Below are positions 1-64,000 of a stretch of DNA of 64,000 nucleotides, in pieces. A program made the position numbers and the translations under genes. Under the pieces are notes generated by a model that had not been told where the DNA came from, ran no database searches, and was given only the letters and a program-made list of their open reading frames with translations. How positions within the stretch are numbered: the first letter of the stretch is position 1; each line of letters begins with the position of its first letter. Origin of the DNA: Neotamlana sedimentorum (GTDB lineage: Bacteria > Bacteroidota > Bacteroidia > Flavobacteriales > Flavobacteriaceae); NCBI RefSeq assembly GCF_000943565.1, contig NZ_JTDW01000008.1, forward strand, positions 62,001 to 126,000, in the 5' to 3' direction.

Positions 1-209
1 CCAATTAAAACATCGGCATTTGAGACATCGTTTGTTACTTCAATCCCTTCGTTTTTATAGGCTTCGTCTGAAAACACCCGAATAGTTGAAGCTTCGGCCA
101 CAAAATCGGCTTCTGGAAATTGTTTTTTAGCTTCGGCTAATTTTTTGGGTGAAAATACCACGCGACGATCGGGTGGTGTTTTTCGTTCTGTGATTATTGC
201 AAATTTCAT
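1..209 (-). CDS. Alanine dehydrogenase/PNT N-terminal domain oxidoreductase (partial)
   Basis: The first 69 residues are visible, starting MKFAIITERKTPPDRRVVFS; the rest lies beyond the left edge. The R-K-x-P-P-D-R-R-V segment followed by a basic helix and an 'S-x-I-R-V-F-S-D' stretch is typical of the N-terminal domain shared by alanine dehydrogenase, NAD(P) transhydrogenase alpha subunit and saccharopine-dehydrogenase-like proteins of Flavobacteria. It is probably a cytoplasmic NAD(P)-dependent amino-acid dehydrogenase, but the substrate cannot be read from this fragment. The start codon lies 5 bp after the stop of the DUF1801 gene, so the two are probably co-transcribed. Confidence 0.7.
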   Translation of the reverse strand, partial: MKFAIITERKTPPDRRVVFSPKKLAEAKKQFPEADFVAEASTIRVFSDEAYKNEGIEVTNDVSNADVLI

Positions 210-214
210 AAGTT

Positions 215-634
215 TTATGCGCCTAAAAGTGGCAAGTGTTTTATTTTATGATAGGTTAATGCGAGGGTTATACAATGCTGTAGTTCGGTTTTAGGAATGG
301 TGCCGTTTATATTAAAAATAATGGCTCTGTTACCTTCGAATTTAAAAACCGTTTTATAAATTATTTTAAAGGTTGACACCAACTGCGAGCTGCATTGAAA
401 ATACATGGCGTATTGGTTGGGTGTTTTGGGTTTCCAATCGATTCGCAAGGTACTGCCGTGTTTTGTTAGGTAACTTGGCTCGTTCCATTTTAAGGTTTCT
501 TCTAGTTTTTCTAATCCTGTTATGCTTTCTGCTGTTTTTAAAACTAAAGCGCGTAGCGCATCCATTTTTGGTTTTACCTGCGGTGGATAGTTATTAAATA
601 TTTGTTTTACTTTTGGATGACTGACAATTTGCAT
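215..634 (-). CDS. DUF1801 domain protein
   Basis: A 139-residue protein with no signal peptide. The segment around residues 42-56 (L-E-E-T-L-K-W-N-E-P-S-Y) matches the conserved 'W-x-x-P-S/T-Y' core of the DUF1801/YdhG family, small cytoplasmic proteins with a compact alpha/beta fold and no settled biochemical role. The length matches single-domain members. It is followed at 5 bp by the oxidoreductase at the left edge. I infer housekeeping context, outside the glycan cluster. Confidence 0.75.
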   Translation of the reverse strand: MQIVSHPKVKQIFNNYPPQVKPKMDALRALVLKTAESITGLEKLEETLKWNEPSYLTKHGSTLRIDWKPKTPNQYAMYFQCSSQLVSTFKIIYKTVFKFEGNRAIIFNINGTIPKTELQHCITLALTYHKIKHLPLLGA

Positions 635-702
635 AACATGAAACTATGGAATACTTTTTGTTGTAATTTAAGTGTATTAAAACAGATTTACAAACTTTTT
701 AA

Positions 703-710
703 TATCTTTG
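703..710 (+). promoter_or_regulatory. Bacteroidota -7 promoter element (TATCTTTG)
   Basis: TATCTTTG is an exact match to the TAnnTTTG -7 consensus of Bacteroidota sigma factor promoters. A transcript would start near 716-718 and run through the structured segment into ssrA. No clear TTG -33 element stands at the usual distance. Confidence 0.55.
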
Positions 711-716
711 CCGACC

Positions 717-892
717 GCGTTAAGGATTGAGGTATTGTTGGAGCTCCTCGCAGAGAGCGACTACCGAAAGCCTGACGCACTTTTGCCATTAAAAGCAAAA
801 GTGGGTAACGCCCACTGTTTAAAAATACGCTTCGACTGCGCTCTGCGTGACAATTGAAGTGACATAATAAGATTCCCGCCTGCGCGGGAAAA
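717..892 (+). ncRNA. Structured transcribed leader upstream of ssrA, possible Flavo-1-like RNA
   Basis: This 176-bp stretch has no gene but is full of hairpins directly downstream of a good promoter element. Perfect inverted repeats are CACTTTTGC/GCAAAAGTG (778-786 with 795-803), GTGGG/CCCAC (801-805 with 811-815) and TTCCCGC/GCGGGAA (873-879 with 884-890), the last ending 3 bp before the tmRNA. The stretch with GCGACTACCGAAAGCCTGA and GGGTAACGCCC resembles an element I recall recurring in flavobacterial intergenic regions, perhaps the Rfam Flavo-1 motif. That is recollection, not a search result. It may simply be the precursor leader of tmRNA plus repeats. Confidence 0.45.
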
Positions 893-893
893 T

Positions 894-1285
894 GGGGTCG
901 ACTGGTTTTGACAGCGAGATTAATTGAACGGTAAGCACGTGGTGTAATGGTTTTGAAACACCTAAAAGGCTAGACCAAATTTTAAACGGCGAGAATAACT
1001 ACGCTTTAGCTGCATAATCTGAATTATAGTAAGATTGGCCTAGGTACACAAGGTGTACAAGCTTTATGTCTCCGGAAAGCCTTGATTGACGGCGTTCCAT
1101 TTTGAGGCATCGTAAATGTCAATATAGTTTAAGTGCTGCTTCGATGCTTAAGCGAAACTAAAGAAGCTAAGTTGTAAGTAGGTTGTCTTTAACCAGCTTG
1201 CAATCGAAAACCTAAGAAAAGAATAAACGTGTAGAAAGCCCTTTGGTTACTTGTTTGGACGAGAGTTCGATTCTCTCCGACTCCA
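894..1285 (+). ncRNA. ssrA: tmRNA
   Basis: This RNA rescues stalled ribosomes and tags the incomplete protein for proteolysis. The acceptor stem pairs GGGGTCG (894-900) with CGACTCC (1278-1284, one G-U pair), followed by discriminator A1285. The CCA end is not encoded. The T-arm is GAGAG-TTCGATT-CTCTC (1261-1277). The tag reading frame at 988-1017 translates to GENNYALAA then TAA, the form typical of Flavobacteria. The start and end are set by the acceptor stem. Confidence 0.97.
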
Positions 1286-1290
1286 CTTTT

Positions 1291-1333
1291 AAAAACCTCA
1301 ACTAGTTAATTTTTAATTAGTTGAGGTTTTTTC
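1291..1333 (+). terminator. Rho-independent terminator of ssrA
   Basis: An inverted repeat (AAAACCTCAACTAGTTAA with TTAATTAGTTGAGGTTTT) is followed by a T run and begins 6 bp after the tmRNA end. This is a strong intrinsic terminator. Confidence 0.85.
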
Positions 1334-1670
1334 TAGTCAACATATAGTCAACAAATCAAAAAAGAGTACTTTATATACTGTTTTTACAAATAATAAGCAC
1401 CCGACTATTAACTTGTATATTTTACAACTAAACACTTGCACCTTTTTTATGTACAAAAAACAATACCTATAACTTGTATTGCATAAAGTAACTCGCAAAA
1501 ATACTATTAACTTGAAATAATATTGAATAATCAAACAAAGCCAATATTTTTATAAACTTTTAAAAGCTTATTTTTTAGATAAAATTTTCGCTAATTAAAT
1601 TCACTAAAGTTATCATACTAAATCAATATATATTTATATTTTTAAGTTCTAAATAATCAACAACTTATTA
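1334..1670. other. AT-rich intergenic region with a 9-bp direct repeat
   Basis: 337 bp with no convincing gene. TAGTCAACA occurs twice in tandem at 1334-1342 and 1345-1353, directly after the tmRNA terminator. The rest is very AT-rich and must hold the promoter of the restriction-modification gene, but I see no TAnnTTTG match. A 65-codon minus-strand frame here looks random. Confidence 0.5.
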
Positions 1671-4600
1671 ATGTCATTATATCAATCTTCGGTACTTAAA
1701 CACTATTTAAAATTACAAGATAGTGAAGCCATAAATAAAGCATATAAAAAATATACCAAGTACTTTTTAAACCCAACTATTCAAGATAACATACGTAGCT
1801 CTAAAGAAGAAGAATACCAAGGCATTTTCCTTACAGAATTGTTTGTAAATATATTAGACTATACCCTTAAACCCAAAGCTAACTTTAATTTAGTAGCAGA
1901 ATATAAAAACCAAAATAACGCACGTAAAGCCGATGGCGCCATATTAGATAATGATATAGCTATTGGTGTTATAGAATTAAAAGGTACAAATACCAAAGAT
2001 TTAGAAAGCATACGTAAACAAGCGTTCGATTATAAAGCAAACCAGAAAGGATGCGTTTATGTAATAACATCAAATTTTGAAAAATTACGTTTTTATATTA
2101 ACGATGCCACCGAGTTTGAAGAATTTAATTTATTCGAGCTTACACCAGAACGATTTGAGCTGTTATACATCTGTTTGCAAAAAGACAATGTATTAAATAA
2201 CACAGCTTTAAAAATAAAAGAGCAGTCGGTTGTTGAAGAAGAACAAATAACCAAACAATTTTATAAAGACTATTCGGTATTTAAACGTGAACTGTTTAGA
2301 GACCTGGTTAAACGCAATGCTAGTAAATTAAAAAACTTACGTCATTCTCAATTGGTTTCAGAATCAAACCAAACAGACGAAGAAAAAACAGAATTAGTAA
2401 AACTAGAAAAAAACGTTAAACTAACCCTCTTTAAAAAATCACAAAAATTAATAGACCGTTACCTATTTATTTTCTTTGCCGAAGATAGAGGCTTACTACC
2501 ACCAAATAGCACTCAACAAATATTAGATAAGTGGAAAGCCGATGTAGATTTTGGAGACGACCGCCCACTTTATACGCTATTTAAACAATATTTTAAATTT
2601 TTAGACCAAGGTAGAGCAGGAACAACAAACCGAGCAGAAATATACGCTTATAACGGTGGTTTATTTAAAGAAGATAAAACCCTAGATAGTTTAGATATAG
2701 ATAGTGAGTTGTTGTACAAACACACCTGTAAATTGGCAGCTTACGATTTTGAAAGTCAAGTAGATGTAAATATACTTGGGCATATTTTTGAAAACTCACT
2801 AAACGAGATAGAAAGCGTTAATGCCGAAATTGAAGGAGGCGATTTTGATAAACAAAAATCTAAACGTAAAAAAGATGGCGTTTTTTACACGCCTAAATAC
2901 ATTACCAAATACATTGTTGAAAATACCATTGGTAAACTGTGCGACGAAAAGAAAACCGAACTAGGCTTTAAAGAAGAAGAATATTTTAAAGGCAGAAAAA
3001 ACAGAAATAAAACAACCATAACCAAATTAGTAAATATTTTAGATACCTATCGCGATTGGTTACTACAACTCACCATTTGCGACCCTGCCTGTGGTTCTGG
3101 TGCATTTTTAAACCAAGCTTTAAACTTTTTAATAGCAGAACACCAATATATAGACGAACTTAAAACAAAAGTATTAGGTGGTGGCTTACAATTTCCAGAT
3201 ATTGAAAACACCATACTAGAAAACAATATTTACGGTGTAGATTTAAACGAAGAATCTGTAGAAATAGCAAAACTATCGCTGTGGTTACGTACCGCACAAC
3301 CTCGCCGTAAATTAAACGATTTAAGTAGCAATATAAAATGTGGAAACTCTTTAATAGATAGCAAAGCCGTTGCAGGCGATAAAGCTTTTAATTGGCAAGA
3401 ACAATTTCCTAAAGTATTTGAAAATGGTGGTTTTGATGTGATTATTGGGAATCCGCCTTATGTTAGACAGGAATTGTTTAAAGAGATCAAGCCTTATTTA
3501 AAAGAAAATTATAAATGTTACAACAGTATAGCTGATTTGTATACATATTTTATAGAAAAAGGAATTAATTTGATGAATGAATATGGTCTGTTTTCTTTTA
3601 TTCTTCCTAATAAATTCTTGAAAGCTACTTATGGTAAAAACATAAGAAAGGTGATGAAAGAAGATGCTAATTTGGAGTTGTTGTTCGATTTTGATGACTA
3701 TCCTGTTTTTGCTGACGCTACAACCTATCCTATTATTTATGTTTTAAATAAAAAGCCTAATTATAAAACTAAAACATTTTTATATTCTGAAATTAACAAA
3801 AGAGATAATACGTTAGACCCAATAAACACTTTAGAGTTAAAGAAATACCAGGTTTTTCTAGATTCTCTAAAAGATGAAATGTGGAATTTTATTGATTTAA
3901 AAAAATCTAGATTATTAGATAAAATTATAACTAATTCAACTTATTTAAAAGATTTAGTTGATAATAAGATATTTGCAGGTATAGCTTCTGGTAAAAATGA
4001 TGTATTTATTGTAAATGACTTGAATAAATTTAAATATGATATAAATGCTTCAGATAAATTAAAATTAATTTTAGGAGGTAGTGAAATATCTCGTTATAAA
4101 ATTAATCCAATTGGTAATTATATCTTGTTTATGCCATGGGATTATGATTTAAATTCCTCTGAGTCAATAAAAAAATATCTTATTAACAATAAAACAGAGC
4201 TTGAAAAACGACCAGAAGTTAAGTCAGGTAGATTTAACTGGTGGTGCTTAAGTAGATATGGTAGTAATAATTCACACCTTCTAAATAAACCTAAAATAAT
4301 CGCACCTTTTATAAATAATAAGTGCAACTTCTATTTAGATGAATCAGGAGAAATTTATTTACAAAAGAATAGTATGTTTATCTCTTCAGGTTCTAAATCA
4401 TTATTAGCCTATTTGAATTCTAAAGTTTCATTTTTCTATCTTTCAAATGTTTGTACGACTCTTCAAGGTGGATATTATGATTTTAGAAGAGATAAAATAC
4501 AACTATTACCAATTCCAAATAATTTAAATGAAAAGGAAACTTTTTTTGTTCAAAAGGTAAATGCAAATCTAAACTACAATAAAGATTTTAATTTAATTAT

Positions 4601-4937
4601 AAAGAAATTTGAAGCCTATCTTAAACAACATTATAATTTAGAAAAACTGTCCAAAAAACTACAAAACTGGCACGAGTTAGAATTTGGCGAGTTTATAAAA
4701 GAGCTAAACAAAGCCATAAAAGCCAACAACAAACTACGTGTTAAAGATGGTTTAGAAGAAATACCAACCCTAACCAAAAAAGACGAGTTTGAGTGGTTAG
4801 ACCTCTTTGAAGACAACAAACAAAAAGCACAAACCTTACAAACCCAAATTAACCAAACCGATAAAGAAATAGACCAAATGGTTTATGAGTTATACAATCT
4901 TACCGATGAAGAAATAGCAATTGTTGAGCAAAGTTAA
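1671..4937 (+). CDS. Type IIG restriction-modification enzyme (N6-adenine methyltransferase + nuclease)
   Basis: A 1088-residue single-chain enzyme, the usual size for Eco57I/type IIG-like proteins that both cut and methylate DNA. The N-terminal part has a PD-(D/E)XK-like nuclease site: D88 followed by E102-x-K104 in 'VIELKGT'. The methyltransferase core has motif I D-P-A-C-G-S-G-A-F-L from residue 471 and motif IV N-P-P-Y-V from residue 594, which place it among gamma-class m6A methyltransferases. Residues of about 620-980 should be the target-recognition domain and use a more AT-rich, less C-rich codon style than both flanks. It stands alone between ssrA and the convergent glycan cluster, with no separate specificity subunit. 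The recognition sequence cannot be predicted. Confidence 0.9.
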   Translation: MSLYQSSVLKHYLKLQDSEAINKAYKKYTKYFLNPTIQDNIRSSKEEEYQGIFLTELFVNILDYTLKPKANFNLVAEYKNQNNARKADGAILDNDIAIGVIELKGTNTKDLESIRKQAFDYKANQKGCVYVITSNFEKLRFYINDATEFEEFNLFELTPERFELLYICLQKDNVLNNTALKIKEQSVVEEEQITKQFYKDYSVFKRELFRDLVKRNASKLKNLRHSQLVSESNQTDEEKTELVKLEKNVKLTLFKKSQKLIDRYLFIFFAEDRGLLPPNSTQQILDKWKADVDFGDDRPLYTLFKQYFKFLDQGRAGTTNRAEIYAYNGGLFKEDKTLDSLDIDSELLYKHTCKLAAYDFESQVDVNILGHIFENSLNEIESVNAEIEGGDFDKQKSKRKKDGVFYTPKYITKYIVENTIGKLCDEKKTELGFKEEEYFKGRKNRNKTTITKLVNILDTYRDWLLQLTICDPACGSGAFLNQALNFLIAEHQYIDELKTKVLGGGLQFPDIENTILENNIYGVDLNEESVEIAKLSLWLRTAQPRRKLNDLSSNIKCGNSLIDSKAVAGDKAFNWQEQFPKVFENGGFDVIIGNPPYVRQELFKEIKPYLKENYKCYNSIADLYTYFIEKGINLMNEYGLFSFILPNKFLKATYGKNIRKVMKEDANLELLFDFDDYPVFADATTYPIIYVLNKKPNYKTKTFLYSEINKRDNTLDPINTLELKKYQVFLDSLKDEMWNFIDLKKSRLLDKIITNSTYLKDLVDNKIFAGIASGKNDVFIVNDLNKFKYDINASDKLKLILGGSEISRYKINPIGNYILFMPWDYDLNSSESIKKYLINNKTELEKRPEVKSGRFNWWCLSRYGSNNSHLLNKPKIIAPFINNKCNFYLDESGEIYLQKNSMFISSGSKSLLAYLNSKVSFFYLSNVCTTLQGGYYDFRRDKIQLLPIPNNLNEKETFFVQKVNANLNYNKDFNLIIKKFEAYLKQHYNLEKLSKKLQNWHELEFGEFIKELNKAIKANNKLRVKDGLEEIPTLTKKDEFEWLDLFEDNKQKAQTLQTQINQTDKEIDQMVYELYNLTDEEIAIVEQS

Positions 4938-4987
4938 TTTACTAACCATTAAGGCGTTTACTTCTTTTTTTTAATGAGGTTCCCAAG

Positions 4988-7204
4988 TCATAAGGTTTTA
5001 TTTATGCTATCGCCTAACACTATGTGTAAGTTTCCGCCATCGATAATGTCTTGATGGGTTATGGTTAGCGCGTTGTAAGGCTCACCATTTAACAACATAG
5101 ATTGAATATATTTATTTTCGGGAGATTGATTTTCGGTAGTGATTTTAAATGCCTTACCGTTTTCTAAATTAATAGTCGCCGAGGTTACCGTTGGCGAGGT
5201 AAGGCTATAAACCGCCTCGGCCGGATTTATTGGATATAATCCCATTGATGAAAACACTAACCACGCGCTCATTTGTCCGCAATCTTCATTTCCACAATAG
5301 CCATCGGGCTTCGTGCTGTATTGGGTTTTTATAATTTTACGTACCATCTCTTGGGTTTTCCATGGCTGCCCAATTTCGTTATACAAATAAGCTACATGAT
5401 GACTTGGCTCGTTACCGTGCGCATATTGCCCAATCATACCGGTGCTAAAAATAGGTAGCTTATCCTCTTTTTCTGGATAATAAGTAAACATGGAATCTAA
5501 TTTTACGGCAAATTGTTCTTTTCCTACGGCTTGCTCTAATCCATCGATATTATGCGGAACAAACCAAAAATATTGCCATGCATTACTTTCGCAAAATTCT
5601 TTGGTATATGCTTTTGCTGAAAATTCACTAATAAAATGACCTTGATCGTCTTTTGGACGGAAGAAGGTCGATTCTGTATCGTACAAATTACGCCAGTTAT
5701 CAGCACGTTTTGTAAACACCTTATTAGCCTCTACATGTCCTAAGGCTTTTGCTAATTTGGCTATGCACCAATCGTTATAAGCATACTCCAAAGTTTTTGA
5801 AACCGACCAATTTTCGTGATGTTCGCCAGTGGGAACATAGCCTAACTTTTTGTATAAATCTATTTGTCTGCCATCTTCGTTTGCTGAAGCTATACAAGCC
5901 TCTAAAGCTTTTTCGGCATCCATTGGAATGCCTTTAAAATAGGCGTCAACAATTACAGGAACAGCGTGGTAACCAATCATCATATTGGTTTCGTTTCCTG
6001 CTAAAGACCATACTGGAAGTAAACCCGTTTCGTCGTAATGCGATAAAAACGATTTCACCATATCTTCGGTTTCTTTTTGAGAAATGATGGTGTATAATGG
6101 ATGCGTTGCTCTAAAGGTGTCCCACAATGAAAACGTATCGTACTTATTGTAACCGTTGGCTACATGATTTTTGCCATCGGCACCTTTGTATGCACCATCC
6201 ACATCGCTGTGTAACGATGGCGTTAAAAACACATGGTACATGTTGGTATAAAACAATTCTTTTTGAGCTTTTGTGCCTTCAATAGTAATTTTTGAGAGTT
6301 GTTTTTCCCAAATGGCATCGGCTTCTGCTACGGTTTTTTCGAAATCCCAATGCGGTAATTCGGCTTCGAGGTTTTTTCTAGCACCAGCTATACTTGCCGA
6401 AGATAACGCCACTTTTACTTTTATTTTTTCGTTATCTGATGTTTTATAATGAGCCACTATTTTGGTAAACTGTCCGGCTACGCTATCGGCATTAATTTCT
6501 TCGGATTTATTGAATAACTGTGCTTTATCGAAAGGTTTAGAAAACTGCATTACAAAATACACACGTTGGTCTGCTGCCCAACCTTTCGATTTTCGGTAAC
6601 CCACAATGGTTTGGTTGTCTTCTATCGTTATTTTAGTTTCCATAGGCTTATCCCAATTTAAGCTATATCCTAAATCGAGAATAATTTGACTGTTATCGTC
6701 CTTCGGAAATGTGTATTGGTGAAACCCTACACGTGCAGTTGTGGTTAATTCGGCCTTAATTCCAGAGCTTAACAAATCTACGGTATAATAACCTGGGCTT
6801 GCCTCTTCTTTATCATGAGAAAATTTAGAATATGGTCTGTAAGCAGCTTCGGGTGTTAAACTTTTAGTGAATTTACTGTTTAAAGGCATTACCAATAAAT
6901 CGTACATATCGCCAGCACCAGTACCCGATAAATGCGTATGGCTAAACCCTGCTATAGTTGAATCTGGGTAAAAATAACCTGCAATTCTGTCCCAACCAGG
7001 TAAACCGTTATCTGGACTTAATTGCACCATGCCAAATGGAACCACTGCTCCTGGATAGGTATTTCCTGGTCCGTCGGTTCCTGTAAATGTATTAACGTAT
7101 TGTGTTAGCTTTTCTGTTGTTTGCTGTGGTGTTTCCTTTGTAATTTGAGCACATGAAACTACGGCTAAACTTAGCATTAACAATAAACTGTTATAAAACT
7201 TCAT
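4988..7204 (-). CDS. GH92 alpha-mannosidase lipoprotein (copy 1)
   Basis: A 738-residue exo-alpha-mannosidase of the calcium-dependent, inverting GH92 family, which trims alpha-mannose from N-glycans or mannans. The N-terminus has a lipoprotein signal with Cys18 (AVVSCAQ), so it is probably anchored at the cell surface or in the periplasm. Family marks are Y-V-N-T-F-T-G-T near the mature start, the C-E-S-N-A-W-Q-Y segment with Glu539 (likely general acid) and G-N-E-D-C-G-Q-M-S-A-W ending its acidic pair at Asp641. It also carries H-x-N-E-P-x-H-H, shared with copy 2 but not with copy 3. It is the last gene of the minus-strand run and converges on the restriction-modification gene. The 67-bp gap upstream is wider than most and holds a possible promoter. 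Confidence 0.93.
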   Translation of the reverse strand: MKFYNSLLLMLSLAVVSCAQITKETPQQTTEKLTQYVNTFTGTDGPGNTYPGAVVPFGMVQLSPDNGLPGWDRIAGYFYPDSTIAGFSHTHLSGTGAGDMYDLLVMPLNSKFTKSLTPEAAYRPYSKFSHDKEEASPGYYTVDLLSSGIKAELTTTARVGFHQYTFPKDDNSQIILDLGYSLNWDKPMETKITIEDNQTIVGYRKSKGWAADQRVYFVMQFSKPFDKAQLFNKSEEINADSVAGQFTKIVAHYKTSDNEKIKVKVALSSASIAGARKNLEAELPHWDFEKTVAEADAIWEKQLSKITIEGTKAQKELFYTNMYHVFLTPSLHSDVDGAYKGADGKNHVANGYNKYDTFSLWDTFRATHPLYTIISQKETEDMVKSFLSHYDETGLLPVWSLAGNETNMMIGYHAVPVIVDAYFKGIPMDAEKALEACIASANEDGRQIDLYKKLGYVPTGEHHENWSVSKTLEYAYNDWCIAKLAKALGHVEANKVFTKRADNWRNLYDTESTFFRPKDDQGHFISEFSAKAYTKEFCESNAWQYFWFVPHNIDGLEQAVGKEQFAVKLDSMFTYYPEKEDKLPIFSTGMIGQYAHGNEPSHHVAYLYNEIGQPWKTQEMVRKIIKTQYSTKPDGYCGNEDCGQMSAWLVFSSMGLYPINPAEAVYSLTSPTVTSATINLENGKAFKITTENQSPENKYIQSMLLNGEPYNALTITHQDIIDGGNLHIVLGDSINKTL

Positions 7205-7221
7205 TTCCTAATATTCTTTAA

Positions 7222-7252
7222 AGCACATTTACTGTGTGCTATGACAAATTTA
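7222..7252 (-). promoter_or_regulatory. Possible internal promoter and small hairpin before GH92 copy 1
   Basis: On the minus strand TAAATTTG (7252-7245) matches the TAnnTTTG -7 consensus, 40 bp ahead of the ATG at 7204. A small dyad AGCACA/TGTGCT (7222-7227 with 7235-7240) lies between them. No TTG -33 element is evident, so this is weak. Confidence 0.3.
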
Positions 7253-7271
7253 CGCTTAAAACATATGGTGG

Positions 7272-8954
7272 TTACTTATATTCTGCTTTAAGCTTATTAA
7301 TTATTTTGTTGGCGTTATTGGCAATATGTCGACTATAATCTTGAGTATATAAAGTTGCAATAGTGCTATACTTTTTTGCTAAATTGTTATAATCTTCCCA
7401 AGCTTTATCGTAAACTTTAAGCCATTTTTTTACGTTTTTAGCATCGCCATTATCATCTGCATATTTTATATTAACCAAGCTTCGGTAAATTTCGTATAGC
7501 TTTAAACCATATTCTGATGAACCAATAGCATGATTTTTGGTTTCGTTATTTCCCCAATCAATGCTTTTAGCTAAACTAACTATCGTTTTCCATTTTGCAA
7601 CGGCTTCATCTTTTTGTGCTAAGTTTCGTAGCTGTTCTGTTTCACCTTTAACCACCATTGGCCACGCAATACCTTGATCTCTTGTCCACCACGGATTCAT
7701 ATCGCGATATGTACTATTTCTACCACGAACAACCGCTTCGGCCGAGAGTAAACACATGCGTCGAAATTTTTCTAAATCATTTCCTTTTAAACCTAAACGC
7801 TCTGTAGCATATCGATTAAAAATAAAGGCTTCTGTTTTATCGGTGTTTTGCCCCCATTGTGCCATTACCCACGCATTTAAATCGCACCATAACTCATCTT
7901 TTATGTATGGACCATCCCAACCGCCACCGCGAGACCAAGTCCAGATACCTGCGTATAATTCGGGTTTGGTTTCAACAAATTCCTTGATACTATGAATACG
8001 CTCTTTAGGCATACGGCTATGCTCTTCGAAACCCTCAATAACACCATTAGCAATATAATTTGGGTAAGCGCCTTTACCTTCGTATTCGCGAGCCGATTGC
8101 ACTTCAATAATTTGACGATGACGCCCTTGGCCAATCACTTTACTAAAGCTATTTGCTCTATGAAAATCGCCTTCGCAATGTTTAATACTTATAATTAAAT
8201 TGTTATGCGGCGTTACGGCATCACTCACTTTTAAATAGTTTTCTAAATTAACATCGAAAGCGCCCCAAGTTCTAAAAATTAATTGTTTATCGCGTTTCTC
8301 ACATATTTCTTCTTTTAAAATATTGATTAACGGAATAATAGTTTTTTCAGGACTCTTTTTATCTTTTATAGACCCTAAATGATAAGGCGCATCGTGTAAA
8401 TAGGTTTCGCCAATACGCACAACCAAACCATCTAGATCTGGAAACTGATCGAACATTTCATTAATTTGAACTCTAATTAATTGCTCGGTTAATTCGTTAT
8501 TAGGATCGCCAAAAGTGTCTTCAATATTATATTTTTCTATTAATCTTTTAGGAAACAATACTAAATCTGACATGGCATAAATGGCCATATTTTCGGCCTT
8601 ACATGCCGCATGCATTTGTTTAATTTGTGCCGCTTTTTCATCAACCCATTTTCTATCTTGAGAGCCTTTAGGTAGCACATCTTTGTCGAAAGATTCCCAG
8701 TTTATAGCCAAGGCAGGAGATTCGAATAAAAAGTACACTTTGCCGTTGTACCCCATTTCCTTAATTACTGCCGGATTGTTGTATTTAGAATCGTATGGTG
8801 TTTCACCAGGATTATGATGAACCATATCTAAAATTAAAGGTTCTGTATTCTTATTTTGTGCATACCCTAGGTTATGTCCTATAAAAAACACAACAAGTAT
8901 TAGGTTTATAATTTTTTCTAATTTTAAATGATTCATTTTCTTTTTTACTAACAT
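7272..8954 (-). CDS. Secreted TIM-barrel-like putative glycoside hydrolase, family unknown
   Basis: A 560-residue protein with a signal peptide ending near 'GYAQ' (residue 33). I do not recognise a named family. Visible features that fit a (beta/alpha)8 hydrolase are D-G-L-V-V-R-I-G-E-T-Y with Glu183 at the end of a predicted strand, and I-I-E-V-Q-S-A-R-E-Y-E-G around residues 282-292, faintly like the GH67 alpha-glucuronidase 'F-Q-x-x-x-E-Y' region. The tail is helical and rich in aromatic and charged residues. An alternative start at residue 7 (8936) gives a more ordinary signal peptide. It sits 10 bp after GH20 copy 1, so it probably shares that enzyme's substrate. A uronidase-like activity is only a guess. 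Confidence 0.6.
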   Translation of the reverse strand: MLVKKKMNHLKLEKIINLILVVFFIGHNLGYAQNKNTEPLILDMVHHNPGETPYDSKYNNPAVIKEMGYNGKVYFLFESPALAINWESFDKDVLPKGSQDRKWVDEKAAQIKQMHAACKAENMAIYAMSDLVLFPKRLIEKYNIEDTFGDPNNELTEQLIRVQINEMFDQFPDLDGLVVRIGETYLHDAPYHLGSIKDKKSPEKTIIPLINILKEEICEKRDKQLIFRTWGAFDVNLENYLKVSDAVTPHNNLIISIKHCEGDFHRANSFSKVIGQGRHRQIIEVQSAREYEGKGAYPNYIANGVIEGFEEHSRMPKERIHSIKEFVETKPELYAGIWTWSRGGGWDGPYIKDELWCDLNAWVMAQWGQNTDKTEAFIFNRYATERLGLKGNDLEKFRRMCLLSAEAVVRGRNSTYRDMNPWWTRDQGIAWPMVVKGETEQLRNLAQKDEAVAKWKTIVSLAKSIDWGNNETKNHAIGSSEYGLKLYEIYRSLVNIKYADDNGDAKNVKKWLKVYDKAWEDYNNLAKKYSTIATLYTQDYSRHIANNANKIINKLKAEYK

Positions 8955-8964
8955 TATTAATTTT

Positions 8965-11265
8965 TTAAAAACCGGTAAAATCTGAGTTGATTAATTGTAA
9001 TTTTTCACCCTGTAACCCATACCAAGCACTAATGGCTCTAGGTTTATCGCTTGGTCTGTATTTAATGGTAATAGGATGCCATCCTGCTTTTAATGCTACA
9101 TTACCGTAACGTTTTCTTGGTCCGTGCCAACCGCTATTATCTACAACTAAAGTGTCTCCAATGTATAAATAATCGCCACCATCCGATCGGGTTTCAAATT
9201 GATAAATACCATCTTTTTCGGCTTTTATATAACCAGAAAACACCATATTAACCGGTTTTTTTCCTTTAAAATCGGCGATATCAACGCTATCTACAACTTC
9301 CCAGTTTGCGGTATTTTTAAGTTTAACATCTGCTACTTTTTTAAGTTTACCTGAAATTAAAAAACGTTTAAGCCCTTTGGTTTTAGGTTCGATAGCTTGA
9401 GAAAGTATATAGGCTTTCTGCTCAACTTTTGTCTTTTTTATATCATTGAATATTTCTCCTTTATAAGCTCTCGCCTTAATTTCTACGGTATCACTCACCG
9501 TAAAAGGTGCAGTATATTTTGTGGTTTCTTTTGTTGGTATAGAGCCATCTGTGGTGTAAAAAATCTCAACACCATCTAAAGGATAAGCTAATTCCAACTT
9601 AATTTGTGTGCTATCAACCATAGCTATGGTTTTATCTAAGCCTTTTACAATTGGAATGTAATAATATACGCCTAACTCATCTAACCTTGGGTATTGTTTT
9701 TCAACGCGCGAATTAAAAGCTTCAAAATCTTTATTTTCTTTTGATGCCCATGCATTTTCTGCCACCGCTAACATACGTGGAAAAGCTTGGTATTGTAAAC
9801 GTTTAAAACTTGGAATCCACTCAGACCATAAATTGGCTTGAATACCTAAAACGTTAGCTTCTTCTTCGGCAGTAAAGTTTTCTGGAACAGGCTCGTAATT
9901 ATAAATTTTTTCTAACGTGTTTCCTTCATTTAAATAATCGAAATAATAGGCATCGGTTGGTGTAATTACCAATTCGTTACCGTTTTCGGCTGCTTTTTTA
10001 GGCGCTTCTGGTCTCCAACCTCTCCACCACATAACGGCTGCATCTTTGGTTAAACCACCTTCAACAATTTCGTCCCATCCCATAAGTTTTTTTCCTTTTG
10101 AATGTAAAAACTGCTCGATATCACGATTAAAAAACGACTGCAATTCGTGTTCATCTTTTAGGTTATTATCTTTTATTGCTTTTTGGCAATGCGGACACAC
10201 TTTCCATGATGCTATATTAACCTCATCGCCGCCAATATGAATGTATTCGTAAGGAAATAAATCGACAACTTCGCTTAACACATTTTTCATAAACTCGTAA
10301 GTCGTGTCTTTTCCTAAACATGACGGATGCGTAAAAACAGTATCCCAACCCGACTTTCCAGTACATGATAAAAACGGATAGTTATCTATAGCTGCTTTAA
10401 AATGCCCTGGCATATCAATTTCTGGAACCACGGTAATACATCTATCATCGGCGTAAGCCACGATTTCTTTTATTTGTTCTTGGGTAAAGAAACCACCGTA
10501 TTTACGCTCACCATCAATAGTTTTAAACTTAGCTTCATCAATGGTATAAAGTTTATTTTCTTCAGCGCGTTCCATACAAATCGTGTCTTGATTGTTTGGT
10601 GTTCTCCACGCTCCTTTTTCGGTTAATAAAGGATATTGTTTAATCTCAATTCTCCAACCTTGATCGTCGGTTAAATGCATGTGATAAATGTTCATTTTAT
10701 AAAGCGCTAGGTAATCTAAAAAAGATTTAACCTCATCTATATCAATAAAATGACGACTAAAATCATTATGCATACCTCGCCATTTAAAACGCGGTTCATC
10801 TTCAATACTTAAACATGGTACATACCAATTTGCTGAAACCTCGCTCGTACTTTCTATTTCTGCAGGCAATAATTGACGAATGGTTTGAACACCATTAAAA
10901 AACCCGCTTTCTTCTGAAGCCGAAATAATAATTTGCGACGGATTTACCACTAATTTATACGCACCTTCTTTTAAACCTTCTACCGTTTCAAAAATTACTG
11001 CTGCTGCAGTTTTTGATGTTGATTCGCTAAACTCGAACCCTGCGGAAGTACTAAATAATCCTTTTAAATAGTTAGCTGCTTTTTTATGCGCATCTTCGGT
11101 AACTACTAATTTGGTTTTCGACTCGAACTCGAAAGCATTTTCATGAAGTTGTATGCTTGAAGGCTTTGGTATTATTGAAATATCTTCTTTGGTAAAAGAT
11201 GGTTTTTGATGGGAGCAGCTTGCAAAAAGAACTGCTAAAAGTAAGAGCGTTAGGTAGTTTTTCAT
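8965..11265 (-). CDS. GH20 beta-N-acetylhexosaminidase with PA14 domain (copy 1)
   Basis: A 766-residue exo-hexosaminidase removing terminal GlcNAc or GalNAc by substrate-assisted catalysis. A lipoprotein signal (LLFASCSHQ-like, Cys17) leads into the GH20b N-terminal domain, then the TIM barrel with H-I-G-G-D-E, where Asp347-Glu348 are the catalytic pair. After the barrel come a chitobiase-type C-terminal beta domain ('VEIFYTTDGSIPT') and a PA14-like carbohydrate-binding module at about residues 640-755 ('G-D-Y-L-Y-I-G-D-T-L-V-V-D-N'). It starts 2 bp after the beta-helix protein gene, indicating tight coupling. The PA14 module is absent from copies 2 and 3. Confidence 0.94.
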   Translation of the reverse strand: MKNYLTLLLLAVLFASCSHQKPSFTKEDISIIPKPSSIQLHENAFEFESKTKLVVTEDAHKKAANYLKGLFSTSAGFEFSESTSKTAAAVIFETVEGLKEGAYKLVVNPSQIIISASEESGFFNGVQTIRQLLPAEIESTSEVSANWYVPCLSIEDEPRFKWRGMHNDFSRHFIDIDEVKSFLDYLALYKMNIYHMHLTDDQGWRIEIKQYPLLTEKGAWRTPNNQDTICMERAEENKLYTIDEAKFKTIDGERKYGGFFTQEQIKEIVAYADDRCITVVPEIDMPGHFKAAIDNYPFLSCTGKSGWDTVFTHPSCLGKDTTYEFMKNVLSEVVDLFPYEYIHIGGDEVNIASWKVCPHCQKAIKDNNLKDEHELQSFFNRDIEQFLHSKGKKLMGWDEIVEGGLTKDAAVMWWRGWRPEAPKKAAENGNELVITPTDAYYFDYLNEGNTLEKIYNYEPVPENFTAEEEANVLGIQANLWSEWIPSFKRLQYQAFPRMLAVAENAWASKENKDFEAFNSRVEKQYPRLDELGVYYYIPIVKGLDKTIAMVDSTQIKLELAYPLDGVEIFYTTDGSIPTKETTKYTAPFTVSDTVEIKARAYKGEIFNDIKKTKVEQKAYILSQAIEPKTKGLKRFLISGKLKKVADVKLKNTANWEVVDSVDIADFKGKKPVNMVFSGYIKAEKDGIYQFETRSDGGDYLYIGDTLVVDNSGWHGPRKRYGNVALKAGWHPITIKYRPSDKPRAISAWYGLQGEKLQLINSDFTGF

Positions 11266-11267
11266 GG

Positions 11268-13382
11268 TTATCGTTTTATTTTCATTTTCATGTTGGTTTC
11301 AACCGCTTTATCAAAAGCTTCGGTTATTTCGGTTTTTAGTTTAGATTTTTCAATCCAAGCAGCATCGCCATAAATTCCAGCTTCCGAATAATTAAAAGGT
11401 TTAAAACCAATCTTTTTGTAATTATTTTTTCTTTTAAAGTTAAAATTAAAAGCTTCTGCATCTTTAAAATAGGGCTTAGTAATTAGGCTATGTTTATCGA
11501 ATCCTAAAGCTTTCCATTCATTAAAATTATGTTCATTAAAATTGTAATCGGTACTGCTGGTGTTCCAATATATATTCTTATCAATCTCTGCAACTACAGT
11601 ATCCCAAGCGCCTTTGGCCACCATACCTTCGTTAAAAATTACAATATTATTTGTGAAGGTAAACGACTTATGCTTTTCTGGAATAGTACATTGCAATTGA
11701 TATTTTTTTGCAAAGGCCAAAATGTTATTTTTTACAACATTATGTTTTCCATAGTTTTGCTGAAATCCGCCAGTTTTTGTGCTATAAACTAGGTTGTTTT
11801 TAAACACAATTCCTGTAGAACCTTCGTCGGCATACATGCCCCAGCCACCGTAAGAATACGAATGTATATGATGAATCAAATTTTTTTCGACCACCGTACC
11901 TTCTGAAGCTCCCAAAGTATAAATTCCGGCCATATCGCTTAATAAAGCCCAACCAATATGATGTATATGATTATAAGAAATCGTATTACGTTTTGCTAAA
12001 CTTGGTTTATAACCCCAAACCCAACCAACAGAAATTCCGGTATAAAAAAAGTTACCAATATCGTTATGAGTTATTATGTTGTTTGAACTATGTCCAACCC
12101 AAACACCAACGGCTGCCGGAAATTCTTGCCCACCAGATTTTATAATATTATTTTCTACTGAAATGTGATGTGTATGAAGCTCGTTTTGCAACGGTTTAAA
12201 ATCGCCTAAATAAACACCACCGCCACCAATATTATGAATGTATGTTTTATTGATTGATGAATAACTACAGCCTCTACCAAACCAAACCGCATGTTGACCA
12301 ATATTTGATACTTCGCAATTGCTTATGTTTATATGCTTCGCATTTTCAACCAGAATGGCTGCATTTAAAATAGCTGCTGCCTGATTAGGCTCTGAACCCG
12401 TTGGAGGTATTTTATAATGACAATGTTTAAAGCTTAAGCCTTCAAAATTAACATACTGTACATACTTATTTTCAATAGCGTTACCTTCAATTGTTATTAA
12501 ATTACCCAATACTGGAGCAATAAACTCGGTATTATTAATGGTTTCACCATCCTTGGGTTTGTAAAGTAAAATGCCGTTATCTTTTAAAAACCATTCACCC
12601 GGAGCATCAAGTGCGGCTTCGTAGTTTTCAAGAATTATGCGTCTGTCCTTTTTTAACGGATTCCAAGGTTTCATACCTTTTCCTGATGTTACTATTTTGC
12701 TGCTGTCGGCAATAAAATCATCAATATGTCTTAACGTATAATCCCATTTATGGTAGGCTTTAAACCGTACATTTTTAAGTTCGTTTGGCTTTATATTTTG
12801 CAAAGCTTTTGCGCCGTTACTATCTAAATATATAATTTGTTCGGCACGTTCTGCAACTTTAGATTTACCTTGTTTCCATATGTTTTGAAAAACTGTATCT
12901 ATTTTTATAAAACCTTGGTTTGGTGTTTTAGCTAAAGTCGCTCGGTTATTATTAACGTATAGCTGATGGAATTTCCAGTTGTAATACACCGATTCTGGAA
13001 TTTTAGTTTGCCACAATCCGTTTTCTGTTTCAGTAAAATTTGAAATTGTTTTGCCACCACTAAAAATAGGATGTGCGCCTTCTTCGGCTTTATAAATTAT
13101 TGGATGTTTTTGCGTTCCGCTATCCTTTGGTAAAAGCTCCAAAGGTTCTTTCATAACATACAATCCATCTTCAATAATTACTGTGAAAGCTAGTGTTTTA
13201 AAAGATTGATTTTCCTTTAATAATCTAATGGCATTTCTAGCTCCAATTAAAGTAGCTAAAGGCTCTGTTTTAGTGCCCGAATTAGCATCGTTACCAGTTG
13301 GAGAGATGTAAATTTTGTGTTGTGCATTTAAGTTGAAACTTAAAAACACGATAGCGAAAACTAAGTGTTTAATATTATTCAA
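11268..13382 (-). CDS. Secreted right-handed beta-helix protein, GH141-like
   Basis: A 704-residue protein with a signal peptide ending near residue 21 (FNLNAQ). The opening 'Y-I-S-P-T-G-N-D-A-N-S-G-T' and the central array of repeating N-N-x-I/H-H-I turns are hallmarks of right-handed parallel beta-helix carbohydrate enzymes. The 'G-G-K-T-I-S' and 'F-H-Q-L-Y-V-N-N-N-R-A' segments are most like GH141 proteins (alpha-L-fucosidase or xylanase members are known), but GH120 and related helix families are possible. It lies between a sulfatase (11 bp) and GH20 copy 1 (2 bp). I infer an exo- or endo-hydrolase for the same glycan. Confidence 0.7.
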   Translation of the reverse strand: MNNIKHLVFAIVFLSFNLNAQHKIYISPTGNDANSGTKTEPLATLIGARNAIRLLKENQSFKTLAFTVIIEDGLYVMKEPLELLPKDSGTQKHPIIYKAEEGAHPIFSGGKTISNFTETENGLWQTKIPESVYYNWKFHQLYVNNNRATLAKTPNQGFIKIDTVFQNIWKQGKSKVAERAEQIIYLDSNGAKALQNIKPNELKNVRFKAYHKWDYTLRHIDDFIADSSKIVTSGKGMKPWNPLKKDRRIILENYEAALDAPGEWFLKDNGILLYKPKDGETINNTEFIAPVLGNLITIEGNAIENKYVQYVNFEGLSFKHCHYKIPPTGSEPNQAAAILNAAILVENAKHINISNCEVSNIGQHAVWFGRGCSYSSINKTYIHNIGGGGVYLGDFKPLQNELHTHHISVENNIIKSGGQEFPAAVGVWVGHSSNNIITHNDIGNFFYTGISVGWVWGYKPSLAKRNTISYNHIHHIGWALLSDMAGIYTLGASEGTVVEKNLIHHIHSYSYGGWGMYADEGSTGIVFKNNLVYSTKTGGFQQNYGKHNVVKNNILAFAKKYQLQCTIPEKHKSFTFTNNIVIFNEGMVAKGAWDTVVAEIDKNIYWNTSSTDYNFNEHNFNEWKALGFDKHSLITKPYFKDAEAFNFNFKRKNNYKKIGFKPFNYSEAGIYGDAAWIEKSKLKTEITEAFDKAVETNMKMKIKR

Positions 13383-13393
13383 AATTGAGAGAT

Positions 13394-14956
13394 TTATTTT
13401 TTATGTTCGACTGGCGTGGTACTCAACTTTAAAAATTGTTCTTCGGTAGCTAAGCCCATCATATTATTTTTTCTGTGCTTAATACGCTCTGCAGCTTTGT
13501 CTAAAAATTTTAAATCTACATCTGTTCGTAAACCTTTTGTTTTGGTATACTTCGGGTTATTATCTAAACTTGGCAAAGCATCAACTTTCGTTTGAAATTC
13601 GCTTACTACAGATTGTAAATTAGCGTCATCAATTAAATTTGATGTTTCATAAGGATCTTCTTTTAAATTGTAAATTCTGTGTACTTTTTGAAGCGTATCA
13701 ACATATACTTTATACTCCTCGTTTCGCAATACACGATCTCTAAATTGCAAAGCATTCACAAGCCAACCGTCTTTGTTAAAATGCGCAGGTAAACCGCCCA
13801 TTGATAAAATATAGTCTCTGTTAGTACTTGATGCTTTTTCAGTTAAAACTTTAGCAAACGAATGGCCGTCAAGATTTAAATCTTCGTTGTTTGTGGCACC
13901 TGCTAATTCTAAGAACGTTGGAAAAATATCCGTAAAATCAACCAAAGCATCGGTTTCAAAATGTTTATTATCTGGTGTTTTTACAATGAAGGGTGCATTA
14001 ATCCCGTTTTCGGTTAAATAAGCTTTTCCGCCTCTAATATACTTTCCGTTTCTTTTACCAATAATTGATGGCGATGTACCATTGTCTGTCGTTAAAACTA
14101 CATAAGTGTTTTTTGATAAGCCTGAAGTTTCAAGGTTATCTAGAATGTTTCCGATGATAAAATCGGTATAACGCACCATCGCTCTATGTTTTTCGTATTT
14201 AGTTTTTACGTTAGGTTCTAAAGGTGTATGCACAAAAGGGGAATGCGTTAAAACCATGGGATAATAAATACAAAACGGATGGTTTTTATTGGTATTCATA
14301 AAATCGATTACAAAATCTGAAAACAGATCTGGCCCAAATTTACCTTCATAGGTTTTACTACCTTCTTTTGTAAAAATATAAGGATTCCAATAGCGTTTAT
14401 CGCTTGGTTTATTACCCGATTCGTAACCTGTCCACATGCAAAATTCATCGAAACCTGCTTTTTGCATCGCATTTGGCTCAATTCTAAAATCGTTTATTTG
14501 CCATTTACCAGCAATACAAGTTTTGTAACCCGATTCTTGTAAAGCTTTAGCAAAACTTGGGTTTTTATCGGCATCAAAATTAGCACCATGTCCCCAACGA
14601 GGCACATCGTAATGGTTTACCCAACCATTTTCGTAAGGATATTGACCAGTAATTAAAGCCACACGACTTGGTGTACATTGTGGCATAGAATACACGTTGT
14701 TAAATTTTATACTCGTATTAACTAAGGCATCAATATTCGGGGTGTTAATTTCTGAAGCGCCATAGCTTGTAAACCATTCTTTACCTAAATCATCTACTAA
14801 AATAAATATGAAATTTGGTTTATCATTGGTTTCAGAACTCCCCTTTTTTTCAACGTTTTGCTTACAAGACCATGCAAAGCTAATGGTAATAATTAGCAGT
14901 AAACTAAGTTTAAAATTATCAGATATTTTAACGCACATACACCTTAGTTTTTCCAT
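13394..14956 (-). CDS. S1 family sulfatase lipoprotein
   Basis: A 520-residue formylglycine-dependent sulfatase removing sulfate esters from sugars. The active-site signature is C94-T-P-S-R98, where Cys94 would be oxidised to formylglycine. Metal ligands include D55-D56 in 'LVDDLG' and the D-N-G of 'LTTDNGTSP'. The lipobox is FAWSC (Cys31). The ATG at 14956 overlaps the end of the upstream hydrolase gene by 13 bp (the ATG is embedded in GAATGGAAAAACTAA). An alternative Met at residue 7 (14938) would leave a 5-bp gap and a more usual signal peptide. The substrate cannot be read from sequence alone. Confidence 0.92.
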   Translation of the reverse strand: MEKLRCMCVKISDNFKLSLLLIITISFAWSCKQNVEKKGSSETNDKPNFIFILVDDLGKEWFTSYGASEINTPNIDALVNTSIKFNNVYSMPQCTPSRVALITGQYPYENGWVNHYDVPRWGHGANFDADKNPSFAKALQESGYKTCIAGKWQINDFRIEPNAMQKAGFDEFCMWTGYESGNKPSDKRYWNPYIFTKEGSKTYEGKFGPDLFSDFVIDFMNTNKNHPFCIYYPMVLTHSPFVHTPLEPNVKTKYEKHRAMVRYTDFIIGNILDNLETSGLSKNTYVVLTTDNGTSPSIIGKRNGKYIRGGKAYLTENGINAPFIVKTPDNKHFETDALVDFTDIFPTFLELAGATNNEDLNLDGHSFAKVLTEKASSTNRDYILSMGGLPAHFNKDGWLVNALQFRDRVLRNEEYKVYVDTLQKVHRIYNLKEDPYETSNLIDDANLQSVVSEFQTKVDALPSLDNNPKYTKTKGLRTDVDLKFLDKAAERIKHRKNNMMGLATEEQFLKLSTTPVEHKK

Positions 14957-17409
14957 TCTATTTCACCGTTTTCTAAACTCCAATCGTTACCGTAATACCC
15001 AATGGCTTCCACAGCATTAACACCATCATTATAAATGGTATTATTAAAAATAAAAACATCGGGAGTATCTGTTCCGGAACCAAAGTATTTGTTTTGGTTG
15101 GCCGATTTAAATCCGTTAATTCCCGTACCTGTAATTACAGCAATTGAAGCCGTTTTACTATCCGTTCTTGGGTAAGTTAAATAAGCGCTATAATTATCCC
15201 CTTTTAGTATTTTGTTTCCTACTTTAATTTCGTTGCGTTTTACTTGCACCGGACTATCTTTCAATAATACTTTCCATGCACTGTTTGTTGAAGCATTTCC
15301 GTAAAGGATAACCGAACGATCTTTATATTTTTGAAGTGAAAATTCTTTATCTGATATGATATCAATAGAGCCATTACCTCGATAATAAAAAGTTTCAGCA
15401 TCAAAACGGGCTTTATTAAACGCCCAATTGTTTTCGGCTGTAGTTCCTTTTGTACCATAAACAAACAGCATATTGTTTTTGAAAGCTTCTTTAAAATTAC
15501 CGTAGCGTGTTGGGTTTTTCTCGAAAGTATTGCTAGGAGCTTCTGCTATTTTCCAAGAATCATTTAATTTTTCAAACCAAATATCATTCTTGCTTTTAGC
15601 ATCAATATTATTAAACTTAACACCATCAATTGTAATATTTACAGTGTCTGAAGCTTTGGTATGTTCTAGATTAACTTTAAACTTTTTTAAGTTTTCGGTT
15701 TCAAAAGAAATGTGTCTCGTTTTTAAAACTTCATTCTTTTTTATTTGTTTTTCGGTTCTTACGTTTTGATTTCCTTTTATACTTGTAAACTCAAACAATT
15801 TTTCTTGTTGATATAAGCTCACATATCTACTTTCTGATGACACACCTGGATTTACCGTTTTAAACTCAAAAGTTTTTACCACATCGTTATCCGGAATGGT
15901 ATGCCATTTAAAATAATCGAAAATGGTGTGGAAATCGATACCGAACCAATGCTTTTTGTCTTCGTATTCTAAGTAGGCAAAATCTGGGTGAAATTCTGCT
16001 AAATGCTTTTTCATAAAACGTGCTTGATCTACCGAAACTACCTCATCGGCATCTCCATGTTGAATATAAACGCCGTGATGTAAATAGTTTCTAGATAATT
16101 CTAAAGTATGACTCGCATAATTAGAACGCGTAAACATATGCTCAATAGCCGATTCGTTTTCCGCTTTCTCTTTTCCAGCATACGAAAACAAGGAATACCA
16201 ACCCGAAATTGGTGCAATAGCCGCCCATTTATTAGGAAAGGTAGCGCCTAAATGCCAAGTACCATGACCGCCCATAGAATGTCCTGTTAAATAGGTTCGT
16301 TTTGGGTCTGTGCCATACATGTTTTCAGCTATTTTTTGAACTTCCATAGCATCCCAACGGCCCCAATCTTCCCAATTGAAACCAAAAGGTCTACGGTTTG
16401 TTGGAGCAAAAACATGTCCCCAATCTTTTGCTTTGTACGATGCTGCTTGGTTTCTAGCTTCAACACTTGCCCCGTGAACCGATAAAAACATCGCTGGTTG
16501 TTCGTCTGTTTTTAAATCGCCTTCTTTAACTGAAAAATATTGCACACTGCCGTCGATGTTTGAAACAAATGTTCTAGAATATCGATCTTGCGGTGTACGC
16601 ACGTGATATAAAACCGAGGTTTCATCAACTAACTTATTGTTGTTATATAATTTTAAGTGGACTCTTACCGTATCTTTTTCAGTATAATTATCTTTAACCT
16701 TATAGGCTACTTTGCGCATGGCCATTGGAATAATAGACGCAGCTTTAGTTTCTATAACGTCACCATTACTTTCTGCAACTATTTTTAAGTTTTTTAGGTT
16801 ATTTTCTGATGCATTTAAAATTCTAACCGAACCTATTTTGGTATCGTTTTCTGTGGTTAAAAAATCTGGAATTGTCATATCGCGTTTTAAAAACGAAATA
16901 GGTTTAACCACCGGTAATAATTGTAAATTTACTTGTCCGCGACCACCTTTTACTAAAAAGGTATTCTCGCCTTTTTTTATTTGAATTGGATGAAAAGTTA
17001 AGTGCTTATTATACACATCGCCACCACGAGGTACACCATTAACAAAAACCTCGTTATGCCCAGATATTTCTAAAACACGAAGCTCTTCTATTGGGGAATT
17101 ATAGGTTATAAACAAATAACCACCGCGTAGTTTTCTGCTTTTAAAAACACCTTTTTCATCGGCAGTAACACGTTCCCATCGCTCAACCTCATCTCTTCTA
17201 TTTAAACCAATGCTGTCGTTTTCTTTAGGTTTATAATGTTCTTGAGTAATAAAACTATGAAAAACAGGATCTTTATAAATCATGCTTCTTCTAGCTTGAC
17301 TTGTACTACCAACCATTAAACCTTTGGTTAATGGAATGGTGTCTTGAGCTATTAAAACGACTGTTGAAAATAATGCTATTAATAAGGTTGAGAGACTTTT
17401 GATTTTCAT
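14944..17409 (-). CDS. Large secreted alpha/beta hydrolase, prolyl-oligopeptidase/esterase-like
   Basis: An 821-residue secreted protein (signal peptide ending near 'VVLIAQ', residue 22). Residues 1-300 look like beta-sandwich domains. Residues of about 300-500 are an alpha/beta hydrolase with G-H-S-M-G-G (Ser378), H-G-D-A-D-E-V-V (Asp455 likely) and K-K-H-W-F-G (His487), forming a complete Ser-Asp-His triad. The remaining 320 residues form a further domain without a family I recognise. In a sulfatase/GH cluster a carbohydrate esterase (acetyl or other acyl removal) is more likely than a peptidase, but a peptidase acting on glycoprotein would also fit. It overlaps the next gene by 13 bp and follows the GH172 gene by 8 bp. 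Confidence 0.75.
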   Translation of the reverse strand: MKIKSLSTLLIALFSTVVLIAQDTIPLTKGLMVGSTSQARRSMIYKDPVFHSFITQEHYKPKENDSIGLNRRDEVERWERVTADEKGVFKSRKLRGGYLFITYNSPIEELRVLEISGHNEVFVNGVPRGGDVYNKHLTFHPIQIKKGENTFLVKGGRGQVNLQLLPVVKPISFLKRDMTIPDFLTTENDTKIGSVRILNASENNLKNLKIVAESNGDVIETKAASIIPMAMRKVAYKVKDNYTEKDTVRVHLKLYNNNKLVDETSVLYHVRTPQDRYSRTFVSNIDGSVQYFSVKEGDLKTDEQPAMFLSVHGASVEARNQAASYKAKDWGHVFAPTNRRPFGFNWEDWGRWDAMEVQKIAENMYGTDPKRTYLTGHSMGGHGTWHLGATFPNKWAAIAPISGWYSLFSYAGKEKAENESAIEHMFTRSNYASHTLELSRNYLHHGVYIQHGDADEVVSVDQARFMKKHLAEFHPDFAYLEYEDKKHWFGIDFHTIFDYFKWHTIPDNDVVKTFEFKTVNPGVSSESRYVSLYQQEKLFEFTSIKGNQNVRTEKQIKKNEVLKTRHISFETENLKKFKVNLEHTKASDTVNITIDGVKFNNIDAKSKNDIWFEKLNDSWKIAEAPSNTFEKNPTRYGNFKEAFKNNMLFVYGTKGTTAENNWAFNKARFDAETFYYRGNGSIDIISDKEFSLQKYKDRSVILYGNASTNSAWKVLLKDSPVQVKRNEIKVGNKILKGDNYSAYLTYPRTDSKTASIAVITGTGINGFKSANQNKYFGSGTDTPDVFIFNNTIYNDGVNAVEAIGYYGNDWSLENGEIEWKN

Positions 17410-17417
17410 TATTGTAT

Positions 17418-19094
17418 TTAGTTAATTAATTCTTTTTCGTTTTTTAAAAGTTTTTTAACTCCTTCCGGATCTGGAGTTCTGTTTGATGTTGTTGCCGCAT
17501 TTCCATACCAATACACGCCTACGCCATATTCCATATCGCATTTAGTCCAACTCCAAATTTCCATATCTAATTGTAAAGAAGAACCAAAAGGCATACCATC
17601 TAAAGCACGAGTACGTGTTTCTGTACTATATTTTTGGGTATTTCGTGTGCCAAATTCGGCTTCAGGTTTTCTATTTATTTTATTGTAAACATTGCTAGCT
17701 GTTTGCGCATGGAATGGATGCTCATAAAAATCGTTACTCATACCGCCCCAAGAATAACCGTAGTAATCTTCGGTTCCGGTACCAAAAATGGATGGAAAAT
17801 CTTCTCCATCTACCCAAATTTTTTCATCGCCTTCGCCCCACCATCTTTTTACAGGATTCCAAATGGTTAAAGCATCCCCAACATACACACCTTTACCTTT
17901 TATTGTAACATAATTCCAATCGGAAAATGGTCTGGTTGAAACTGGGTATTCGCCTCTCCAAGCAGCATTAAAATACATACTGTTTTCATCCCAAGTATAA
18001 TCTCCAACGTTGGCTTCTAATTCGAAATCTACAGGTTCTTTACCAAGATTAACTACAGATATTTTTCCTGAATTTTGATAAGGCATTACCCATCTGCTCG
18101 CCATGGTTCCATCATTATCTACGGTTCTATACCAACCTTGAAACGGATTTAAGCCAATACCGCAACCAAAAAAATCACCTATAGGACACCACACTGTTTC
18201 TTGCCCATCAAACTCCATTTTTAAAACTACCGAACGTGTAACTGTAGAGTCTTTGTAACTGTCTAATTTTAACGACAAATCTTTTATGGCTTTTGTGCCT
18301 TCGGGGAGGTTTAATACTTTTTCTTCGCCTTGTTTTAAAGTTTCATGTAATTGCAATGTTTCGCCTTGTTCTGTTACTTTAGGAGCTAACAAAGCTTCAC
18401 CTACTGTTTTTATTAATTCCGTTTCTTTCTTAAAATCTTCAACCGTAAATGTTTTTATTTGGGTTTCTTCTGTATATTCTCTGTAAGTGAATTGATAGAA
18501 AAAAGGTTTTTCAGTCACCGTAATTTTACAGCTTTTAGCATACGGAATTGGAAAAAAGGACACTGCAGAACGTATAGATTTATGTGCAAAAGGAAACGGG
18601 AATAACCCTGTTCCGTTTAAAAGCCCTAGCATATTTCCTTCTAGAGTTGGTTCTTCTGCTCCATCTAAATATATTTTAATAATGCTAGTTGTTGTTGGTT
18701 TTTTGGCGTTTAAAAATGGCATCCAAGTACGTACAATTGCTCCTGCGCCTTGGTGATCCATTAAAACCCATTCTTTTTCTCCATTATTTTCTTCTACACG
18801 AATAAAATTTTTGTCACTTTCTTTAGAATTGAAATCGTGGTTAATAAACCAACCAATAGTATCGTTTGGTGTTTTTGATGCCCTGTTGTAACTACTTTCT
18901 TGTTTTAAACGAAACTCATTTTTTGGAAATTTAGATATGGCTTCTCGGTCTATCATTTCATTTAATAATGATTCTATTGACACCGTTTCGTCTTCTTTTA
19001 ATTGTGAGCAAGTCATTAAAACGATACACATTAATAAAACTATCGTTTTAATAATATTTCTAAATCCGGTACTTTTTTTGCTTTGTAAATTCAT
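17418..19094 (-). CDS. GH172 (DUF2961) lipoprotein
   Basis: A 558-residue protein with a lipoprotein signal (VLMTCSQ, Cys29). The DUF2961 fold, now glycoside hydrolase family 172, is recognisable from 'D-H-Q-G-A-G-A-I-V-R-T-W' (about residues 113-124), 'G-D-F-F-G-C-G' and 'G-T-G-T-E-D-Y-Y-G-Y-S-W-G'. Characterised GH172 members are exo-enzymes on D-fructofuranosyl or D-arabinofuranosyl linkages and work as oligomers of jelly-roll domains. The length is normal for the family. It sits between a sulfatase (21 bp) and the large alpha/beta hydrolase (8 bp). The furanoside target inside this cluster is unexplained. Confidence 0.88.
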   Translation of the reverse strand: MNLQSKKSTGFRNIIKTIVLLMCIVLMTCSQLKEDETVSIESLLNEMIDREAISKFPKNEFRLKQESSYNRASKTPNDTIGWFINHDFNSKESDKNFIRVEENNGEKEWVLMDHQGAGAIVRTWMPFLNAKKPTTTSIIKIYLDGAEEPTLEGNMLGLLNGTGLFPFPFAHKSIRSAVSFFPIPYAKSCKITVTEKPFFYQFTYREYTEETQIKTFTVEDFKKETELIKTVGEALLAPKVTEQGETLQLHETLKQGEEKVLNLPEGTKAIKDLSLKLDSYKDSTVTRSVVLKMEFDGQETVWCPIGDFFGCGIGLNPFQGWYRTVDNDGTMASRWVMPYQNSGKISVVNLGKEPVDFELEANVGDYTWDENSMYFNAAWRGEYPVSTRPFSDWNYVTIKGKGVYVGDALTIWNPVKRWWGEGDEKIWVDGEDFPSIFGTGTEDYYGYSWGGMSNDFYEHPFHAQTASNVYNKINRKPEAEFGTRNTQKYSTETRTRALDGMPFGSSLQLDMEIWSWTKCDMEYGVGVYWYGNAATTSNRTPDPEGVKKLLKNEKELIN

Positions 19095-19115
19095 GTGGTA
19101 TATATAGTTTGTTGG

Positions 19116-20513
19116 TTATTTATTTTGGTAATTTACATCGTCACCTTGTTGTTTCATCCAATCTTGAATGGCCTTTTTTAATACAGTTATTCTTGAACCG
19201 TATTCTGGTTGATTGGAAAGATTATTAAGCTCATAAAGATCTTCATTTAAATTATACAATTCGAACTCTGGTCGTTTTTTATAACGCTGCACCAAGTTAC
19301 TCGCAGTTTCATTATAACCTGCTTTTTCAAACCAAGACAGATAAATTTGTCTAACATCTCTATCGGGCATTTTCTTATCGACATAACCATAATCAAAGCC
19401 ATTAATTACACGTACTGCATAAAGATTATCTGGTGTTAAATTCCAAATGAGTTTAAATTTTCCATCGGTTACTGCTCTAGATGCATATTCGGGGCCTTCA
19501 CTACCGCTATTGTACAAGAAAAAAGCATATTCTCGATGTGTATCGGCCTGTTTGTTAATAATTGGCATTAAGCTTTTACCATCAAGATTTGTAGGTACAT
19601 TTCCTCCTGCTGCATCTATTAGCGTTGGAAGAATATCGCAGTATTGCGCAATAGCATTAGTTTCTAATTTCTGATTAAATGATTTTGGCCATTTCATTAC
19701 ACAAGCAGACCGCACGCCCCAATCGTAGGTAGTCCATTTTCCACCAGGCATTCCCGTACCGTTTTCATCTAAAACAATCATTGCCGTGTTTTTTTCTAGA
19801 CTATTATCTTTTATAAGGTTTCTCGCTTTACCAACTTGCTCATCAAACGCTCTAACTTCTGCTAAATATTCACGAAAGAATTTTCGCGTAACATCGGTAT
19901 CTACAAGATTATCTGGTAGAATCAACTCATCAGTATTCCATAAACTGCTATCTCCGGCATCCCAAGGAGCGTGCGCATTAACAGAGCAAATAAGTAAACA
20001 AAAAGGTTGATTAGGATTGCGCGTAACAAACTCCTTTACGCCGCTCCAATCCTCCGGTGCTGGCCCTCTAAAACCAACACTTTGTATAAAACCATCAATA
20101 AACTCATACGGATAAACCGATTTTGGTTTAAAATGTCTTTTCCCTGTTAATCCTACCCGATAGCCTAACTTTTCTAGATGTTGCACAATACTTAGCGTGC
20201 CTTTTTTTGTCGCAGCATGATTAATAGAACAACCATTTTTTACAGGCATTAAACCTGTCATTAATTCTGCTCGTGCTGGTGCACAAATAGCCTGAGAAAC
20301 AAACATGTTGGTAAACTTTATACCTTCGCTTGCCAGTTGGTCGATATTAGGAGATGTATTGGGGTTTGGAGAACCGTAGCAACCTAATGTATTGGCGCTA
20401 ATATCGTCTGCTAATACAATAACAAAATTCGGTTTTTGCTGTTTCTGTGCGTTAAGCACTGAGCAAAAGCTTAGGAATACAAATAAAAAAAATGTTATTC
20501 TATTAATTTTCAT
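19116..20513 (-). CDS. S1 family sulfatase, atypical metal motif
   Basis: A 465-residue secreted sulfatase (signal peptide ending near 'VLNAQ', residue 23). The formylglycine site is C77-A-P-A-R81 and the first metal pair is D36-D37 in 'LADDIS'. The downstream metal motif, usually D-N-G, reads D249-E250-N251-G252, so a residue is inserted or the ligands are shifted. The block 'HAPWDAG' with His181 and 'TGKRHF' with Lys125 are present, so the enzyme is probably active. It lies 48 bp after GH92 copy 2, one of the larger gaps in the run. Confidence 0.9.
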   Translation of the reverse strand: MKINRITFFLFVFLSFCSVLNAQKQQKPNFVIVLADDISANTLGCYGSPNPNTSPNIDQLASEGIKFTNMFVSQAICAPARAELMTGLMPVKNGCSINHAATKKGTLSIVQHLEKLGYRVGLTGKRHFKPKSVYPYEFIDGFIQSVGFRGPAPEDWSGVKEFVTRNPNQPFCLLICSVNAHAPWDAGDSSLWNTDELILPDNLVDTDVTRKFFREYLAEVRAFDEQVGKARNLIKDNSLEKNTAMIVLDENGTGMPGGKWTTYDWGVRSACVMKWPKSFNQKLETNAIAQYCDILPTLIDAAGGNVPTNLDGKSLMPIINKQADTHREYAFFLYNSGSEGPEYASRAVTDGKFKLIWNLTPDNLYAVRVINGFDYGYVDKKMPDRDVRQIYLSWFEKAGYNETASNLVQRYKKRPEFELYNLNEDLYELNNLSNQPEYGSRITVLKKAIQDWMKQQGDDVNYQNK

Positions 20514-20561
20514 CTGGTCGTATTCCTTTTTTAGTTTACTCTCTATTTACTCTAAATTGAA

Positions 20562-22904
20562 TTAACTTTTCATTTTTGGCGTTGCCCCCATTTCAAACTC
20601 TAAAACACCACCGTTTACAATTTCATCGTGTGTAATGTAATACCTGTTTAAAGTTTTACCGTTCAATTTGATAGATTGGATATAAATATTTTCTTCTGAA
20701 TTATTATGAGCTATAATTTTGAAGGTTTTTCCTGAATAATACTTCTTATCCAATTTTATTTCAACTTCTGAAAATACCGGACTTGTAATTTGATATTTAT
20801 TATCTCCAGGATTTATAGGGTGAATTCCTATTGAAGCTAAAACATACCATGCCGACATTTGCCCAACATCTTCATTACCGCATAACCCAAAAGCATCTGT
20901 TCCATAAGCTTGCTCACAAATTTTGCGTGTATATTTTTGCGTTAAATGTGGCGCATCGGCTTCGTTTAACATAAATGGCACATGATGTACTGGCTCGTTT
21001 GGGTGATTGTAATAGTTATTCCAAAGAAAATCTTCTGGTGTATTTTCAAAGAAAGAAATTAACTCGTTTTTAAACTCCGCTTCGCCTCCCATAAGTTCTT
21101 TTAAACCAGCTATATCATGTGGTACAAACCAACCTTGTTGATACGGATTACTTTCTATACAACCTTGACCGTGTTTTGTTTTTCCCTCCCATGGCAACCA
21201 AGTTCCGGTACTATCTTTAGCTCTAAACCAATTTACCTCATCGTTCCAAATATTCTTATAATTTTTACTGCGCTTAAAATATTCTTTAGCAACATCTGCT
21301 TTTCCTAAAGATTCTGCCATAGTTGCCAAAGCCCAATCGGAATAGGCATATTCTAAGGTTTTAGAAATGTGTTTATGGGAATAACCAAGTGTTCCATTAC
21401 CCGTATTATTTACCGTGTTTAAGGAATAGGTAAACGCTTTTTCAACATCGTAATTTCTGATGCCTTTTTGGTACGCATCGTTAATAACTGAAACTGCAGG
21501 ATTACCCAACATCACTCCGGAATAGGAATTAAGCATTTCCCAACGTGGTAAATATTCGCGACCGCTTAATTCTGCCATTTGAATTAGCGAATTAATCTCA
21601 TCATTAACCAAACTTGGGTTAATTATGGTTTGAAGTGGAAATTGTGAACGAAAAACATCCCAACCACTAAAAATGGTGCGGTATGTAAAATCATTAGTTT
21701 GATGTATTTTTTTATCTGCTCCAACATAATTTCCGTTGACATCTGAAAAAGCACGAGGATCGATTAACGTATGATACAACGACGTATAAAAAATAGTTTT
21801 TTCTGCATCTGTGCCGCCTTCAACCGAAATATTAGAAATAGCATCACTCCACAAATCCTTAGCTTCTTGTCTAGTTTTATTAAAATCCCAGTGATTAATG
21901 TCGTGCTCTAAATTTTCTTTAGCGCCTGCGATACTTACAAATGAAATTCCACTTTTTACTAAAACTTCTTCGCCGGCTTTGGTATTAAAATTGGTATAAA
22001 AACCTAAATGTTCGCCTTGTAATTCCGTTTTATCGGTATAAATTTTAGCATTCTTAATGGCGTCTTGGTAATTGTCTTTACGTATCCAACGCATTTTACG
22101 TTTTACATCTGGTAAATCGGCACTCCAAATGCCGTAATCTTTTAAAGGCTTGCTAAACTGACAATAGAAATACACCACATAATCGGCGTTTCCGGCTCCA
22201 GCTCCCCAACCACCACCTTCTGGCGGACATTTCATCCAACCTTGAATGGTATTTTCATTTACTATTTTTATGTATTGTTCAGTTGATGATCCGCCTACTC
22301 TACGCGCTAAATCTATTTGCACACGAGAACTATCGCTCTCTGGATAGGTAAAACGAATAATTCCTGCTCTTGGCGATGACGTTAGTTCTGTACGCACCTT
22401 GTAATCGTCCATAGTTACTGCATAATATCCGGCTTCTGTAACTTCGGTATCGTGCGAATATCGCGAACGGTAACCACTTTCTGGGTCTTTTTCAACGCCT
22501 CTATTCGTTTGTAATTTACCCACGGTTGGCGTTACTAAAAAGTTACCTAAATCGCCAAACCAACCAATACCACTCATGTGTGTAAAACTAAACCCTTCTA
22601 TAGTAGAATGCTCGTACGAATATCCCGGGCCGTTATCGCCATCGGAAACCGTATCTGGACTTAATTGTACTAAACCAAAAGGTGTTGCCGAACCTGGAAA
22701 TGTTTTACCAAAACCGTGAGCATCTTTAGATTTTTTACCGTAGGTAACTGCGCCAATTATTGGGTCGATATAATCTACCGGCTCTTTTGTATTTTTATCA
22801 GCTTCAACCGTTTTGACAGTTTTTGTTGTAGAACATGCAATAGCCAATAACACACTTAAAACTAAAGTGAAATAGACCGATATTTTTAACCTTTTAATTT
22901 TCAT
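20562..22904 (-). CDS. GH92 alpha-mannosidase lipoprotein (copy 2)
   Basis: A 780-residue GH92 enzyme with a lipoprotein signal (LLAIACSTTK, Cys24). It has the 'Y-I-D-P-I-I-G-A' opening, C-I-E-S-N-P-Y-Q-Q-G-W holding the likely acid Glu, and G-N-E-D ending at Asp679. The region equivalent to the N-E-T of copy 1 reads N-S-Y-S-G-V-M, and copy 2 also carries H-P-N-E-P-V-H-H. It should remove terminal alpha-mannose but probably from a different linkage or context than copies 1 and 3. It is flanked by two sulfatase genes (18 bp and 48 bp gaps), consistent with coupled desulfation and demannosylation. Confidence 0.93.
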   Translation of the reverse strand: MKIKRLKISVYFTLVLSVLLAIACSTTKTVKTVEADKNTKEPVDYIDPIIGAVTYGKKSKDAHGFGKTFPGSATPFGLVQLSPDTVSDGDNGPGYSYEHSTIEGFSFTHMSGIGWFGDLGNFLVTPTVGKLQTNRGVEKDPESGYRSRYSHDTEVTEAGYYAVTMDDYKVRTELTSSPRAGIIRFTYPESDSSRVQIDLARRVGGSSTEQYIKIVNENTIQGWMKCPPEGGGWGAGAGNADYVVYFYCQFSKPLKDYGIWSADLPDVKRKMRWIRKDNYQDAIKNAKIYTDKTELQGEHLGFYTNFNTKAGEEVLVKSGISFVSIAGAKENLEHDINHWDFNKTRQEAKDLWSDAISNISVEGGTDAEKTIFYTSLYHTLIDPRAFSDVNGNYVGADKKIHQTNDFTYRTIFSGWDVFRSQFPLQTIINPSLVNDEINSLIQMAELSGREYLPRWEMLNSYSGVMLGNPAVSVINDAYQKGIRNYDVEKAFTYSLNTVNNTGNGTLGYSHKHISKTLEYAYSDWALATMAESLGKADVAKEYFKRSKNYKNIWNDEVNWFRAKDSTGTWLPWEGKTKHGQGCIESNPYQQGWFVPHDIAGLKELMGGEAEFKNELISFFENTPEDFLWNNYYNHPNEPVHHVPFMLNEADAPHLTQKYTRKICEQAYGTDAFGLCGNEDVGQMSAWYVLASIGIHPINPGDNKYQITSPVFSEVEIKLDKKYYSGKTFKIIAHNNSEENIYIQSIKLNGKTLNRYYITHDEIVNGGVLEFEMGATPKMKS

Positions 22905-22922
22905 GTAACGTATTCTGTTTTG

Positions 22923-24410
22923 TTAGTGTGCCGATGCTTTTTTTGTAATACCTGGTTTAAAAATGTCTACTTCCACATCGTTTTCTAATGTTTTTCCTGA
23001 AGTTGTTCTTCCGTTTTCTACAATTTCAACGAGCTGTGACGTTAGTTTTTTAACCACTTTTGGATATTTATTGTAAACATTTGTAGTTTCTTCAACATCC
23101 TTCTTCATATTATATAATTGAATATCTGGATAGTTTTCTTTAATAGCTTTATTATCGGTAGGTGCAGACCAACCGCCAGAACCTGGAGTTAATTCTAATT
23201 TCCATTTTTTATTACGGATAGAAAATTTTCCGTGTATAGAATGATGCACCACTAAATTATAATCAGTTTTCGCTTTTTTGTTTTTAAGCATAGGAAGAAT
23301 GCTGTATGAATCTACTCCGGTAGTTTCATTTAAATCTGCACCAACAATTTCGGCACAAGTAGCCATTAAACTGGTTTGGCAAATTAATTTATCGTTCTCT
23401 GAACCCGCTTCAATAACACCAGGCCATTTTACAATAAACGGAATGCGGTGACCGCCTTCCCAAATATCAGACTTATACCCTCTAAAATTAGCACTTGGGT
23501 AATGCCCAAATTCTTTTTCTAATTTCCCTGCTTTTGAAACAGGAGCAGAACACCCATTATCGCTGGTAAAAAATACAATGGTATTATCTTCTATGCCATT
23601 TTCTTTTAAAGCATCTAAAACACGGCCAACCACAAAATCGGTTTCCATAACAAAATCTGCATACGCACCCATACCGCTTTTACCTTGCCAATCTTCAGAC
23701 GGAACAACCGGACTGTGCGGAGAGTTTAAAGCCAAATACATAAAAAACGGCTCGCTAGCATCGGCTTCTTTTGCAATATATTCTGTAGCATGATCGCCTA
23801 AAAATTGAAGCATTTTAATAGGCTCCATTTTATCGATTACTTTATCATCTTTAATTACGGTTTTCATAACTCTAGAGTGGTGAAACCCAATATAAGAATC
23901 AAATCCGCGTGACAATGGCCCGTTAGGAACGGTAGAACCAATTGCAGGACCAATTACTTTTTTACCATCGTAAACTTCGGCAGGATTGCCTTCATCATCA
24001 ACAAACTTAAATCCTAAATGCCATTTACCAATAGCCGCTGTTTTATAACCCGCCCCTTTTAACAATTGTGGAACCGTTGTTAAATCTTCTGCAATTAATG
24101 GTTCTAGTTCATCACCAGTTCCTAAAACGCCTTGTTGTAATCTAGAACGCCAAGAATAACGACCTGTAAGCACTGCATATCTAGATGGTGTACAAACAGC
24201 CGATGCCGAATGCGCGTCGGTAAACGTCATGCCTTCTTTTGATAAAGCATCAACTTCTGGTGTTAGTATTTTTCCTTTTTCTGGGTTTAAAGCTTGTATA
24301 TCGCCATAGCCTAAATCATCACAAATAATGTAAACAATATTAGGTTTTTGTTGTGCCGATACTAAACTTGAAATGAATAGTGCTACAAAAAGTATTTTAT
24401 TTAGTTTCAT
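22923..24410 (-). CDS. S1 family sulfatase (paralogue of the 31208-32782 gene)
   Basis: A 495-residue secreted sulfatase with a signal peptide ending near 'LVSAQ' (residue 20). The signature is C73-T-P-S-R77, with metal ligands D31-D32 and D-N-G in 'FTSDNGCS'. The layout 'G-Y-K-S-D-I-W-E-G-G-H-R' and the C-terminal 'E-N-G-R-T-T-S-G' tail closely parallel the sulfatase at 31208-32782 and suggest a duplicated pair acting on related sulfate positions. It starts 1 bp after the stop of the following GH20's partner gene order, i.e. the next gene downstream in transcription is GH92 copy 2 (18 bp) and the one upstream is GH20 copy 2 (1 bp). Confidence 0.93.
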   Translation of the reverse strand: MKLNKILFVALFISSLVSAQQKPNIVYIICDDLGYGDIQALNPEKGKILTPEVDALSKEGMTFTDAHSASAVCTPSRYAVLTGRYSWRSRLQQGVLGTGDELEPLIAEDLTTVPQLLKGAGYKTAAIGKWHLGFKFVDDEGNPAEVYDGKKVIGPAIGSTVPNGPLSRGFDSYIGFHHSRVMKTVIKDDKVIDKMEPIKMLQFLGDHATEYIAKEADASEPFFMYLALNSPHSPVVPSEDWQGKSGMGAYADFVMETDFVVGRVLDALKENGIEDNTIVFFTSDNGCSAPVSKAGKLEKEFGHYPSANFRGYKSDIWEGGHRIPFIVKWPGVIEAGSENDKLICQTSLMATCAEIVGADLNETTGVDSYSILPMLKNKKAKTDYNLVVHHSIHGKFSIRNKKWKLELTPGSGGWSAPTDNKAIKENYPDIQLYNMKKDVEETTNVYNKYPKVVKKLTSQLVEIVENGRTTSGKTLENDVEVDIFKPGITKKASAH

Positions 24411-24411
24411 A

Positions 24412-26262
24412 TTATTTTAATCTTATTTCTGTTATTTCTCCCAAGAGTTCGCCTTTTTTATTGAATAATCCTGCTTTTAATAAGGATTTAGGTACTGCTT
24501 TAAAATTTTCGGTATACTTAGTAGCTTCAATTGTTGGGTCGCTACCATCTAGTGTATAATATATATCGTAACCAACTGCTTCGGTTTCTAAATACACAAT
24601 AGCTTTATTATGCAATTGATCTATACCGAAAGCCGGATACACTGTAAACAAACTTTTTGCAACGTTTACACCTTCTTTTTTTAATCTATTAAAGTGTTTA
24701 AACTCCAATGCATTTTGAAAACGCTCCCAACTTTTCACTTCTGGGTTACTCCAAGATACTTCTGCGCTTGCTAAAGTTCTTGGGTACAACATATACTCAA
24801 AATGTTCTCCTGTTGGTGTAAATTCCCCCCATAAACTGGCTTGGTTTCCTAAAACTCTAGCCGCTTCTTCTTTGGTTAATTCTGCTGGAACAGGTTCGTG
24901 ATTGTAAACTACAGATAATGGCAATACCGAATTAGGACCTTCTGGCTCCATAAAAGTTGGACCTTGAACTCGGCTTATGTAGGAATGTAAATAAGAGGTC
25001 ATAATAGTTGGATAACCTTCTCTTGGCGCTTGTACTTCTGGGTTATATTTACCTCTACGCCATGCCATAATGGTTGCTCCAGGAACACCATTACCACTTA
25101 AAACCTCATCCCAACCAATCATGATTTTGTTTTGTTTTTCTACAATTTTATGAATACGTTGAATAAAATAACTCTGTAATTCTTCGTAATCTTTTAAACC
25201 GTTTTCTTCCATAAGAGTAGCACACATGGCACTTTTTTTCCAATCTTTTTTGCTACACTCATCGCCACCAATATGTAGATATTTTGACGGAAATAAATCG
25301 GCTATTTCTTCAATAACACCTTCTAAAAATTCATAGGTAAATTCACTTGCTGGACAAACCGTATTGTTAGGCGCTTTACCACCAGTAGCAACTTCAAAAT
25401 TCACACCAGTAGTATCAATATCCGAACAAAATAATTCTGGGTATGAAGCTACCAAAGCTTTACTATGACCAGGAACATCTATTTCTGGAATAATTTCTAC
25501 ATTTCTGGTTTTAGCAAATGCAATAATTTCTTTTAAATCGTCTTGAGTGTAAAATCCACCAACCGTTTTAGGTTCGCTGGCGGTTGCCGGTTTTCTGCTC
25601 CACCAATGTTCGTCTCTTTCGGCTCTCCAAGCACCTTTTTCTGTTAGCTTAGGATATTTTTTAATTTCTACTCTCCAACCTTGATCGTCGGTTAAATGCA
25701 AATGAAACACATTTATTTTGTAAGACGATAATAAATCAATCTGCTTCATTACAAATTCTTTAGAATGAAAATGACGCGACACATCCATTAAAACACCACG
25801 CCAACCAAATCTTGGATTATCTGTAATTGTTACATTTGGAAGCTTAATTTTGGATGTTTTTTCTATAGGAACTATTTGTCGTAAAGTTTGAAATCCATTA
25901 AAAAAACCAGCAAAACCTTTTGCTTTCACTATGATTTTTGAATCGGAAACTTCTAAAATATAACCTTCTTCTTTTACCGATTTATCTTTCGTTTTTTGAA
26001 ATTCAATGTAATTCGATTTCGCTTTAACTTTTCCTGTTTCAACAACAAAATTTAAACCTGTTTCAAACTTTAATTTTTCTAAAACGTAAGGTTTAAAGCT
26101 TAATGCCACTTGCTTTGGCATGTAAATTTTAGTGGTATTCGATAAATTAAACACCCCATTTTTAAACACCACAGATTCTGGCTGCGGAATAAATGTATTT
26201 TCTTGTGCTTTTCCTGTTACAGAAAGCAATATAATGGTTATAAAAATTACTATTCTATTCAT
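24412..26262 (-). CDS. GH20 beta-N-acetylhexosaminidase (copy 2)
   Basis: A 616-residue exo-hexosaminidase with a cleavable signal peptide (ending near 'VTGKAQ', residue 19). The GH20b domain precedes the barrel, which carries H-I-G-G-D-E with catalytic Asp334-Glu335. A short chitobiase-type C-terminal domain ('DIYYTLDGSDPT') ends the protein, with no PA14 or F5/8C module, making this the minimal version of the three GH20 enzymes. The gene sits 3 bp from the SGNH hydrolase gene and 1 bp from a sulfatase gene, so these three are surely co-translated from one message. Confidence 0.94.
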   Translation of the reverse strand: MNRIVIFITIILLSVTGKAQENTFIPQPESVVFKNGVFNLSNTTKIYMPKQVALSFKPYVLEKLKFETGLNFVVETGKVKAKSNYIEFQKTKDKSVKEEGYILEVSDSKIIVKAKGFAGFFNGFQTLRQIVPIEKTSKIKLPNVTITDNPRFGWRGVLMDVSRHFHSKEFVMKQIDLLSSYKINVFHLHLTDDQGWRVEIKKYPKLTEKGAWRAERDEHWWSRKPATASEPKTVGGFYTQDDLKEIIAFAKTRNVEIIPEIDVPGHSKALVASYPELFCSDIDTTGVNFEVATGGKAPNNTVCPASEFTYEFLEGVIEEIADLFPSKYLHIGGDECSKKDWKKSAMCATLMEENGLKDYEELQSYFIQRIHKIVEKQNKIMIGWDEVLSGNGVPGATIMAWRRGKYNPEVQAPREGYPTIMTSYLHSYISRVQGPTFMEPEGPNSVLPLSVVYNHEPVPAELTKEEAARVLGNQASLWGEFTPTGEHFEYMLYPRTLASAEVSWSNPEVKSWERFQNALEFKHFNRLKKEGVNVAKSLFTVYPAFGIDQLHNKAIVYLETEAVGYDIYYTLDGSDPTIEATKYTENFKAVPKSLLKAGLFNKKGELLGEITEIRLK

Positions 26263-26265
26263 AAA

Positions 26266-27054
26266 CTATAAGTTTTGGGCTATTATTTTAGCCACTTCTT
26301 TACCTTGAGCCGTTTTACCAAGCTCATTATAATGTACATTATGAGGTTTTATATACCACTCTTTCTCGTTTGGTTTTGTAAAGGCATACAAATCGTTAAT
26401 TTGTATTTCAGGATAATTGGTTAAAACCTCTAATGCCGCTGTATTGTATTTTACACTATCACCAGCTACTCTACCATCGGCACCTTCTTCTGGCACTGCG
26501 GTTGTAGTTGCAAAAATTAATTTTGCTTTAGGGTATTCCTTCATTAAATACTTACAGATTTCATGCAAGTTTTCTTTGTACTTTTCAATGCTATTTACTT
26601 GCTTGCCGTTTTCTAAATCAAGCTTACCGTTTTTAACATATTTTAAATCGTGTAAGCCTACATTAAAATGAATAACGTCCCAAGTAAAATCCCAACCACC
26701 TTTTAAATACGGCTGAAACATAGTCGTTTTCATTTTTTCTGTAAACGGAATAAACTTATTACTTGACTGTCCGTTTTTATGAAACCTGAACACATTGGCT
26801 TTGCCTTCTAACTCTTTTCTAACTGTAGTTGTATAGCCAATAGAAATAGAATCGCCATAAATAAATACGTTTGGTAATTTTTTATTAGGGCTTACATAAG
26901 CAAAAGCAGCTTCTTTGTTTGCTAAGTTTTTCCAAGCTTCGCGTGCTACTTCTTCATCATATGTATCTCCAAATAAATTTAAAGAGGCACACGATGAAGC
27001 ACTAATACAAATTCCTGTAGCTCCTAAATATTTTACAAAACTTCTTCTATCCAT
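26266..27054 (-). CDS. SGNH/GDSL-like esterase, Tat-type signal
   Basis: A 262-residue protein with an R-R-S-F-V-K twin-arginine-like N-terminus and a Cys at 22 that may be lipidated. Block I is 'I-Y-G-D-S-I' with nucleophile Ser69, block III resembles 'N-V-G-L-H-D', and the catalytic His lies at 241. The Asp expected three residues before that His is a His here (H238-N-V-H241). SGNH enzymes in such clusters usually remove acetyl or other acyl groups from sugars. It is flanked by GH30 (3 bp) and GH20 copy 2 (3 bp). Confidence 0.8.
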   Translation of the reverse strand: MDRRSFVKYLGATGICISASSCASLNLFGDTYDEEVAREAWKNLANKEAAFAYVSPNKKLPNVFIYGDSISIGYTTTVRKELEGKANVFRFHKNGQSSNKFIPFTEKMKTTMFQPYLKGGWDFTWDVIHFNVGLHDLKYVKNGKLDLENGKQVNSIEKYKENLHEICKYLMKEYPKAKLIFATTTAVPEEGADGRVAGDSVKYNTAALEVLTNYPEIQINDLYAFTKPNEKEWYIKPHNVHYNELGKTAQGKEVAKIIAQNL

Positions 27055-27057
27055 GTT

Positions 27058-28494
27058 TTATAAGTTTACAGTTAAGGTGTTAAACGACTTGGCATCTAAA
27101 CTTGCTTTAACTTCTTTATCGTTTATATTAAACTGAACGGTTTTATTTTCGCTAGCGTCGTTATACGCTAAAATCACCACATTATTTTCTGCTTCGTTAT
27201 AAAAAACTACGGCGTTTTCATCGTCTCCAGCAGTATCAATTTTTACTGAACCTGGCATAACAAAAGCACTTAAATGCTTCATTAAATAAAACTCTGGGTT
27301 GTAGGTAATGGCTTTTGTTTTACTATCAATAGAAATCATAGAATTTTGTTTCCAACCCCATTGGCTTTTTCCTGTTTCATCTAAAACCATGTTCCAATAC
27401 ATATATGAATTTGCACCATTTTCAAAATAATGTTTCATTAAATTAAATGTGTATTCGGCAGCCTTCCAATCGTTAGAACCATCACCACATTCGGTTTCAG
27501 TTTGCATTAAACGCATGTCTGGGTATGTAGCATGAACCGCTTCAATGGCACCTTTACCAGCCCATTGAAAACCAATACCATCAACATATTTTTTGGCATC
27601 ACCATACTCAACAACATCTGTTACACGCTCTAATTGCGGACGCTCTACAGTTCCTAACCAAATTTCGGCATCTATATTTTCAGCTTCAAATTTTGGTCCT
27701 AAATAATCTGAAATAAGAATTCCTAAATCTTCTGGTTTCCAAACACAAGATGGAAAGTTTTGTGCTGAATTATATTCGTTTTGTACGTGAACAGCGCTAA
27801 TATCTATACCTGCTTCTTTGTAAGCTTGAACAAACTTTGCAAAGTATAAGGCGTAAGCCTCAAAATACTCTGGTTCTGTAATAAAACGTGAAACTAATTC
27901 TTCTGTATTACTCCACTCTTCTGGTAAATCGTTAAATTCCGGATTAGCTTTACAAGCGTAATGTTTGCTGTGTTTCATCCATGACGGCGGACACCAAGGC
28001 GATGCCCAAACAGCTACATCTGGATTAATTTTTTGTGCTTCTTTTATGTAAGGAATTAATCGTTTTTTATCGCGATCTATAGAAAAGTTTTCCATTGCAA
28101 AATCGCCTTCGGTTTCGTTATGGCTATACCAATCTACCGCATAATCGTTAGCACCAATTGGCATTCTACACAATGTAAATTTACAGCCTGTTTCTTGGCT
28201 AAATAAATCGTTTAAAATTTGTTGCTTTTCTTCAGGTGTAACCATGGCTAAAGCGTCCCAACCTAACTCGTTAAAACAGCCACCAAAACCATCAATTGTT
28301 TGTTGTTGGTTTGTTGTATTTACAACTATGGTTGCCTCTGGAGTTATTTCTGATGCCTGTGGTTGATAGGTTTTATCAGTCCAAACACTGTTTTCTGTAC
28401 TACTTTTCCAAGATACATCAAGTCCTTTTTCTTCTTGTTTACACGATGAAAAAGCCACTAATGCAACTAAAATTAATCCTTGTATATGTTTCAT
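27058..28494 (-). CDS. GH30 family glycoside hydrolase lipoprotein
   Basis: A 478-residue retaining hydrolase with a lipobox at Cys18 (AFSSCKQ). The family opening 'I-D-G-F-G-G-C-F-N-E' (residues 67-76), the acid/base Glu240 in 'V-H-V-Q-N-E-Y', and the nucleophile in 'Q-T-E-T-E-C-G' (Glu333 or Glu335) define GH30. A short C-terminal beta domain completes the family architecture. Members act as beta-glucosidases, beta-xylosidases, beta-fucosidases or beta-1,6-glucanases. Which applies here is open. It follows a GH3 gene by 11 bp and precedes the SGNH esterase gene by 3 bp. Confidence 0.9.
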   Translation of the reverse strand: MKHIQGLILVALVAFSSCKQEEKGLDVSWKSSTENSVWTDKTYQPQASEITPEATIVVNTTNQQQTIDGFGGCFNELGWDALAMVTPEEKQQILNDLFSQETGCKFTLCRMPIGANDYAVDWYSHNETEGDFAMENFSIDRDKKRLIPYIKEAQKINPDVAVWASPWCPPSWMKHSKHYACKANPEFNDLPEEWSNTEELVSRFITEPEYFEAYALYFAKFVQAYKEAGIDISAVHVQNEYNSAQNFPSCVWKPEDLGILISDYLGPKFEAENIDAEIWLGTVERPQLERVTDVVEYGDAKKYVDGIGFQWAGKGAIEAVHATYPDMRLMQTETECGDGSNDWKAAEYTFNLMKHYFENGANSYMYWNMVLDETGKSQWGWKQNSMISIDSKTKAITYNPEFYLMKHLSAFVMPGSVKIDTAGDDENAVVFYNEAENNVVILAYNDASENKTVQFNINDKEVKASLDAKSFNTLTVNL

Positions 28495-28505
28495 TTTGAT
28501 GTTGG

Positions 28506-31196
28506 TTATTTTACGGTTAAAATTTTTCTTAAACGGATATCTTTTGATGATGCACCAATCATAATTCTAAAATCTCCAGGTTCAACAACACGCTTTAAAT
28601 TAATATCTAACATAGATAAAGCTTCACTATCTAAAGTAAAAGTAACGGTTTTAGATTCCCCTGCTTTTAAGGCAATACGTTGAAATCCTTTAAGTGATTT
28701 AATAGGTTGTGCTACTGATGATAACTCATCACGAATGTAAAGTTGTACCACTTCTTCTCCATCTAATTTACCTGAATTGGTGATGGTACAAGTTACTTCT
28801 ATCGCTTCGTTTGGTGCAATATTATTTTTACTGAATTCAATATTTGAATACTCAAACGAAGTGTAACTTAAACCGTAACCAAATGGAAATAAAGGTTGCC
28901 CTGTTAAATTATGGTAGTTATCACCACGACCTGTTGGTTTGTTATTGTAGTATAATGGGCATTGTGCTTCATCTACCGGAAATGTAATTGGTAAACGTCC
29001 CGCAGGATTTTCATCACCAAATAAAATATCGGCAAAACCATTACCTCCGTTTTCACCAGCATACCAAGCCATGATAATACCGTCTACATCGTTTTTCCAA
29101 TTCGCCATAGTAATCGCGCTACCACCAACTAACACAACAACGGTTGGTTTACCTGTTGCAGCAACGGCTTTTATTAATGCTTCTTGATGTCCTGGTAAAG
29201 CCAATAAAGCACGGTCTCTAAATTCACCTTCGTGAATACCAGCGAATACAACCGCAATATCACTTTTTTCTGCAGCTGATACAGCATCTTTAATTTGCTG
29301 TTCCCATTCTTGGGTTACATCGGCATCCCAAATAAATTTGAATTTAGCATTTCCTGCAGATTCGTAAAATTCAATTTTTACATCGTATTCTTTACCTTCA
29401 ACAAAATAAAATTCTTTTAAAATGGTATTATATGATTGTTTTTGCCAATTATCAATTAACAATTTACCATCTAAATACAAACGGTAACCATCATTACCTT
29501 CAATACCAATTTTTGAAATTCCTGTTTTAGGTGCTTTAACTTTTCCTGTCCAACGCACAGAATACCAATCGTAAGGTAAATCTTTATGAGGTGAAAATAA
29601 AGTCCAACCAAAACCAATTTTCTTATCTACACGCTCCACTTTTGGCGAACCGCTTAATGTAATATTATCAAAATAATCGCCTTTTAAACCTTCAACTTTT
29701 TTACCATCTTTAGTTGACGATAAATATTTTGGAGCAATAACGGTGTAATTTTCTTCTTTAAGTGAAACGCCTTCGGCATAACTAATATTAGCTTCTCCAA
29801 TTTTAGCAGCTACGCCGTTGTAAAACGAAACTTTATCGTTACCAGGACCGCTATAACCACCTAAACGCACTGTTTTAGCATCGTGACCAATTAAGGCTAC
29901 TTTTTTATTTGATTTGCTTACAGGTAAAACCGAATTATTATTTTGAAGCAACACCATAGATTTTGAAGCTGCTTTTCTTGCTAACTCGCGGTGAGTTTTG
30001 TGTCCGTTCCATTTGTCGGCTTCTTTAGCATCAACGTAAGGATCTTCAAATAAACCTAATTCAAATTTTATTTTTAAAATACGACTAACCGCTTCATCAA
30101 TAGCTTTAATATCAACCATTCCTTTTTCGTAAGCTTCCCAGAATAATGGAAAGTGGTTATAGTTGGTTTGAAACATCACATCTAAACCGCCTTCAACTGC
30201 ATCTTCTGTAGCTTCAGCATAATTTGCAGCTGTAAAATGCAATACATTGGCGCCACCAGTTGCACCAGCATCTGAAATTACAAAACCATCGAATCCCCAT
30301 TCGCCTTTTAATTTATCTCTTAACAACCAAGCGTTTGATGTACAAGGTGTTCCATCTAAAGAATTATAAGCCGTCATTACCGAACGTGCGCCTGCTTTTT
30401 GAAAAACAGCTTTAAAAGCTGGAAAATAAATTTCTTCTAATAAGCGTTCGTTAAAACTAATTGGGTAACTATCGCGACCACCAGCACCTACATTTGCAAC
30501 AAAGTGTTTTGGCGTAGTTATAACGCCTTCGTTTTCAAACTCACTAATAAAAGATAAACCCATTTGTGTTGTTAAATATGGATCTTCTCCGTAAGTTTCC
30601 TCTACACGTCCCCAACGCACATCGCGTGCAATATTTAAAACTGGCGATAAAATTTGACGAATACCACGTGTTTTAGTTTCTTTAGTTATTGCCTTTGCAA
30701 CATCGCCAACTAAATTGGTATCCCAAGTAGCTGCTAAACCAATTGCTTGTGGGTACACCGTAGCACCATCGCGCGCTAAACCATGTAAAGCTTCGTTAAA
30801 CGGAATGATAGGAATACCTAAACGTGTTTCTTCTAAAAAGTACTTTTGCAGCTTGTTAATTTCGTTTGCCATATCTTGAGCACTTCCGGTAGAACCGTAA
30901 TCCATAATTTGCTCTGCGGCATTATCATTTTTTCCTTTTGATGAAATTTGAAAACCAAAAATACCGTGTTTCAATTTATCTTTACCAATGCTTAAATCGC
31001 CAGGAATCATAAACATTTGCCAGAACTTTTCTTCTAAAGTCATTCGGCTTAACAAATCTTGCACACGCTCTTCAACAGGAAGTTTAGGGTTTTTATAAGG
31101 CGGATCTTTTTTATCTGTAAACGATAAAGAAATTGTAATAATTCCTCCTAAAAGCAAACACGTAAATACCTGTTTTATGTTTAATTTATATTTCAT
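28506..31196 (-). CDS. GH3 beta-glycosidase with PA14 insert (copy 1)
   Basis: An 896-residue exo-beta-glycosidase. I chose the Met at 31196 because the longer frame (31247) would add 17 residues ahead of the signal peptide and overlap the upstream sulfatase gene by 40 bp. The N-terminal barrel ends with nucleophile Asp309 in 'F-V-I-S-D-A-G'. The second alpha/beta domain carries a PA14 insert ('G-Y-R-L-Y-L-D-G-K-L-L-I-D-N') and is followed by a fibronectin-like C-terminal domain. GH3 enzymes remove beta-glucose, xylose or N-acetylhexosamine; this copy lacks the K-H-(F/I)-P-G-(H/D) hexosaminidase loop, since 'P-K-H-F-V-A-N-V-G' occurs instead. It is probably exported. Confidence 0.92.
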   Translation of the reverse strand: MKYKLNIKQVFTCLLLGGIITISLSFTDKKDPPYKNPKLPVEERVQDLLSRMTLEEKFWQMFMIPGDLSIGKDKLKHGIFGFQISSKGKNDNAAEQIMDYGSTGSAQDMANEINKLQKYFLEETRLGIPIIPFNEALHGLARDGATVYPQAIGLAATWDTNLVGDVAKAITKETKTRGIRQILSPVLNIARDVRWGRVEETYGEDPYLTTQMGLSFISEFENEGVITTPKHFVANVGAGGRDSYPISFNERLLEEIYFPAFKAVFQKAGARSVMTAYNSLDGTPCTSNAWLLRDKLKGEWGFDGFVISDAGATGGANVLHFTAANYAEATEDAVEGGLDVMFQTNYNHFPLFWEAYEKGMVDIKAIDEAVSRILKIKFELGLFEDPYVDAKEADKWNGHKTHRELARKAASKSMVLLQNNNSVLPVSKSNKKVALIGHDAKTVRLGGYSGPGNDKVSFYNGVAAKIGEANISYAEGVSLKEENYTVIAPKYLSSTKDGKKVEGLKGDYFDNITLSGSPKVERVDKKIGFGWTLFSPHKDLPYDWYSVRWTGKVKAPKTGISKIGIEGNDGYRLYLDGKLLIDNWQKQSYNTILKEFYFVEGKEYDVKIEFYESAGNAKFKFIWDADVTQEWEQQIKDAVSAAEKSDIAVVFAGIHEGEFRDRALLALPGHQEALIKAVAATGKPTVVVLVGGSAITMANWKNDVDGIIMAWYAGENGGNGFADILFGDENPAGRLPITFPVDEAQCPLYYNNKPTGRGDNYHNLTGQPLFPFGYGLSYTSFEYSNIEFSKNNIAPNEAIEVTCTITNSGKLDGEEVVQLYIRDELSSVAQPIKSLKGFQRIALKAGESKTVTFTLDSEALSMLDINLKRVVEPGDFRIMIGASSKDIRLRKILTVK

Positions 31197-31207
31197 CTTT
31201 TTGTTAA

Positions 31208-32782
31208 CTATAATTTTGTATTCTTTAGTTTTTCTAATTGTGGCCAATCGCTTGAACCATCGTTTTCTTGTTTTGCACCAACAGTACTTCTGCCATCATT
31301 TATAATTTTTAATAAATCGGCTTTAAATTCCTTTACAATTTCAGGATGTTCTGCTTGTAAATTTTTGGTTTCGGCAGCATCGGTTTTAACATTATACAAT
31401 TGAACCATTGGAAGTGTATCGTAAATTGCTTTTTTAGTGTTGATATTTGGATAACTCCATCCGCCAGAACCTTTACAGAAATTAACTTTGTAATCGCCTT
31501 TACGATAGGCAAACTCACCTCGAACAGAATGATGAATGATGCTTTCGCGTTTTGGAGCTTCAGAATTTGTTAAATGGCTGAAGCTGTCTTCTGCTACATT
31601 ATCTTCTAAATCAATATTTAAAACATCGGCAACGGTTGCAAAAAAGTCAGTAGTACAAACCAATTGTTCTGTTTTTGTTGGCTGAATGTTATTTTTCCAT
31701 GTCATGATGTATGGTACACGGTGTCCGCCTTCAAAAATATCAGATTTTGTACCTCTATAAACGTAACTTGGATTGTGATCTTTAGATTTTAATTGTTTGA
31801 AATTTGCTGTTGGTGAACAGCCATTATCACTAGTAAAAACAATTAATGTATTTTCTGAAATGCCGTTAGCTTCTAAAGCTTTTGTAACTTCTCCAACAAC
31901 CCAATCGACCATAATAACAAAATCGGCATACGGATTTTCTAAACCACTTTTACCTTTAAAAGCATCGGTTGGTAAAATTGGCGTGTGCGGTGCAGGCAAC
32001 GGCATATATACAAAAAACGGATCGTCTTTTTTTGCATTATCGTTAATATAACTTACGGTACGTTTTGTGATTTCTGGTAATGCTTGTTCGTGCTCAAAAT
32101 TATCGGCAGTTAAGCCATAACGCCAAGTACCTTGTTTGGTTTTACCTTTGGTATATTTTGTTGGTACGCTGGTTGGCATATCGTTTTCTACCCAAACGTA
32201 TGGTGGCATGTCTAAAGAACCACAAAATCCGTAGCTATAATCAAAACCATGTGTATTTGGGCCATTTTTAATAGGTGTTGTAAAATCTACCTCAGGTATT
32301 GCTTTTAAGTTATCAATATCCAGACCTAATGAATCCGGTTTTGTAATATCCCAGTCCCAGCCCATGTGCCATTTACCTATAAAAGCGGTGTTGTAACCGT
32401 TGTCTTTTAAAACATCGGCAATAGTAGTTCGGTTTGGCTTTATTAATGATTTTGAATAACCACTTACCACACCTTGTTTAAGCGATGTTCTCCAATTATA
32501 ACGACCAGTTAAAATACTGTATCGTGTTGGCGTACATACGGCAGAGCTTGTGTGGGCATCTGTGTACATTACGCCGTTAGTTGCCAATGCATCGATATTT
32601 GGTGTTTCAATTTTAGAGTTCTCGTTGTAAATAGATACATCGCCAATACCTAAATCATCAGCAAGAATGTATATGATGTTTGGTTTTGTTGCATTTGTAG
32701 TGCTCTTTTTCTCTTCTTTTTTATTACAAGAAAAGAAAACGATACTCATTAAAGTAATTTGTAAGATGTTTTTAATTGACAT
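31208..32782 (-). CDS. S1 family sulfatase lipoprotein (paralogue of the 22923-24410 gene)
   Basis: A 524-residue sulfatase with a lipobox at Cys19 (VFFSCNKK). The signature is C83-T-P-T-R87, with D42-D43 and D-N-G in 'FTSDNGCSP' as metal ligands. It shares 'K-S-D-I-F-E-G-G-H-R', 'T-D-A-H-x-x-S-A-V-C' and the 'D-G-R-S-T-V-G' tail with the sulfatase at 22923-24410. Its ATG overlaps the stop codon of the upstream sulfatase gene by one base (TAATG), indicating translational coupling. Confidence 0.93.
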   Translation of the reverse strand: MSIKNILQITLMSIVFFSCNKKEEKKSTTNATKPNIIYILADDLGIGDVSIYNENSKIETPNIDALATNGVMYTDAHTSSAVCTPTRYSILTGRYNWRTSLKQGVVSGYSKSLIKPNRTTIADVLKDNGYNTAFIGKWHMGWDWDITKPDSLGLDIDNLKAIPEVDFTTPIKNGPNTHGFDYSYGFCGSLDMPPYVWVENDMPTSVPTKYTKGKTKQGTWRYGLTADNFEHEQALPEITKRTVSYINDNAKKDDPFFVYMPLPAPHTPILPTDAFKGKSGLENPYADFVIMVDWVVGEVTKALEANGISENTLIVFTSDNGCSPTANFKQLKSKDHNPSYVYRGTKSDIFEGGHRVPYIMTWKNNIQPTKTEQLVCTTDFFATVADVLNIDLEDNVAEDSFSHLTNSEAPKRESIIHHSVRGEFAYRKGDYKVNFCKGSGGWSYPNINTKKAIYDTLPMVQLYNVKTDAAETKNLQAEHPEIVKEFKADLLKIINDGRSTVGAKQENDGSSDWPQLEKLKNTKL

Positions 32783-34173
32783 TATTTGCTGCGTAAATGT
32801 TGTTGGTTTCTTTTGTTTTGTTGTAATTCTTCATCAAAATCTAGCATCAATTTTTTAAGTTTTTTAACCTTTTTAGGATATGTTGACGCTAAATTATGTT
32901 GTTCTGATATATCGTCTTTTAAATTATAAAGCGCTACATCATCTTCTATTATTCTTAATTTCCAATCGCCTTGTCTTACTGCTTCAAGGTTAAAATCTTT
33001 GTAATAAAAGAAGCCTTCTTTTTTATGAGGTGATTTTTTATTTTGTTTACCTGAAAGTATAGGCCAAATGTTTTTTCCGTCTATTTTTTTCTCTGGTAAA
33101 TCTGCTCCTGTTAAATAGGCTACAGTTGGTAAAACATCGATAGTAGAAATAACTTTATCGCTTACTGAAGCTGGTTTAATTTTTCCATTCCATTGCGCTA
33201 TCATTGGTACGCGAAAACCACCTTCAAAAGTTTCATTTTTATGCCCTCTTAACGGTAAAGCACTTCCTCCGTGTTCTCCTCTTGAAGTCCACGGTCCGTT
33301 ATCTGATGTAAAAATAACTAAGGTATTTTCATCAAGCCCTTGTTCCTTTAATGTTTTTAAAATTTCTCCAACACTCCAATCTATTTCTTCTACAGCATCG
33401 CCATAGAGCCCTCTTTTACTTTTACCTTTAAAATTAGCCGATGCATAAAGCGGTACGTGCGGCATTGAATGTGCCAAGTATAAAAAGAAATGTTCGTTTT
33501 TATTGTCTTTAATAAACTGTATTGCTTGTTCGGTATAGCGTTGAGTAATGGTAGATTGATCTACGGGATATTCAATAACTTCATCTTTTTTAAGCAAAGG
33601 CACTCTACTACCACGCCATTTTGTTTCACGCAAACTATCTAGAGTCATGCCTTCTCTAAACACAATATTTTTAGAGATTTTAGATTTTGGATTAACCGAC
33701 ATATCGTTACTAAACGGAATGCCATAATACATATCGAAACCTTGTGATGTTGGTAAGTATTCTTGCTTATCTCCCAAATGCCATTTACCAATACAAGCTG
33801 TGGCATAATTTTGGGATTTTAACATGTTTGCAATAGTGGTTTCTGCATTGCTTAAACCTCCAGGAAGGTTTGGCCATAATACCTGAGGCACTCCAACACG
33901 ATTTGGATAAGAACCCGTTAATAAAGCAGCTCTTGATGGCGAACATACCGATGATGCAGAATAAAAATCGGTGAATTTTATACCGTTTTTAGCCATGTTA
34001 TCTAAATTTGGTGTGCTAATTAATGGCGAGCCAAATACACCTACATCTTGATAACCTTGATCGTCGGTAAAAACAATAATAATATTGGGTTTAGAATTTT
34101 TAGCCTGAGCGAATACTGCTTTAGGGCTAAAAAAAGCCGTTATAAAAAGTAATATGAACGTTAATTTCTGCAT
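32782..34173 (-). CDS. S1 family sulfatase
   Basis: A 463-residue secreted sulfatase with a cleavable signal peptide (ending near 'AVFAQ', residue 23). The formylglycine site is C77-S-P-S-R81. Metal ligands are D37-D38 and D-N-G in 'FTSDNGPWTSRG', which precedes the 'L-R-G-H-K-N-E-T-F-E-G-G-F-R' loop typical of arylsulfatase A-like enzymes. The gene overlaps its neighbours by one base on both sides (TAATG at the GH95 stop and at the next sulfatase start), so GH95, this sulfatase and the next form a translationally coupled trio. Confidence 0.93.
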   Translation of the reverse strand: MQKLTFILLFITAFFSPKAVFAQAKNSKPNIIIVFTDDQGYQDVGVFGSPLISTPNLDNMAKNGIKFTDFYSASSVCSPSRAALLTGSYPNRVGVPQVLWPNLPGGLSNAETTIANMLKSQNYATACIGKWHLGDKQEYLPTSQGFDMYYGIPFSNDMSVNPKSKISKNIVFREGMTLDSLRETKWRGSRVPLLKKDEVIEYPVDQSTITQRYTEQAIQFIKDNKNEHFFLYLAHSMPHVPLYASANFKGKSKRGLYGDAVEEIDWSVGEILKTLKEQGLDENTLVIFTSDNGPWTSRGEHGGSALPLRGHKNETFEGGFRVPMIAQWNGKIKPASVSDKVISTIDVLPTVAYLTGADLPEKKIDGKNIWPILSGKQNKKSPHKKEGFFYYKDFNLEAVRQGDWKLRIIEDDVALYNLKDDISEQHNLASTYPKKVKKLKKLMLDFDEELQQNKRNQQHLRSK

Positions 34174-36506
34174 TACGATTTTTTGTTTAATAAACCATCA
34201 AAATTATAGGTTTTACCTGCTTCGGTTTCAAACTCAATAGATTTGTCTCCATATTTTAATACACAAGGCATGCCACTTTTTGATAAAACTGACACGTTTT
34301 TAAGTGTACCTGCTTCCCATGAAAATGCTAACTCAAATCCGCCACGTGCTAAAATTCCAGAAACATGTCCTTCTGGCAACGTGCTTGGTAATGCTGGTAA
34401 TAATTCGATGTAGTTTAACTGACTTTGTAAAAGCATTTCTAAAATACCTGAAGCACCTCCAAAATTACCATCTATTTGAAATGGTGGATGCGCATCAAAT
34501 AAATTAGGATAAGAACCACCGCCAACTTTTCCATTTGGTCTTTCGGCAGGACTTAATAATTTATGTAATAATTTATATGCGTGATCGCCATCTTTAAAAC
34601 GCGACCAAAAATTAATTTTCCATGCTAAACTCCAACCTGTACCATTGTCTCCTCTATATTCTAAAGATTGTTTTGCAGCTTGCATTAAATCTGGAGTCTC
34701 ATCAAAATTAATTTCGTTTCCTGGGTGAACTGCCCAAAGATGCGATACATGCCTGTGATGATTTTCAGGATTGTCTTTATCTTCCATCCATTCTTGTAAT
34801 TGCCCATGTTTACCTATTTGGTTTGGCGCAATTTTATTAATCATGGGTTTAAGGGTTGATGTAAACTCTGCATCTTGATCTAGAATTTTTGAAGCTTCAA
34901 TAGTGGTTTTAAATAAAGCTCGAATTAATTGATGATCCATAGTTGGGCCAGCAACTAAACCTCCTATTTCTGGTGAATTTGAAGGCGAACTAATCAAATA
35001 TCCTGTATTTGGATCTTCATACAAAAACTGACTATAAAATAAAGCCGCATTACGAAGTAACGGATAACGTTTTTTTAAGAATTCTTTGTCTTGTGTAAAT
35101 AAGTAATGCTCCCAAATATGCGATGATAACCAAGCGGCACCTCCTAACCAAATACCGTGATGCGATGCATTTACTGGAGCAGCACCTCGCCAAATATCAA
35201 CATTATGATGTACAATCCAACCATCGGCGTTATAATGTGTTTTTGCAACTTTGGCTCCTGTTATAGATAAATCTTCAATTAAATCGAAAAGTGGCTCGTG
35301 GCATTCACTTAAATTATACATTTCTACAGGCCAATAATTCATTTCTAAATTAATATTGGTGGTATAACTACTAAACCAAGGCGGCGTTAATTTATCGTTC
35401 CAAATGCCTTGCAATGTTGCAGGTTTAGTTCCTGGTCTGCTACTTGCTATGGTTAAATAGCGTGCATATTCCACGTAAAGTGCTACCAATTGCGGATCGT
35501 TAGGTGTTTCGCTAAAATCGGCAATACGTTTATCGGTTGCGTTTTTAGATTTTCCGTTATCGCCAAAACTAATTTGAAAACGATTGTAAAGCGATTGATA
35601 ATCGGAGATATGTCTTTCTTTTACAAACTCAAAACTTTGATCTTGCACATTCACTAAAGTTTCTGGAACTATTTTTTCTGGTGTTCCGGTTACATCGTTA
35701 AAATCGACATAATTTGTGGCTGCAGATAAGTATACCGTAGCGTTTGAAGCATCGGTAATTTGTAATTTACCATCGGTAGTAGTTACCGTTCCATCGGTTT
35801 TAATTTTCAAGGTTGAAACTCCCCACAATACACCGTCTTTTACTTTAACTACAAGGGTTTGTGTATTATTTGAAGTAACAACCGATTTATCTTCATGTAT
35901 AGCATCTAACCATAAATCGAAATTTAAAACTTTCTCTTTACTTGCCGATACATTAATTGCTATTATTTGGTCTGGAAAACTAGATAGTACTTCGCGTTTA
36001 TATTCTACATCCTCTACTGCATAAGAAACCGAACTTACGGCATTATTTAAATTAAGCTCGCGTTTATAGTTTTTATAGTCTTCGTGATTTTTAAAGTCGA
36101 AATAAATATCTCCAAAAGGCTGATAGTGGATTTGTTTTATAGGATCGCTCATAAAATGCTCTTGAGCTAATTTTTGAGCCTCTAACTGCTTTCCTGTAGC
36201 CAACAAGGTTCTTATTTCGTCTAAATATTCACCAGCGCCTTCGTGCGAATAATCGTGAGGTTTCCCGCGCCAAAGCGTTTCCTCATTAAACTGAATGTGT
36301 TCTTGTGAAACACCACCATAAATCATGGCGCCTAAACTACCATTACCAACAGGTAAAGCTTCTGTCCATTTTTCGGCAGGCTTGTCATACTGTAATTTAA
36401 ACGTTTCTTTTTGTTGATCGCTTTTAGCGCTATTACAACTTGAAATTGTAATTGCTAAAGCAACAATACTTAACTTTTTTATGGTATGTATTATATGTTT
36501 CTTCAT
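34173..36506 (-). CDS. GH95 alpha-L-fucosidase/alpha-L-galactosidase
   Basis: A 777-residue inverting exo-enzyme of GH95, with a lipobox at Cys24 (ISSCNSA). The N-terminal super-sandwich opens with 'A-L-P-V-G-N-G-S-L-G-A-M-I-Y-G-G'. The (alpha/alpha)6 barrel has the conserved N-x-N pair in 'N-I-N-L-E-M-N-Y-W-P', the Glu in 'L-Q-E-W-M-E-D', and the Asp in 'F-Q-I-D-G-N-F-G'. GH95 typically removes alpha-1,2-linked fucose, with some members preferring L-galactose. It is coupled to sulfatases on both sides (14 bp upstream, 1-bp overlap downstream), which suits sulfated fucose- or galactose-bearing side chains. Confidence 0.94.
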   Translation of the reverse strand: MKKHIIHTIKKLSIVALAITISSCNSAKSDQQKETFKLQYDKPAEKWTEALPVGNGSLGAMIYGGVSQEHIQFNEETLWRGKPHDYSHEGAGEYLDEIRTLLATGKQLEAQKLAQEHFMSDPIKQIHYQPFGDIYFDFKNHEDYKNYKRELNLNNAVSSVSYAVEDVEYKREVLSSFPDQIIAINVSASKEKVLNFDLWLDAIHEDKSVVTSNNTQTLVVKVKDGVLWGVSTLKIKTDGTVTTTDGKLQITDASNATVYLSAATNYVDFNDVTGTPEKIVPETLVNVQDQSFEFVKERHISDYQSLYNRFQISFGDNGKSKNATDKRIADFSETPNDPQLVALYVEYARYLTIASSRPGTKPATLQGIWNDKLTPPWFSSYTTNINLEMNYWPVEMYNLSECHEPLFDLIEDLSITGAKVAKTHYNADGWIVHHNVDIWRGAAPVNASHHGIWLGGAAWLSSHIWEHYLFTQDKEFLKKRYPLLRNAALFYSQFLYEDPNTGYLISSPSNSPEIGGLVAGPTMDHQLIRALFKTTIEASKILDQDAEFTSTLKPMINKIAPNQIGKHGQLQEWMEDKDNPENHHRHVSHLWAVHPGNEINFDETPDLMQAAKQSLEYRGDNGTGWSLAWKINFWSRFKDGDHAYKLLHKLLSPAERPNGKVGGGSYPNLFDAHPPFQIDGNFGGASGILEMLLQSQLNYIELLPALPSTLPEGHVSGILARGGFELAFSWEAGTLKNVSVLSKSGMPCVLKYGDKSIEFETEAGKTYNFDGLLNKKS

Positions 36507-36520
36507 TTAATTCCTCCTGA

Positions 36521-38293
36521 TTATCCTTTTATTTCAATGTAAAACGGATAGGCATATTTTAACTCGCCTTTTCTTTTTAAATAGGTTTTAGGCATTATGG
36601 TAACTTTGCCTTTTGGTAATTCTATATTATTAAAACTGAAACTTGTTTGTCCGTTAGCTTCAATTTTTACTGTTTTTGTTTGCGAACCTAAATCTAGTTC
36701 TAACTCGCCGGTTGTAGCTATTGGCGCATCAAAATGAACTATAAAATCGAACGTTTTTGCTTCATCTACAATAACATCCCAATAAATAAATTCTTTTTTA
36801 AAACCTTCTTTCTTTAAGAAAAGAGCATCATTCTGATTTAGCATTACTGGATTTTCGTGAACCGTTCCAATTATTGGCATTGGTGAGTTTACAATATGTT
36901 CTGAAGTTTCCATGGTATTTAACCAAGTATCCATTTCGGCTTTTAATTCTTCAACTAAAGCAGGATGTTCTGCTGAAATATCGTTTTGTTCGTAAGGATC
37001 TTCATTTAAATTAAATAATTCAAACTTATCGTTACCATCTTCATCTTTACCAACACCAACTAATTTCATTTCCCCTTTTCTTGTAGATACATTTCTGTAA
37101 TGCACTGGTGCTGTTCTTGCCCAATAACGGTTAATGATGCGTTCTGGTAAGCTATCTTCTTTTTTGGTTAATAATGGTAATAAACTTTCACCTTCAATTT
37201 TTAAACCTTCTGGTAATGAAGCTCCTGTAAGTTCGGCTAATGTTGGTAAAATATCGTAATGAGCGGCTGGCGTTTTTATATCTCTGGCTTCTTTAAACGC
37301 TTTTGGATAATACCAGAAACTTGGTACGCGTACGCCGCCTTGAAAAACAGAACCTTTTTTACCGCGCATTCCTGCAATGTATCTAGGATGTTGCGGACCA
37401 TTATCTGTCATGAAAATAACTAGTGTATTTTCATCTATACCTAAATCTTCTAACTTTTTAAATAATAATCTTAAGTTATCATCAATATTAGTTACCATTC
37501 CGTAGACTTTTCTAGAGTTTTCTCTACTATGGTCGGTAACATTTGGATATGGTTTTCCTTGGTTAATTAAACCCGCATCGATATCTACATCTTTGTACAT
37601 ATCGTAATATTTTTGCGGTAATTGCAATGGCCCGTGAGGCGCATTATAAGATAAATATAGGAAGAATGGATTGTCTTTGTTGTCTTCAACATAATCCATT
37701 GCAGCTTCGGTTAAAACATCGGTACAATATCCTTGAGTTTGCACTTGTTTACCGTTTTTCCATAAAATAGGATTGAAGTAACTACTATCTCTTTTTAAAG
37801 TATTTGGCCAATCGCCGTATTGCCCAATTCCGCCAGATAAATGATTTAGTGTATACTCGAAACCTTGGTCTTGTGGACGCATTGGGTAATTATCGCCTAA
37901 ATGCCATTTACCAATCATTCCGGTTTTATAACCTGCTTCTTTTAAAATTTCGGCAATGGTAACTTCACTTGGCGCCATCATTGCACCACCTCTGTAGGTA
38001 TCGTGCACTCCTGTTGTCATGGAGTACTTTCCTGTCATGATCGCCGAACGTGTTGGCGCGCACACTGGGTTTACTGAAAAATCGTCGAAACGTACACTTT
38101 TACTTGCTAAACTATCTAAAATCGGTGTTTTAATATGCGGATTTCCATAATATCCAATATCGCCAAAACCTTGATCGTCTGTTACAATTAATACAACATT
38201 TGGTTTTACTACTTTATCTACAGTTTTTGTTTCGGTACAACTATTAAAACATAAAATAGCTATACTTAAAGCGATATAAATTGAATATTTCAT
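36521..38293 (-). CDS. S1 family sulfatase with extra C-terminal beta domain
   Basis: A 590-residue sulfatase, longer than most here. The lipobox is at Cys19 (CFNSCTE). The signature is C78-A-P-T-R82, with D39-D40 and D-N-G in 'FMTDNGPQ' as ligands. After the catalytic domain, which ends near residue 460, about 130 residues form a predicted beta-sandwich whose role is unknown; it could bind sugar. It lies 9 bp after the next sulfatase gene in the run and 14 bp ahead of GH95. Confidence 0.92.
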   Translation of the reverse strand: MKYSIYIALSIAILCFNSCTETKTVDKVVKPNVVLIVTDDQGFGDIGYYGNPHIKTPILDSLASKSVRFDDFSVNPVCAPTRSAIMTGKYSMTTGVHDTYRGGAMMAPSEVTIAEILKEAGYKTGMIGKWHLGDNYPMRPQDQGFEYTLNHLSGGIGQYGDWPNTLKRDSSYFNPILWKNGKQVQTQGYCTDVLTEAAMDYVEDNKDNPFFLYLSYNAPHGPLQLPQKYYDMYKDVDIDAGLINQGKPYPNVTDHSRENSRKVYGMVTNIDDNLRLLFKKLEDLGIDENTLVIFMTDNGPQHPRYIAGMRGKKGSVFQGGVRVPSFWYYPKAFKEARDIKTPAAHYDILPTLAELTGASLPEGLKIEGESLLPLLTKKEDSLPERIINRYWARTAPVHYRNVSTRKGEMKLVGVGKDEDGNDKFELFNLNEDPYEQNDISAEHPALVEELKAEMDTWLNTMETSEHIVNSPMPIIGTVHENPVMLNQNDALFLKKEGFKKEFIYWDVIVDEAKTFDFIVHFDAPIATTGELELDLGSQTKTVKIEANGQTSFSFNNIELPKGKVTIMPKTYLKRKGELKYAYPFYIEIKG

Positions 38294-38302
38294 TAATGGT
38301 TA

Positions 38303-39628
38303 TTATTTAGTTGTTGCATAAACATCGTCGCCCCAAGCTTCTAGTTTTTTAGTTAAACTTTTAACTAGTTCTGGATGTTGTTGAGCGAGGTTATTATTTT
38401 CTCCTATATCTTCTTTTAAATTATATAATAAAGGTTCTGCGGTTTTGTTTCGAATAATAAGTTTCCAATCGCCTTGACGAATGGCTTTTCTTCCGGCATA
38501 GCCCCAAAACAAATCTCTTTCAGCTAAAGGCTCGCCTTTAATTAAATTATTTTTTAAACTTACACCATCTAGATTTTCTGGTTGTTCCGCACCTACTAAA
38601 TCCATGATCGTAGGAAATAAATCCATGGTTAAAACCGTTTCGTTATTTACTTGGTTTGGCTGAATTGTTCCCGGATACCAAGCCATTGCAGATACACGAT
38701 GACCACCTTCCCATAAGGTAGACTTATAGCCTCTTAAACCACCATTGCTACCTACTTTTTTTGATGCACCGTTATCTGAACAAAAGAATATAATCGTGTT
38801 TTTATCAATATTCAGTTCTTTTAAGGTTTTCATTACTTCACCAACACCTTCATCCATAACTTCAACCATTTCTTTATAAATGTTGTTGAGTTCTTCATCA
38901 GACATTTTATCTTTTTGCTTTGCGCCATTTTTCCAACCTACGTAACGTTCTGCAGCAGATTTACGCCCTTGAAATGGCCCGTGAGGCGCTTCGTGCGGAA
39001 TATAAAGTAAAAAAGGTTCGTCTTTATGTCGCTTAATAAAATCTACAGAATGTTCGGTAATTAAATCTGTAGAATAACCTTTTTCATTTTTAATAGTATC
39101 GCCAACCCACCAATCTTCGTAGCCTTCTTGATCGATGTGTGAGTGATAATCAACATTACCAGAAACATAACCAATATACTCATCGAACCCTTGGTTAATC
39201 GGGTTAAATTCCTTTTTGTAACCTACGTGCCACTTACCAAACATTCCGGTTACATAACCTGCTTTTTGAATAGCATCTGCAAACGTTTTTTCGCTAACAG
39301 CTAAACCTTTATCACGATGATGTTTGGCTGTAACCACACCATCAATACCAACGCGTTGTTGATATTTACCTGTTAAAATAGCAGCTCTGGTAGGACTACA
39401 AACGGGACCGTTGGCATGAAAATCTGTAAACTTAATACCTTCTGAAGCCATTTTATCGAGATTAGGCGTATTTATTAATGTACTACCGTAACACGATAAA
39501 TCGCCGTAACCCATATCGTCTGCCATAATGATGATAATGTTAGGCTTAGTTTCTTTTTGTGCTTTACAACTTAGTGTTATTATACTTAAAAAGATTAGGC
39601 TAAAAAGTGTATTAAGTTTACTATGCAT
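38303..39628 (-). CDS. S1 family sulfatase lipoprotein
   Basis: A 441-residue sulfatase, the shortest in the cluster and near the minimal catalytic size. The lipobox is at Cys21 (ITLSCKAQ). The signature is C77-S-P-T-R81, with D37-D38 in 'MADDMGYGDL' and D-N-G in 'FCSDNGASK' as ligands, followed by 'L-R-G-Y-K-S-T-L-W-E-G-G-H-R'. These resemble arylsulfatase A-type enzymes acting on galactose- or fucose-type sugars, but the substrate is not readable. It sits in a run of three consecutive sulfatase genes. Confidence 0.93.
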   Translation of the reverse strand: MHSKLNTLFSLIFLSIITLSCKAQKETKPNIIIIMADDMGYGDLSCYGSTLINTPNLDKMASEGIKFTDFHANGPVCSPTRAAILTGKYQQRVGIDGVVTAKHHRDKGLAVSEKTFADAIQKAGYVTGMFGKWHVGYKKEFNPINQGFDEYIGYVSGNVDYHSHIDQEGYEDWWVGDTIKNEKGYSTDLITEHSVDFIKRHKDEPFLLYIPHEAPHGPFQGRKSAAERYVGWKNGAKQKDKMSDEELNNIYKEMVEVMDEGVGEVMKTLKELNIDKNTIIFFCSDNGASKKVGSNGGLRGYKSTLWEGGHRVSAMAWYPGTIQPNQVNNETVLTMDLFPTIMDLVGAEQPENLDGVSLKNNLIKGEPLAERDLFWGYAGRKAIRQGDWKLIIRNKTAEPLLYNLKEDIGENNNLAQQHPELVKSLTKKLEAWGDDVYATTK

Positions 39629-39652
39629 TTTGTTACTTACTTTTGTTGAATA

Positions 39653-41230
39653 TTAATTCCAGTGTTTTTCAATAATCTCAAGAATTTCTGGATTATCTGC
39701 ATCTGTATCACCAATAGCCTCGCGTTGTTTTAAAATTTCAGCTTTCATATCGGCAATAATATCTTTGTATTTTGGGTCGTTGTATGCGTTGTGTAATTCG
39801 TGCGGGTCTTCTTGTAAATCGTAAAAATCCCAGAATTGATTTTGAGCAGCTCCTTTGAATCCGTTGCCGTAAAAGAACGCTAATTTGTAACGTTGCCCAC
39901 GAATACCGAAATGTCCAGGACGATCTTTGGAATGATCCCAATAACGATAGTAGCCGTAATCTCTCCAATCGTTAGGTGTGTTTCCTTTTAAGTTTTCACG
40001 GAAACTGCGCCCTTGCATATCGTTTGGATAATCGATTCCTGCATAATCTGCGAATAATGCTGAAAAATCTACATTTTCGATTAAATCTTTATTTCTTGCA
40101 CCTGCTCTTACTTCTTTTGGATATCGGATAACGAACGGCATGTGAATAGATTCTTCGAAAATTAAACGCTTATCGAACCAACCGTGTTCACCCAAGAAAT
40201 AACCTTGATCTGCTGTGTAAATTACTACGGTATTTTCTGCAAGTCCATTGGCTTCTAAATAATCTAAAAGTTTACCAATATTATCATCTACCGCGGCACC
40301 AGAACGCATAAAATCTTTCACCATTTTTTGGTAGGTTTTGTAACGTGCTTCTTCGTTGGTTAATCCATCAACCGAAAATGGTAACCCCGGATAATTCATA
40401 AAGTCTTTACGCAATTCTGGATTTGCTGTAGCATCTAAATAACGTTGCTTTAAATTATCCATAGATTGTCCTAAAAACGAACGTCCTGTTACAGATGCAC
40501 TACTATCGTAAAATGATTCTGGAACTGGAATTTCTTCATCTTTATAAAGGTCCGCAAAACGCTCTGGGTAATCGTAAGGCTCGTGTGTAGCTTTAAAATG
40601 ACACATAGCCATAAATGGTTTATCATTATCTCGGTTTTCAATCCAATCGATAGTCATATCAGCAATAACATCTGTACTATAACCTTTATATTGTTTACCA
40701 CCTTCGTAATAATCTTTCCAATTATCGGCAGTTTTAATTACTGGATCGTGATATTCTCCTTGACCAGGAAGCACTGCATAATGATCGAAACCTGCTGGCT
40801 CTTGTTTTAAATGCCATTTACCAATAATTGATGTTTGGTACCCCCCTTTTTGCATTTCTTTAGCAATGTTATTGTATTGTGGCGATAAACCAGCATCTAA
40901 AATTTTAACACCGTTAACATGACTGTATTGTCCTGTTAAAATTGTAGCTCTACTTGGTGTACAAATAGAGTTTGACACCAAACAATTTTCTAAAACAGTT
41001 CCTTCTTTAGCTAAACGTTTAATGTTTGGTGTGTGTACCAAATCTTTTAAAATGCTTTCGTAAATACCCCAAGCTTGACCCGTATGGTCGTCTGCCATTA
41101 TAAACAAAATGTTAGGGCGTTCTGGAGTAGCTTCAGTTTTAGCTGTTTCTTCTTTTTTTTGATCTTTACAACTTGTAAAAGAAGCAAAAACTAATAAACA
41201 TATTGCACCTATTTTAAGTACATTTTTCAT
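39653..41230 (-). CDS. S1 family sulfatase lipoprotein (paralogue of the 49378-51009 gene)
   Basis: A 525-residue sulfatase with a lipobox at Cys21 (ASFTSCKDQ) followed by a charged linker. The formylglycine site is C90-T-P-S-R94. The first metal pair is D47-D48 followed by His49, and the second motif reads D-Q-G instead of D-N-G ('YTADQGYFLGEHGWFDK'). The same D-H and D-Q-G-x-x-L-G-E-H-G-W-F-D-K arrangement is in the sulfatase at 49378-51009. This arrangement is common in sulfatases acting on 6-sulfated N-acetylglucosamine, which would suit the three GH20 enzymes, but that assignment is inference. Confidence 0.93.
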   Translation of the reverse strand: MKNVLKIGAICLLVFASFTSCKDQKKEETAKTEATPERPNILFIMADDHTGQAWGIYESILKDLVHTPNIKRLAKEGTVLENCLVSNSICTPSRATILTGQYSHVNGVKILDAGLSPQYNNIAKEMQKGGYQTSIIGKWHLKQEPAGFDHYAVLPGQGEYHDPVIKTADNWKDYYEGGKQYKGYSTDVIADMTIDWIENRDNDKPFMAMCHFKATHEPYDYPERFADLYKDEEIPVPESFYDSSASVTGRSFLGQSMDNLKQRYLDATANPELRKDFMNYPGLPFSVDGLTNEEARYKTYQKMVKDFMRSGAAVDDNIGKLLDYLEANGLAENTVVIYTADQGYFLGEHGWFDKRLIFEESIHMPFVIRYPKEVRAGARNKDLIENVDFSALFADYAGIDYPNDMQGRSFRENLKGNTPNDWRDYGYYRYWDHSKDRPGHFGIRGQRYKLAFFYGNGFKGAAQNQFWDFYDLQEDPHELHNAYNDPKYKDIIADMKAEILKQREAIGDTDADNPEILEIIEKHWN

Positions 41231-41242
41231 TTTATATATTGT

Positions 41243-43837
41243 TTAATTGGTAACGTTAAGTGTTACCGTTTCAAAATTATTTGATGCTGGACCAATACCT
41301 ATTTCAAATTCGCCTGGTTCAACTATGTATTTATGTAGTTCGGTATCAAAGAATTGTAAATCTTCTGGTGTAATATTAAAAGTTACTGTTGCAGATTTCC
41401 CTGGTTTTAAAGTAATACGCTTTATACCTCGTAAACTTTTTAATGGTCGTTTAACCGAACTCTTTAAATCTTTAATATACAATTGTACAACTTCTTCCCC
41501 TTGCAAATCTCCTACATTTTTCACCTTAATAGATACTTTTGTTGCCTCTGTAGTTTTAATTTGATTTTTATCTAATTTCAACTTTTCGTAATCGAATTTT
41601 GTATAACTTAAACCGAAACCAAAAGGATATAAAGCTTCGCCTTCGTAATACCTATAAGTTCTGCCTTTCATACTGTAATTTACAAATGGTGAAAGTTCTT
41701 TATGCGATGTATAAAAGGTTACAGGTAATCTTCCTGAAGGGTTATAATCTCCAAATAGCACGTCGGCAATAGCAGTTCCACCAAGTTCACCAGGATACCA
41801 AGCTTCTACAATAGCTGGTAAATTATCGTTTTCCCAGTTTATGGCTAGTGCACTACCGTTTAATAATACTAATACAACAGGCGTTCCTGTTTCATGAAGC
41901 GCTTTTAATAATTTAGTTTGAACTGCAGGTAAATCAATATTAACTTTATCTCCACCATCAAAACCTTTAGAATTTACAGGCATATGTTCTCCTTCTACAC
42001 TTGCAGAAATACCGCCGACAAAAACCACTACTTCAGATTTTTTAGCTATTTCGATAGCTTTATCAAATGAAGTCTTGTCTTTCGAAGCCCACATAAATTT
42101 CAACTTAGCAGGATAACCGTGATGTATGTATTGAATTTTAACATCGTATGATTTTCCTTTTTCTAAATACATCGATCCTTTGATAACTTTACGCTTTGGG
42201 CGATTAGAATTATCTGCTATTACTTTTCCATCGATAGCTAAAGTGAAGACTCTATGATGACTCTGTAACCCTAAATCATATTCTCCTGACACATCTACTT
42301 TTATTGTCCCAGTGTATTCTACACCAAAATTTGCTTCATTTAAACCTTCAACAGGATTTAAATTCCAATTAGAATTTACAACATCTTCTATTCTAGTTGC
42401 TACAGGTGTTCCTGTAAACTCATGATTATTGTAATATTTAGCTTGCAGACCTTTTTGGTTATTAAAACTTAAAAATTCAGTAGGAATTAAAGACATTTTT
42501 GAATCTTCGGTAATCATTTCTGTACCTGCTTCAAAATATATTTTTGTGTCTTTAGAGACTTTAGATTTAATTCCATCTAAAGGTGTAAAATATCTTGATG
42601 GAAATCCATTATAATTTCCTAATAATACTTCTAGCTCGTTTGCATTAGGACCTACAATGGCTATAGATTTTACATCTTTTTTAATTGGTAAAGTTTTGTT
42701 TTCATTCTTTAATAAAACAATAGATTTTTGAGCGGTTTCTAAAGCTAAAGCTCTGTGCTTATCTGAACTCACAACATCCATAGGAATGCTTGCATAAGGC
42801 ACCATTTCTGTAGGATCGAACATTCCTAATTTAAAACGTGCTTTAAAAATTCGTTTTAATGATACATCTACATCGGCTTCTGTAATTAATCCTGCTTTTA
42901 CAGCGCTTACTAAATATTCATAACGCGAACCACAATTTAAATCTGTTCCTGCAAGAAGAGATACTGCAGCAGCTTCTTCTTTAGAATCTACGTAATTATG
43001 GTAATCGTGAATATCTCTAATGGCATTACAATCTGAAACAACGAAACCTTTAAAACCCCAATCTTGACGTAAAATTTCATCTAATAATTGGTGACTTGCA
43101 CAACATGGTTTACCCATATATCTATTATAAGCACCCATAATAGAATATGCCTGCCCTTCCTTAACCGTTGCCTCGAAGGCCGGTAAATAGGTGTCGTATA
43201 AATCACGTTCGGTAGTTATGGCATCAAAGAAATGACGTTCTGGTTCTGGACCACTATGTACTGCAAAATGCTTTGGAGTTGCTACTAACTTTAAGTATTT
43301 CTCATCGTCGCCTTGTAAACCTTTTACAAAACTAATTCCCATACGAGATGTTAAATAAGGATCCTCGCCATAAGTTTCTTGACCACGCCCCCAACGCGGA
43401 TCACGGAATATATTTACGTTTGGCGTCCAATAGGTTAAACCTTCGTAACGTTTGTATGATTTATTACGTTGGGCTTCATGGTGTTTAGCTCTTGCTTCAT
43501 CTGAAATTACTGTAGCAGATTCTAAAATTAAAGCTTCATCAAAAGTAGCTCCTAAACCAATGGCCTGAGGAAAAACCGTTGCTTTACCTGCTCGAGCAAC
43601 TCCATGTAAAGCTTCATTCCAATATTCGTGTGCAAGAATGTTTAATCTTGGAATTGCAGGCGCATCATTCATCATTTGCCCTACTTTTTCTTCAAGAGTC
43701 ATTCTTGATACTAAATCGTCTACACGTTCATCAAAAGATAAAGATGTATTTAAATATGGTAGTATTTCTTGAGCCTTAGAAGAACTAACTACAACTAAAG
43801 TTAGTACTATTAAAGTATTAGATCGTAAAATTTTCAT
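41243..43837 (-). CDS. GH3 beta-glycosidase with PA14 insert (copy 2)
   Basis: An 864-residue GH3 enzyme with a signal peptide ending near residue 23 (SSSKAQ). The nucleophile is Asp269 in 'G-F-V-V-S-D-C-N-A-I', a form typical of beta-xylosidase/beta-glucosidase members. A PA14 insert sits in the second domain ('L-Q-A-K-Y-Y-N-N' through 'K-L-K-F-M-W'), followed by a fibronectin III-like tail ('E-E-V-V-Q-L-Y-I-K-D'). It shares domain order with copy 1 but is clearly diverged, so the two probably have different substrates. Gaps to its neighbours are 18 bp (GH29) and 12 bp (sulfatase). Confidence 0.93.
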   Translation of the reverse strand: MKILRSNTLIVLTLVVVSSSKAQEILPYLNTSLSFDERVDDLVSRMTLEEKVGQMMNDAPAIPRLNILAHEYWNEALHGVARAGKATVFPQAIGLGATFDEALILESATVISDEARAKHHEAQRNKSYKRYEGLTYWTPNVNIFRDPRWGRGQETYGEDPYLTSRMGISFVKGLQGDDEKYLKLVATPKHFAVHSGPEPERHFFDAITTERDLYDTYLPAFEATVKEGQAYSIMGAYNRYMGKPCCASHQLLDEILRQDWGFKGFVVSDCNAIRDIHDYHNYVDSKEEAAAVSLLAGTDLNCGSRYEYLVSAVKAGLITEADVDVSLKRIFKARFKLGMFDPTEMVPYASIPMDVVSSDKHRALALETAQKSIVLLKNENKTLPIKKDVKSIAIVGPNANELEVLLGNYNGFPSRYFTPLDGIKSKVSKDTKIYFEAGTEMITEDSKMSLIPTEFLSFNNQKGLQAKYYNNHEFTGTPVATRIEDVVNSNWNLNPVEGLNEANFGVEYTGTIKVDVSGEYDLGLQSHHRVFTLAIDGKVIADNSNRPKRKVIKGSMYLEKGKSYDVKIQYIHHGYPAKLKFMWASKDKTSFDKAIEIAKKSEVVVFVGGISASVEGEHMPVNSKGFDGGDKVNIDLPAVQTKLLKALHETGTPVVLVLLNGSALAINWENDNLPAIVEAWYPGELGGTAIADVLFGDYNPSGRLPVTFYTSHKELSPFVNYSMKGRTYRYYEGEALYPFGFGLSYTKFDYEKLKLDKNQIKTTEATKVSIKVKNVGDLQGEEVVQLYIKDLKSSVKRPLKSLRGIKRITLKPGKSATVTFNITPEDLQFFDTELHKYIVEPGEFEIGIGPASNNFETVTLNVTN

Positions 43838-43855
43838 TTTTTATATTCTTCTTCT

Positions 43856-45472
43856 CTATTTCTTAAATTTCGCTTTTAATACTACTGGGTAACTATCTCC
43901 ATTTACAGCTGGCATCGTTATAGTTAAACCAACGTTTGATTGTTTAAATACTACTTTTCTACCATCGTATAATTGTGTTAATCCTTTAAGAGTTCCTGGA
44001 CTAACTTCGCTTGATTTTCCAAAAGAAGGAATTACAAATTCACCGCCTTTAGGATTCATTACTATAATGTAAAAATCGTCTCCTTTTGTTGTAAATCTCA
44101 CTTCATCGTTAGCAAAAGCAGGCGTTGCAGTAGTACGTTGATTAAAATGCTCTCCATGCTTTTGGTTAGCGGTAGCATTTCTTAATTCTCCTTCAACAGT
44201 TTTAACCTCTTCCCCTCTTACACTTTTACCGTCTCCAAAAACTTTCCAAGGACGTGTGCCGTAAATAGCTTCACCATTAATTTTTAACCAATCGCCAACA
44301 ATAACGACACTCTTTTTAATTTCGTGCGGAATTGTTCCATCAGGATTTAATTCCATGCTTAATAGTAAGTTTCCGTTTTTACTAACTGCTTCAATTAGCA
44401 TTTCAAGAATGGTGCGCGCATTATGTGTTAAATGACGATCTTTTTTGTAGAACCAATCTGTAAATGTAATTTCGGACTGCCAAGGGTATTCTCTTAAAGT
44501 ATTACTACCACCAGATTCTACTTCATTTACAGTACCTTTTGCTTTACGCTTTAAAAGCATTACAGCATCAATTTTACCATTTTTGCTTAAACTATTGTTG
44601 TAAAGTTTACGTGTTACTTCTTTACCATATTCACCGTAAGTAAAGTTAAATCCGTCGTTGTATAATAAATCTGGTTTGTATTTATCAACTAATTCTATAT
44701 GACGTTTTAGCCAGTTTTTTTTGATGTCTTCAATAATTTCAGGTGTACGATCTTCTGGAGCTGGACCGTATAAATCTTTTGGGTCTAAACCTTCCCACCA
44801 TTTTCCTTTTCCATCTGCTTTAGTTAAACGTGCATCGTAAGGTACACCAGCGTACTTTCCTTCTTTATCTGAACCAAAAGCGGGTTTCCACCAATTTAAA
44901 AAACGATCGTCGTGACTGGTAACCCCAAATTTTAATCCAGCTTTACGTGTAGCTGTTTCAAACTCACCAATAATATCTTTTTTAGGACCAACATTTACAG
45001 AGTTCCATGGATGGTAAGACGAATCAAACAAATCGAAATGATCGTGATGGTTTGCTAATGCCACAATATATTTTGCGCCATTTTCTTTTGAAAAATTGAT
45101 TAAGGCTTCGGCATCAAAATTTTCTGCCTTCCAACTATTTATAACGTCTTTAAAGCCAAATTCTGAAGGGTGTCCGTAAGTCATTAAATGATACGGATAC
45201 GCCATTTTACCAAATTTTTGGCGACCTACATCTTGCATGTACATATGTCGTGCATACCAACCACCACCTTGCTCTGGTGCTGCTTGAGGTCCCCAATGAA
45301 ACCAAATGCCAAACTTAGCGTCTCTAAACCATTCTGGGCATGCGTACTGTTCGGCTAATTCATCCCAGGTTAATGTTTTTTCTTGTGCAGTTAGTGGAAT
45401 AGCTGTTAATAAAACAAGAAGATTACAAAGGATTAAATTGCTAAGTTTTGACATTAATTTCATCTCGTTCAA
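43856..45472 (-). CDS. GH29 alpha-L-fucosidase
   Basis: A 538-residue retaining alpha-L-fucosidase with a cleavable signal peptide ending near residue 30 (IPLTAQ). Family motifs are 'D-A-K-F-G-I-W-F-H-W-G' (residues 51-61), 'N-H-H-D-H-F-D' around 141-147, and the nucleophile Asp273 in 'L-L-Y-N-D-G-F-N'. The C-terminal beta domain is present. Together with GH95 it gives the cluster two mechanistically different fucosidases. It sits 9 bp after a sulfatase gene. An in-frame Met at residue 4 or 7 is also possible as the start. Confidence 0.93.
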   Translation of the reverse strand: MNEMKLMSKLSNLILCNLLVLLTAIPLTAQEKTLTWDELAEQYACPEWFRDAKFGIWFHWGPQAAPEQGGGWYARHMYMQDVGRQKFGKMAYPYHLMTYGHPSEFGFKDVINSWKAENFDAEALINFSKENGAKYIVALANHHDHFDLFDSSYHPWNSVNVGPKKDIIGEFETATRKAGLKFGVTSHDDRFLNWWKPAFGSDKEGKYAGVPYDARLTKADGKGKWWEGLDPKDLYGPAPEDRTPEIIEDIKKNWLKRHIELVDKYKPDLLYNDGFNFTYGEYGKEVTRKLYNNSLSKNGKIDAVMLLKRKAKGTVNEVESGGSNTLREYPWQSEITFTDWFYKKDRHLTHNARTILEMLIEAVSKNGNLLLSMELNPDGTIPHEIKKSVVIVGDWLKINGEAIYGTRPWKVFGDGKSVRGEEVKTVEGELRNATANQKHGEHFNQRTTATPAFANDEVRFTTKGDDFYIIVMNPKGGEFVIPSFGKSSEVSPGTLKGLTQLYDGRKVVFKQSNVGLTITMPAVNGDSYPVVLKAKFKK

Positions 45473-45481
45473 AGGAATATA

Positions 45482-47020
45482 TTATTGTTTTTTTGTTTTA
45501 AAATTATATGCTTCAGGGTTATCGAAAAGACCAAATTCACGTTTTGTTAAATCTGCAGGGTCACCTACTTCTTTTATTAACTTTTCAAGCTCTTGTTGTA
45601 AATCTTCTTTTACATCTTTATAGTTTTCATCATCAATAAGATTTACTAACTCCCAAGGATCATTTTTAAGGTTGAATAATTGATAAGTGTAAACTTCTTT
45701 TTTAGCACTAACAATTAATTTAAAATCACCTTTTCGAACTGCTCTGTGCCCGCCGCCATTATTAATATTTGGGCGTGTTTTTTCACCTGGCCAAGAGTTA
45801 TAGGCGTAAAACATACTTTCTCTAACGGATTCTTTTTCACCTGTAATTACTGGGGTTAAATCTTCAGTTTGAATAGATTCTGGAATATCTAAGCCTGTTA
45901 AACCACAAAGCGTTGGGAATATATCGTGTAAATAAGCTAAAGCATTATTTTTTTGATTTTTTGGAATGTTTGGTCCACAAAACACCATTGGTACACTTAC
46001 ACTATGCTCGTAAACGTTTTGTTTACCTAAAAGCCCGTGTTGACCAAGCGCTAAACCATTATCTCCAGCCAAAACAATAATTGTATTTTCTGCTTTTCCT
46101 GAAGTTTCAAGCGCTTTTAAAATTCTACCTATTTGAGTATCAGTAGCTGTAATCATAGCATAATAATCTGAAATTTCTTTTTGAATTGCTTCTGGCGTTC
46201 TTGGAAAAGGAGCTAATACCTCGTCTCGAATTTTTTCGTCTGCTAATTCAAAAGGATGCTTAGGCATAAAGTTTTCTGGTAGCGCAATATCTGCTGCAGG
46301 GTACATGTCGTGATATTCTTGTGGTGCTGTTCTTGGATCGTGTGGAGCCGTAAACGCTACATACATTAAAAATGGTTTATCTTGTTTGTATGCATCAATA
46401 AAACCGACGGCTGCATCAGCAAATACTTCACTACTAAATTTTTCATCATTTTTATAAGGCTCAGACCAACCTGTTTCCGGAGAATAATCTTTTACTTTGG
46501 TACCAAAATGTCTTGTCATTCCTCCTAAGAATGCCGATTTTACATTTGTAAATCCGCGTTCTACCCACTGCTCACCATTATGTTGTTTCCCTGTTGCAAA
46601 AGTGGTGTAGCCATTGGCTTTAAAGTATTCCGGAAATGTTAATTTATTACTTATACCTTTATCTTCTTTATCAAAAGCAAACTGCGCATACACATTGGGT
46701 TCAATATTAAAATAGTGACGCCCTGTCATTAACATCGCTCTACTTGGCGAACAAACAGCGGCAGTAGTTGCACCTAAAATATAAGAATTAGTGAACGCCG
46801 TACCATTTTTAACGAGCTTATCCATATTTGGCGTTTGCACATTGTATTTATGCAATTCGTTGATGGTTCCGTTACGTTGATCATCAGTAAAAAGAAATAA
46901 AATATTTGGCATTTCTTTTTCTTCAGAAACTGCTTTTTCTTCTGCTTTTTCCTTACATGAATTAACACTTACAAAAAGTATTAAAACAAAAATTCTGATT
47001 AGGTTTTTAGTGTTGCTCAT
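45482..47020 (-). CDS. S1 family sulfatase lipoprotein
   Basis: A 512-residue sulfatase with a lipobox at Cys22 (VSVNSCKEK). The signature is C90-S-P-S-R94, with D46-D47 in 'FTDDQRN' and D-N-G in 'LAGDNGLALGQHGLLGKQ' as ligands. The D-D-Q-R-x-x-T-I start and the G-Q-H-G-L-L-G-K-Q segment resemble iduronate- or choline-sulfatase-like branches of S1 more than the arylsulfatase A-like branch seen in most neighbours. It lies between the DUF5703 protein gene (35 bp) and GH29 (9 bp). Confidence 0.92.
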   Translation of the reverse strand: MSNTKNLIRIFVLILFVSVNSCKEKAEEKAVSEEKEMPNILFLFTDDQRNGTINELHKYNVQTPNMDKLVKNGTAFTNSYILGATTAAVCSPSRAMLMTGRHYFNIEPNVYAQFAFDKEDKGISNKLTFPEYFKANGYTTFATGKQHNGEQWVERGFTNVKSAFLGGMTRHFGTKVKDYSPETGWSEPYKNDEKFSSEVFADAAVGFIDAYKQDKPFLMYVAFTAPHDPRTAPQEYHDMYPAADIALPENFMPKHPFELADEKIRDEVLAPFPRTPEAIQKEISDYYAMITATDTQIGRILKALETSGKAENTIIVLAGDNGLALGQHGLLGKQNVYEHSVSVPMVFCGPNIPKNQKNNALAYLHDIFPTLCGLTGLDIPESIQTEDLTPVITGEKESVRESMFYAYNSWPGEKTRPNINNGGGHRAVRKGDFKLIVSAKKEVYTYQLFNLKNDPWELVNLIDDENYKDVKEDLQQELEKLIKEVGDPADLTKREFGLFDNPEAYNFKTKKQ

Positions 47021-47055
47021 TTTATTGTGAACCTTATTTTAAAATTAATTCTTTC

Positions 47056-49356
47056 TTAATCTTCCCAAATTTCTGGCTTTGGAGCCTGCAGTTTTTGGCC
47101 TATAACTACATTTTCTTTTCGCGTTGACGGCGTCACTTTTAAACGTTTAATTTCTCCGTTAACTATTTCACCTTCAACTATAGTATTTTGTTTTGCATAT
47201 AACTTAAACTCAGCACTCCAATTTGAAGGAAATGCTGGTAAGAGTATAATTTTATCGTTTACATTTTGTAAAATCATGCGTTGTAAAGCTGTAGCCGCTA
47301 CGGATGAGTGTTGTACATCTGGAGTGCCATCGTGTGTAGACATAAAAAATCCTGGGTAACGTTGTTCTGGAACCGGACGGTGTAAGGCCCAAACCACTTC
47401 TTTCTGTACAGAATCGGTTAAACCAACCATGGCTGCCATAATGGCTTCTGGATGCCAACCACCACGAAGATATCCTGGTGCCCATTTTGGGTTTTTACCG
47501 CCAACATCATCAACTAAAGTTGTACGGTTTTTGTAAGTATCTTGTGCCATTTTTAAATCAGGCAAACCAACACCGTACAAATGGTATGGGAATACTGAAT
47601 ATAATTCGGCAACTTCTACATTGGCTTTATTAGATTTTATAACTTCGGCATTCGCTAAAATTTTTATACCATTTCTGTCTCTAGTAGGAATTTCTGGCAC
47701 TCTAGCTAATAGTGCTTTCCAATAGGTTCTATCTGCTTCTGTTGTTAAGTGAGAAGGCAATTTTAATAACCTACCTAAAACCGAACGTAATCCTGCTATA
47801 AAAGGCATTGGGTTATCTGCTTTTCTAAACGATTCTAAAACATGAACATCTGGGAAATATAATTTGCCATCTTTATGTGGCCAGTGCTTATCGAAAAACG
47901 TTACAATTTCTGATGCAAACGGAATAAATTTTTCTTTAGCAAAAGTTTCATCTAAAGTATAATCATAACGTTCTGATAAATACCAAGCTACTTCTAATCC
48001 TGCATTCCAATGGGTTCTGTGCCATTTAGATTGTTGCTGTCCTGGTTCTAAACCTTCACGATTTACACCGTAAACACCTGGAGCAACAACACCCCAAAGT
48101 GTAGTAGACTCGCGAATTACAGTACCTTCGTGACCAAAAACCGTATTGCTATGTTCTTTCATGGCATTAAAACCACGCATGTATAAATCGATAAATGTGT
48201 TGGCGTATTTAAACTGTCCAGCAGCATTCATGGAATAAAACGGTAAGCGCACATTTTGATGCAACATTAAATTACCCCAAGAACGATGGTCTTTATCTTT
48301 AAAGTGCTTTATACCGGTATGATTGCGTTGTAAAACTTCGTTTAAATCTGGGGCAAACATAGAGCCATTCCAGATTATTGGAAACTCGCCTTCGCCTGCC
48401 ATAGCATTTAAATACATGGTATACGCATACCCTGCACTAGTTTGTTTGGCTTCTTTAAAACCAGTTAAATGAATATAACTACTCGCCCAAAAGTTTTGCC
48501 ACCAAGTAACATGATTTTTCCAATTGGATTTAGTGTTTATTTTTTCTGAAGCTTCAGCATTCAAATTTGACAACCATTTTTCGGCCGATGCTGTACGCTC
48601 GTTAAGTGTATAAATTTTTAAATGATTGCACTTTCGTGATTTTGATACCAATGTAGTATCTGAAGTATTAATCATTTTATCGCCCACAATTTTAGCTCCA
48701 AAAGTTCTATTTTCTAAAACGTTATCTAAATTTTTAGGTTTTGGAATTTCAAGTGCTTTAATAGTCCAATCGAAGACTTTTGTTGTGCTATTTCTATGAT
48801 ACCATGAAATGGCATTTTTATTACCGCTTACAATAACATCTGGAGATTCGGTAACACCTTCCGGAATACCTTTTAAATTGGTTTCGTTTATAACCTTTGC
48901 TTCTTTTCGCCAGTTGTGCAGTGTTACATTGAGTTTAAATTTTGATTGTGAATTATTCTCTACATGAATAATATTGTTATGCTTATCGATCCAGATTTTG
49001 GATTTAAACCCGTTATCTCCTTCTAAATAAATAGCACTTTCACTTAAAACAAGCTCTTGTTTAAATGTATTTTCAAACGGATTTGGAGAAACCTCTACTT
49101 CAACATCTCCTAATTTTAAAAGTCTGTGCGCTTCAGACCAAGCATCAATATGTCTTACAGAAATCCAAAGGTGTCCGTTTTCTAAAACAGATACTAAAGC
49201 TCCTGTTGTGCCATTACCAAGTGGCATAGCATCAGAAGCTATTTTACTTTTTTCTGTCCATGAAACATTATACGCATCAACGGCTATATTTTGGCTGTAA
49301 AGCTTAACACTAATTAAACAAAAGCAAATGTATATGATTGATAATTTAAGTTTCAT
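47056..49356 (-). CDS. DUF5703/GH95-like six-hairpin protein
   Basis: A 766-residue secreted protein (signal peptide ending near 'KLYSQ', residue 22). The N-terminal domain matches DUF5703: 'A-M-P-L-G-N-G-T-T-G-A-L-V', then 'H-I-D-A-W-S-E' and 'L-L-K-L-G-D-V-E-V'. Overall layout (beta super-sandwich then helical barrel) parallels GH95, but the GH95 N-x-N and I-D-G-N-F-G residues are not visible, so the catalytic chemistry may differ. No DUF5703 activity that I can cite is established. Its position between two sulfatase genes (21 and 35 bp) suggests it processes the same glycan. Confidence 0.75.
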   Translation of the reverse strand: MKLKLSIIYICFCLISVKLYSQNIAVDAYNVSWTEKSKIASDAMPLGNGTTGALVSVLENGHLWISVRHIDAWSEAHRLLKLGDVEVEVSPNPFENTFKQELVLSESAIYLEGDNGFKSKIWIDKHNNIIHVENNSQSKFKLNVTLHNWRKEAKVINETNLKGIPEGVTESPDVIVSGNKNAISWYHRNSTTKVFDWTIKALEIPKPKNLDNVLENRTFGAKIVGDKMINTSDTTLVSKSRKCNHLKIYTLNERTASAEKWLSNLNAEASEKINTKSNWKNHVTWWQNFWASSYIHLTGFKEAKQTSAGYAYTMYLNAMAGEGEFPIIWNGSMFAPDLNEVLQRNHTGIKHFKDKDHRSWGNLMLHQNVRLPFYSMNAAGQFKYANTFIDLYMRGFNAMKEHSNTVFGHEGTVIRESTTLWGVVAPGVYGVNREGLEPGQQQSKWHRTHWNAGLEVAWYLSERYDYTLDETFAKEKFIPFASEIVTFFDKHWPHKDGKLYFPDVHVLESFRKADNPMPFIAGLRSVLGRLLKLPSHLTTEADRTYWKALLARVPEIPTRDRNGIKILANAEVIKSNKANVEVAELYSVFPYHLYGVGLPDLKMAQDTYKNRTTLVDDVGGKNPKWAPGYLRGGWHPEAIMAAMVGLTDSVQKEVVWALHRPVPEQRYPGFFMSTHDGTPDVQHSSVAATALQRMILQNVNDKIILLPAFPSNWSAEFKLYAKQNTIVEGEIVNGEIKRLKVTPSTRKENVVIGQKLQAPKPEIWED

Positions 49357-49377
49357 TGGTAAATTTTTATTCTTTTT

Positions 49378-51009
49378 TTAGTGCTTCTTTTTAATGTTTT
49401 TCTTGTTTAAATATCTATTTAAATTTTCTTCATTTAAAGCATCACTGTCGCCGTATTTTTGTCTCATTCGCTCCAATTGTTCGTGCATATCTTTTTGTAC
49501 CGATGCATATTCTGGATTATCGTAAAGGTTATGCATTTCCTGTGGGTCTTTTTCTAAATCGTATAATTCCCATATATTAACATCGTAGTAGAAATGAATT
49601 AATTTATAGCGATCGGTTCTTACTCCATAATGGCGTTTTACTTTATGCTCGGCAGGAAATTCGTAGAATGTGTAATATAAAGCGTCGCGTAACTCGGTAA
49701 CTTCCCCGTTAACTAAACCTCTTAACGATTCACCTTGAATAGATTCATCAATAGCAATACCAGCATAATCTAAAAATGTAGGTGCAAAATCAATGTTTTG
49801 AACTAATTCATCAATTACAGTTCCTGGTTTAATTTCTTTTGGATATTTCATTAAAATAGGTGTTCTAAACGACTCTTCGTACATAAAGCGCTTATCGAAC
49901 CAACCGTGTTCTCCTAAGTAAAATCCTTGATCTGAAGTATAAACTACAATGGTATTTTCTTCTAATCCGTTTTCTTTTAAATAATCTAAAACCTGACCTA
50001 CACCATCGTCTACAGATTGAATAACTCTTAAATAATCGTGCATGTATCGATTAAATTTCCAAACGGCAAGCTCTTTTCCTTCTAAGTTTTGAGATTTAAA
50101 ATCTGCTATAATTGGGTCGTAATAGGCATCCCACGCCGCTTTTTGTTCATCGGTCATTCTATCGTACTTCTTTTGGAACATGCCACGGTATTTCGTTTTA
50201 ATATCTCCGTTTTTATCTAACATTTTTAAATCGTAAACCAAATCCATGTCTTTAAAAATGCTCATTTCTTGTGAAGCTGCTGCAGGTCTATCTTCGTAAT
50301 CATCAAAGAAATTAGCAGGCGGCACGAAGTTTACAGAATCTAAAAGTGTAAAATATTTTTCCTCTGGCATCCACGTTCTGTGTGGTGCCTTTTGGTGGTA
50401 CATTAAAAGAAAAGGTTTATCTTTTTCGCGTTTATTTTGTAACCAATCTAAAGCAATATCGGTTGTAACATGAGTAATGTAACCTGGATATGTTTTTTTA
50501 ACACCATTCTCGATAAAATCTGGAGAATAATACTGTCCTTGCCCCGGAAGTACATTTGAGTAATCGAACCCTTGAGGCAAACCATCTAAATGGATTTTAC
50601 CAACTAAAGCTGTTTGGTAGCCATTTTTTTGTAACGATTTTGCAAAGTTATCTTGATCCCAGTTAAACGGTTGTAAATTATCAACTTTACCATTTTTAAA
50701 ACTATGTTTACCTGTAAGAATGGCTGCTCTACTTGGCGCACATATAGAATTATTTACAAAACCTTTATTAAAAATAGCACCTTCGTTTGCAATTCTGTCA
50801 ATATTAGGTGTGTTGTTTAAACCATGACCATAAGCACTAATAGCTTGATACGCATGGTCGTCGCTCATTATAAAAACAATGTTTGGTTGTTTTGCGACTT
50901 CTGTTTCAACTGTTTTACTGGCTTTGTCGTTTTTACAGCCAACAAAAGCAAGTAGACAAAAACCGAGTAAATATGCTGGTATATTATGTTTTAAAGTAAA
51001 TTTTGACAT
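49378..51009 (-). CDS. S1 family sulfatase lipoprotein (paralogue of the 39653-41230 gene)
   Basis: A 543-residue sulfatase. I chose the Met at 51009 because it leaves an 8-bp gap after the symporter stop and gives a normal lipoprotein signal (Cys25 in AFVGCKND). The longer frame to 51048 would overlap the symporter by 31 bp. The formylglycine site is C90-A-P-S-R94. D50-D51-H52 and D-Q-G in 'YTSDQGFYLGEHGWFDK' match the sulfatase at 39653-41230. A GlcNAc-6-sulfatase-like role is plausible but unproven. It is the first enzyme gene after the symporter. Confidence 0.92.
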   Translation of the reverse strand: MSKFTLKHNIPAYLLGFCLLAFVGCKNDKASKTVETEVAKQPNIVFIMSDDHAYQAISAYGHGLNNTPNIDRIANEGAIFNKGFVNNSICAPSRAAILTGKHSFKNGKVDNLQPFNWDQDNFAKSLQKNGYQTALVGKIHLDGLPQGFDYSNVLPGQGQYYSPDFIENGVKKTYPGYITHVTTDIALDWLQNKREKDKPFLLMYHQKAPHRTWMPEEKYFTLLDSVNFVPPANFFDDYEDRPAAASQEMSIFKDMDLVYDLKMLDKNGDIKTKYRGMFQKKYDRMTDEQKAAWDAYYDPIIADFKSQNLEGKELAVWKFNRYMHDYLRVIQSVDDGVGQVLDYLKENGLEENTIVVYTSDQGFYLGEHGWFDKRFMYEESFRTPILMKYPKEIKPGTVIDELVQNIDFAPTFLDYAGIAIDESIQGESLRGLVNGEVTELRDALYYTFYEFPAEHKVKRHYGVRTDRYKLIHFYYDVNIWELYDLEKDPQEMHNLYDNPEYASVQKDMHEQLERMRQKYGDSDALNEENLNRYLNKKNIKKKH

Positions 51010-51017
51010 ATCAAATT

Positions 51018-52832
51018 TTATAAAATAGTTGTTCTTATTTTTTTCCAAACATTTTTAAGCAAAAATGCTGCAATTATAGCCACAATGGTTAACACAATTG
51101 CATAGCTGTAATCGCCATAAATCCAATAGCCTGTTGCGAACATACACGAGTAAATAAGCACACAACCTATTAACATTGCCGAAATTCCAGAAGGCACGCT
51201 CCAAGTTTCGTTCGTGTCCACAATTTCTACGCCATCTTTATTGGCTTCTTCAATAACTTTTGTCCATCCTGGTCCGCCAGGTTGTATTTTTTTGTAAAAA
51301 CCTTGTAAAACAGCTTTACTTTCTGGTTGCGTTAAGTAAGTCGCAGCTAACCAAATAGCAGTTGTAACAATAACTACAAATGGGTATTCTAGATAACTTT
51401 CAAACACACTATCTTCTGCTTTAAATAAAATATCGCCAACAGGTGTTAATTTTAAAAGAATAGAAATAATACCAGATGCAAACATGGCCGTAATTTCGCT
51501 CCACGCATTTATTCGCCACCAGAACCAACGTAGAATAAAAATTAATCCGGTACCTGCACCAAACACTAATAACAATTCGAATAATTGCAGCGCATTTTGT
51601 AGTAATAATGCCAGTAAAGCACTAACAACCATTAACACTACTGTTGATAAACGCCCCACTGCAACTAATTTTTTTTCTGAAGCATTAGGATTAATTTGTT
51701 GTTTATAAAAATCGTAAACCACATATGATGATCCCCAATTTAATTGTGTAGAAATGGTACTCATATAAGCCGCAATTAATGAAGCTAAAACCAAACCTAA
51801 TAAACCACTAGGTAATTTAGTTAACATGGCAGAATATGCTAAATCGTGACCTAACTTGTCGTCTGCAATATTTGGGAACGCCGCTTGAATGCTCTCTAAA
51901 TCTGGAAATACAACCAAAGACGCCAAGGCTACTAAAATCCATGGCCAAGGACGTAAGGCATAATGCATGATATTAAAAAAGAAGGTTGCACCAATGGCAT
52001 GGTTTTCGTCTTTTGCAGCTAACATACGTTGCGCAATGTAACCACCACCACCTGGTTCGGCTCCAGGATACCAAGAACTCCACCATTGTACAGCTAACGG
52101 AATTATAAAAAGTGTAATTAAAGCATCTTTATTTGTAAAATCTGGAAGAATAGACAACTTATCAACCACATTTTCGTTCGTCATAACAGCTTCTATACCT
52201 CCAACTTCTGGTAAATTAACCAAATAATAAGCAGCTCCAATAGCGCCACCCATAGCAACGAAGAACAAAATAAAATCGGTGTAAACCACACCTTTAAAAC
52301 CACCTAAGGCACTAAAAGCAACTGTAATTAAACCTGCGCTTACAACAGTTTGCCAAGGTTCTAACCCCAACATAATACCTCCAATTTTAATTGCAGCAAG
52401 CGTAACCGCAGACATGGTAATTACATTGAATATTACACCTAAGTAAATGGCTCTAAACTTTCTTAAAAAAGTAGCAGGCTTCCCGCCGTATCGAAATTCA
52501 TAAAATTCAATATCTGTATTCACATTCGATTTTCGCCATAATTTAGCATAAACAAAAACCGTTAATAATCCTGTAATTAAAAAGGCCCACCAAACCCAGT
52601 TTCCAGAAACGCCATTGGTTCTAACAATATCGGTTACTAAATTAGGTGTATCGGTTGAAAATGTTGTAGCAACCATGGAAACTCCAAGTAACCACCAAGG
52701 CATTGTTTTACCCGACAAGAAAAATTCCGAAGAACTTTTACCAGATTTTTTTGAAAGATAAACACCTATAGATAAGGTGATTGTAAAAAATAAAATAATG
52801 AGCGTGTAATCTAATGCGCTTAAAGAAACCAT
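51018..52832 (-). CDS. SSS-family sodium:solute symporter (copy 1)
   Basis: A 604-residue inner-membrane carrier of the sodium:solute symporter family (SLC5-like, LeuT fold), with about 13-15 hydrophobic segments. The 'F-F-L-S-G-K-T-M-P-W-W' segment after the first helix and 'A-A-Y-M-S-T-I-S-T-Q-L-N-W' in the middle are typical of the sugar-transporting branch. The region 'E-F-Y-E-F-R-Y-G-G-K-P-A' follows the third helix. It is the first gene after the 480-bp break and so probably heads unit B, importing the monosaccharides its enzymes release. The sugar cannot be named from sequence. Confidence 0.92.
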   Translation of the reverse strand: MVSLSALDYTLIILFFTITLSIGVYLSKKSGKSSSEFFLSGKTMPWWLLGVSMVATTFSTDTPNLVTDIVRTNGVSGNWVWWAFLITGLLTVFVYAKLWRKSNVNTDIEFYEFRYGGKPATFLRKFRAIYLGVIFNVITMSAVTLAAIKIGGIMLGLEPWQTVVSAGLITVAFSALGGFKGVVYTDFILFFVAMGGAIGAAYYLVNLPEVGGIEAVMTNENVVDKLSILPDFTNKDALITLFIIPLAVQWWSSWYPGAEPGGGGYIAQRMLAAKDENHAIGATFFFNIMHYALRPWPWILVALASLVVFPDLESIQAAFPNIADDKLGHDLAYSAMLTKLPSGLLGLVLASLIAAYMSTISTQLNWGSSYVVYDFYKQQINPNASEKKLVAVGRLSTVVLMVVSALLALLLQNALQLFELLLVFGAGTGLIFILRWFWWRINAWSEITAMFASGIISILLKLTPVGDILFKAEDSVFESYLEYPFVVIVTTAIWLAATYLTQPESKAVLQGFYKKIQPGGPGWTKVIEEANKDGVEIVDTNETWSVPSGISAMLIGCVLIYSCMFATGYWIYGDYSYAIVLTIVAIIAAFLLKNVWKKIRTTIL

Positions 52833-53312
52833 ATAAAAACAGATTGAAATTAGTAATATTTAAGATACTAATTAGTAGTTAAATAAAAGAGAGAAATTTT
52901 ATATTCTCTCTTTTTTAAACTAAAATAAAAACTATATAAATTAAACTAAAAATTAATTTTCAAACGAAATATAAAGAACTATAACATTTCACTTAGCATT
53001 TGTTCGACCAACAACAATTCTGAAAAGGTGTTGGATAAAAAATGTTAATATTTGTAAAAAACAGAGTTAATTTTAAGCTTATAACTATATATATTTTATC
53101 AATTAAATTAATATCCTCTATAAAATTAACACATCTATTGGTAATACGAACATTATCTCGAACTATCGATTAAATATTTCATAAATCGCACAATAATAGC
53201 GGAAGCTAATCAACTGTAAAACAGCAAAAACAAGATGAATATTTTGTTATTACAGCTGTACAGAACTACCAAAAGGGCTTTTGCTGCAAGAAAAGTTTAA
53301 AAAAGAAAAGTT
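52833..53312 (-). promoter_or_regulatory. 480-bp intergenic region, likely control region of unit B
   Basis: The only long gap in the 59-kb run. No ORF of note. It holds a palindrome TACAGCTGTA (53251-53260), a dyad CAAAAG-GG-CTTTTG (53270-53283) and an 11-bp perfect hairpin (52885-52914). The best minus-strand -7 candidate is TTCGTTTG (52968-52961), one mismatch from consensus. A promoter for the symporter gene is expected here, but I cannot place it firmly. Confidence 0.5.
52885..52916 (-). terminator. Perfect hairpin ahead of the symporter gene (terminator or attenuator)
   Basis: AAAAGAGAGAA (52885-52895) and TTCTCTCTTTT (52904-52914) are perfect inverted repeats around an 8-nt loop, with T-rich flanks on both strands. 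It could end transcripts arriving from unit A or act within the leader of unit B, since it lies 53 bp before the start codon. Confidence 0.45.
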
Positions 53313-55544
53313 TTATTTCAGGTTAATTGTTAGATGTCCGCCTTCAACCAAATTGGAGTGATTTACAAAGTATCCTGAATGAGACTTTCCATTTAACTGA
53401 ATAGTATTGATTTTACCACTAGAATCTCCAGTTTTTTCTATTACAAGTTGTTTTCCTTTGTAGTAAGCATCATCTAATTCAATGGTAATTTTATCGAACA
53501 TTGGTGCTGTAATCGTATAAAATGGTTCGCCAGGTGAAATTGGATAAATTCCCATCATGCTATAAATTACCCAAGCAGACATGGTTCCGGTATCATCATT
53601 CCCAGGTAAACCATCCGGAGTATTCTTAAAATATTGATTTACCAATTGCTTAACTAATTTTTGACTACGCCATTCTTCATCTTTAACATAATTAAATAAA
53701 AACGGGTAACCTATATCTGGCTCGTTAGCCATATCGAATTGATTAGAATCGAATACTTTTTCTAATTGATTTACAAATTGCTTTTTACCACCCATAAGCT
53801 TTATCAACCCTTTGGTATCGTGAGAAACCATAAATGAGTATTGCCACGAATTCCCCTCGATAAAACCAATATTTTCGGCAAAATTTGCACCTGCCAACGG
53901 ATCGAAAGGCTCGTACCAAGAACCATCTGGGTTTTTAGGGTGTAATAATTTTAAATTTTTATCATATAAATTTCTATATGAAAAAGCTTGCTTATAAAAG
54001 CGTTTGTAATCGTCTTTTTTCCCTAATGCTTTTGCTAAAAGCGAAATGGAATAATCTGTAATATTGTACTCTTGTGTTGTAGATACCGAACCTCGATTTT
54101 GTGTTGTTAAAAATCCGTTAGACCAATATTCTTTTACTCCTGGACGTAATGGATTATCTTCTAACTGTGTCGCACTTTTGCGCATGGCTTCATAGGCCTT
54201 TTCAACACCGAAATCTGTAATTCCTTTTAAATACGTATCGGTTAAAATAATTCCCGCAGGATCACCAACCATAGTTGTGGTTTCGGTAGCATTTAATTCC
54301 CACTTTGGCAACCAGCCGCTTTCATCGTAAATATTAAGCATGCTTTTTACCATGTTAGATTGCTGCTTCGGGTACACTAAAGACATCAACTGATGTAAAT
54401 TTCTGTAGGTATCCCAAAACGAAAACACAGTAAATCGAGTTCCTTCGGTTTTTAAAGTTTCCCGTGTGGCCATACTTGGATATTCCCCATTATAATCGTT
54501 TAAAGTATTTGGGTGAATAAGTGTATGATAGAGCGCCGTGTAAAACACCGTTTTATCATCTTCGCTACCACCTTCAACTTTAATTTTCGATAATAAGTTA
54601 TTCCATTGTGAAGACGTATTTTTATAAACCGTTTCGAAGGTTTGGTTTTCGGTTTCCTTTTCAAGGTTTTCCCTTGCATTTTCAATACTCACATATGAAA
54701 CGCCTACTTTAACCTCAACCTGAGTAGGTTCAGAAAAATTATATTTAAAATAACTACCAATGCTATCGCCAACAACCTCTTTTTTGTAGCCCTTCATTAT
54801 TCTGGTTTTACCATTGTAGGTCATCCATTCAGCTTCAACACCTTTATAGATTCTTGGTTTTCGCCAAACACCAAACTCATCGGCAGGCTTACTAAATTTC
54901 GCCACGAAATAAACTGGGTAATTTTCTTCGGGTTTGTAATAGCAAAACGAACCTACCGTTCGCATACCTTCAATTTCTGTTGGTGATACAACTTTTATTG
55001 AAGCACCTTGCTCGTTAGTTAAACCTAAACCCAAATTAAGTAAAATATTAGCTTCGCCTTTTGGGAAACTATATCTTGAAATACCAACTCTTGTAGATGC
55101 TGTGGTTTCAACCTTAATATTGTACTTATTTAAAACCGTACTATAATAACCCGCTTTTGCAACTTCATTTTTATAAATACTTCCATATTTTAAATGATTT
55201 GTTTCAAGCGCTCCAGTTGTTGGCATGAGTAGAATAACGCCTAAATCTGGACAACCAACTCCACTTAAATTTACATGCGAAAACCCTGTTAAAAAGGTGT
55301 TTTCGTGTACATAAGGATTAGACAACCAACGGCTGTCTTTTTCTAATTTATTTTGTTTTCCAGAAACATTAAAAGGAGATACACTGGCCATACCACGAGG
55401 CGCAATGGCTCCCGGATTTGTAGCTCCAAAATTTGATGTTCCAATAAATGGGTTCACATACGTAGTGCACTCTTGTGACACTACGCGCGAACCACAAAAC
55501 ATAAAATAAACTAAAAATAAAACTGTTAAAAACTTAAATCTCAT
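53313..55544 (-). CDS. GH92 alpha-mannosidase (copy 3)
   Basis: A 743-residue GH92 enzyme with an N-terminal export signal (cleavage near 'VVSQE' or lipidation at Cys17). The opening 'Y-V-N-P-F-I-G-T', F-I-E-G-N-S-W-Q-Y with the likely acid Glu, and G-N-D-D ending at Asp651 are present. Where copies 1 and 2 read H-x-N-E-P-x-H-H this copy reads A-N-E-P-D-I-G-Y-P, suggesting a different subsite and linkage. It is the last gene of unit A, 13 bp after GH20 copy 3, and fits trimming of high-mannose branches before the asparaginase acts. Confidence 0.93.
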   Translation of the reverse strand: MRFKFLTVLFLVYFMFCGSRVVSQECTTYVNPFIGTSNFGATNPGAIAPRGMASVSPFNVSGKQNKLEKDSRWLSNPYVHENTFLTGFSHVNLSGVGCPDLGVILLMPTTGALETNHLKYGSIYKNEVAKAGYYSTVLNKYNIKVETTASTRVGISRYSFPKGEANILLNLGLGLTNEQGASIKVVSPTEIEGMRTVGSFCYYKPEENYPVYFVAKFSKPADEFGVWRKPRIYKGVEAEWMTYNGKTRIMKGYKKEVVGDSIGSYFKYNFSEPTQVEVKVGVSYVSIENARENLEKETENQTFETVYKNTSSQWNNLLSKIKVEGGSEDDKTVFYTALYHTLIHPNTLNDYNGEYPSMATRETLKTEGTRFTVFSFWDTYRNLHQLMSLVYPKQQSNMVKSMLNIYDESGWLPKWELNATETTTMVGDPAGIILTDTYLKGITDFGVEKAYEAMRKSATQLEDNPLRPGVKEYWSNGFLTTQNRGSVSTTQEYNITDYSISLLAKALGKKDDYKRFYKQAFSYRNLYDKNLKLLHPKNPDGSWYEPFDPLAGANFAENIGFIEGNSWQYSFMVSHDTKGLIKLMGGKKQFVNQLEKVFDSNQFDMANEPDIGYPFLFNYVKDEEWRSQKLVKQLVNQYFKNTPDGLPGNDDTGTMSAWVIYSMMGIYPISPGEPFYTITAPMFDKITIELDDAYYKGKQLVIEKTGDSSGKINTIQLNGKSHSGYFVNHSNLVEGGHLTINLK

Positions 55545-55557
55545 TAAAAACTAATAA

Positions 55558-57894
55558 TTAATCTATTAAAATTTCATCCATAAATATCCAAGCTTCTTTA
55601 ACTTCTATATCGCTTTTATCGATTTTAGCCTCAACCTTTATATATCTGGCTTTTTGTGCTTTAAAATCAATACTAAAATCTTTTAATTCAGGTTCATCAT
55701 CTACCTTAAACGGTTTTTTAATTTTACCAACTTCTGTGAAGTTTTCGTTATCATGAGATAGTAAAACCTTTATTTCTGTTGGGTAATAAACACTATTTTT
55801 TTGGTTTACCATGCTCCCAATAATCACTTTGCTTATATTTTTTTCTTCACCTAAATCTACAACAACTTTAGCGTCTTTATTTAACCAAGCTTGCCATCTG
55901 CCATCGCGAAAATCTTTACTACCACGTAACGTATTTACTAAATTAAAGGCATGAGAACCTTGATACCTTTCATGATAATTAGTCAAATAATCTACCTTAC
56001 TCGCAACACCTTCATGAAACGTAATTGTTTCTTTAAACACATGATTTATTGGTTTATCTGCTTCAAATAAACTCGCTTTAATTGCTGTTGTTCTATTTAC
56101 AACAATAGGTTTTGTAAACGGAATGGCTTCAGAATTTAAATCCGCATCGTTTAAAACATATCTTATATCTGAGTCTGGGAATTCATTCTGTAATGTTATT
56201 GCTACCGATTTACTCTGAATATCTGTTTTTACTTTAGAATTAATAATATAGGCGCTTTTTGCATAATTTACATCTAAATATTCAAATCTGTTCATGATGC
56301 TTTTTAAACGTACTGAAAAATCATTCCAATTTCTTGATTCTTTTGGACTCCAAAGCGTTTCAGATAAAGCTGTTAATCTTGGAAAAATCATGTATTGCGA
56401 ATGTTCTTCGGTAGGAATATGTTCTGCCCAAACGTTGGCTTGTCCGCCTAAAATATGTTTTTCTTCTTCTTGAAAAAGTTCTCCAACAATAGGCTCGAAT
56501 TGATATACTTTGCTAACTGTAGTAACTGGTCCTGCCGCTTTTGGCTCTAAATCTGGTGTACCTTGATAATAATCGAAATAGCAATAACCAACCGGAGACA
56601 TAATAGCATCATTACCATGTTTTGCTGCTTCAATACCGCCTTTTACACCACGCCAACTCATTACTGTAGCTTCTGGTGCTAAACCACCTTCTAGAATTTC
56701 ATCCCAACCAATTAGTTTTTTTCCTTTAGAATTGATGAATTTTTCAATTCGTTTTATAAAGTAGCTCTGTAATTCTTCAACATTTTCAAGCTTTTCTGCT
56801 TTAATTCTTTTTTTACAATGTGGGCAAACTTCCCAATTGGTTTTAGTCGCTTCATCTCCACCAATATGAATGTATTTAGAAGGGAATATATCCATTACTT
56901 CCAACAGTACATTTTCTAAAAACTCAAAAGTAGATTCTTTTCCCGCACAGTAAATATCTGTAATTGGCCATAAGGCTCCAGAAGGCACTGCAATTTGTTC
57001 ACCATGACAAGATAACTCTGGATACGCGGCAATAGCGCTCGACACATGCGCAGGCATTTCTATTTCTGGAACAACCTCAACACCTTTTGTAGCGGCATAG
57101 GCTACAATTTCTTTTAAGTCTTCTTGAGTTAAAAAACCGCCGTAAGTTCCTTTGTCATCAGGATTATTATCTTCTCTAGCATTCCATAGTAAATGTTCTT
57201 GATCTACTCTCCACGCACCAATTTCGGTTAATTTTGGATATTTTTTAATCTCTATACGCCAGCCCTGGTCATCAACTAAATGCAAATGCAAAATATTCAT
57301 TTTGTGCAATGCCAGCATATCAATAGTTTCTTTAATATAATCTTTACCAAAGAAATGACGCGATACGTCTAGCATTAATCCGCGCCACTTAAATCGCGGA
57401 CTGTCCGTTATTTGAACATTTGGAATTTCCCAATCGATGTTTTTAATAAGCGTATCACTTTCTATTTCAACAGGTAGCAACTGCCTTAAACTTTGAATAG
57501 CGTATAAAAACCCTGAAGCACTTGATGCTTTTAAAACAACATGGCTTGTACTAGCATTAATTGTATATGCTTCTTGTTCTAAACTGTTATCTAATGCTAA
57601 TGAAATGTAATTTGAAGTAGGCGTTTTTGCTGTAATTTTTAAATTCCAATTGGCAGCATTATTAAATTTATCGATGAGTAGTTTAACAGCCTGTTTTTGC
57701 TCTTCATTCGACACAACAAACACCGTGTTTTCATTAAACTGAAATACACCTTCTGTAATATTTAAATGTGCAACTTTGGGAATAATATTTACATCGGCTT
57801 CCGTATAAACCTTAGCTGATTTTTCTTGGCATGAGTTTAAAAGGATACCTACAGTAAACAGAACAAAAAAAGATATGTGTGATGCTTTTTTCAC
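55558..57894 (-). CDS. GH20 beta-N-acetylhexosaminidase with F5/8C-like domain (copy 3)
   Basis: A 778-residue exo-hexosaminidase with a lipobox at Cys22 (LLNSCQEK). The GH20b domain leads into the barrel, with Asp347-Glu348 in H-I-G-G-D-E. The tail after residue 640 has 'D-G-R-W-Q-A-W', 'V-V-V-D-L-G' and 'A-R-Y-I-K-V-E-A', marks of a discoidin (F5/8 type C, CBM32-like) carbohydrate-binding domain. It follows the glycosylasparaginase gene by 10 bp, suiting stepwise removal of GlcNAc from N-glycans. Confidence 0.94.
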   Translation of the reverse strand: MKKASHISFFVLFTVGILLNSCQEKSAKVYTEADVNIIPKVAHLNITEGVFQFNENTVFVVSNEEQKQAVKLLIDKFNNAANWNLKITAKTPTSNYISLALDNSLEQEAYTINASTSHVVLKASSASGFLYAIQSLRQLLPVEIESDTLIKNIDWEIPNVQITDSPRFKWRGLMLDVSRHFFGKDYIKETIDMLALHKMNILHLHLVDDQGWRIEIKKYPKLTEIGAWRVDQEHLLWNAREDNNPDDKGTYGGFLTQEDLKEIVAYAATKGVEVVPEIEMPAHVSSAIAAYPELSCHGEQIAVPSGALWPITDIYCAGKESTFEFLENVLLEVMDIFPSKYIHIGGDEATKTNWEVCPHCKKRIKAEKLENVEELQSYFIKRIEKFINSKGKKLIGWDEILEGGLAPEATVMSWRGVKGGIEAAKHGNDAIMSPVGYCYFDYYQGTPDLEPKAAGPVTTVSKVYQFEPIVGELFQEEEKHILGGQANVWAEHIPTEEHSQYMIFPRLTALSETLWSPKESRNWNDFSVRLKSIMNRFEYLDVNYAKSAYIINSKVKTDIQSKSVAITLQNEFPDSDIRYVLNDADLNSEAIPFTKPIVVNRTTAIKASLFEADKPINHVFKETITFHEGVASKVDYLTNYHERYQGSHAFNLVNTLRGSKDFRDGRWQAWLNKDAKVVVDLGEEKNISKVIIGSMVNQKNSVYYPTEIKVLLSHDNENFTEVGKIKKPFKVDDEPELKDFSIDFKAQKARYIKVEAKIDKSDIEVKEAWIFMDEILID

Positions 57895-57904
57895 TAAAAT
57901 AAAT

Positions 57905-58915
57905 TTATTTTTTCTTTATTTTAAATCCTGCATCTTCCATACGATTACCGTTTTCTTTATCGTAAACGGCATAATTAAAACCAGGTCTTATACTATAACC
58001 GGCATGTTCGCCTTTTTTATTAACCGCAATAAAACCAACTTGTAAATAGGCCATATCTTTATGGTTTTTATGCTTATTGTAAATGCGTTCTACAATTTCT
58101 TTACAAGCTTCGTAAGGCGATTTTCCTTGGCGCATTAACTCTACAACCATGGCACTTCCGGCGGTTCGTATTACAGCTTCACCTAAACCGGTTGCTGCAG
58201 CTGCACCAACTTCATTATCTAAAAATAAGCCGGCTCCAATAATTGGCGAATCGCCTACTCTACCATGTAATTTCCAAGCCGCTCCACTGGTAGTACAACC
58301 ACCAGAAAGATTGCCTTCTTCATCTAAAACCAACATACTTATTGTATCGTGATTTTCAATATTTATTACCGGTTGATATTTCGATTTTTCTAACCATTTT
58401 TCCCAAGATTCTTTAGATTTATCGGTTAGTAAATTTTCTTCTTTAAACCCTTTTTCTAAAGCAAATTGTAGGGCACCTTTACCGGTAAGCATAACGTGTG
58501 GCGTTTCGTCTAAAACTTTTTTTGCCACTGCTATTGGGTGTTTTATGCCTTGTAAAAAAGACACCGAACCGCAATCGCTATTCTTATCCATAATACAAGC
58601 ATCAAGCGTTACTTTACCTTCACGATCTGGTAATCCACCGTAGCCCACACTACGTACATCTGGATCGGCTTCTGGAACACCTACACCGGCAACAATAGCA
58701 TCTAAAGGTGCCGCACCGTTGTTTAACTGTTTCCAGGCTTCTTCGTTTGCAGCTAAACCATGTCTCCATGTAGAAATTACCAAAGGTTTTTTTACTGGTT
58801 TTGCTTTTGAAGTGTTTTTATTCGCTTCCGCGGAAGCTGAAAAACTACTTAACAAAGCACTTAAACCAACAGTTCCTAAGGCCGTATTTTTAATAAATTT
58901 TCTTCTACTAGACAT
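57905..58915 (-). CDS. N4-(beta-N-acetylglucosaminyl)-L-asparaginase (glycosylasparaginase)
   Basis: A 336-residue N-terminal nucleophile hydrolase that cuts the bond between asparagine and the first GlcNAc of N-glycans. Autocleavage is expected at Asp190|Thr191 in 'N-H-D-T-I-S-M-L', making Thr191 the nucleophile. 'C-T-T-S-G', 'G-R-V-G-D-S-P-I-I-G-A-G' and 'E-V-G-A-A-A-A-T-G' match the family closely, with the substrate-binding Arg219 and Asp222. The N-terminus has a twin-arginine signal (S-R-R-K-F-I-K), so the folded enzyme should be exported by Tat. It is the strongest pointer in the window to glycoprotein N-glycans as substrate. Confidence 0.93.
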   Translation of the reverse strand: MSSRRKFIKNTALGTVGLSALLSSFSASAEANKNTSKAKPVKKPLVISTWRHGLAANEEAWKQLNNGAAPLDAIVAGVGVPEADPDVRSVGYGGLPDREGKVTLDACIMDKNSDCGSVSFLQGIKHPIAVAKKVLDETPHVMLTGKGALQFALEKGFKEENLLTDKSKESWEKWLEKSKYQPVINIENHDTISMLVLDEEGNLSGGCTTSGAAWKLHGRVGDSPIIGAGLFLDNEVGAAAATGLGEAVIRTAGSAMVVELMRQGKSPYEACKEIVERIYNKHKNHKDMAYLQVGFIAVNKKGEHAGYSIRPGFNYAVYDKENGNRMEDAGFKIKKK

Positions 58916-58927
58916 GATAAATAGACT

Positions 58928-60046
58928 TTATTCTTTTGAAGCTTTTATAATTTCGAATTGCTCATCAGTCATATGATAATCATCAAAAAATGCAACACCA
59001 CTTGCGCCATTATCTTTAGCGTATTGAATGGCATCTTTTAAATCTTCATTACTTAATTTTGGTGTATATAAACCTGTGTGTAATTCGGTTGATTTTCCTT
59101 GTAAATCTTCTACACCTTGTTTTGTAGCATAACCAATCCAATCTAATTCTTCGTTGTAGAAGTTGTAATAAATCATTGGTAAAACCATATCTATATTCCA
59201 TTTATCCCAACGCTGACGCACCATATGATCTGCCATTTCTGGATAAGGAAATACTGCGGCACTTAATTTCTTATCGTGTTTATGCACAATGTCATAAGCT
59301 TCATTTACTAACGAACGAATTTCGTTTAAACGGAAGTTTTTCCACTCGATATCGATAGCTGGGTTTTCCATTTTACGAGGGTCTTTATGATGTAAAGCCA
59401 TAAACTTATTTACACTAGCATCAGAATAATCGAAATCGTAATCAGGTAATTCTTCTTCTTGTTTTAAATCGTATTTTGGTAATAAACCAATTGGTAAATA
59501 TACATCTGGATAACGTATATAATCTAAATGTACACTAGCAACACCTTCTACTTTTGCTAAACCTTCAACAAGACTTAAAATGTGCTTTCTGGCTTCTGGG
59601 TGACTTGGTGATAACCATTGGTAATACCCAACGTATGGTCGTTCTTCCTTTTTAAAACAAGATTTACCACTGCGGCTTACCATGTACCAATCTGGATGTT
59701 GTTGCGCTATAGAATCGCCAGGTCTGTTTGTTGTAAACATCCACGCATGTACTTCTAATCCTGCTGCTGTTGCTAAAGGCGTTAAACGTTTTAATAAACC
59801 TGGATCTGCTCCTGTGTTTAATAAAACAGCATCAATACCTTTACTTTTTAATTTATTGAAGTGTGCCGTGTAGGCTGAATCTGATTTTTTATGACCAACC
59901 GACATCCAGTTCCAATACTTAAAAGTTTTAGTAGTTTCTTCTGTAGTTGTTGTAGCAACAGGTTCTTCTGAAGCGGTTTCTTTAGTAGCTTGATTGCATG
60001 ATACTATTGAAAGTACCAATCCAAAAAGTGCTATTTTAAGTTTCAT
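58928..60046 (-). CDS. Lipoprotein with GH10-like/GHL TIM-barrel domain
   Basis: A 372-residue lipoprotein (Cys17 in LSIVSCNQ) with a Thr/Glu-rich linker up to about residue 40. The rest reads as a TIM barrel: 'G-I-D-A-V-L-L-N', 'V-H-A-W-M-F', 'V-H-L-D-Y-I-R-Y-P' and 'D-M-V-L-P-M-I-Y-Y-N-F' are marks of the GHL10/DUF187-type glycosyl-hydrolase-like superfamily. No substrate can be assigned. It is packed between the CBM9 gene (13 bp) and the glycosylasparaginase gene (12 bp), so a role on the glycan core or peptide-linked product is a reasonable inference. Confidence 0.75.
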   Translation of the reverse strand: MKLKIALFGLVLSIVSCNQATKETASEEPVATTTTEETTKTFKYWNWMSVGHKKSDSAYTAHFNKLKSKGIDAVLLNTGADPGLLKRLTPLATAAGLEVHAWMFTTNRPGDSIAQQHPDWYMVSRSGKSCFKKEERPYVGYYQWLSPSHPEARKHILSLVEGLAKVEGVASVHLDYIRYPDVYLPIGLLPKYDLKQEEELPDYDFDYSDASVNKFMALHHKDPRKMENPAIDIEWKNFRLNEIRSLVNEAYDIVHKHDKKLSAAVFPYPEMADHMVRQRWDKWNIDMVLPMIYYNFYNEELDWIGYATKQGVEDLQGKSTELHTGLYTPKLSNEDLKDAIQYAKDNGASGVAFFDDYHMTDEQFEIIKASKE

Positions 60047-60059
60047 AAGGTTAATTTTA

Positions 60060-61130
60060 TTATTTGGTTATAAATTTTCCGTTTTGATTTACTATTAAAG
60101 TTTTTCCTGAAAAAGGGCTAACAATTGAAAGGTTAAAACCTGTACTATGATTCTCTAATTTTGGAACCACCGCCTTATCATCAATTTTTATGCCTTTTTG
60201 AGTTAAACTATCAATAGATTTAAAATATTCGTTGTTTTTTTTAAAATGTGCGATTTGCTTTCTGTACATGCTATATAATTCCCACTTAATTTTTTCATCT
60301 GAAGTTATATTGAAAGCATCTTTTGCTCCCGCTTCTTTTGATGAAAAATATACATAACCCCATTTTTCTGGTTCGTGCATGTTAACTACACCCATTGGCG
60401 ACCAAACCCAATTGTACTCGTGTAACAACTTCCCTTTGTCATCACGTTTTCTTTCGTACTTACCATCTTTAATTTGGTAATCCCAATTAACTCTTGAGAA
60501 GTTAACTCGCCAAAATGAATCTGTTGGAACGTTTTTATGGAAATAGCCTTTTTTATAAGCCTTCCAAGGAATAGCAAGTTCTAATACCCAACCTTCATCG
60601 GTATCTTTAGGATTGTTTAGTGTTCCGTTAACTTTAACAGCCGATTTTAAACCAGTGATATTCCAATCGTTTAAAACCACATTATTTTTTCTGTAAGGTT
60701 GACTAACAAATAAATCCCAGGCTGTGTTTAATGCGTTAATCTCTAATTCGTAATAATTATGAGTATCGCCATCTGGATCTATAAACACCTCAAAATCATT
60801 ATTATGAAAAATTATAGTATCTCTTTTGGTTAACGTTGCCCATACATGAGGTTCTTCGAGCTGTGCTAAAATATAATAGTACTTATCGTCCCACAACATT
60901 TTAACTTTTGTTTTATATTTTGGCTGTTTAACACCTTCAATATCTATAAAAGTATCGCTCCAGTCTACCTTACTCCAAGCAGCATCATTAGCTTCACCAT
61001 CAATTTGTATTGGTGCGCTCGTTTTATAAGCAATATAACTTTTTGGTGCCTTGTTTTCTTTACTTTGCGAACAACCTAAAGCAGACACTACACCAAGAAT
61101 TAAAACGAATATGTGCTTTTTTAACTTCAT
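60060..61130 (-). CDS. CBM9-like carbohydrate-binding lipoprotein
   Basis: A 356-residue lipoprotein (Cys20 in SALGCSQS). Residues of about 35-215 form a CBM9-like beta-sandwich: 'I-D-G-E-A-N-D-A-A-W', 'V-K-M-L-W-D-D-K-Y-Y-Y', 'N-D-F-E-V-F-I-D-P-D-G' and 'E-L-E-I-N-A-L-N-T-A-W-D'. No catalytic motif is evident. It probably holds glycan at the cell surface or in the periplasm for unit A enzymes. The 40-bp gap to GH130 is the widest within unit A. Confidence 0.82.
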   Translation of the reverse strand: MKLKKHIFVLILGVVSALGCSQSKENKAPKSYIAYKTSAPIQIDGEANDAAWSKVDWSDTFIDIEGVKQPKYKTKVKMLWDDKYYYILAQLEEPHVWATLTKRDTIIFHNNDFEVFIDPDGDTHNYYELEINALNTAWDLFVSQPYRKNNVVLNDWNITGLKSAVKVNGTLNNPKDTDEGWVLELAIPWKAYKKGYFHKNVPTDSFWRVNFSRVNWDYQIKDGKYERKRDDKGKLLHEYNWVWSPMGVVNMHEPEKWGYVYFSSKEAGAKDAFNITSDEKIKWELYSMYRKQIAHFKKNNEYFKSIDSLTQKGIKIDDKAVVPKLENHSTGFNLSIVSPFSGKTLIVNQNGKFITK

Positions 61131-61170
61131 TTAATATTGTTTTTTTGAGATACTGAAACAAATTCAGCAC

Positions 61171-62136
61171 CTAAAGGCTATTGTTTTTTGTAAAGGCAAC
61201 CACCTCGCTTAGTTTACCGAATGCCATGGCTACCACAGTATCTGCAGCTCCGTAATAAACCGCTAACTTATCTTCTTTTTCATCATGCAATGCTGCACAA
61301 GGAAAAACAACATTAGGTACATCGCCATTTTGCTCGTAATTTACTGCCGGACCTAATAAATAAGGTTGCGTTCTGTATTTTACTTTATCGGGTTCATTTT
61401 CATCTAAAAGTGCTGCTCCCATGGCGTATCTAAATCCGTTGCAGGTATTTATTACTCCATGATATAACATTAACCAACCTTCATTTGTTAAAATAGGAAT
61501 AGGTCCTGCCCCTATTTTTGTGCATTGCCAAGCACTATCTTCAAAATTAGCCGCTTTCATTACACAACGGTGTTCTCCCCAATATTTCATATCTGGGCTG
61601 TAGCTAATGTAAATATCGCCAAAAGGTGTATGTCCGTTATCACTTGGTCGACTTAACATAGCGTATTTTCCATTTATTTTTTTTGGAAACAACACACCAT
61701 TTCTGTTAAATGGTAAAAATGCATTTTCGCATTGGAAAAACTTTTTAAAATCGAAAGTATAACCAATACCAATCGTTGGTCCATGATAACCGTTACACCA
61801 AGTTATCCAATATCTATCTTCGATAAACACAACACGTGGGTCGTATTTATAGGCAGACTCAATCATTTCTGTATTTCCTTCTTGAAATACGATAGGTTCG
61901 TGCTCTATATCCCAATTGATACCATCTTTACTAAAGCCTGCAAAAATATTCATTTGCACCGCTTTATTATCACATCTAAAAACACCTGCAAAACCATCTT
62001 CAAAAGGCACTACGGCACTATTAAAAACACTGTTTGATGTTGGTATAGCATACCTATCTATTATAGGGTTTTCGCTATAACGCCACATAACATCGTTACA
62101 ATTTTCTGGCTTATCCTGCCAAGGCATTTTACTCAT
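61171..62136 (-). CDS. GH130 beta-mannoside phosphorylase
   Basis: A 321-residue cytoplasmic protein without signal peptide, of the five-bladed propeller family GH130. '[16 protein letters not shown]' near residues 39-54, 'Y-D-P-R-V' around 98-102 and 'Y-H-G-V' / 'Y-Y-G-A-A-D' near the end are family marks, including the catalytic Asp of D-P-R. GH130 enzymes phosphorolyse Man-beta-1,4-GlcNAc, Man-beta-1,4-Glc or mannobiose to mannose-1-phosphate. With the neighbouring glycosylasparaginase and GH92, Man-beta-1,4-GlcNAc from the N-glycan core is the likeliest substrate, though this is inference. It follows the symporter gene by 13 bp, linking uptake to phosphorolysis. Confidence 0.9.
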
Positions 62137-62149
62137 AATCTGTATATTA

Positions 62150-64000
62150 TTAATCTTTATATTGTTTTACTTTATCTAACCAAGTGAATTTTAAAATAAC
62201 TGTTGTTATTATAAATACTATAAAGGCCATCCACATTTTTGGATAATCTCTTATCATGAAATAAATGGGTAACAAAATCATACTCGATTGCCACACGATT
62301 CCTACTACACAATTTAACATATCGCTTAAAAAACTTGTGTTTTTCTCGAATGTTTCGTCTTCACTTTTTAATGCTTTAAAAACAGGCCCCCAGAAACCCC
62401 AAGGTTTTACGTTTTTGTAAAACGATTTTAAGGTTTGCATATTTGTTGCCGGTGTTAATAAGGTTCCTAAAAACGAACCTAACAAAGACACTACAAAAAT
62501 AATAGGAAACATGTAAATTGCAGGTATTTGTGCTAATTCAAACAACCATGTTCCTTCTGTGAAATTAGCTTTATTTTGGTCTAACAAAAACTGCAAAGTT
62601 GCAATAAATAAGCCTGAGGTCATTCCCCAAAAATATCCCCAACCATTAAAACGCCACCAAATCCACTTTAAAAAGTTTGCGGCTACATAACCTCCATATA
62701 AGGCACTTGTAATCCATAGCGTAATAGAGTTAATAGAATCTGCAAAAAAGCCCATTATAACACCCAAGGTTACTACTGCAAAAGATGCTATGTGACTTGC
62801 TTTTATATAATGTTTACTAGATGCGGTTGCATTGTAGTATTTTTTGTAAATATCATTTACAATATATGCCGGACTTGAATTAACAAAAGCTGAAAATGTA
62901 GACATAAAGGCCGCTAATAAGCCTGCTAAAAGTAGTCCTTTAATACCTACAGGAATATGATTATTGATAACTTTAGGCAAAATAACTTCAAGCTCGCTTA
63001 AGTTTGCACCGCCATTTGCTATCATATCTGGAGCACAATAAACTAGAGCCAAAACTACTACGCCACCAATTAATAAATAACGTGGAATAAATAGAATAAT
63101 ATTAGTAAAACCACTCATGTAAGCCGCTTCTTTTACCGTTCTTGTAGATAAAATACGCTGCATGTCGTATCCTGGTGTTGGTCCTGCAATACTAGCAAAA
63201 AAACCTTTAAATAAAGACATCCCTATAAAAGCACCGAACATTTTATAGCCTTGTGTATCTATTAAACTATTAAAAGCTTCATATTTACCAGACCAAGAAC
63301 CTTCGAGCTCTGAGCCAAACATTATATTACTCCACTCGGGTGAAATAACATTATATATTTGAACATCGGTTACCGTAACAAAAGCATAAATAGCTATTAA
63401 AATACCGGCTAACACCATGATTCCGTACTGTAACACTTCGGTAGCTACAACAGAAAACATACCACCTTTAATGGTATAAATTGTTGTTAATAAAATAATT
63501 ATTAAGGCATAAGATTGATCGGAAGTTAGTAATACACTTTCATTTAAAACTAAGCTTACATCCCAAGGTAAAATAACGGTCATGAATTTACCAACGCCTT
63601 CAAAGAAATATGCTATAAAACCAATAGAAGCAACAACTGCAAATACAGCAACAATTAAATGTGAAGCTCTCCCTGCTTTATCGTCTCCAAAACGTGTTAA
63701 AATCCATTCGGAACCTGTCATTATATTCGATCGACGAATCCATGCCGCGAGGAAAATCATCACAAAAATTTGATTCCAAATAGGCCACATCCACATAAAC
63801 ATGAAACTTTTGGCTCCATATAAAAACAGAATACCAACCATCCAAGCTGTTCCAGATACATCGAACATACCAGAACCATTACTTAAACCTAAGTAATACC
63901 ATTTTATACTTTTACCACCGAGAAAATAATGATCTAACCCTTGAGACGCTTTTTTAGACACCCAAATACCAACTCCTAGAGTAAGCAGAATGTATAACGC
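62150..64000 (-). CDS. SSS-family sodium:solute symporter (copy 2, partial at window edge)
   Basis: An inner-membrane sodium symporter of the SSS family. A GTG at 63961 is not the true start: the frame stays open to the edge and adds 13 residues ([13 protein letters not shown]) that form part of the first helix, so the start lies outside the window. The visible 616 codons include '[11 protein letters not shown]', '[12 protein letters not shown]' and many hydrophobic segments. It resembles copy 1 in design and heads the visible part of unit A, presumably importing mannose-containing disaccharides or monosaccharides for GH130. Confidence 0.92.

Follow-up and report, generated by a model that had tools for sequence, protein, structure and literature searches.

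At the end of the window, by which we mean the whole 64,000-nucleotide stretch of Neotamlana sedimentorum DNA that was analysed, lies unit A, a run of minus-strand genes with 10–40 bp between neighbours (Table 1). The first gene of the operon is a second GH92, which lies just beyond the window edge; further upstream are two sulfatases, a LytTR two-component pair and one divergent SusC/SusD pair (L006:10046-15086, about 5.8 kb above this GH92 gene), and no SusC or SusD was found among the ORFs scanned in the window. A sequence-only reading had described glycosylasparaginase (AGA), GH20, GH92 and GH130 genes lying back to back behind a symporter. All of these are present, on the minus strand and where it placed them, but they are not strictly contiguous, because genes for a GHL10 protein and a CBM9-like protein separate AGA from GH130. 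That reading had omitted both of these genes, as well as the second GH92 outside the window. AGA has a twin-arginine-type leader and GH20, GHL10 and CBM9 have lipoprotein-type leaders, as read by eye from the N-terminal sequences; GH130 has no leader and is predicted to be cytoplasmic, as proposed earlier.

Table 1 Features of unit A and of proximal unit B. Coordinates are window positions unless a locus is named; counts out of 80 refer to the best 80 of 187 AGA loci.
Feature	Coordinates	Strand	Matches and relatives
Second GH92, operon start, just outside window	L006:2027-4276		
SSS carrier (SSF)	62150..64000, runs on to 64027; full gene L006:150-2027	-	PF00474 89.5 bits
GH130 mannoside phosphorylase, no leader (cytoplasmic)	61171..62136	-	PF04041 234 bits; Uhgb_MP 4udg 509 bits
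CBM9-like lipoprotein, conserved GHL10 partner	60060..61130	-	PF06452 52 bits
GHL10 (glycosyl hydrolase-like 10) TIM-barrel lipoprotein	58928..60046	-	PF02638 43.9 bits (cut-off 27.9); PF13200 39.4 bits (cut-off 27)
Glycosylasparaginase (AGA), Tat-type leader, D190/T191	57905..58915	-	PF01112 (Asparaginase_2) 220 bits; 3ljq 407 bits
GH20 beta-hexosaminidase, F5/8-type C domain, lipoprotein-type leader	55558..57894	-	PF00728 408 bits; nearest solved 6q63 beta-hexosaminidase 522 bits
GH92 alpha-mannosidase, downstream copy	53313..55544	-	PF07971 530 bits, PF17678 213 bits; nearest solved 6f8z 382 bits
Second SSS carrier, head of unit B	51018..52832	-	PF00474 118 bits; only 1/80 loci (L010)
S1 sulfatase related to GlcNAc-6-sulfatase, proximal unit B	49378..51048	-	7p24 mucin-desulfating sulfatase 620 bits, 9s03 putative sulfatase 553 bits, 5g2v N-acetylglucosamine-6-sulfatase 541 bits; orthologues 74-96% identical in 15/80 loci
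DUF5703 protein, proximal unit B	47056..49356	-	PF18961 193 bits; orthologues beside unit A in L011, L015, L017
S1 sulfatase, proximal unit B	45482..47020	-	PF00884 172 bits; orthologues 71-99% in 12/15 sulfatase-type loci
GH29 alpha-L-fucosidase, proximal unit B	43856..45472	-	PF01120 265 bits; orthologues 75-98% in 12/15 sulfatase-type loci

Conservation of the operon

We compared unit A with flavobacterial AGA loci, taking the best 80 of 187 by AGA similarity and labelling their genes by top BLAST matches to a fixed query set rather than by full annotation; all counts out of 80 below refer to this set. A six-gene core of GH92, SSS, GH130, CBM9, GHL10 and AGA was complete in 76 of the 80 loci, and its order and strand were kept in 74, an arrangement far beyond chance. 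The SSS gene lay immediately before GH130 in 77 loci, and two of the three exceptions are truncated where the available stretch ends; CBM9 was present in all 80 and GHL10 in 79. A strain of F. johnsoniae is among the carriers of the operon (L089). A GH130-first search, which is independent of AGA similarity, recovered SSS in 11, CBM9 in 11, GHL10 in 9 and AGA in 7 of 12 other genera, leaving five of these loci lacking AGA. Across the phylum, 82 of 148 genomes had an AGA-type match at E <= 1e-30, the weaker of which resembled isoaspartyl peptidases. Among 20 of these loci examined (about 1.5 kb on each side), only three, our own included, showed operon genes, and AGA by itself is not diagnostic of the operon.

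Outside the core, PNGase F and/or GH18 genes occur in relatives, many of which also carry one or the other of two further types, sulfatases or beta-galactosidases. An S1_11-like sulfatase occurred in 15 of the 80 loci and beta-galactosidase-type genes (GH2 or GH35) in 48 others, with zero overlap; we propose that these enzymes serve the outer sugars. GH29 types were found in many of the 80 and a PMI-type isomerase in two. Many loci end soon after the last GH92 (42 of the 80 extend more than 1.5 kb past it), so counts of genes beyond that point are lower bounds. The earlier proposal that unit A works with the sulfatases and fucosidases of unit B is supported only for proximal unit B (the sulfatases at 45482 and 49378 and the GH29 at 43856), which is syntenic in 12 to 15 of the 80 loci. 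This tie is weakened by a sample of 120 genera, in which the nearest relative of the GH29 (72% identity, G158) is encoded in a genome lacking GH130, and GH130 accompanied GH29 in only 4 of 12 other GH29-bearing genera.

Predicted substrate of the operon

The unit A asparaginase scored 407 bits against a true glycosylasparaginase (3ljq) and at most 120 bits against isoaspartyl peptidases, and on these scores an isoaspartyl peptidase identity was rejected. The D190/T191 self-cleavage site that had been read from the sequence is indeed present, and both residues, like the predicted substrate contacts W50, R219 and D222, are unchanged in all 81 aligned AGA sequences. His52 is also invariant in this group, whereas the Elizabethkingia glycosylasparaginase has Phe at that position. 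AGA is thus a glycosylasparaginase by sequence and is predicted to act on GlcNAc-Asn. For GH130, the closest solved protein was the N-glycan phosphorylase Uhgb_MP (over residues 4-320, nearly full length), followed among distinct solved matches by a mannooligosaccharide phosphorylase at 456 bits. Its D99, invariant in 80 aligned sequences, would correspond to Asp104 of Uhgb_MP if that chain has a 20-residue tag. The three GH130 equivalogs listed in NCBIfam, none of them for Man-GlcNAc, all scored far under cut-off.

A further clue comes from relatives. In 11 of the 80 loci, a PNGase F-family gene lies directly 3' of the last GH92, and in three of these it separates unit A from the sulfatase-fucosidase block. 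The one protein of the 11 that was scanned matched PF09112 (186 bits), PF09113 (179 bits) and 3ks7, 'Putative PNGase F' (398 bits); the others are 58–94% identical to it, and the PF09112 profile matched the genomes of 5 of the 11 loci. In our own genome, profile searches for PNGase F, PNGase A and GH163 found nothing, and the clinching gene is therefore known only from relatives. As for a PNGase F remnant at window positions 52001-54500, tblastn returned chance-level pieces only (best E 0.18). The predicted enzymes acting on the GlcNAc-Asn bond are thus the AGA family member in the window and, in 11 of 80 relatives, a PNGase F-family protein. The PNGase F-family gene in the same operon of relatives, together with the scores of GH130 and AGA, supports the earlier suggestion of an N-glycan module, and unit A is very likely the core of a PUL-type operon that degrades asparagine-linked glycans.

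Two other substrates were weighed. Sulfated algal alpha-mannan or glucuronomannan is an improbable target: marine flavobacterial loci with GH92 and sulfatases are assigned to such mannans in the available portions of PMC6298971 and PMC6794258, mannose 6-sulfate is desulfated by an S1 subfamily 11 enzyme (PMC13063451, available portion) and the solved proteins 5g2v and 7lj2/7lha, which are named for that subfamily, are close to the neighbouring sulfatase, but no obvious part in degrading such a mannan is seen for AGA, GH130, GH20 or PNGase F, and 65 of the 80 loci contain no sulfatase-query match within the available stretch. It is very improbable that unit A is a beta-mannan locus in which GH130 phosphorolyses mannobiose. 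GH130 phosphorylases do occur in beta-mannan loci of Muricauda and relatives (PMC9860051, available portion), and the second-best solved match of our GH130 agrees with such a role, but this reading leaves AGA and PNGase F unaccounted for. The beta-mannan loci described in that portion hold GH26, GH27 and a putative GH5; no GH26, GH5 or GH27 Pfam match was found in the genes scanned, from the window up to C51:160000.

The core cut and the GHL10–CBM9 pair

If asparagine-linked glycans are the substrate, the glycan or glycopeptide would enter the periplasm, perhaps through the upstream SusC/SusD pair. Sulfatases, GH29, GH20 and several GH92 enzymes, to judge by their families, would remove sulfate, fucose, terminal GlcNAc and alpha-mannose. 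The remaining Man-beta-1,4-GlcNAc-beta-1,4-GlcNAc-Asn core would be cut between its two GlcNAc residues, for which GHL10, aided by CBM9, is the candidate; the products of such a cut would be precisely the predicted substrates of GH130 (Man-GlcNAc) and AGA (GlcNAc-Asn). Exported AGA would then split GlcNAc-Asn, and the SSS carrier, because of its fixed position beside GH130, is the putative importer of Man-beta-1,4-GlcNAc, which cytoplasmic GH130, given its family and catalytic Asp, would phosphorolyse to mannose 1-phosphate and GlcNAc. Of the enzymes that the operon encodes in our own genome, we tentatively favour GHL10 for this cut, given its presence in 79 of the 80 loci, the amino-sugar and N-glycan families near some of its non-operon relatives, and the GH18 that takes its slot in L035 (see below). 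It is possible, and somewhat doubtful, that the GHL10–CBM9 pair represents a new type of endo-beta-N-acetylglucosaminidase (ENGase) that supplies GH130 and AGA, with the SSS protein a dedicated Man-beta-1,4-GlcNAc importer.

GHL10 membership follows from PF02638 above its curated cut-off and the TIM-barrel fold; D175, Y176, R178 and D181 are invariant in 116 sequences. Sequence comparison gave no convincing link to solved structures. A Foldseek search with the model (mean pLDDT 77.6) gave 575 matches at E <= 0.001, led by Cwp19 of C. difficile (5oq3, E 1.3e-12, TM 0.57-0.60, rmsd ~7), which was found by fold comparison only, has 14% identity in the Foldseek alignment and is closely followed by other TIM-barrel enzymes such as beta-amylase (8.6e-11). 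E. coli DigH gave a profile match (probability 94.9, 157 columns) that is limited to the first half and takes in the leader. Cwp19 and DigH act on peptidoglycan, as do the GHL10 proteins characterised in the available portions of PMC6016235 and PMC12288456. A Deinococcus enzyme that acts on starch is reported in a paper mentioning GHL10 (PMC9967864), so the family may not be confined to GlcNAc polymers. The Pfam scan at E 0.001 matched the protein to PF02638 and PF13200 only and not to the ENGase families GH18, GH85 or GH163; it may thus function like an ENGase but is not classified as one.

Phylum-wide, we used 27 of 28 GHL10 matches from other genomes, leaving out the G119 match at a contig end. 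In 20 of these 27 loci the starts of CBM9 and GHL10 were no more than 2.3 kb apart. Amino-sugar or N-glycan families occurred in the 20 kb surrounding GHL10 in 10 of 25 non-operon loci and in none of 20 control windows (positions picked arbitrarily on the contigs that carry the loci, in 20 of the 27 genomes). One genus alone supplies four of the ten positive loci, which represent seven genera in all, and the p-value of 0.001 therefore treats them as more independent than they are. In a tree of a thinned set, 28 operon sequences and one non-operon sequence (L112) formed a split with support 1.0, and the operon sequences alone formed no clade. Eight loci (L115-L121, L123) have the CBM9–GHL10 pair without other query families. 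Those neighbours of the pairs whose N-termini were read look like housekeeping genes.

A GH18 gene with a T9SS-type secretion tail (L007:123-1586), about 16 kb upstream of unit A, could instead encode the enzyme for the core cut. It is the sole PF00704 match in the genome, reached 27.2 bits with the GH85 profile in the genome search (cut-off 22.2; absent from the Pfam scan listing) and 21.1 bits with the EndoS profile, under cut-off. A separate GH85 enzyme was rejected, as the only GH85 match in the genome is this same GH18 gene. In relatives, GH18 occupies the GHL10 slot in L035, the only one of the 80 loci to fit a clean exchange; GHL10 is retained in 16 of 17 GH18-bearing loci of the 80, which argues against such an exchange. 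L187 is a loose second case, with GH18 (234 bits) at the operon end and neither GHL10 nor AGA, and the GH130 operon of L185 has neither GHL10 nor GH18 within view.

There is close to an even chance that the operon degrades N-glycans with GHL10 not as the core cutter, a reading that departs from ours only at the core cut and shares in the confidence placed in the operon as a whole. AGA, or PNGase F in relatives, could free the whole chain, with Man-GlcNAc2 imported and GH130 acting as a mannosyl-chitobiose phosphorylase; chitobiose is listed as an acceptor for Uhgb_MP in the available part of PMC8950772, but because GH20 has a lipoprotein-type leader, the cytoplasmic chitobiose made by GH130 would require another enzyme. 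Alternatively, the GH18 protein could cut the core outside the cell, as its secretion tail, its standing as the only PF00704 match and its GH85 score would allow, but its operon mates (GH3, a SIS-domain protein, an SSS carrier, NamZ and SusD/SusC types) point to a MurNAc or peptidoglycan role. In either case GHL10 would serve peptidoglycan or another GlcNAc polymer, consistent with the cleavage of peptidoglycan by its characterised relatives and with the eight solitary pairs among housekeeping-like neighbours, but not readily with its retention in nearly all of the 80 operons.

Relation to known systems

Algae, plants and animals are rich in N-glycoproteins, whose turnover beyond the animal gut has, to our knowledge, received little genetic description. 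The conserved operon offers a marker for this process in flavobacteria, gives AGA a catabolic context and names candidates for the core cut (GHL10) and for Man-GlcNAc import (SSS). If GHL10 does cut the chitobiose core, it would provide a new tool family for glycan release. In the BT1033 cluster of Bacteroides thetaiotaomicron, reportedly described by Nihira in 2013, a GH130 Man-GlcNAc phosphorylase is said to work with GH92 and GH20 on N-glycans, alongside an MFS carrier and a GH18 endo-glycosidase. Unit A has an SSS carrier, AGA and the GHL10–CBM9 pair, whereas the BT1033 cluster reportedly has the MFS carrier and GH18.

The sequence-only reading had regarded such a combined system as unfamiliar, which does not hold: many flavobacteria share the core, and clusters resembling it have been published (PMC6794258, PMC6298971). 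In the Bacteroides plant N-glycan loci of PMC9522356, a PNGase occurs with GH92, GH29, GH3 and GH130 in linked loci; this system differs from unit A in comprising several loci with SusC/D, and the word 'asparaginase' has 0 occurrences in the available text. N-glycosylated glycoproteins, algal ones included, were suggested as the target of the GH92-rich loci of PMC6298971, the available portion of which links GH130 to beta-mannan and makes no argument from asparaginase, PNGase F or GHL10. The available portion of PMC6794258 describes sulfatase-free loci with GH92, GH130, GH20 and GH18, sometimes with CBM9, in Formosa, Polaribacter, Aurantivirga and the NS5 group, and assigns them to alpha-mannose-rich substrates; 'n-glycan', 'asparaginase' and 'pngase' each have 0 occurrences there, and GHL10 and SSS are not mentioned. 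These loci are very probably of the same operon type as unit A. Clusters of GH92, GH130, GH20, GH18 and CBM9 have thus already been published as 'alpha-mannose-rich' loci, of which unit A is a variant, and our results suggest that some loci filed under that heading are N-glycan loci.

Gene order and conservation of unit A

We recovered the gene order and families of unit A, the minus-strand row of N-glycan-type genes, in the 3.96-Mb genome that holds contig C51, of which the window spans C51:62001-126000. In transcription order, the unit comprises GH92, a sodium/solute symporter-type (SSS) carrier, GH130, a CBM9 lipoprotein, a glycosyl hydrolase-like 10 (GHL10) lipoprotein, glycosylasparaginase (AGA), GH20 and GH92, with intergenic gaps of 10–40 bp in the part within the window. 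The sequence-only reading had named the enzymes correctly but overlooked CBM9 and GHL10, and the upstream GH92 lay beyond its view. Upstream of the unit are two sulfatases, a LytTR system of histidine kinase and response regulator in divergent orientation, and a SusC/SusD pair; unit B, the sulfatase and fucosidase block, begins 480 bp below it.

Positions of features in and around the cluster (L006 and L007, fetched flank above the window; other L and G numbers, loci and genomes compared)
Feature	Position	Strand	Remark
First GH92 of unit A	L006:2027-4276	minus	beyond window edge
Glucosamine-6-phosphate isomerase/PIG-L deacetylase fusion	L006:15206-17134		adjoins SusC/SusD pair; homologues near CBM9–GHL10 in several distant genomes (L122, L124-L126, L131, L137)
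GH18 gene row	L007:123-11918 (C51:144123-155918)		GH18 is T9SS-tailed
Sulfatase	49378-51048
DUF5703 protein	47056-49356		sub-threshold GH95 catalytic match; beside unit A in L011, L015, L017
Distal unit B	4988-43837		21 genes: GH92, GH20, GH95, GH30, GH3, sulfatases, others
560-residue gene in unit B	7272-8954		zero Pfam/NCBIfam matches at E 0.001
Eco57I/MmeI-type methylase	1671-4937	opposite	far cluster end
GH130-like fragments, Flavivirga sp. 57AJ16	L055:7554-7746		short tblastn fragments only
L112	G130:C2:528500-548499

An AGA search of genome contigs yielded 187 relatives, and we retained the best 80; going by their titles, these are flavobacterial genera or MAGs, one of them called [Flexibacter]. 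Among these best 80 of 187 loci, the core GH92–SSS–GH130–CBM9–GHL10–AGA was complete in 76 and kept its order and strand in 74. AGA and CBM9 were present in all 80, GH130, GHL10 and the upstream-type GH92 in 79 each, SSS in 78 and GH20 in 71, and SSS immediately preceded GH130 in 77. To avoid AGA bias, we also searched for GH130 first, in one genome per genus across 120 genera of the family. GH130 was present in 13 genera, own genome counted, and the 20-kb stretches at the other 12 carried SSS and CBM9 (11 each), GHL10 (9) and AGA (7, all with GHL10). AGA-type matches at E ≤ 1e-30 occurred in 82 of 148 phylum genomes, the weaker ones resembling isoaspartyl peptidases, and 17 of the 20 such loci examined had no operon genes within ~1.5 kb; the operon is thus marked by its gene combination rather than by AGA alone. 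The operon is kept in Flavivirga sp. 57AJ16 with only short GH130-like fragments in it, as if the phosphorylase had been lost, and that of Yeosuana aromativorans (L037) has two GH130–CBM9 pairs in succession.

Enzyme identities and substrate class

AGA matched glycosylasparaginase at 407 bits across the mature length, compared with 120 bits for isoaspartyl peptidases. As predicted, it has a self-cleavage site, with an Asp-Thr pair invariant in 81 sequences; the presumed substrate contacts are likewise invariant, with one departure from the Elizabethkingia enzyme, which has Phe where His52 stands in all 81. The nearest solved relative of GH20 is 6q63 (522 bits), which we take to be BT0459, and that of GH92 is 6f8z. 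BT0459 is described as cleaving chitobiose (PMC9522356). The best match of GH130 is Uhgb_MP (509 bits), followed by a mannooligosaccharide phosphorylase (456 bits); a review table assigns mannosyl-chitobiose phosphorylase activity to Uhgb_MP and Man-GlcNAc phosphorylase activity to BT1033 (PMC8950772). By sequence, the GH130 of unit A is a candidate Man-GlcNAc or Man-GlcNAc2 phosphorylase.

In 11 of the best 80 of 187 loci, a PNGase F-family gene of ~392 residues lies directly 3' of the last GH92. The copy in L021 matched PF09112 (186 bits) and PF09113 (179 bits) and, among solved structures, 4qhb (403 bits) and 3ks7 'Putative PNGase F' (398 bits), with classical PNGase F reaching only 22 bits; the other ten are 58–94% identical to it. 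In two Mariniflexile and Flavobacterium sp. UMI-01 (L012, L016 and L018), the gene sits between unit A and the sulfatase–GH29 block. PNGase F acts on the GlcNAc–Asn bond of N-glycans, so this neighbour fixes the substrate class better than any window gene. The PNGase F profile had no match in the own genome; in 15 other genomes, it scored E below 1e-50 in eight and weakly in two more. These relatives' operons, together with the AGA and GH130 matches, support the earlier proposal, and unit A is well supported as an N-glycan breakdown operon.

The suggestion that these N-glycans are sulfated and fucosylated stood in part. Orthologues (74–96%) of the sulfatase at 49378 follow unit A in 15 of the best 80 of 187 loci, 12 of which also carry a GH29 43856 orthologue (75–98%). 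By title, the 15 are Tamlana, Mariniflexile, Flavivirga, Cellulophaga, Polaribacter, Algibacter, Formosa and Flavobacterium sp. UMI-01, largely marine or seaweed-associated genera. The 120-genus sample, however, speaks against a close coupling: relatives of this GH29 were found in 12 other genera, only four of which have GH130, close by only in G160, and the nearest (72%, G158) is in a genome without it. The best match of the sulfatase at 49378 is a mucin-desulfating sulfatase, with a GlcNAc-6-sulfatase near. Its subfamily, 11, includes a mannose-6-sulfate sulfatase (PMC13063451), making sulfated mannose as possible a substrate as sulfated GlcNAc. GH2 or GH35 type genes occur in 48 other loci of the best 80 of 187, with zero overlap with the sulfatase loci; this can readily be seen as a single system in two forms, each suited to N-glycans with different caps, although the split mostly tracks genus and is not independent evidence. 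Only two of the 21 distal unit B genes, GH3 41243 (L014) and sulfatase 39653 (L020), lie beside unit A in a relative, in stretches that reach only about that far. The DUF5703 protein may be an uncharacterised glycosidase.

Candidates for the core cut

GH130 would require Man-GlcNAc (or Man-GlcNAc2) and AGA GlcNAc-Asn, and a single endo cut between the two core GlcNAc residues would yield exactly these. Profiles for PNGase A and GH163 had no own-genome matches, weak negatives given that in controls GH163 rang below cut-off only and PNGase A in one archaeon only. GHL10 is the sole glycosidase-fold protein of the operon without an assigned step. The closest fold to its model (pLDDT 77.6) is Cwp19, followed by other TIM barrels, and its profile aligns with E. 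coli DigH over the first half of GHL10. This likeness is one of fold and profile, whereas the substrate of both is peptidoglycan: Cwp19 is reported as a lytic transglycosylase (PMC6016235) and DigH as degrading denuded glycans (PMC12288456). All 116 sequences compared share GHL10 D175, Y176, R178 and D181; from the motif and the published Cwp19 account (PMC5765458), D175-Y176 are probably the counterparts of Asp196-Tyr197.

This type of GHL10 was found in 29 of 148 phylum genomes, with CBM9 within 2.3 kb in 20 of the 27 non-own loci fetched. Leaving out two unit-A loci, amino-sugar or N-glycan families (GH20, GH18, NagB type, GH92, GH29, GH3, NamZ) surrounded it in 10 of 25 loci but in none of 20 control windows (p = 0.001, Fisher); the ten loci come from seven genera, one of which contributes four, and the p-value thus overstates independence. 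In L035, a GH18 (Pfam score 297) occupies the GHL10 slot. Yet 16 of 17 GH18-bearing loci carry GHL10 too, and eight loci have CBM9–GHL10 pairs without other query families; for these reasons we consider GHL10 a tentative candidate for the GlcNAc–GlcNAc cut, and lean against it. A rival is that the own genome's single GH18, ~16 kb upstream, makes the cut instead; when the genome was searched with the GH85 profile, it scored 27.2 bits, above the cut-off of 22.2. The operon around it also holds GH3, a SIS-domain protein, an SSS carrier, NamZ and SusD/SusC types and resembles a locus for amino sugars or peptidoglycan fragments. The same SusC/D type recurs beside CBM9–GHL10 pairs in other families. 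The stretch viewed at L112 has CBM9, LytTR/HK, SusC/SusD and a GHL10 65% identical to that of the window, branching inside the operon group, with neither AGA nor GH130.

Relation to known N-glycan loci

Among the titles and abstract starts listed in a literature search, with subscription papers mostly outside it, there was no description of this operon with AGA and no N-glycan activity ascribed to GHL10, an absence that is not proof. The word 'asparaginase' appears 0 times in a review of bacterial N-glycan breakdown (PMC10154615). What is new here and open to test is how the core is cut and what the near-invariant GHL10–CBM9 pair does. The combination as such, which the sequence-only reading had considered unfamiliar, has relatives: N-glycoproteins have been suggested as the target of GH92-rich loci (PMC6298971), and sulfatase-free GH92/GH130/GH20/GH18 loci, some with CBM9, have been called alpha-mannose-rich (PMC6794258). 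The unit A system is a conserved flavobacterial variant among known N-glycan loci.
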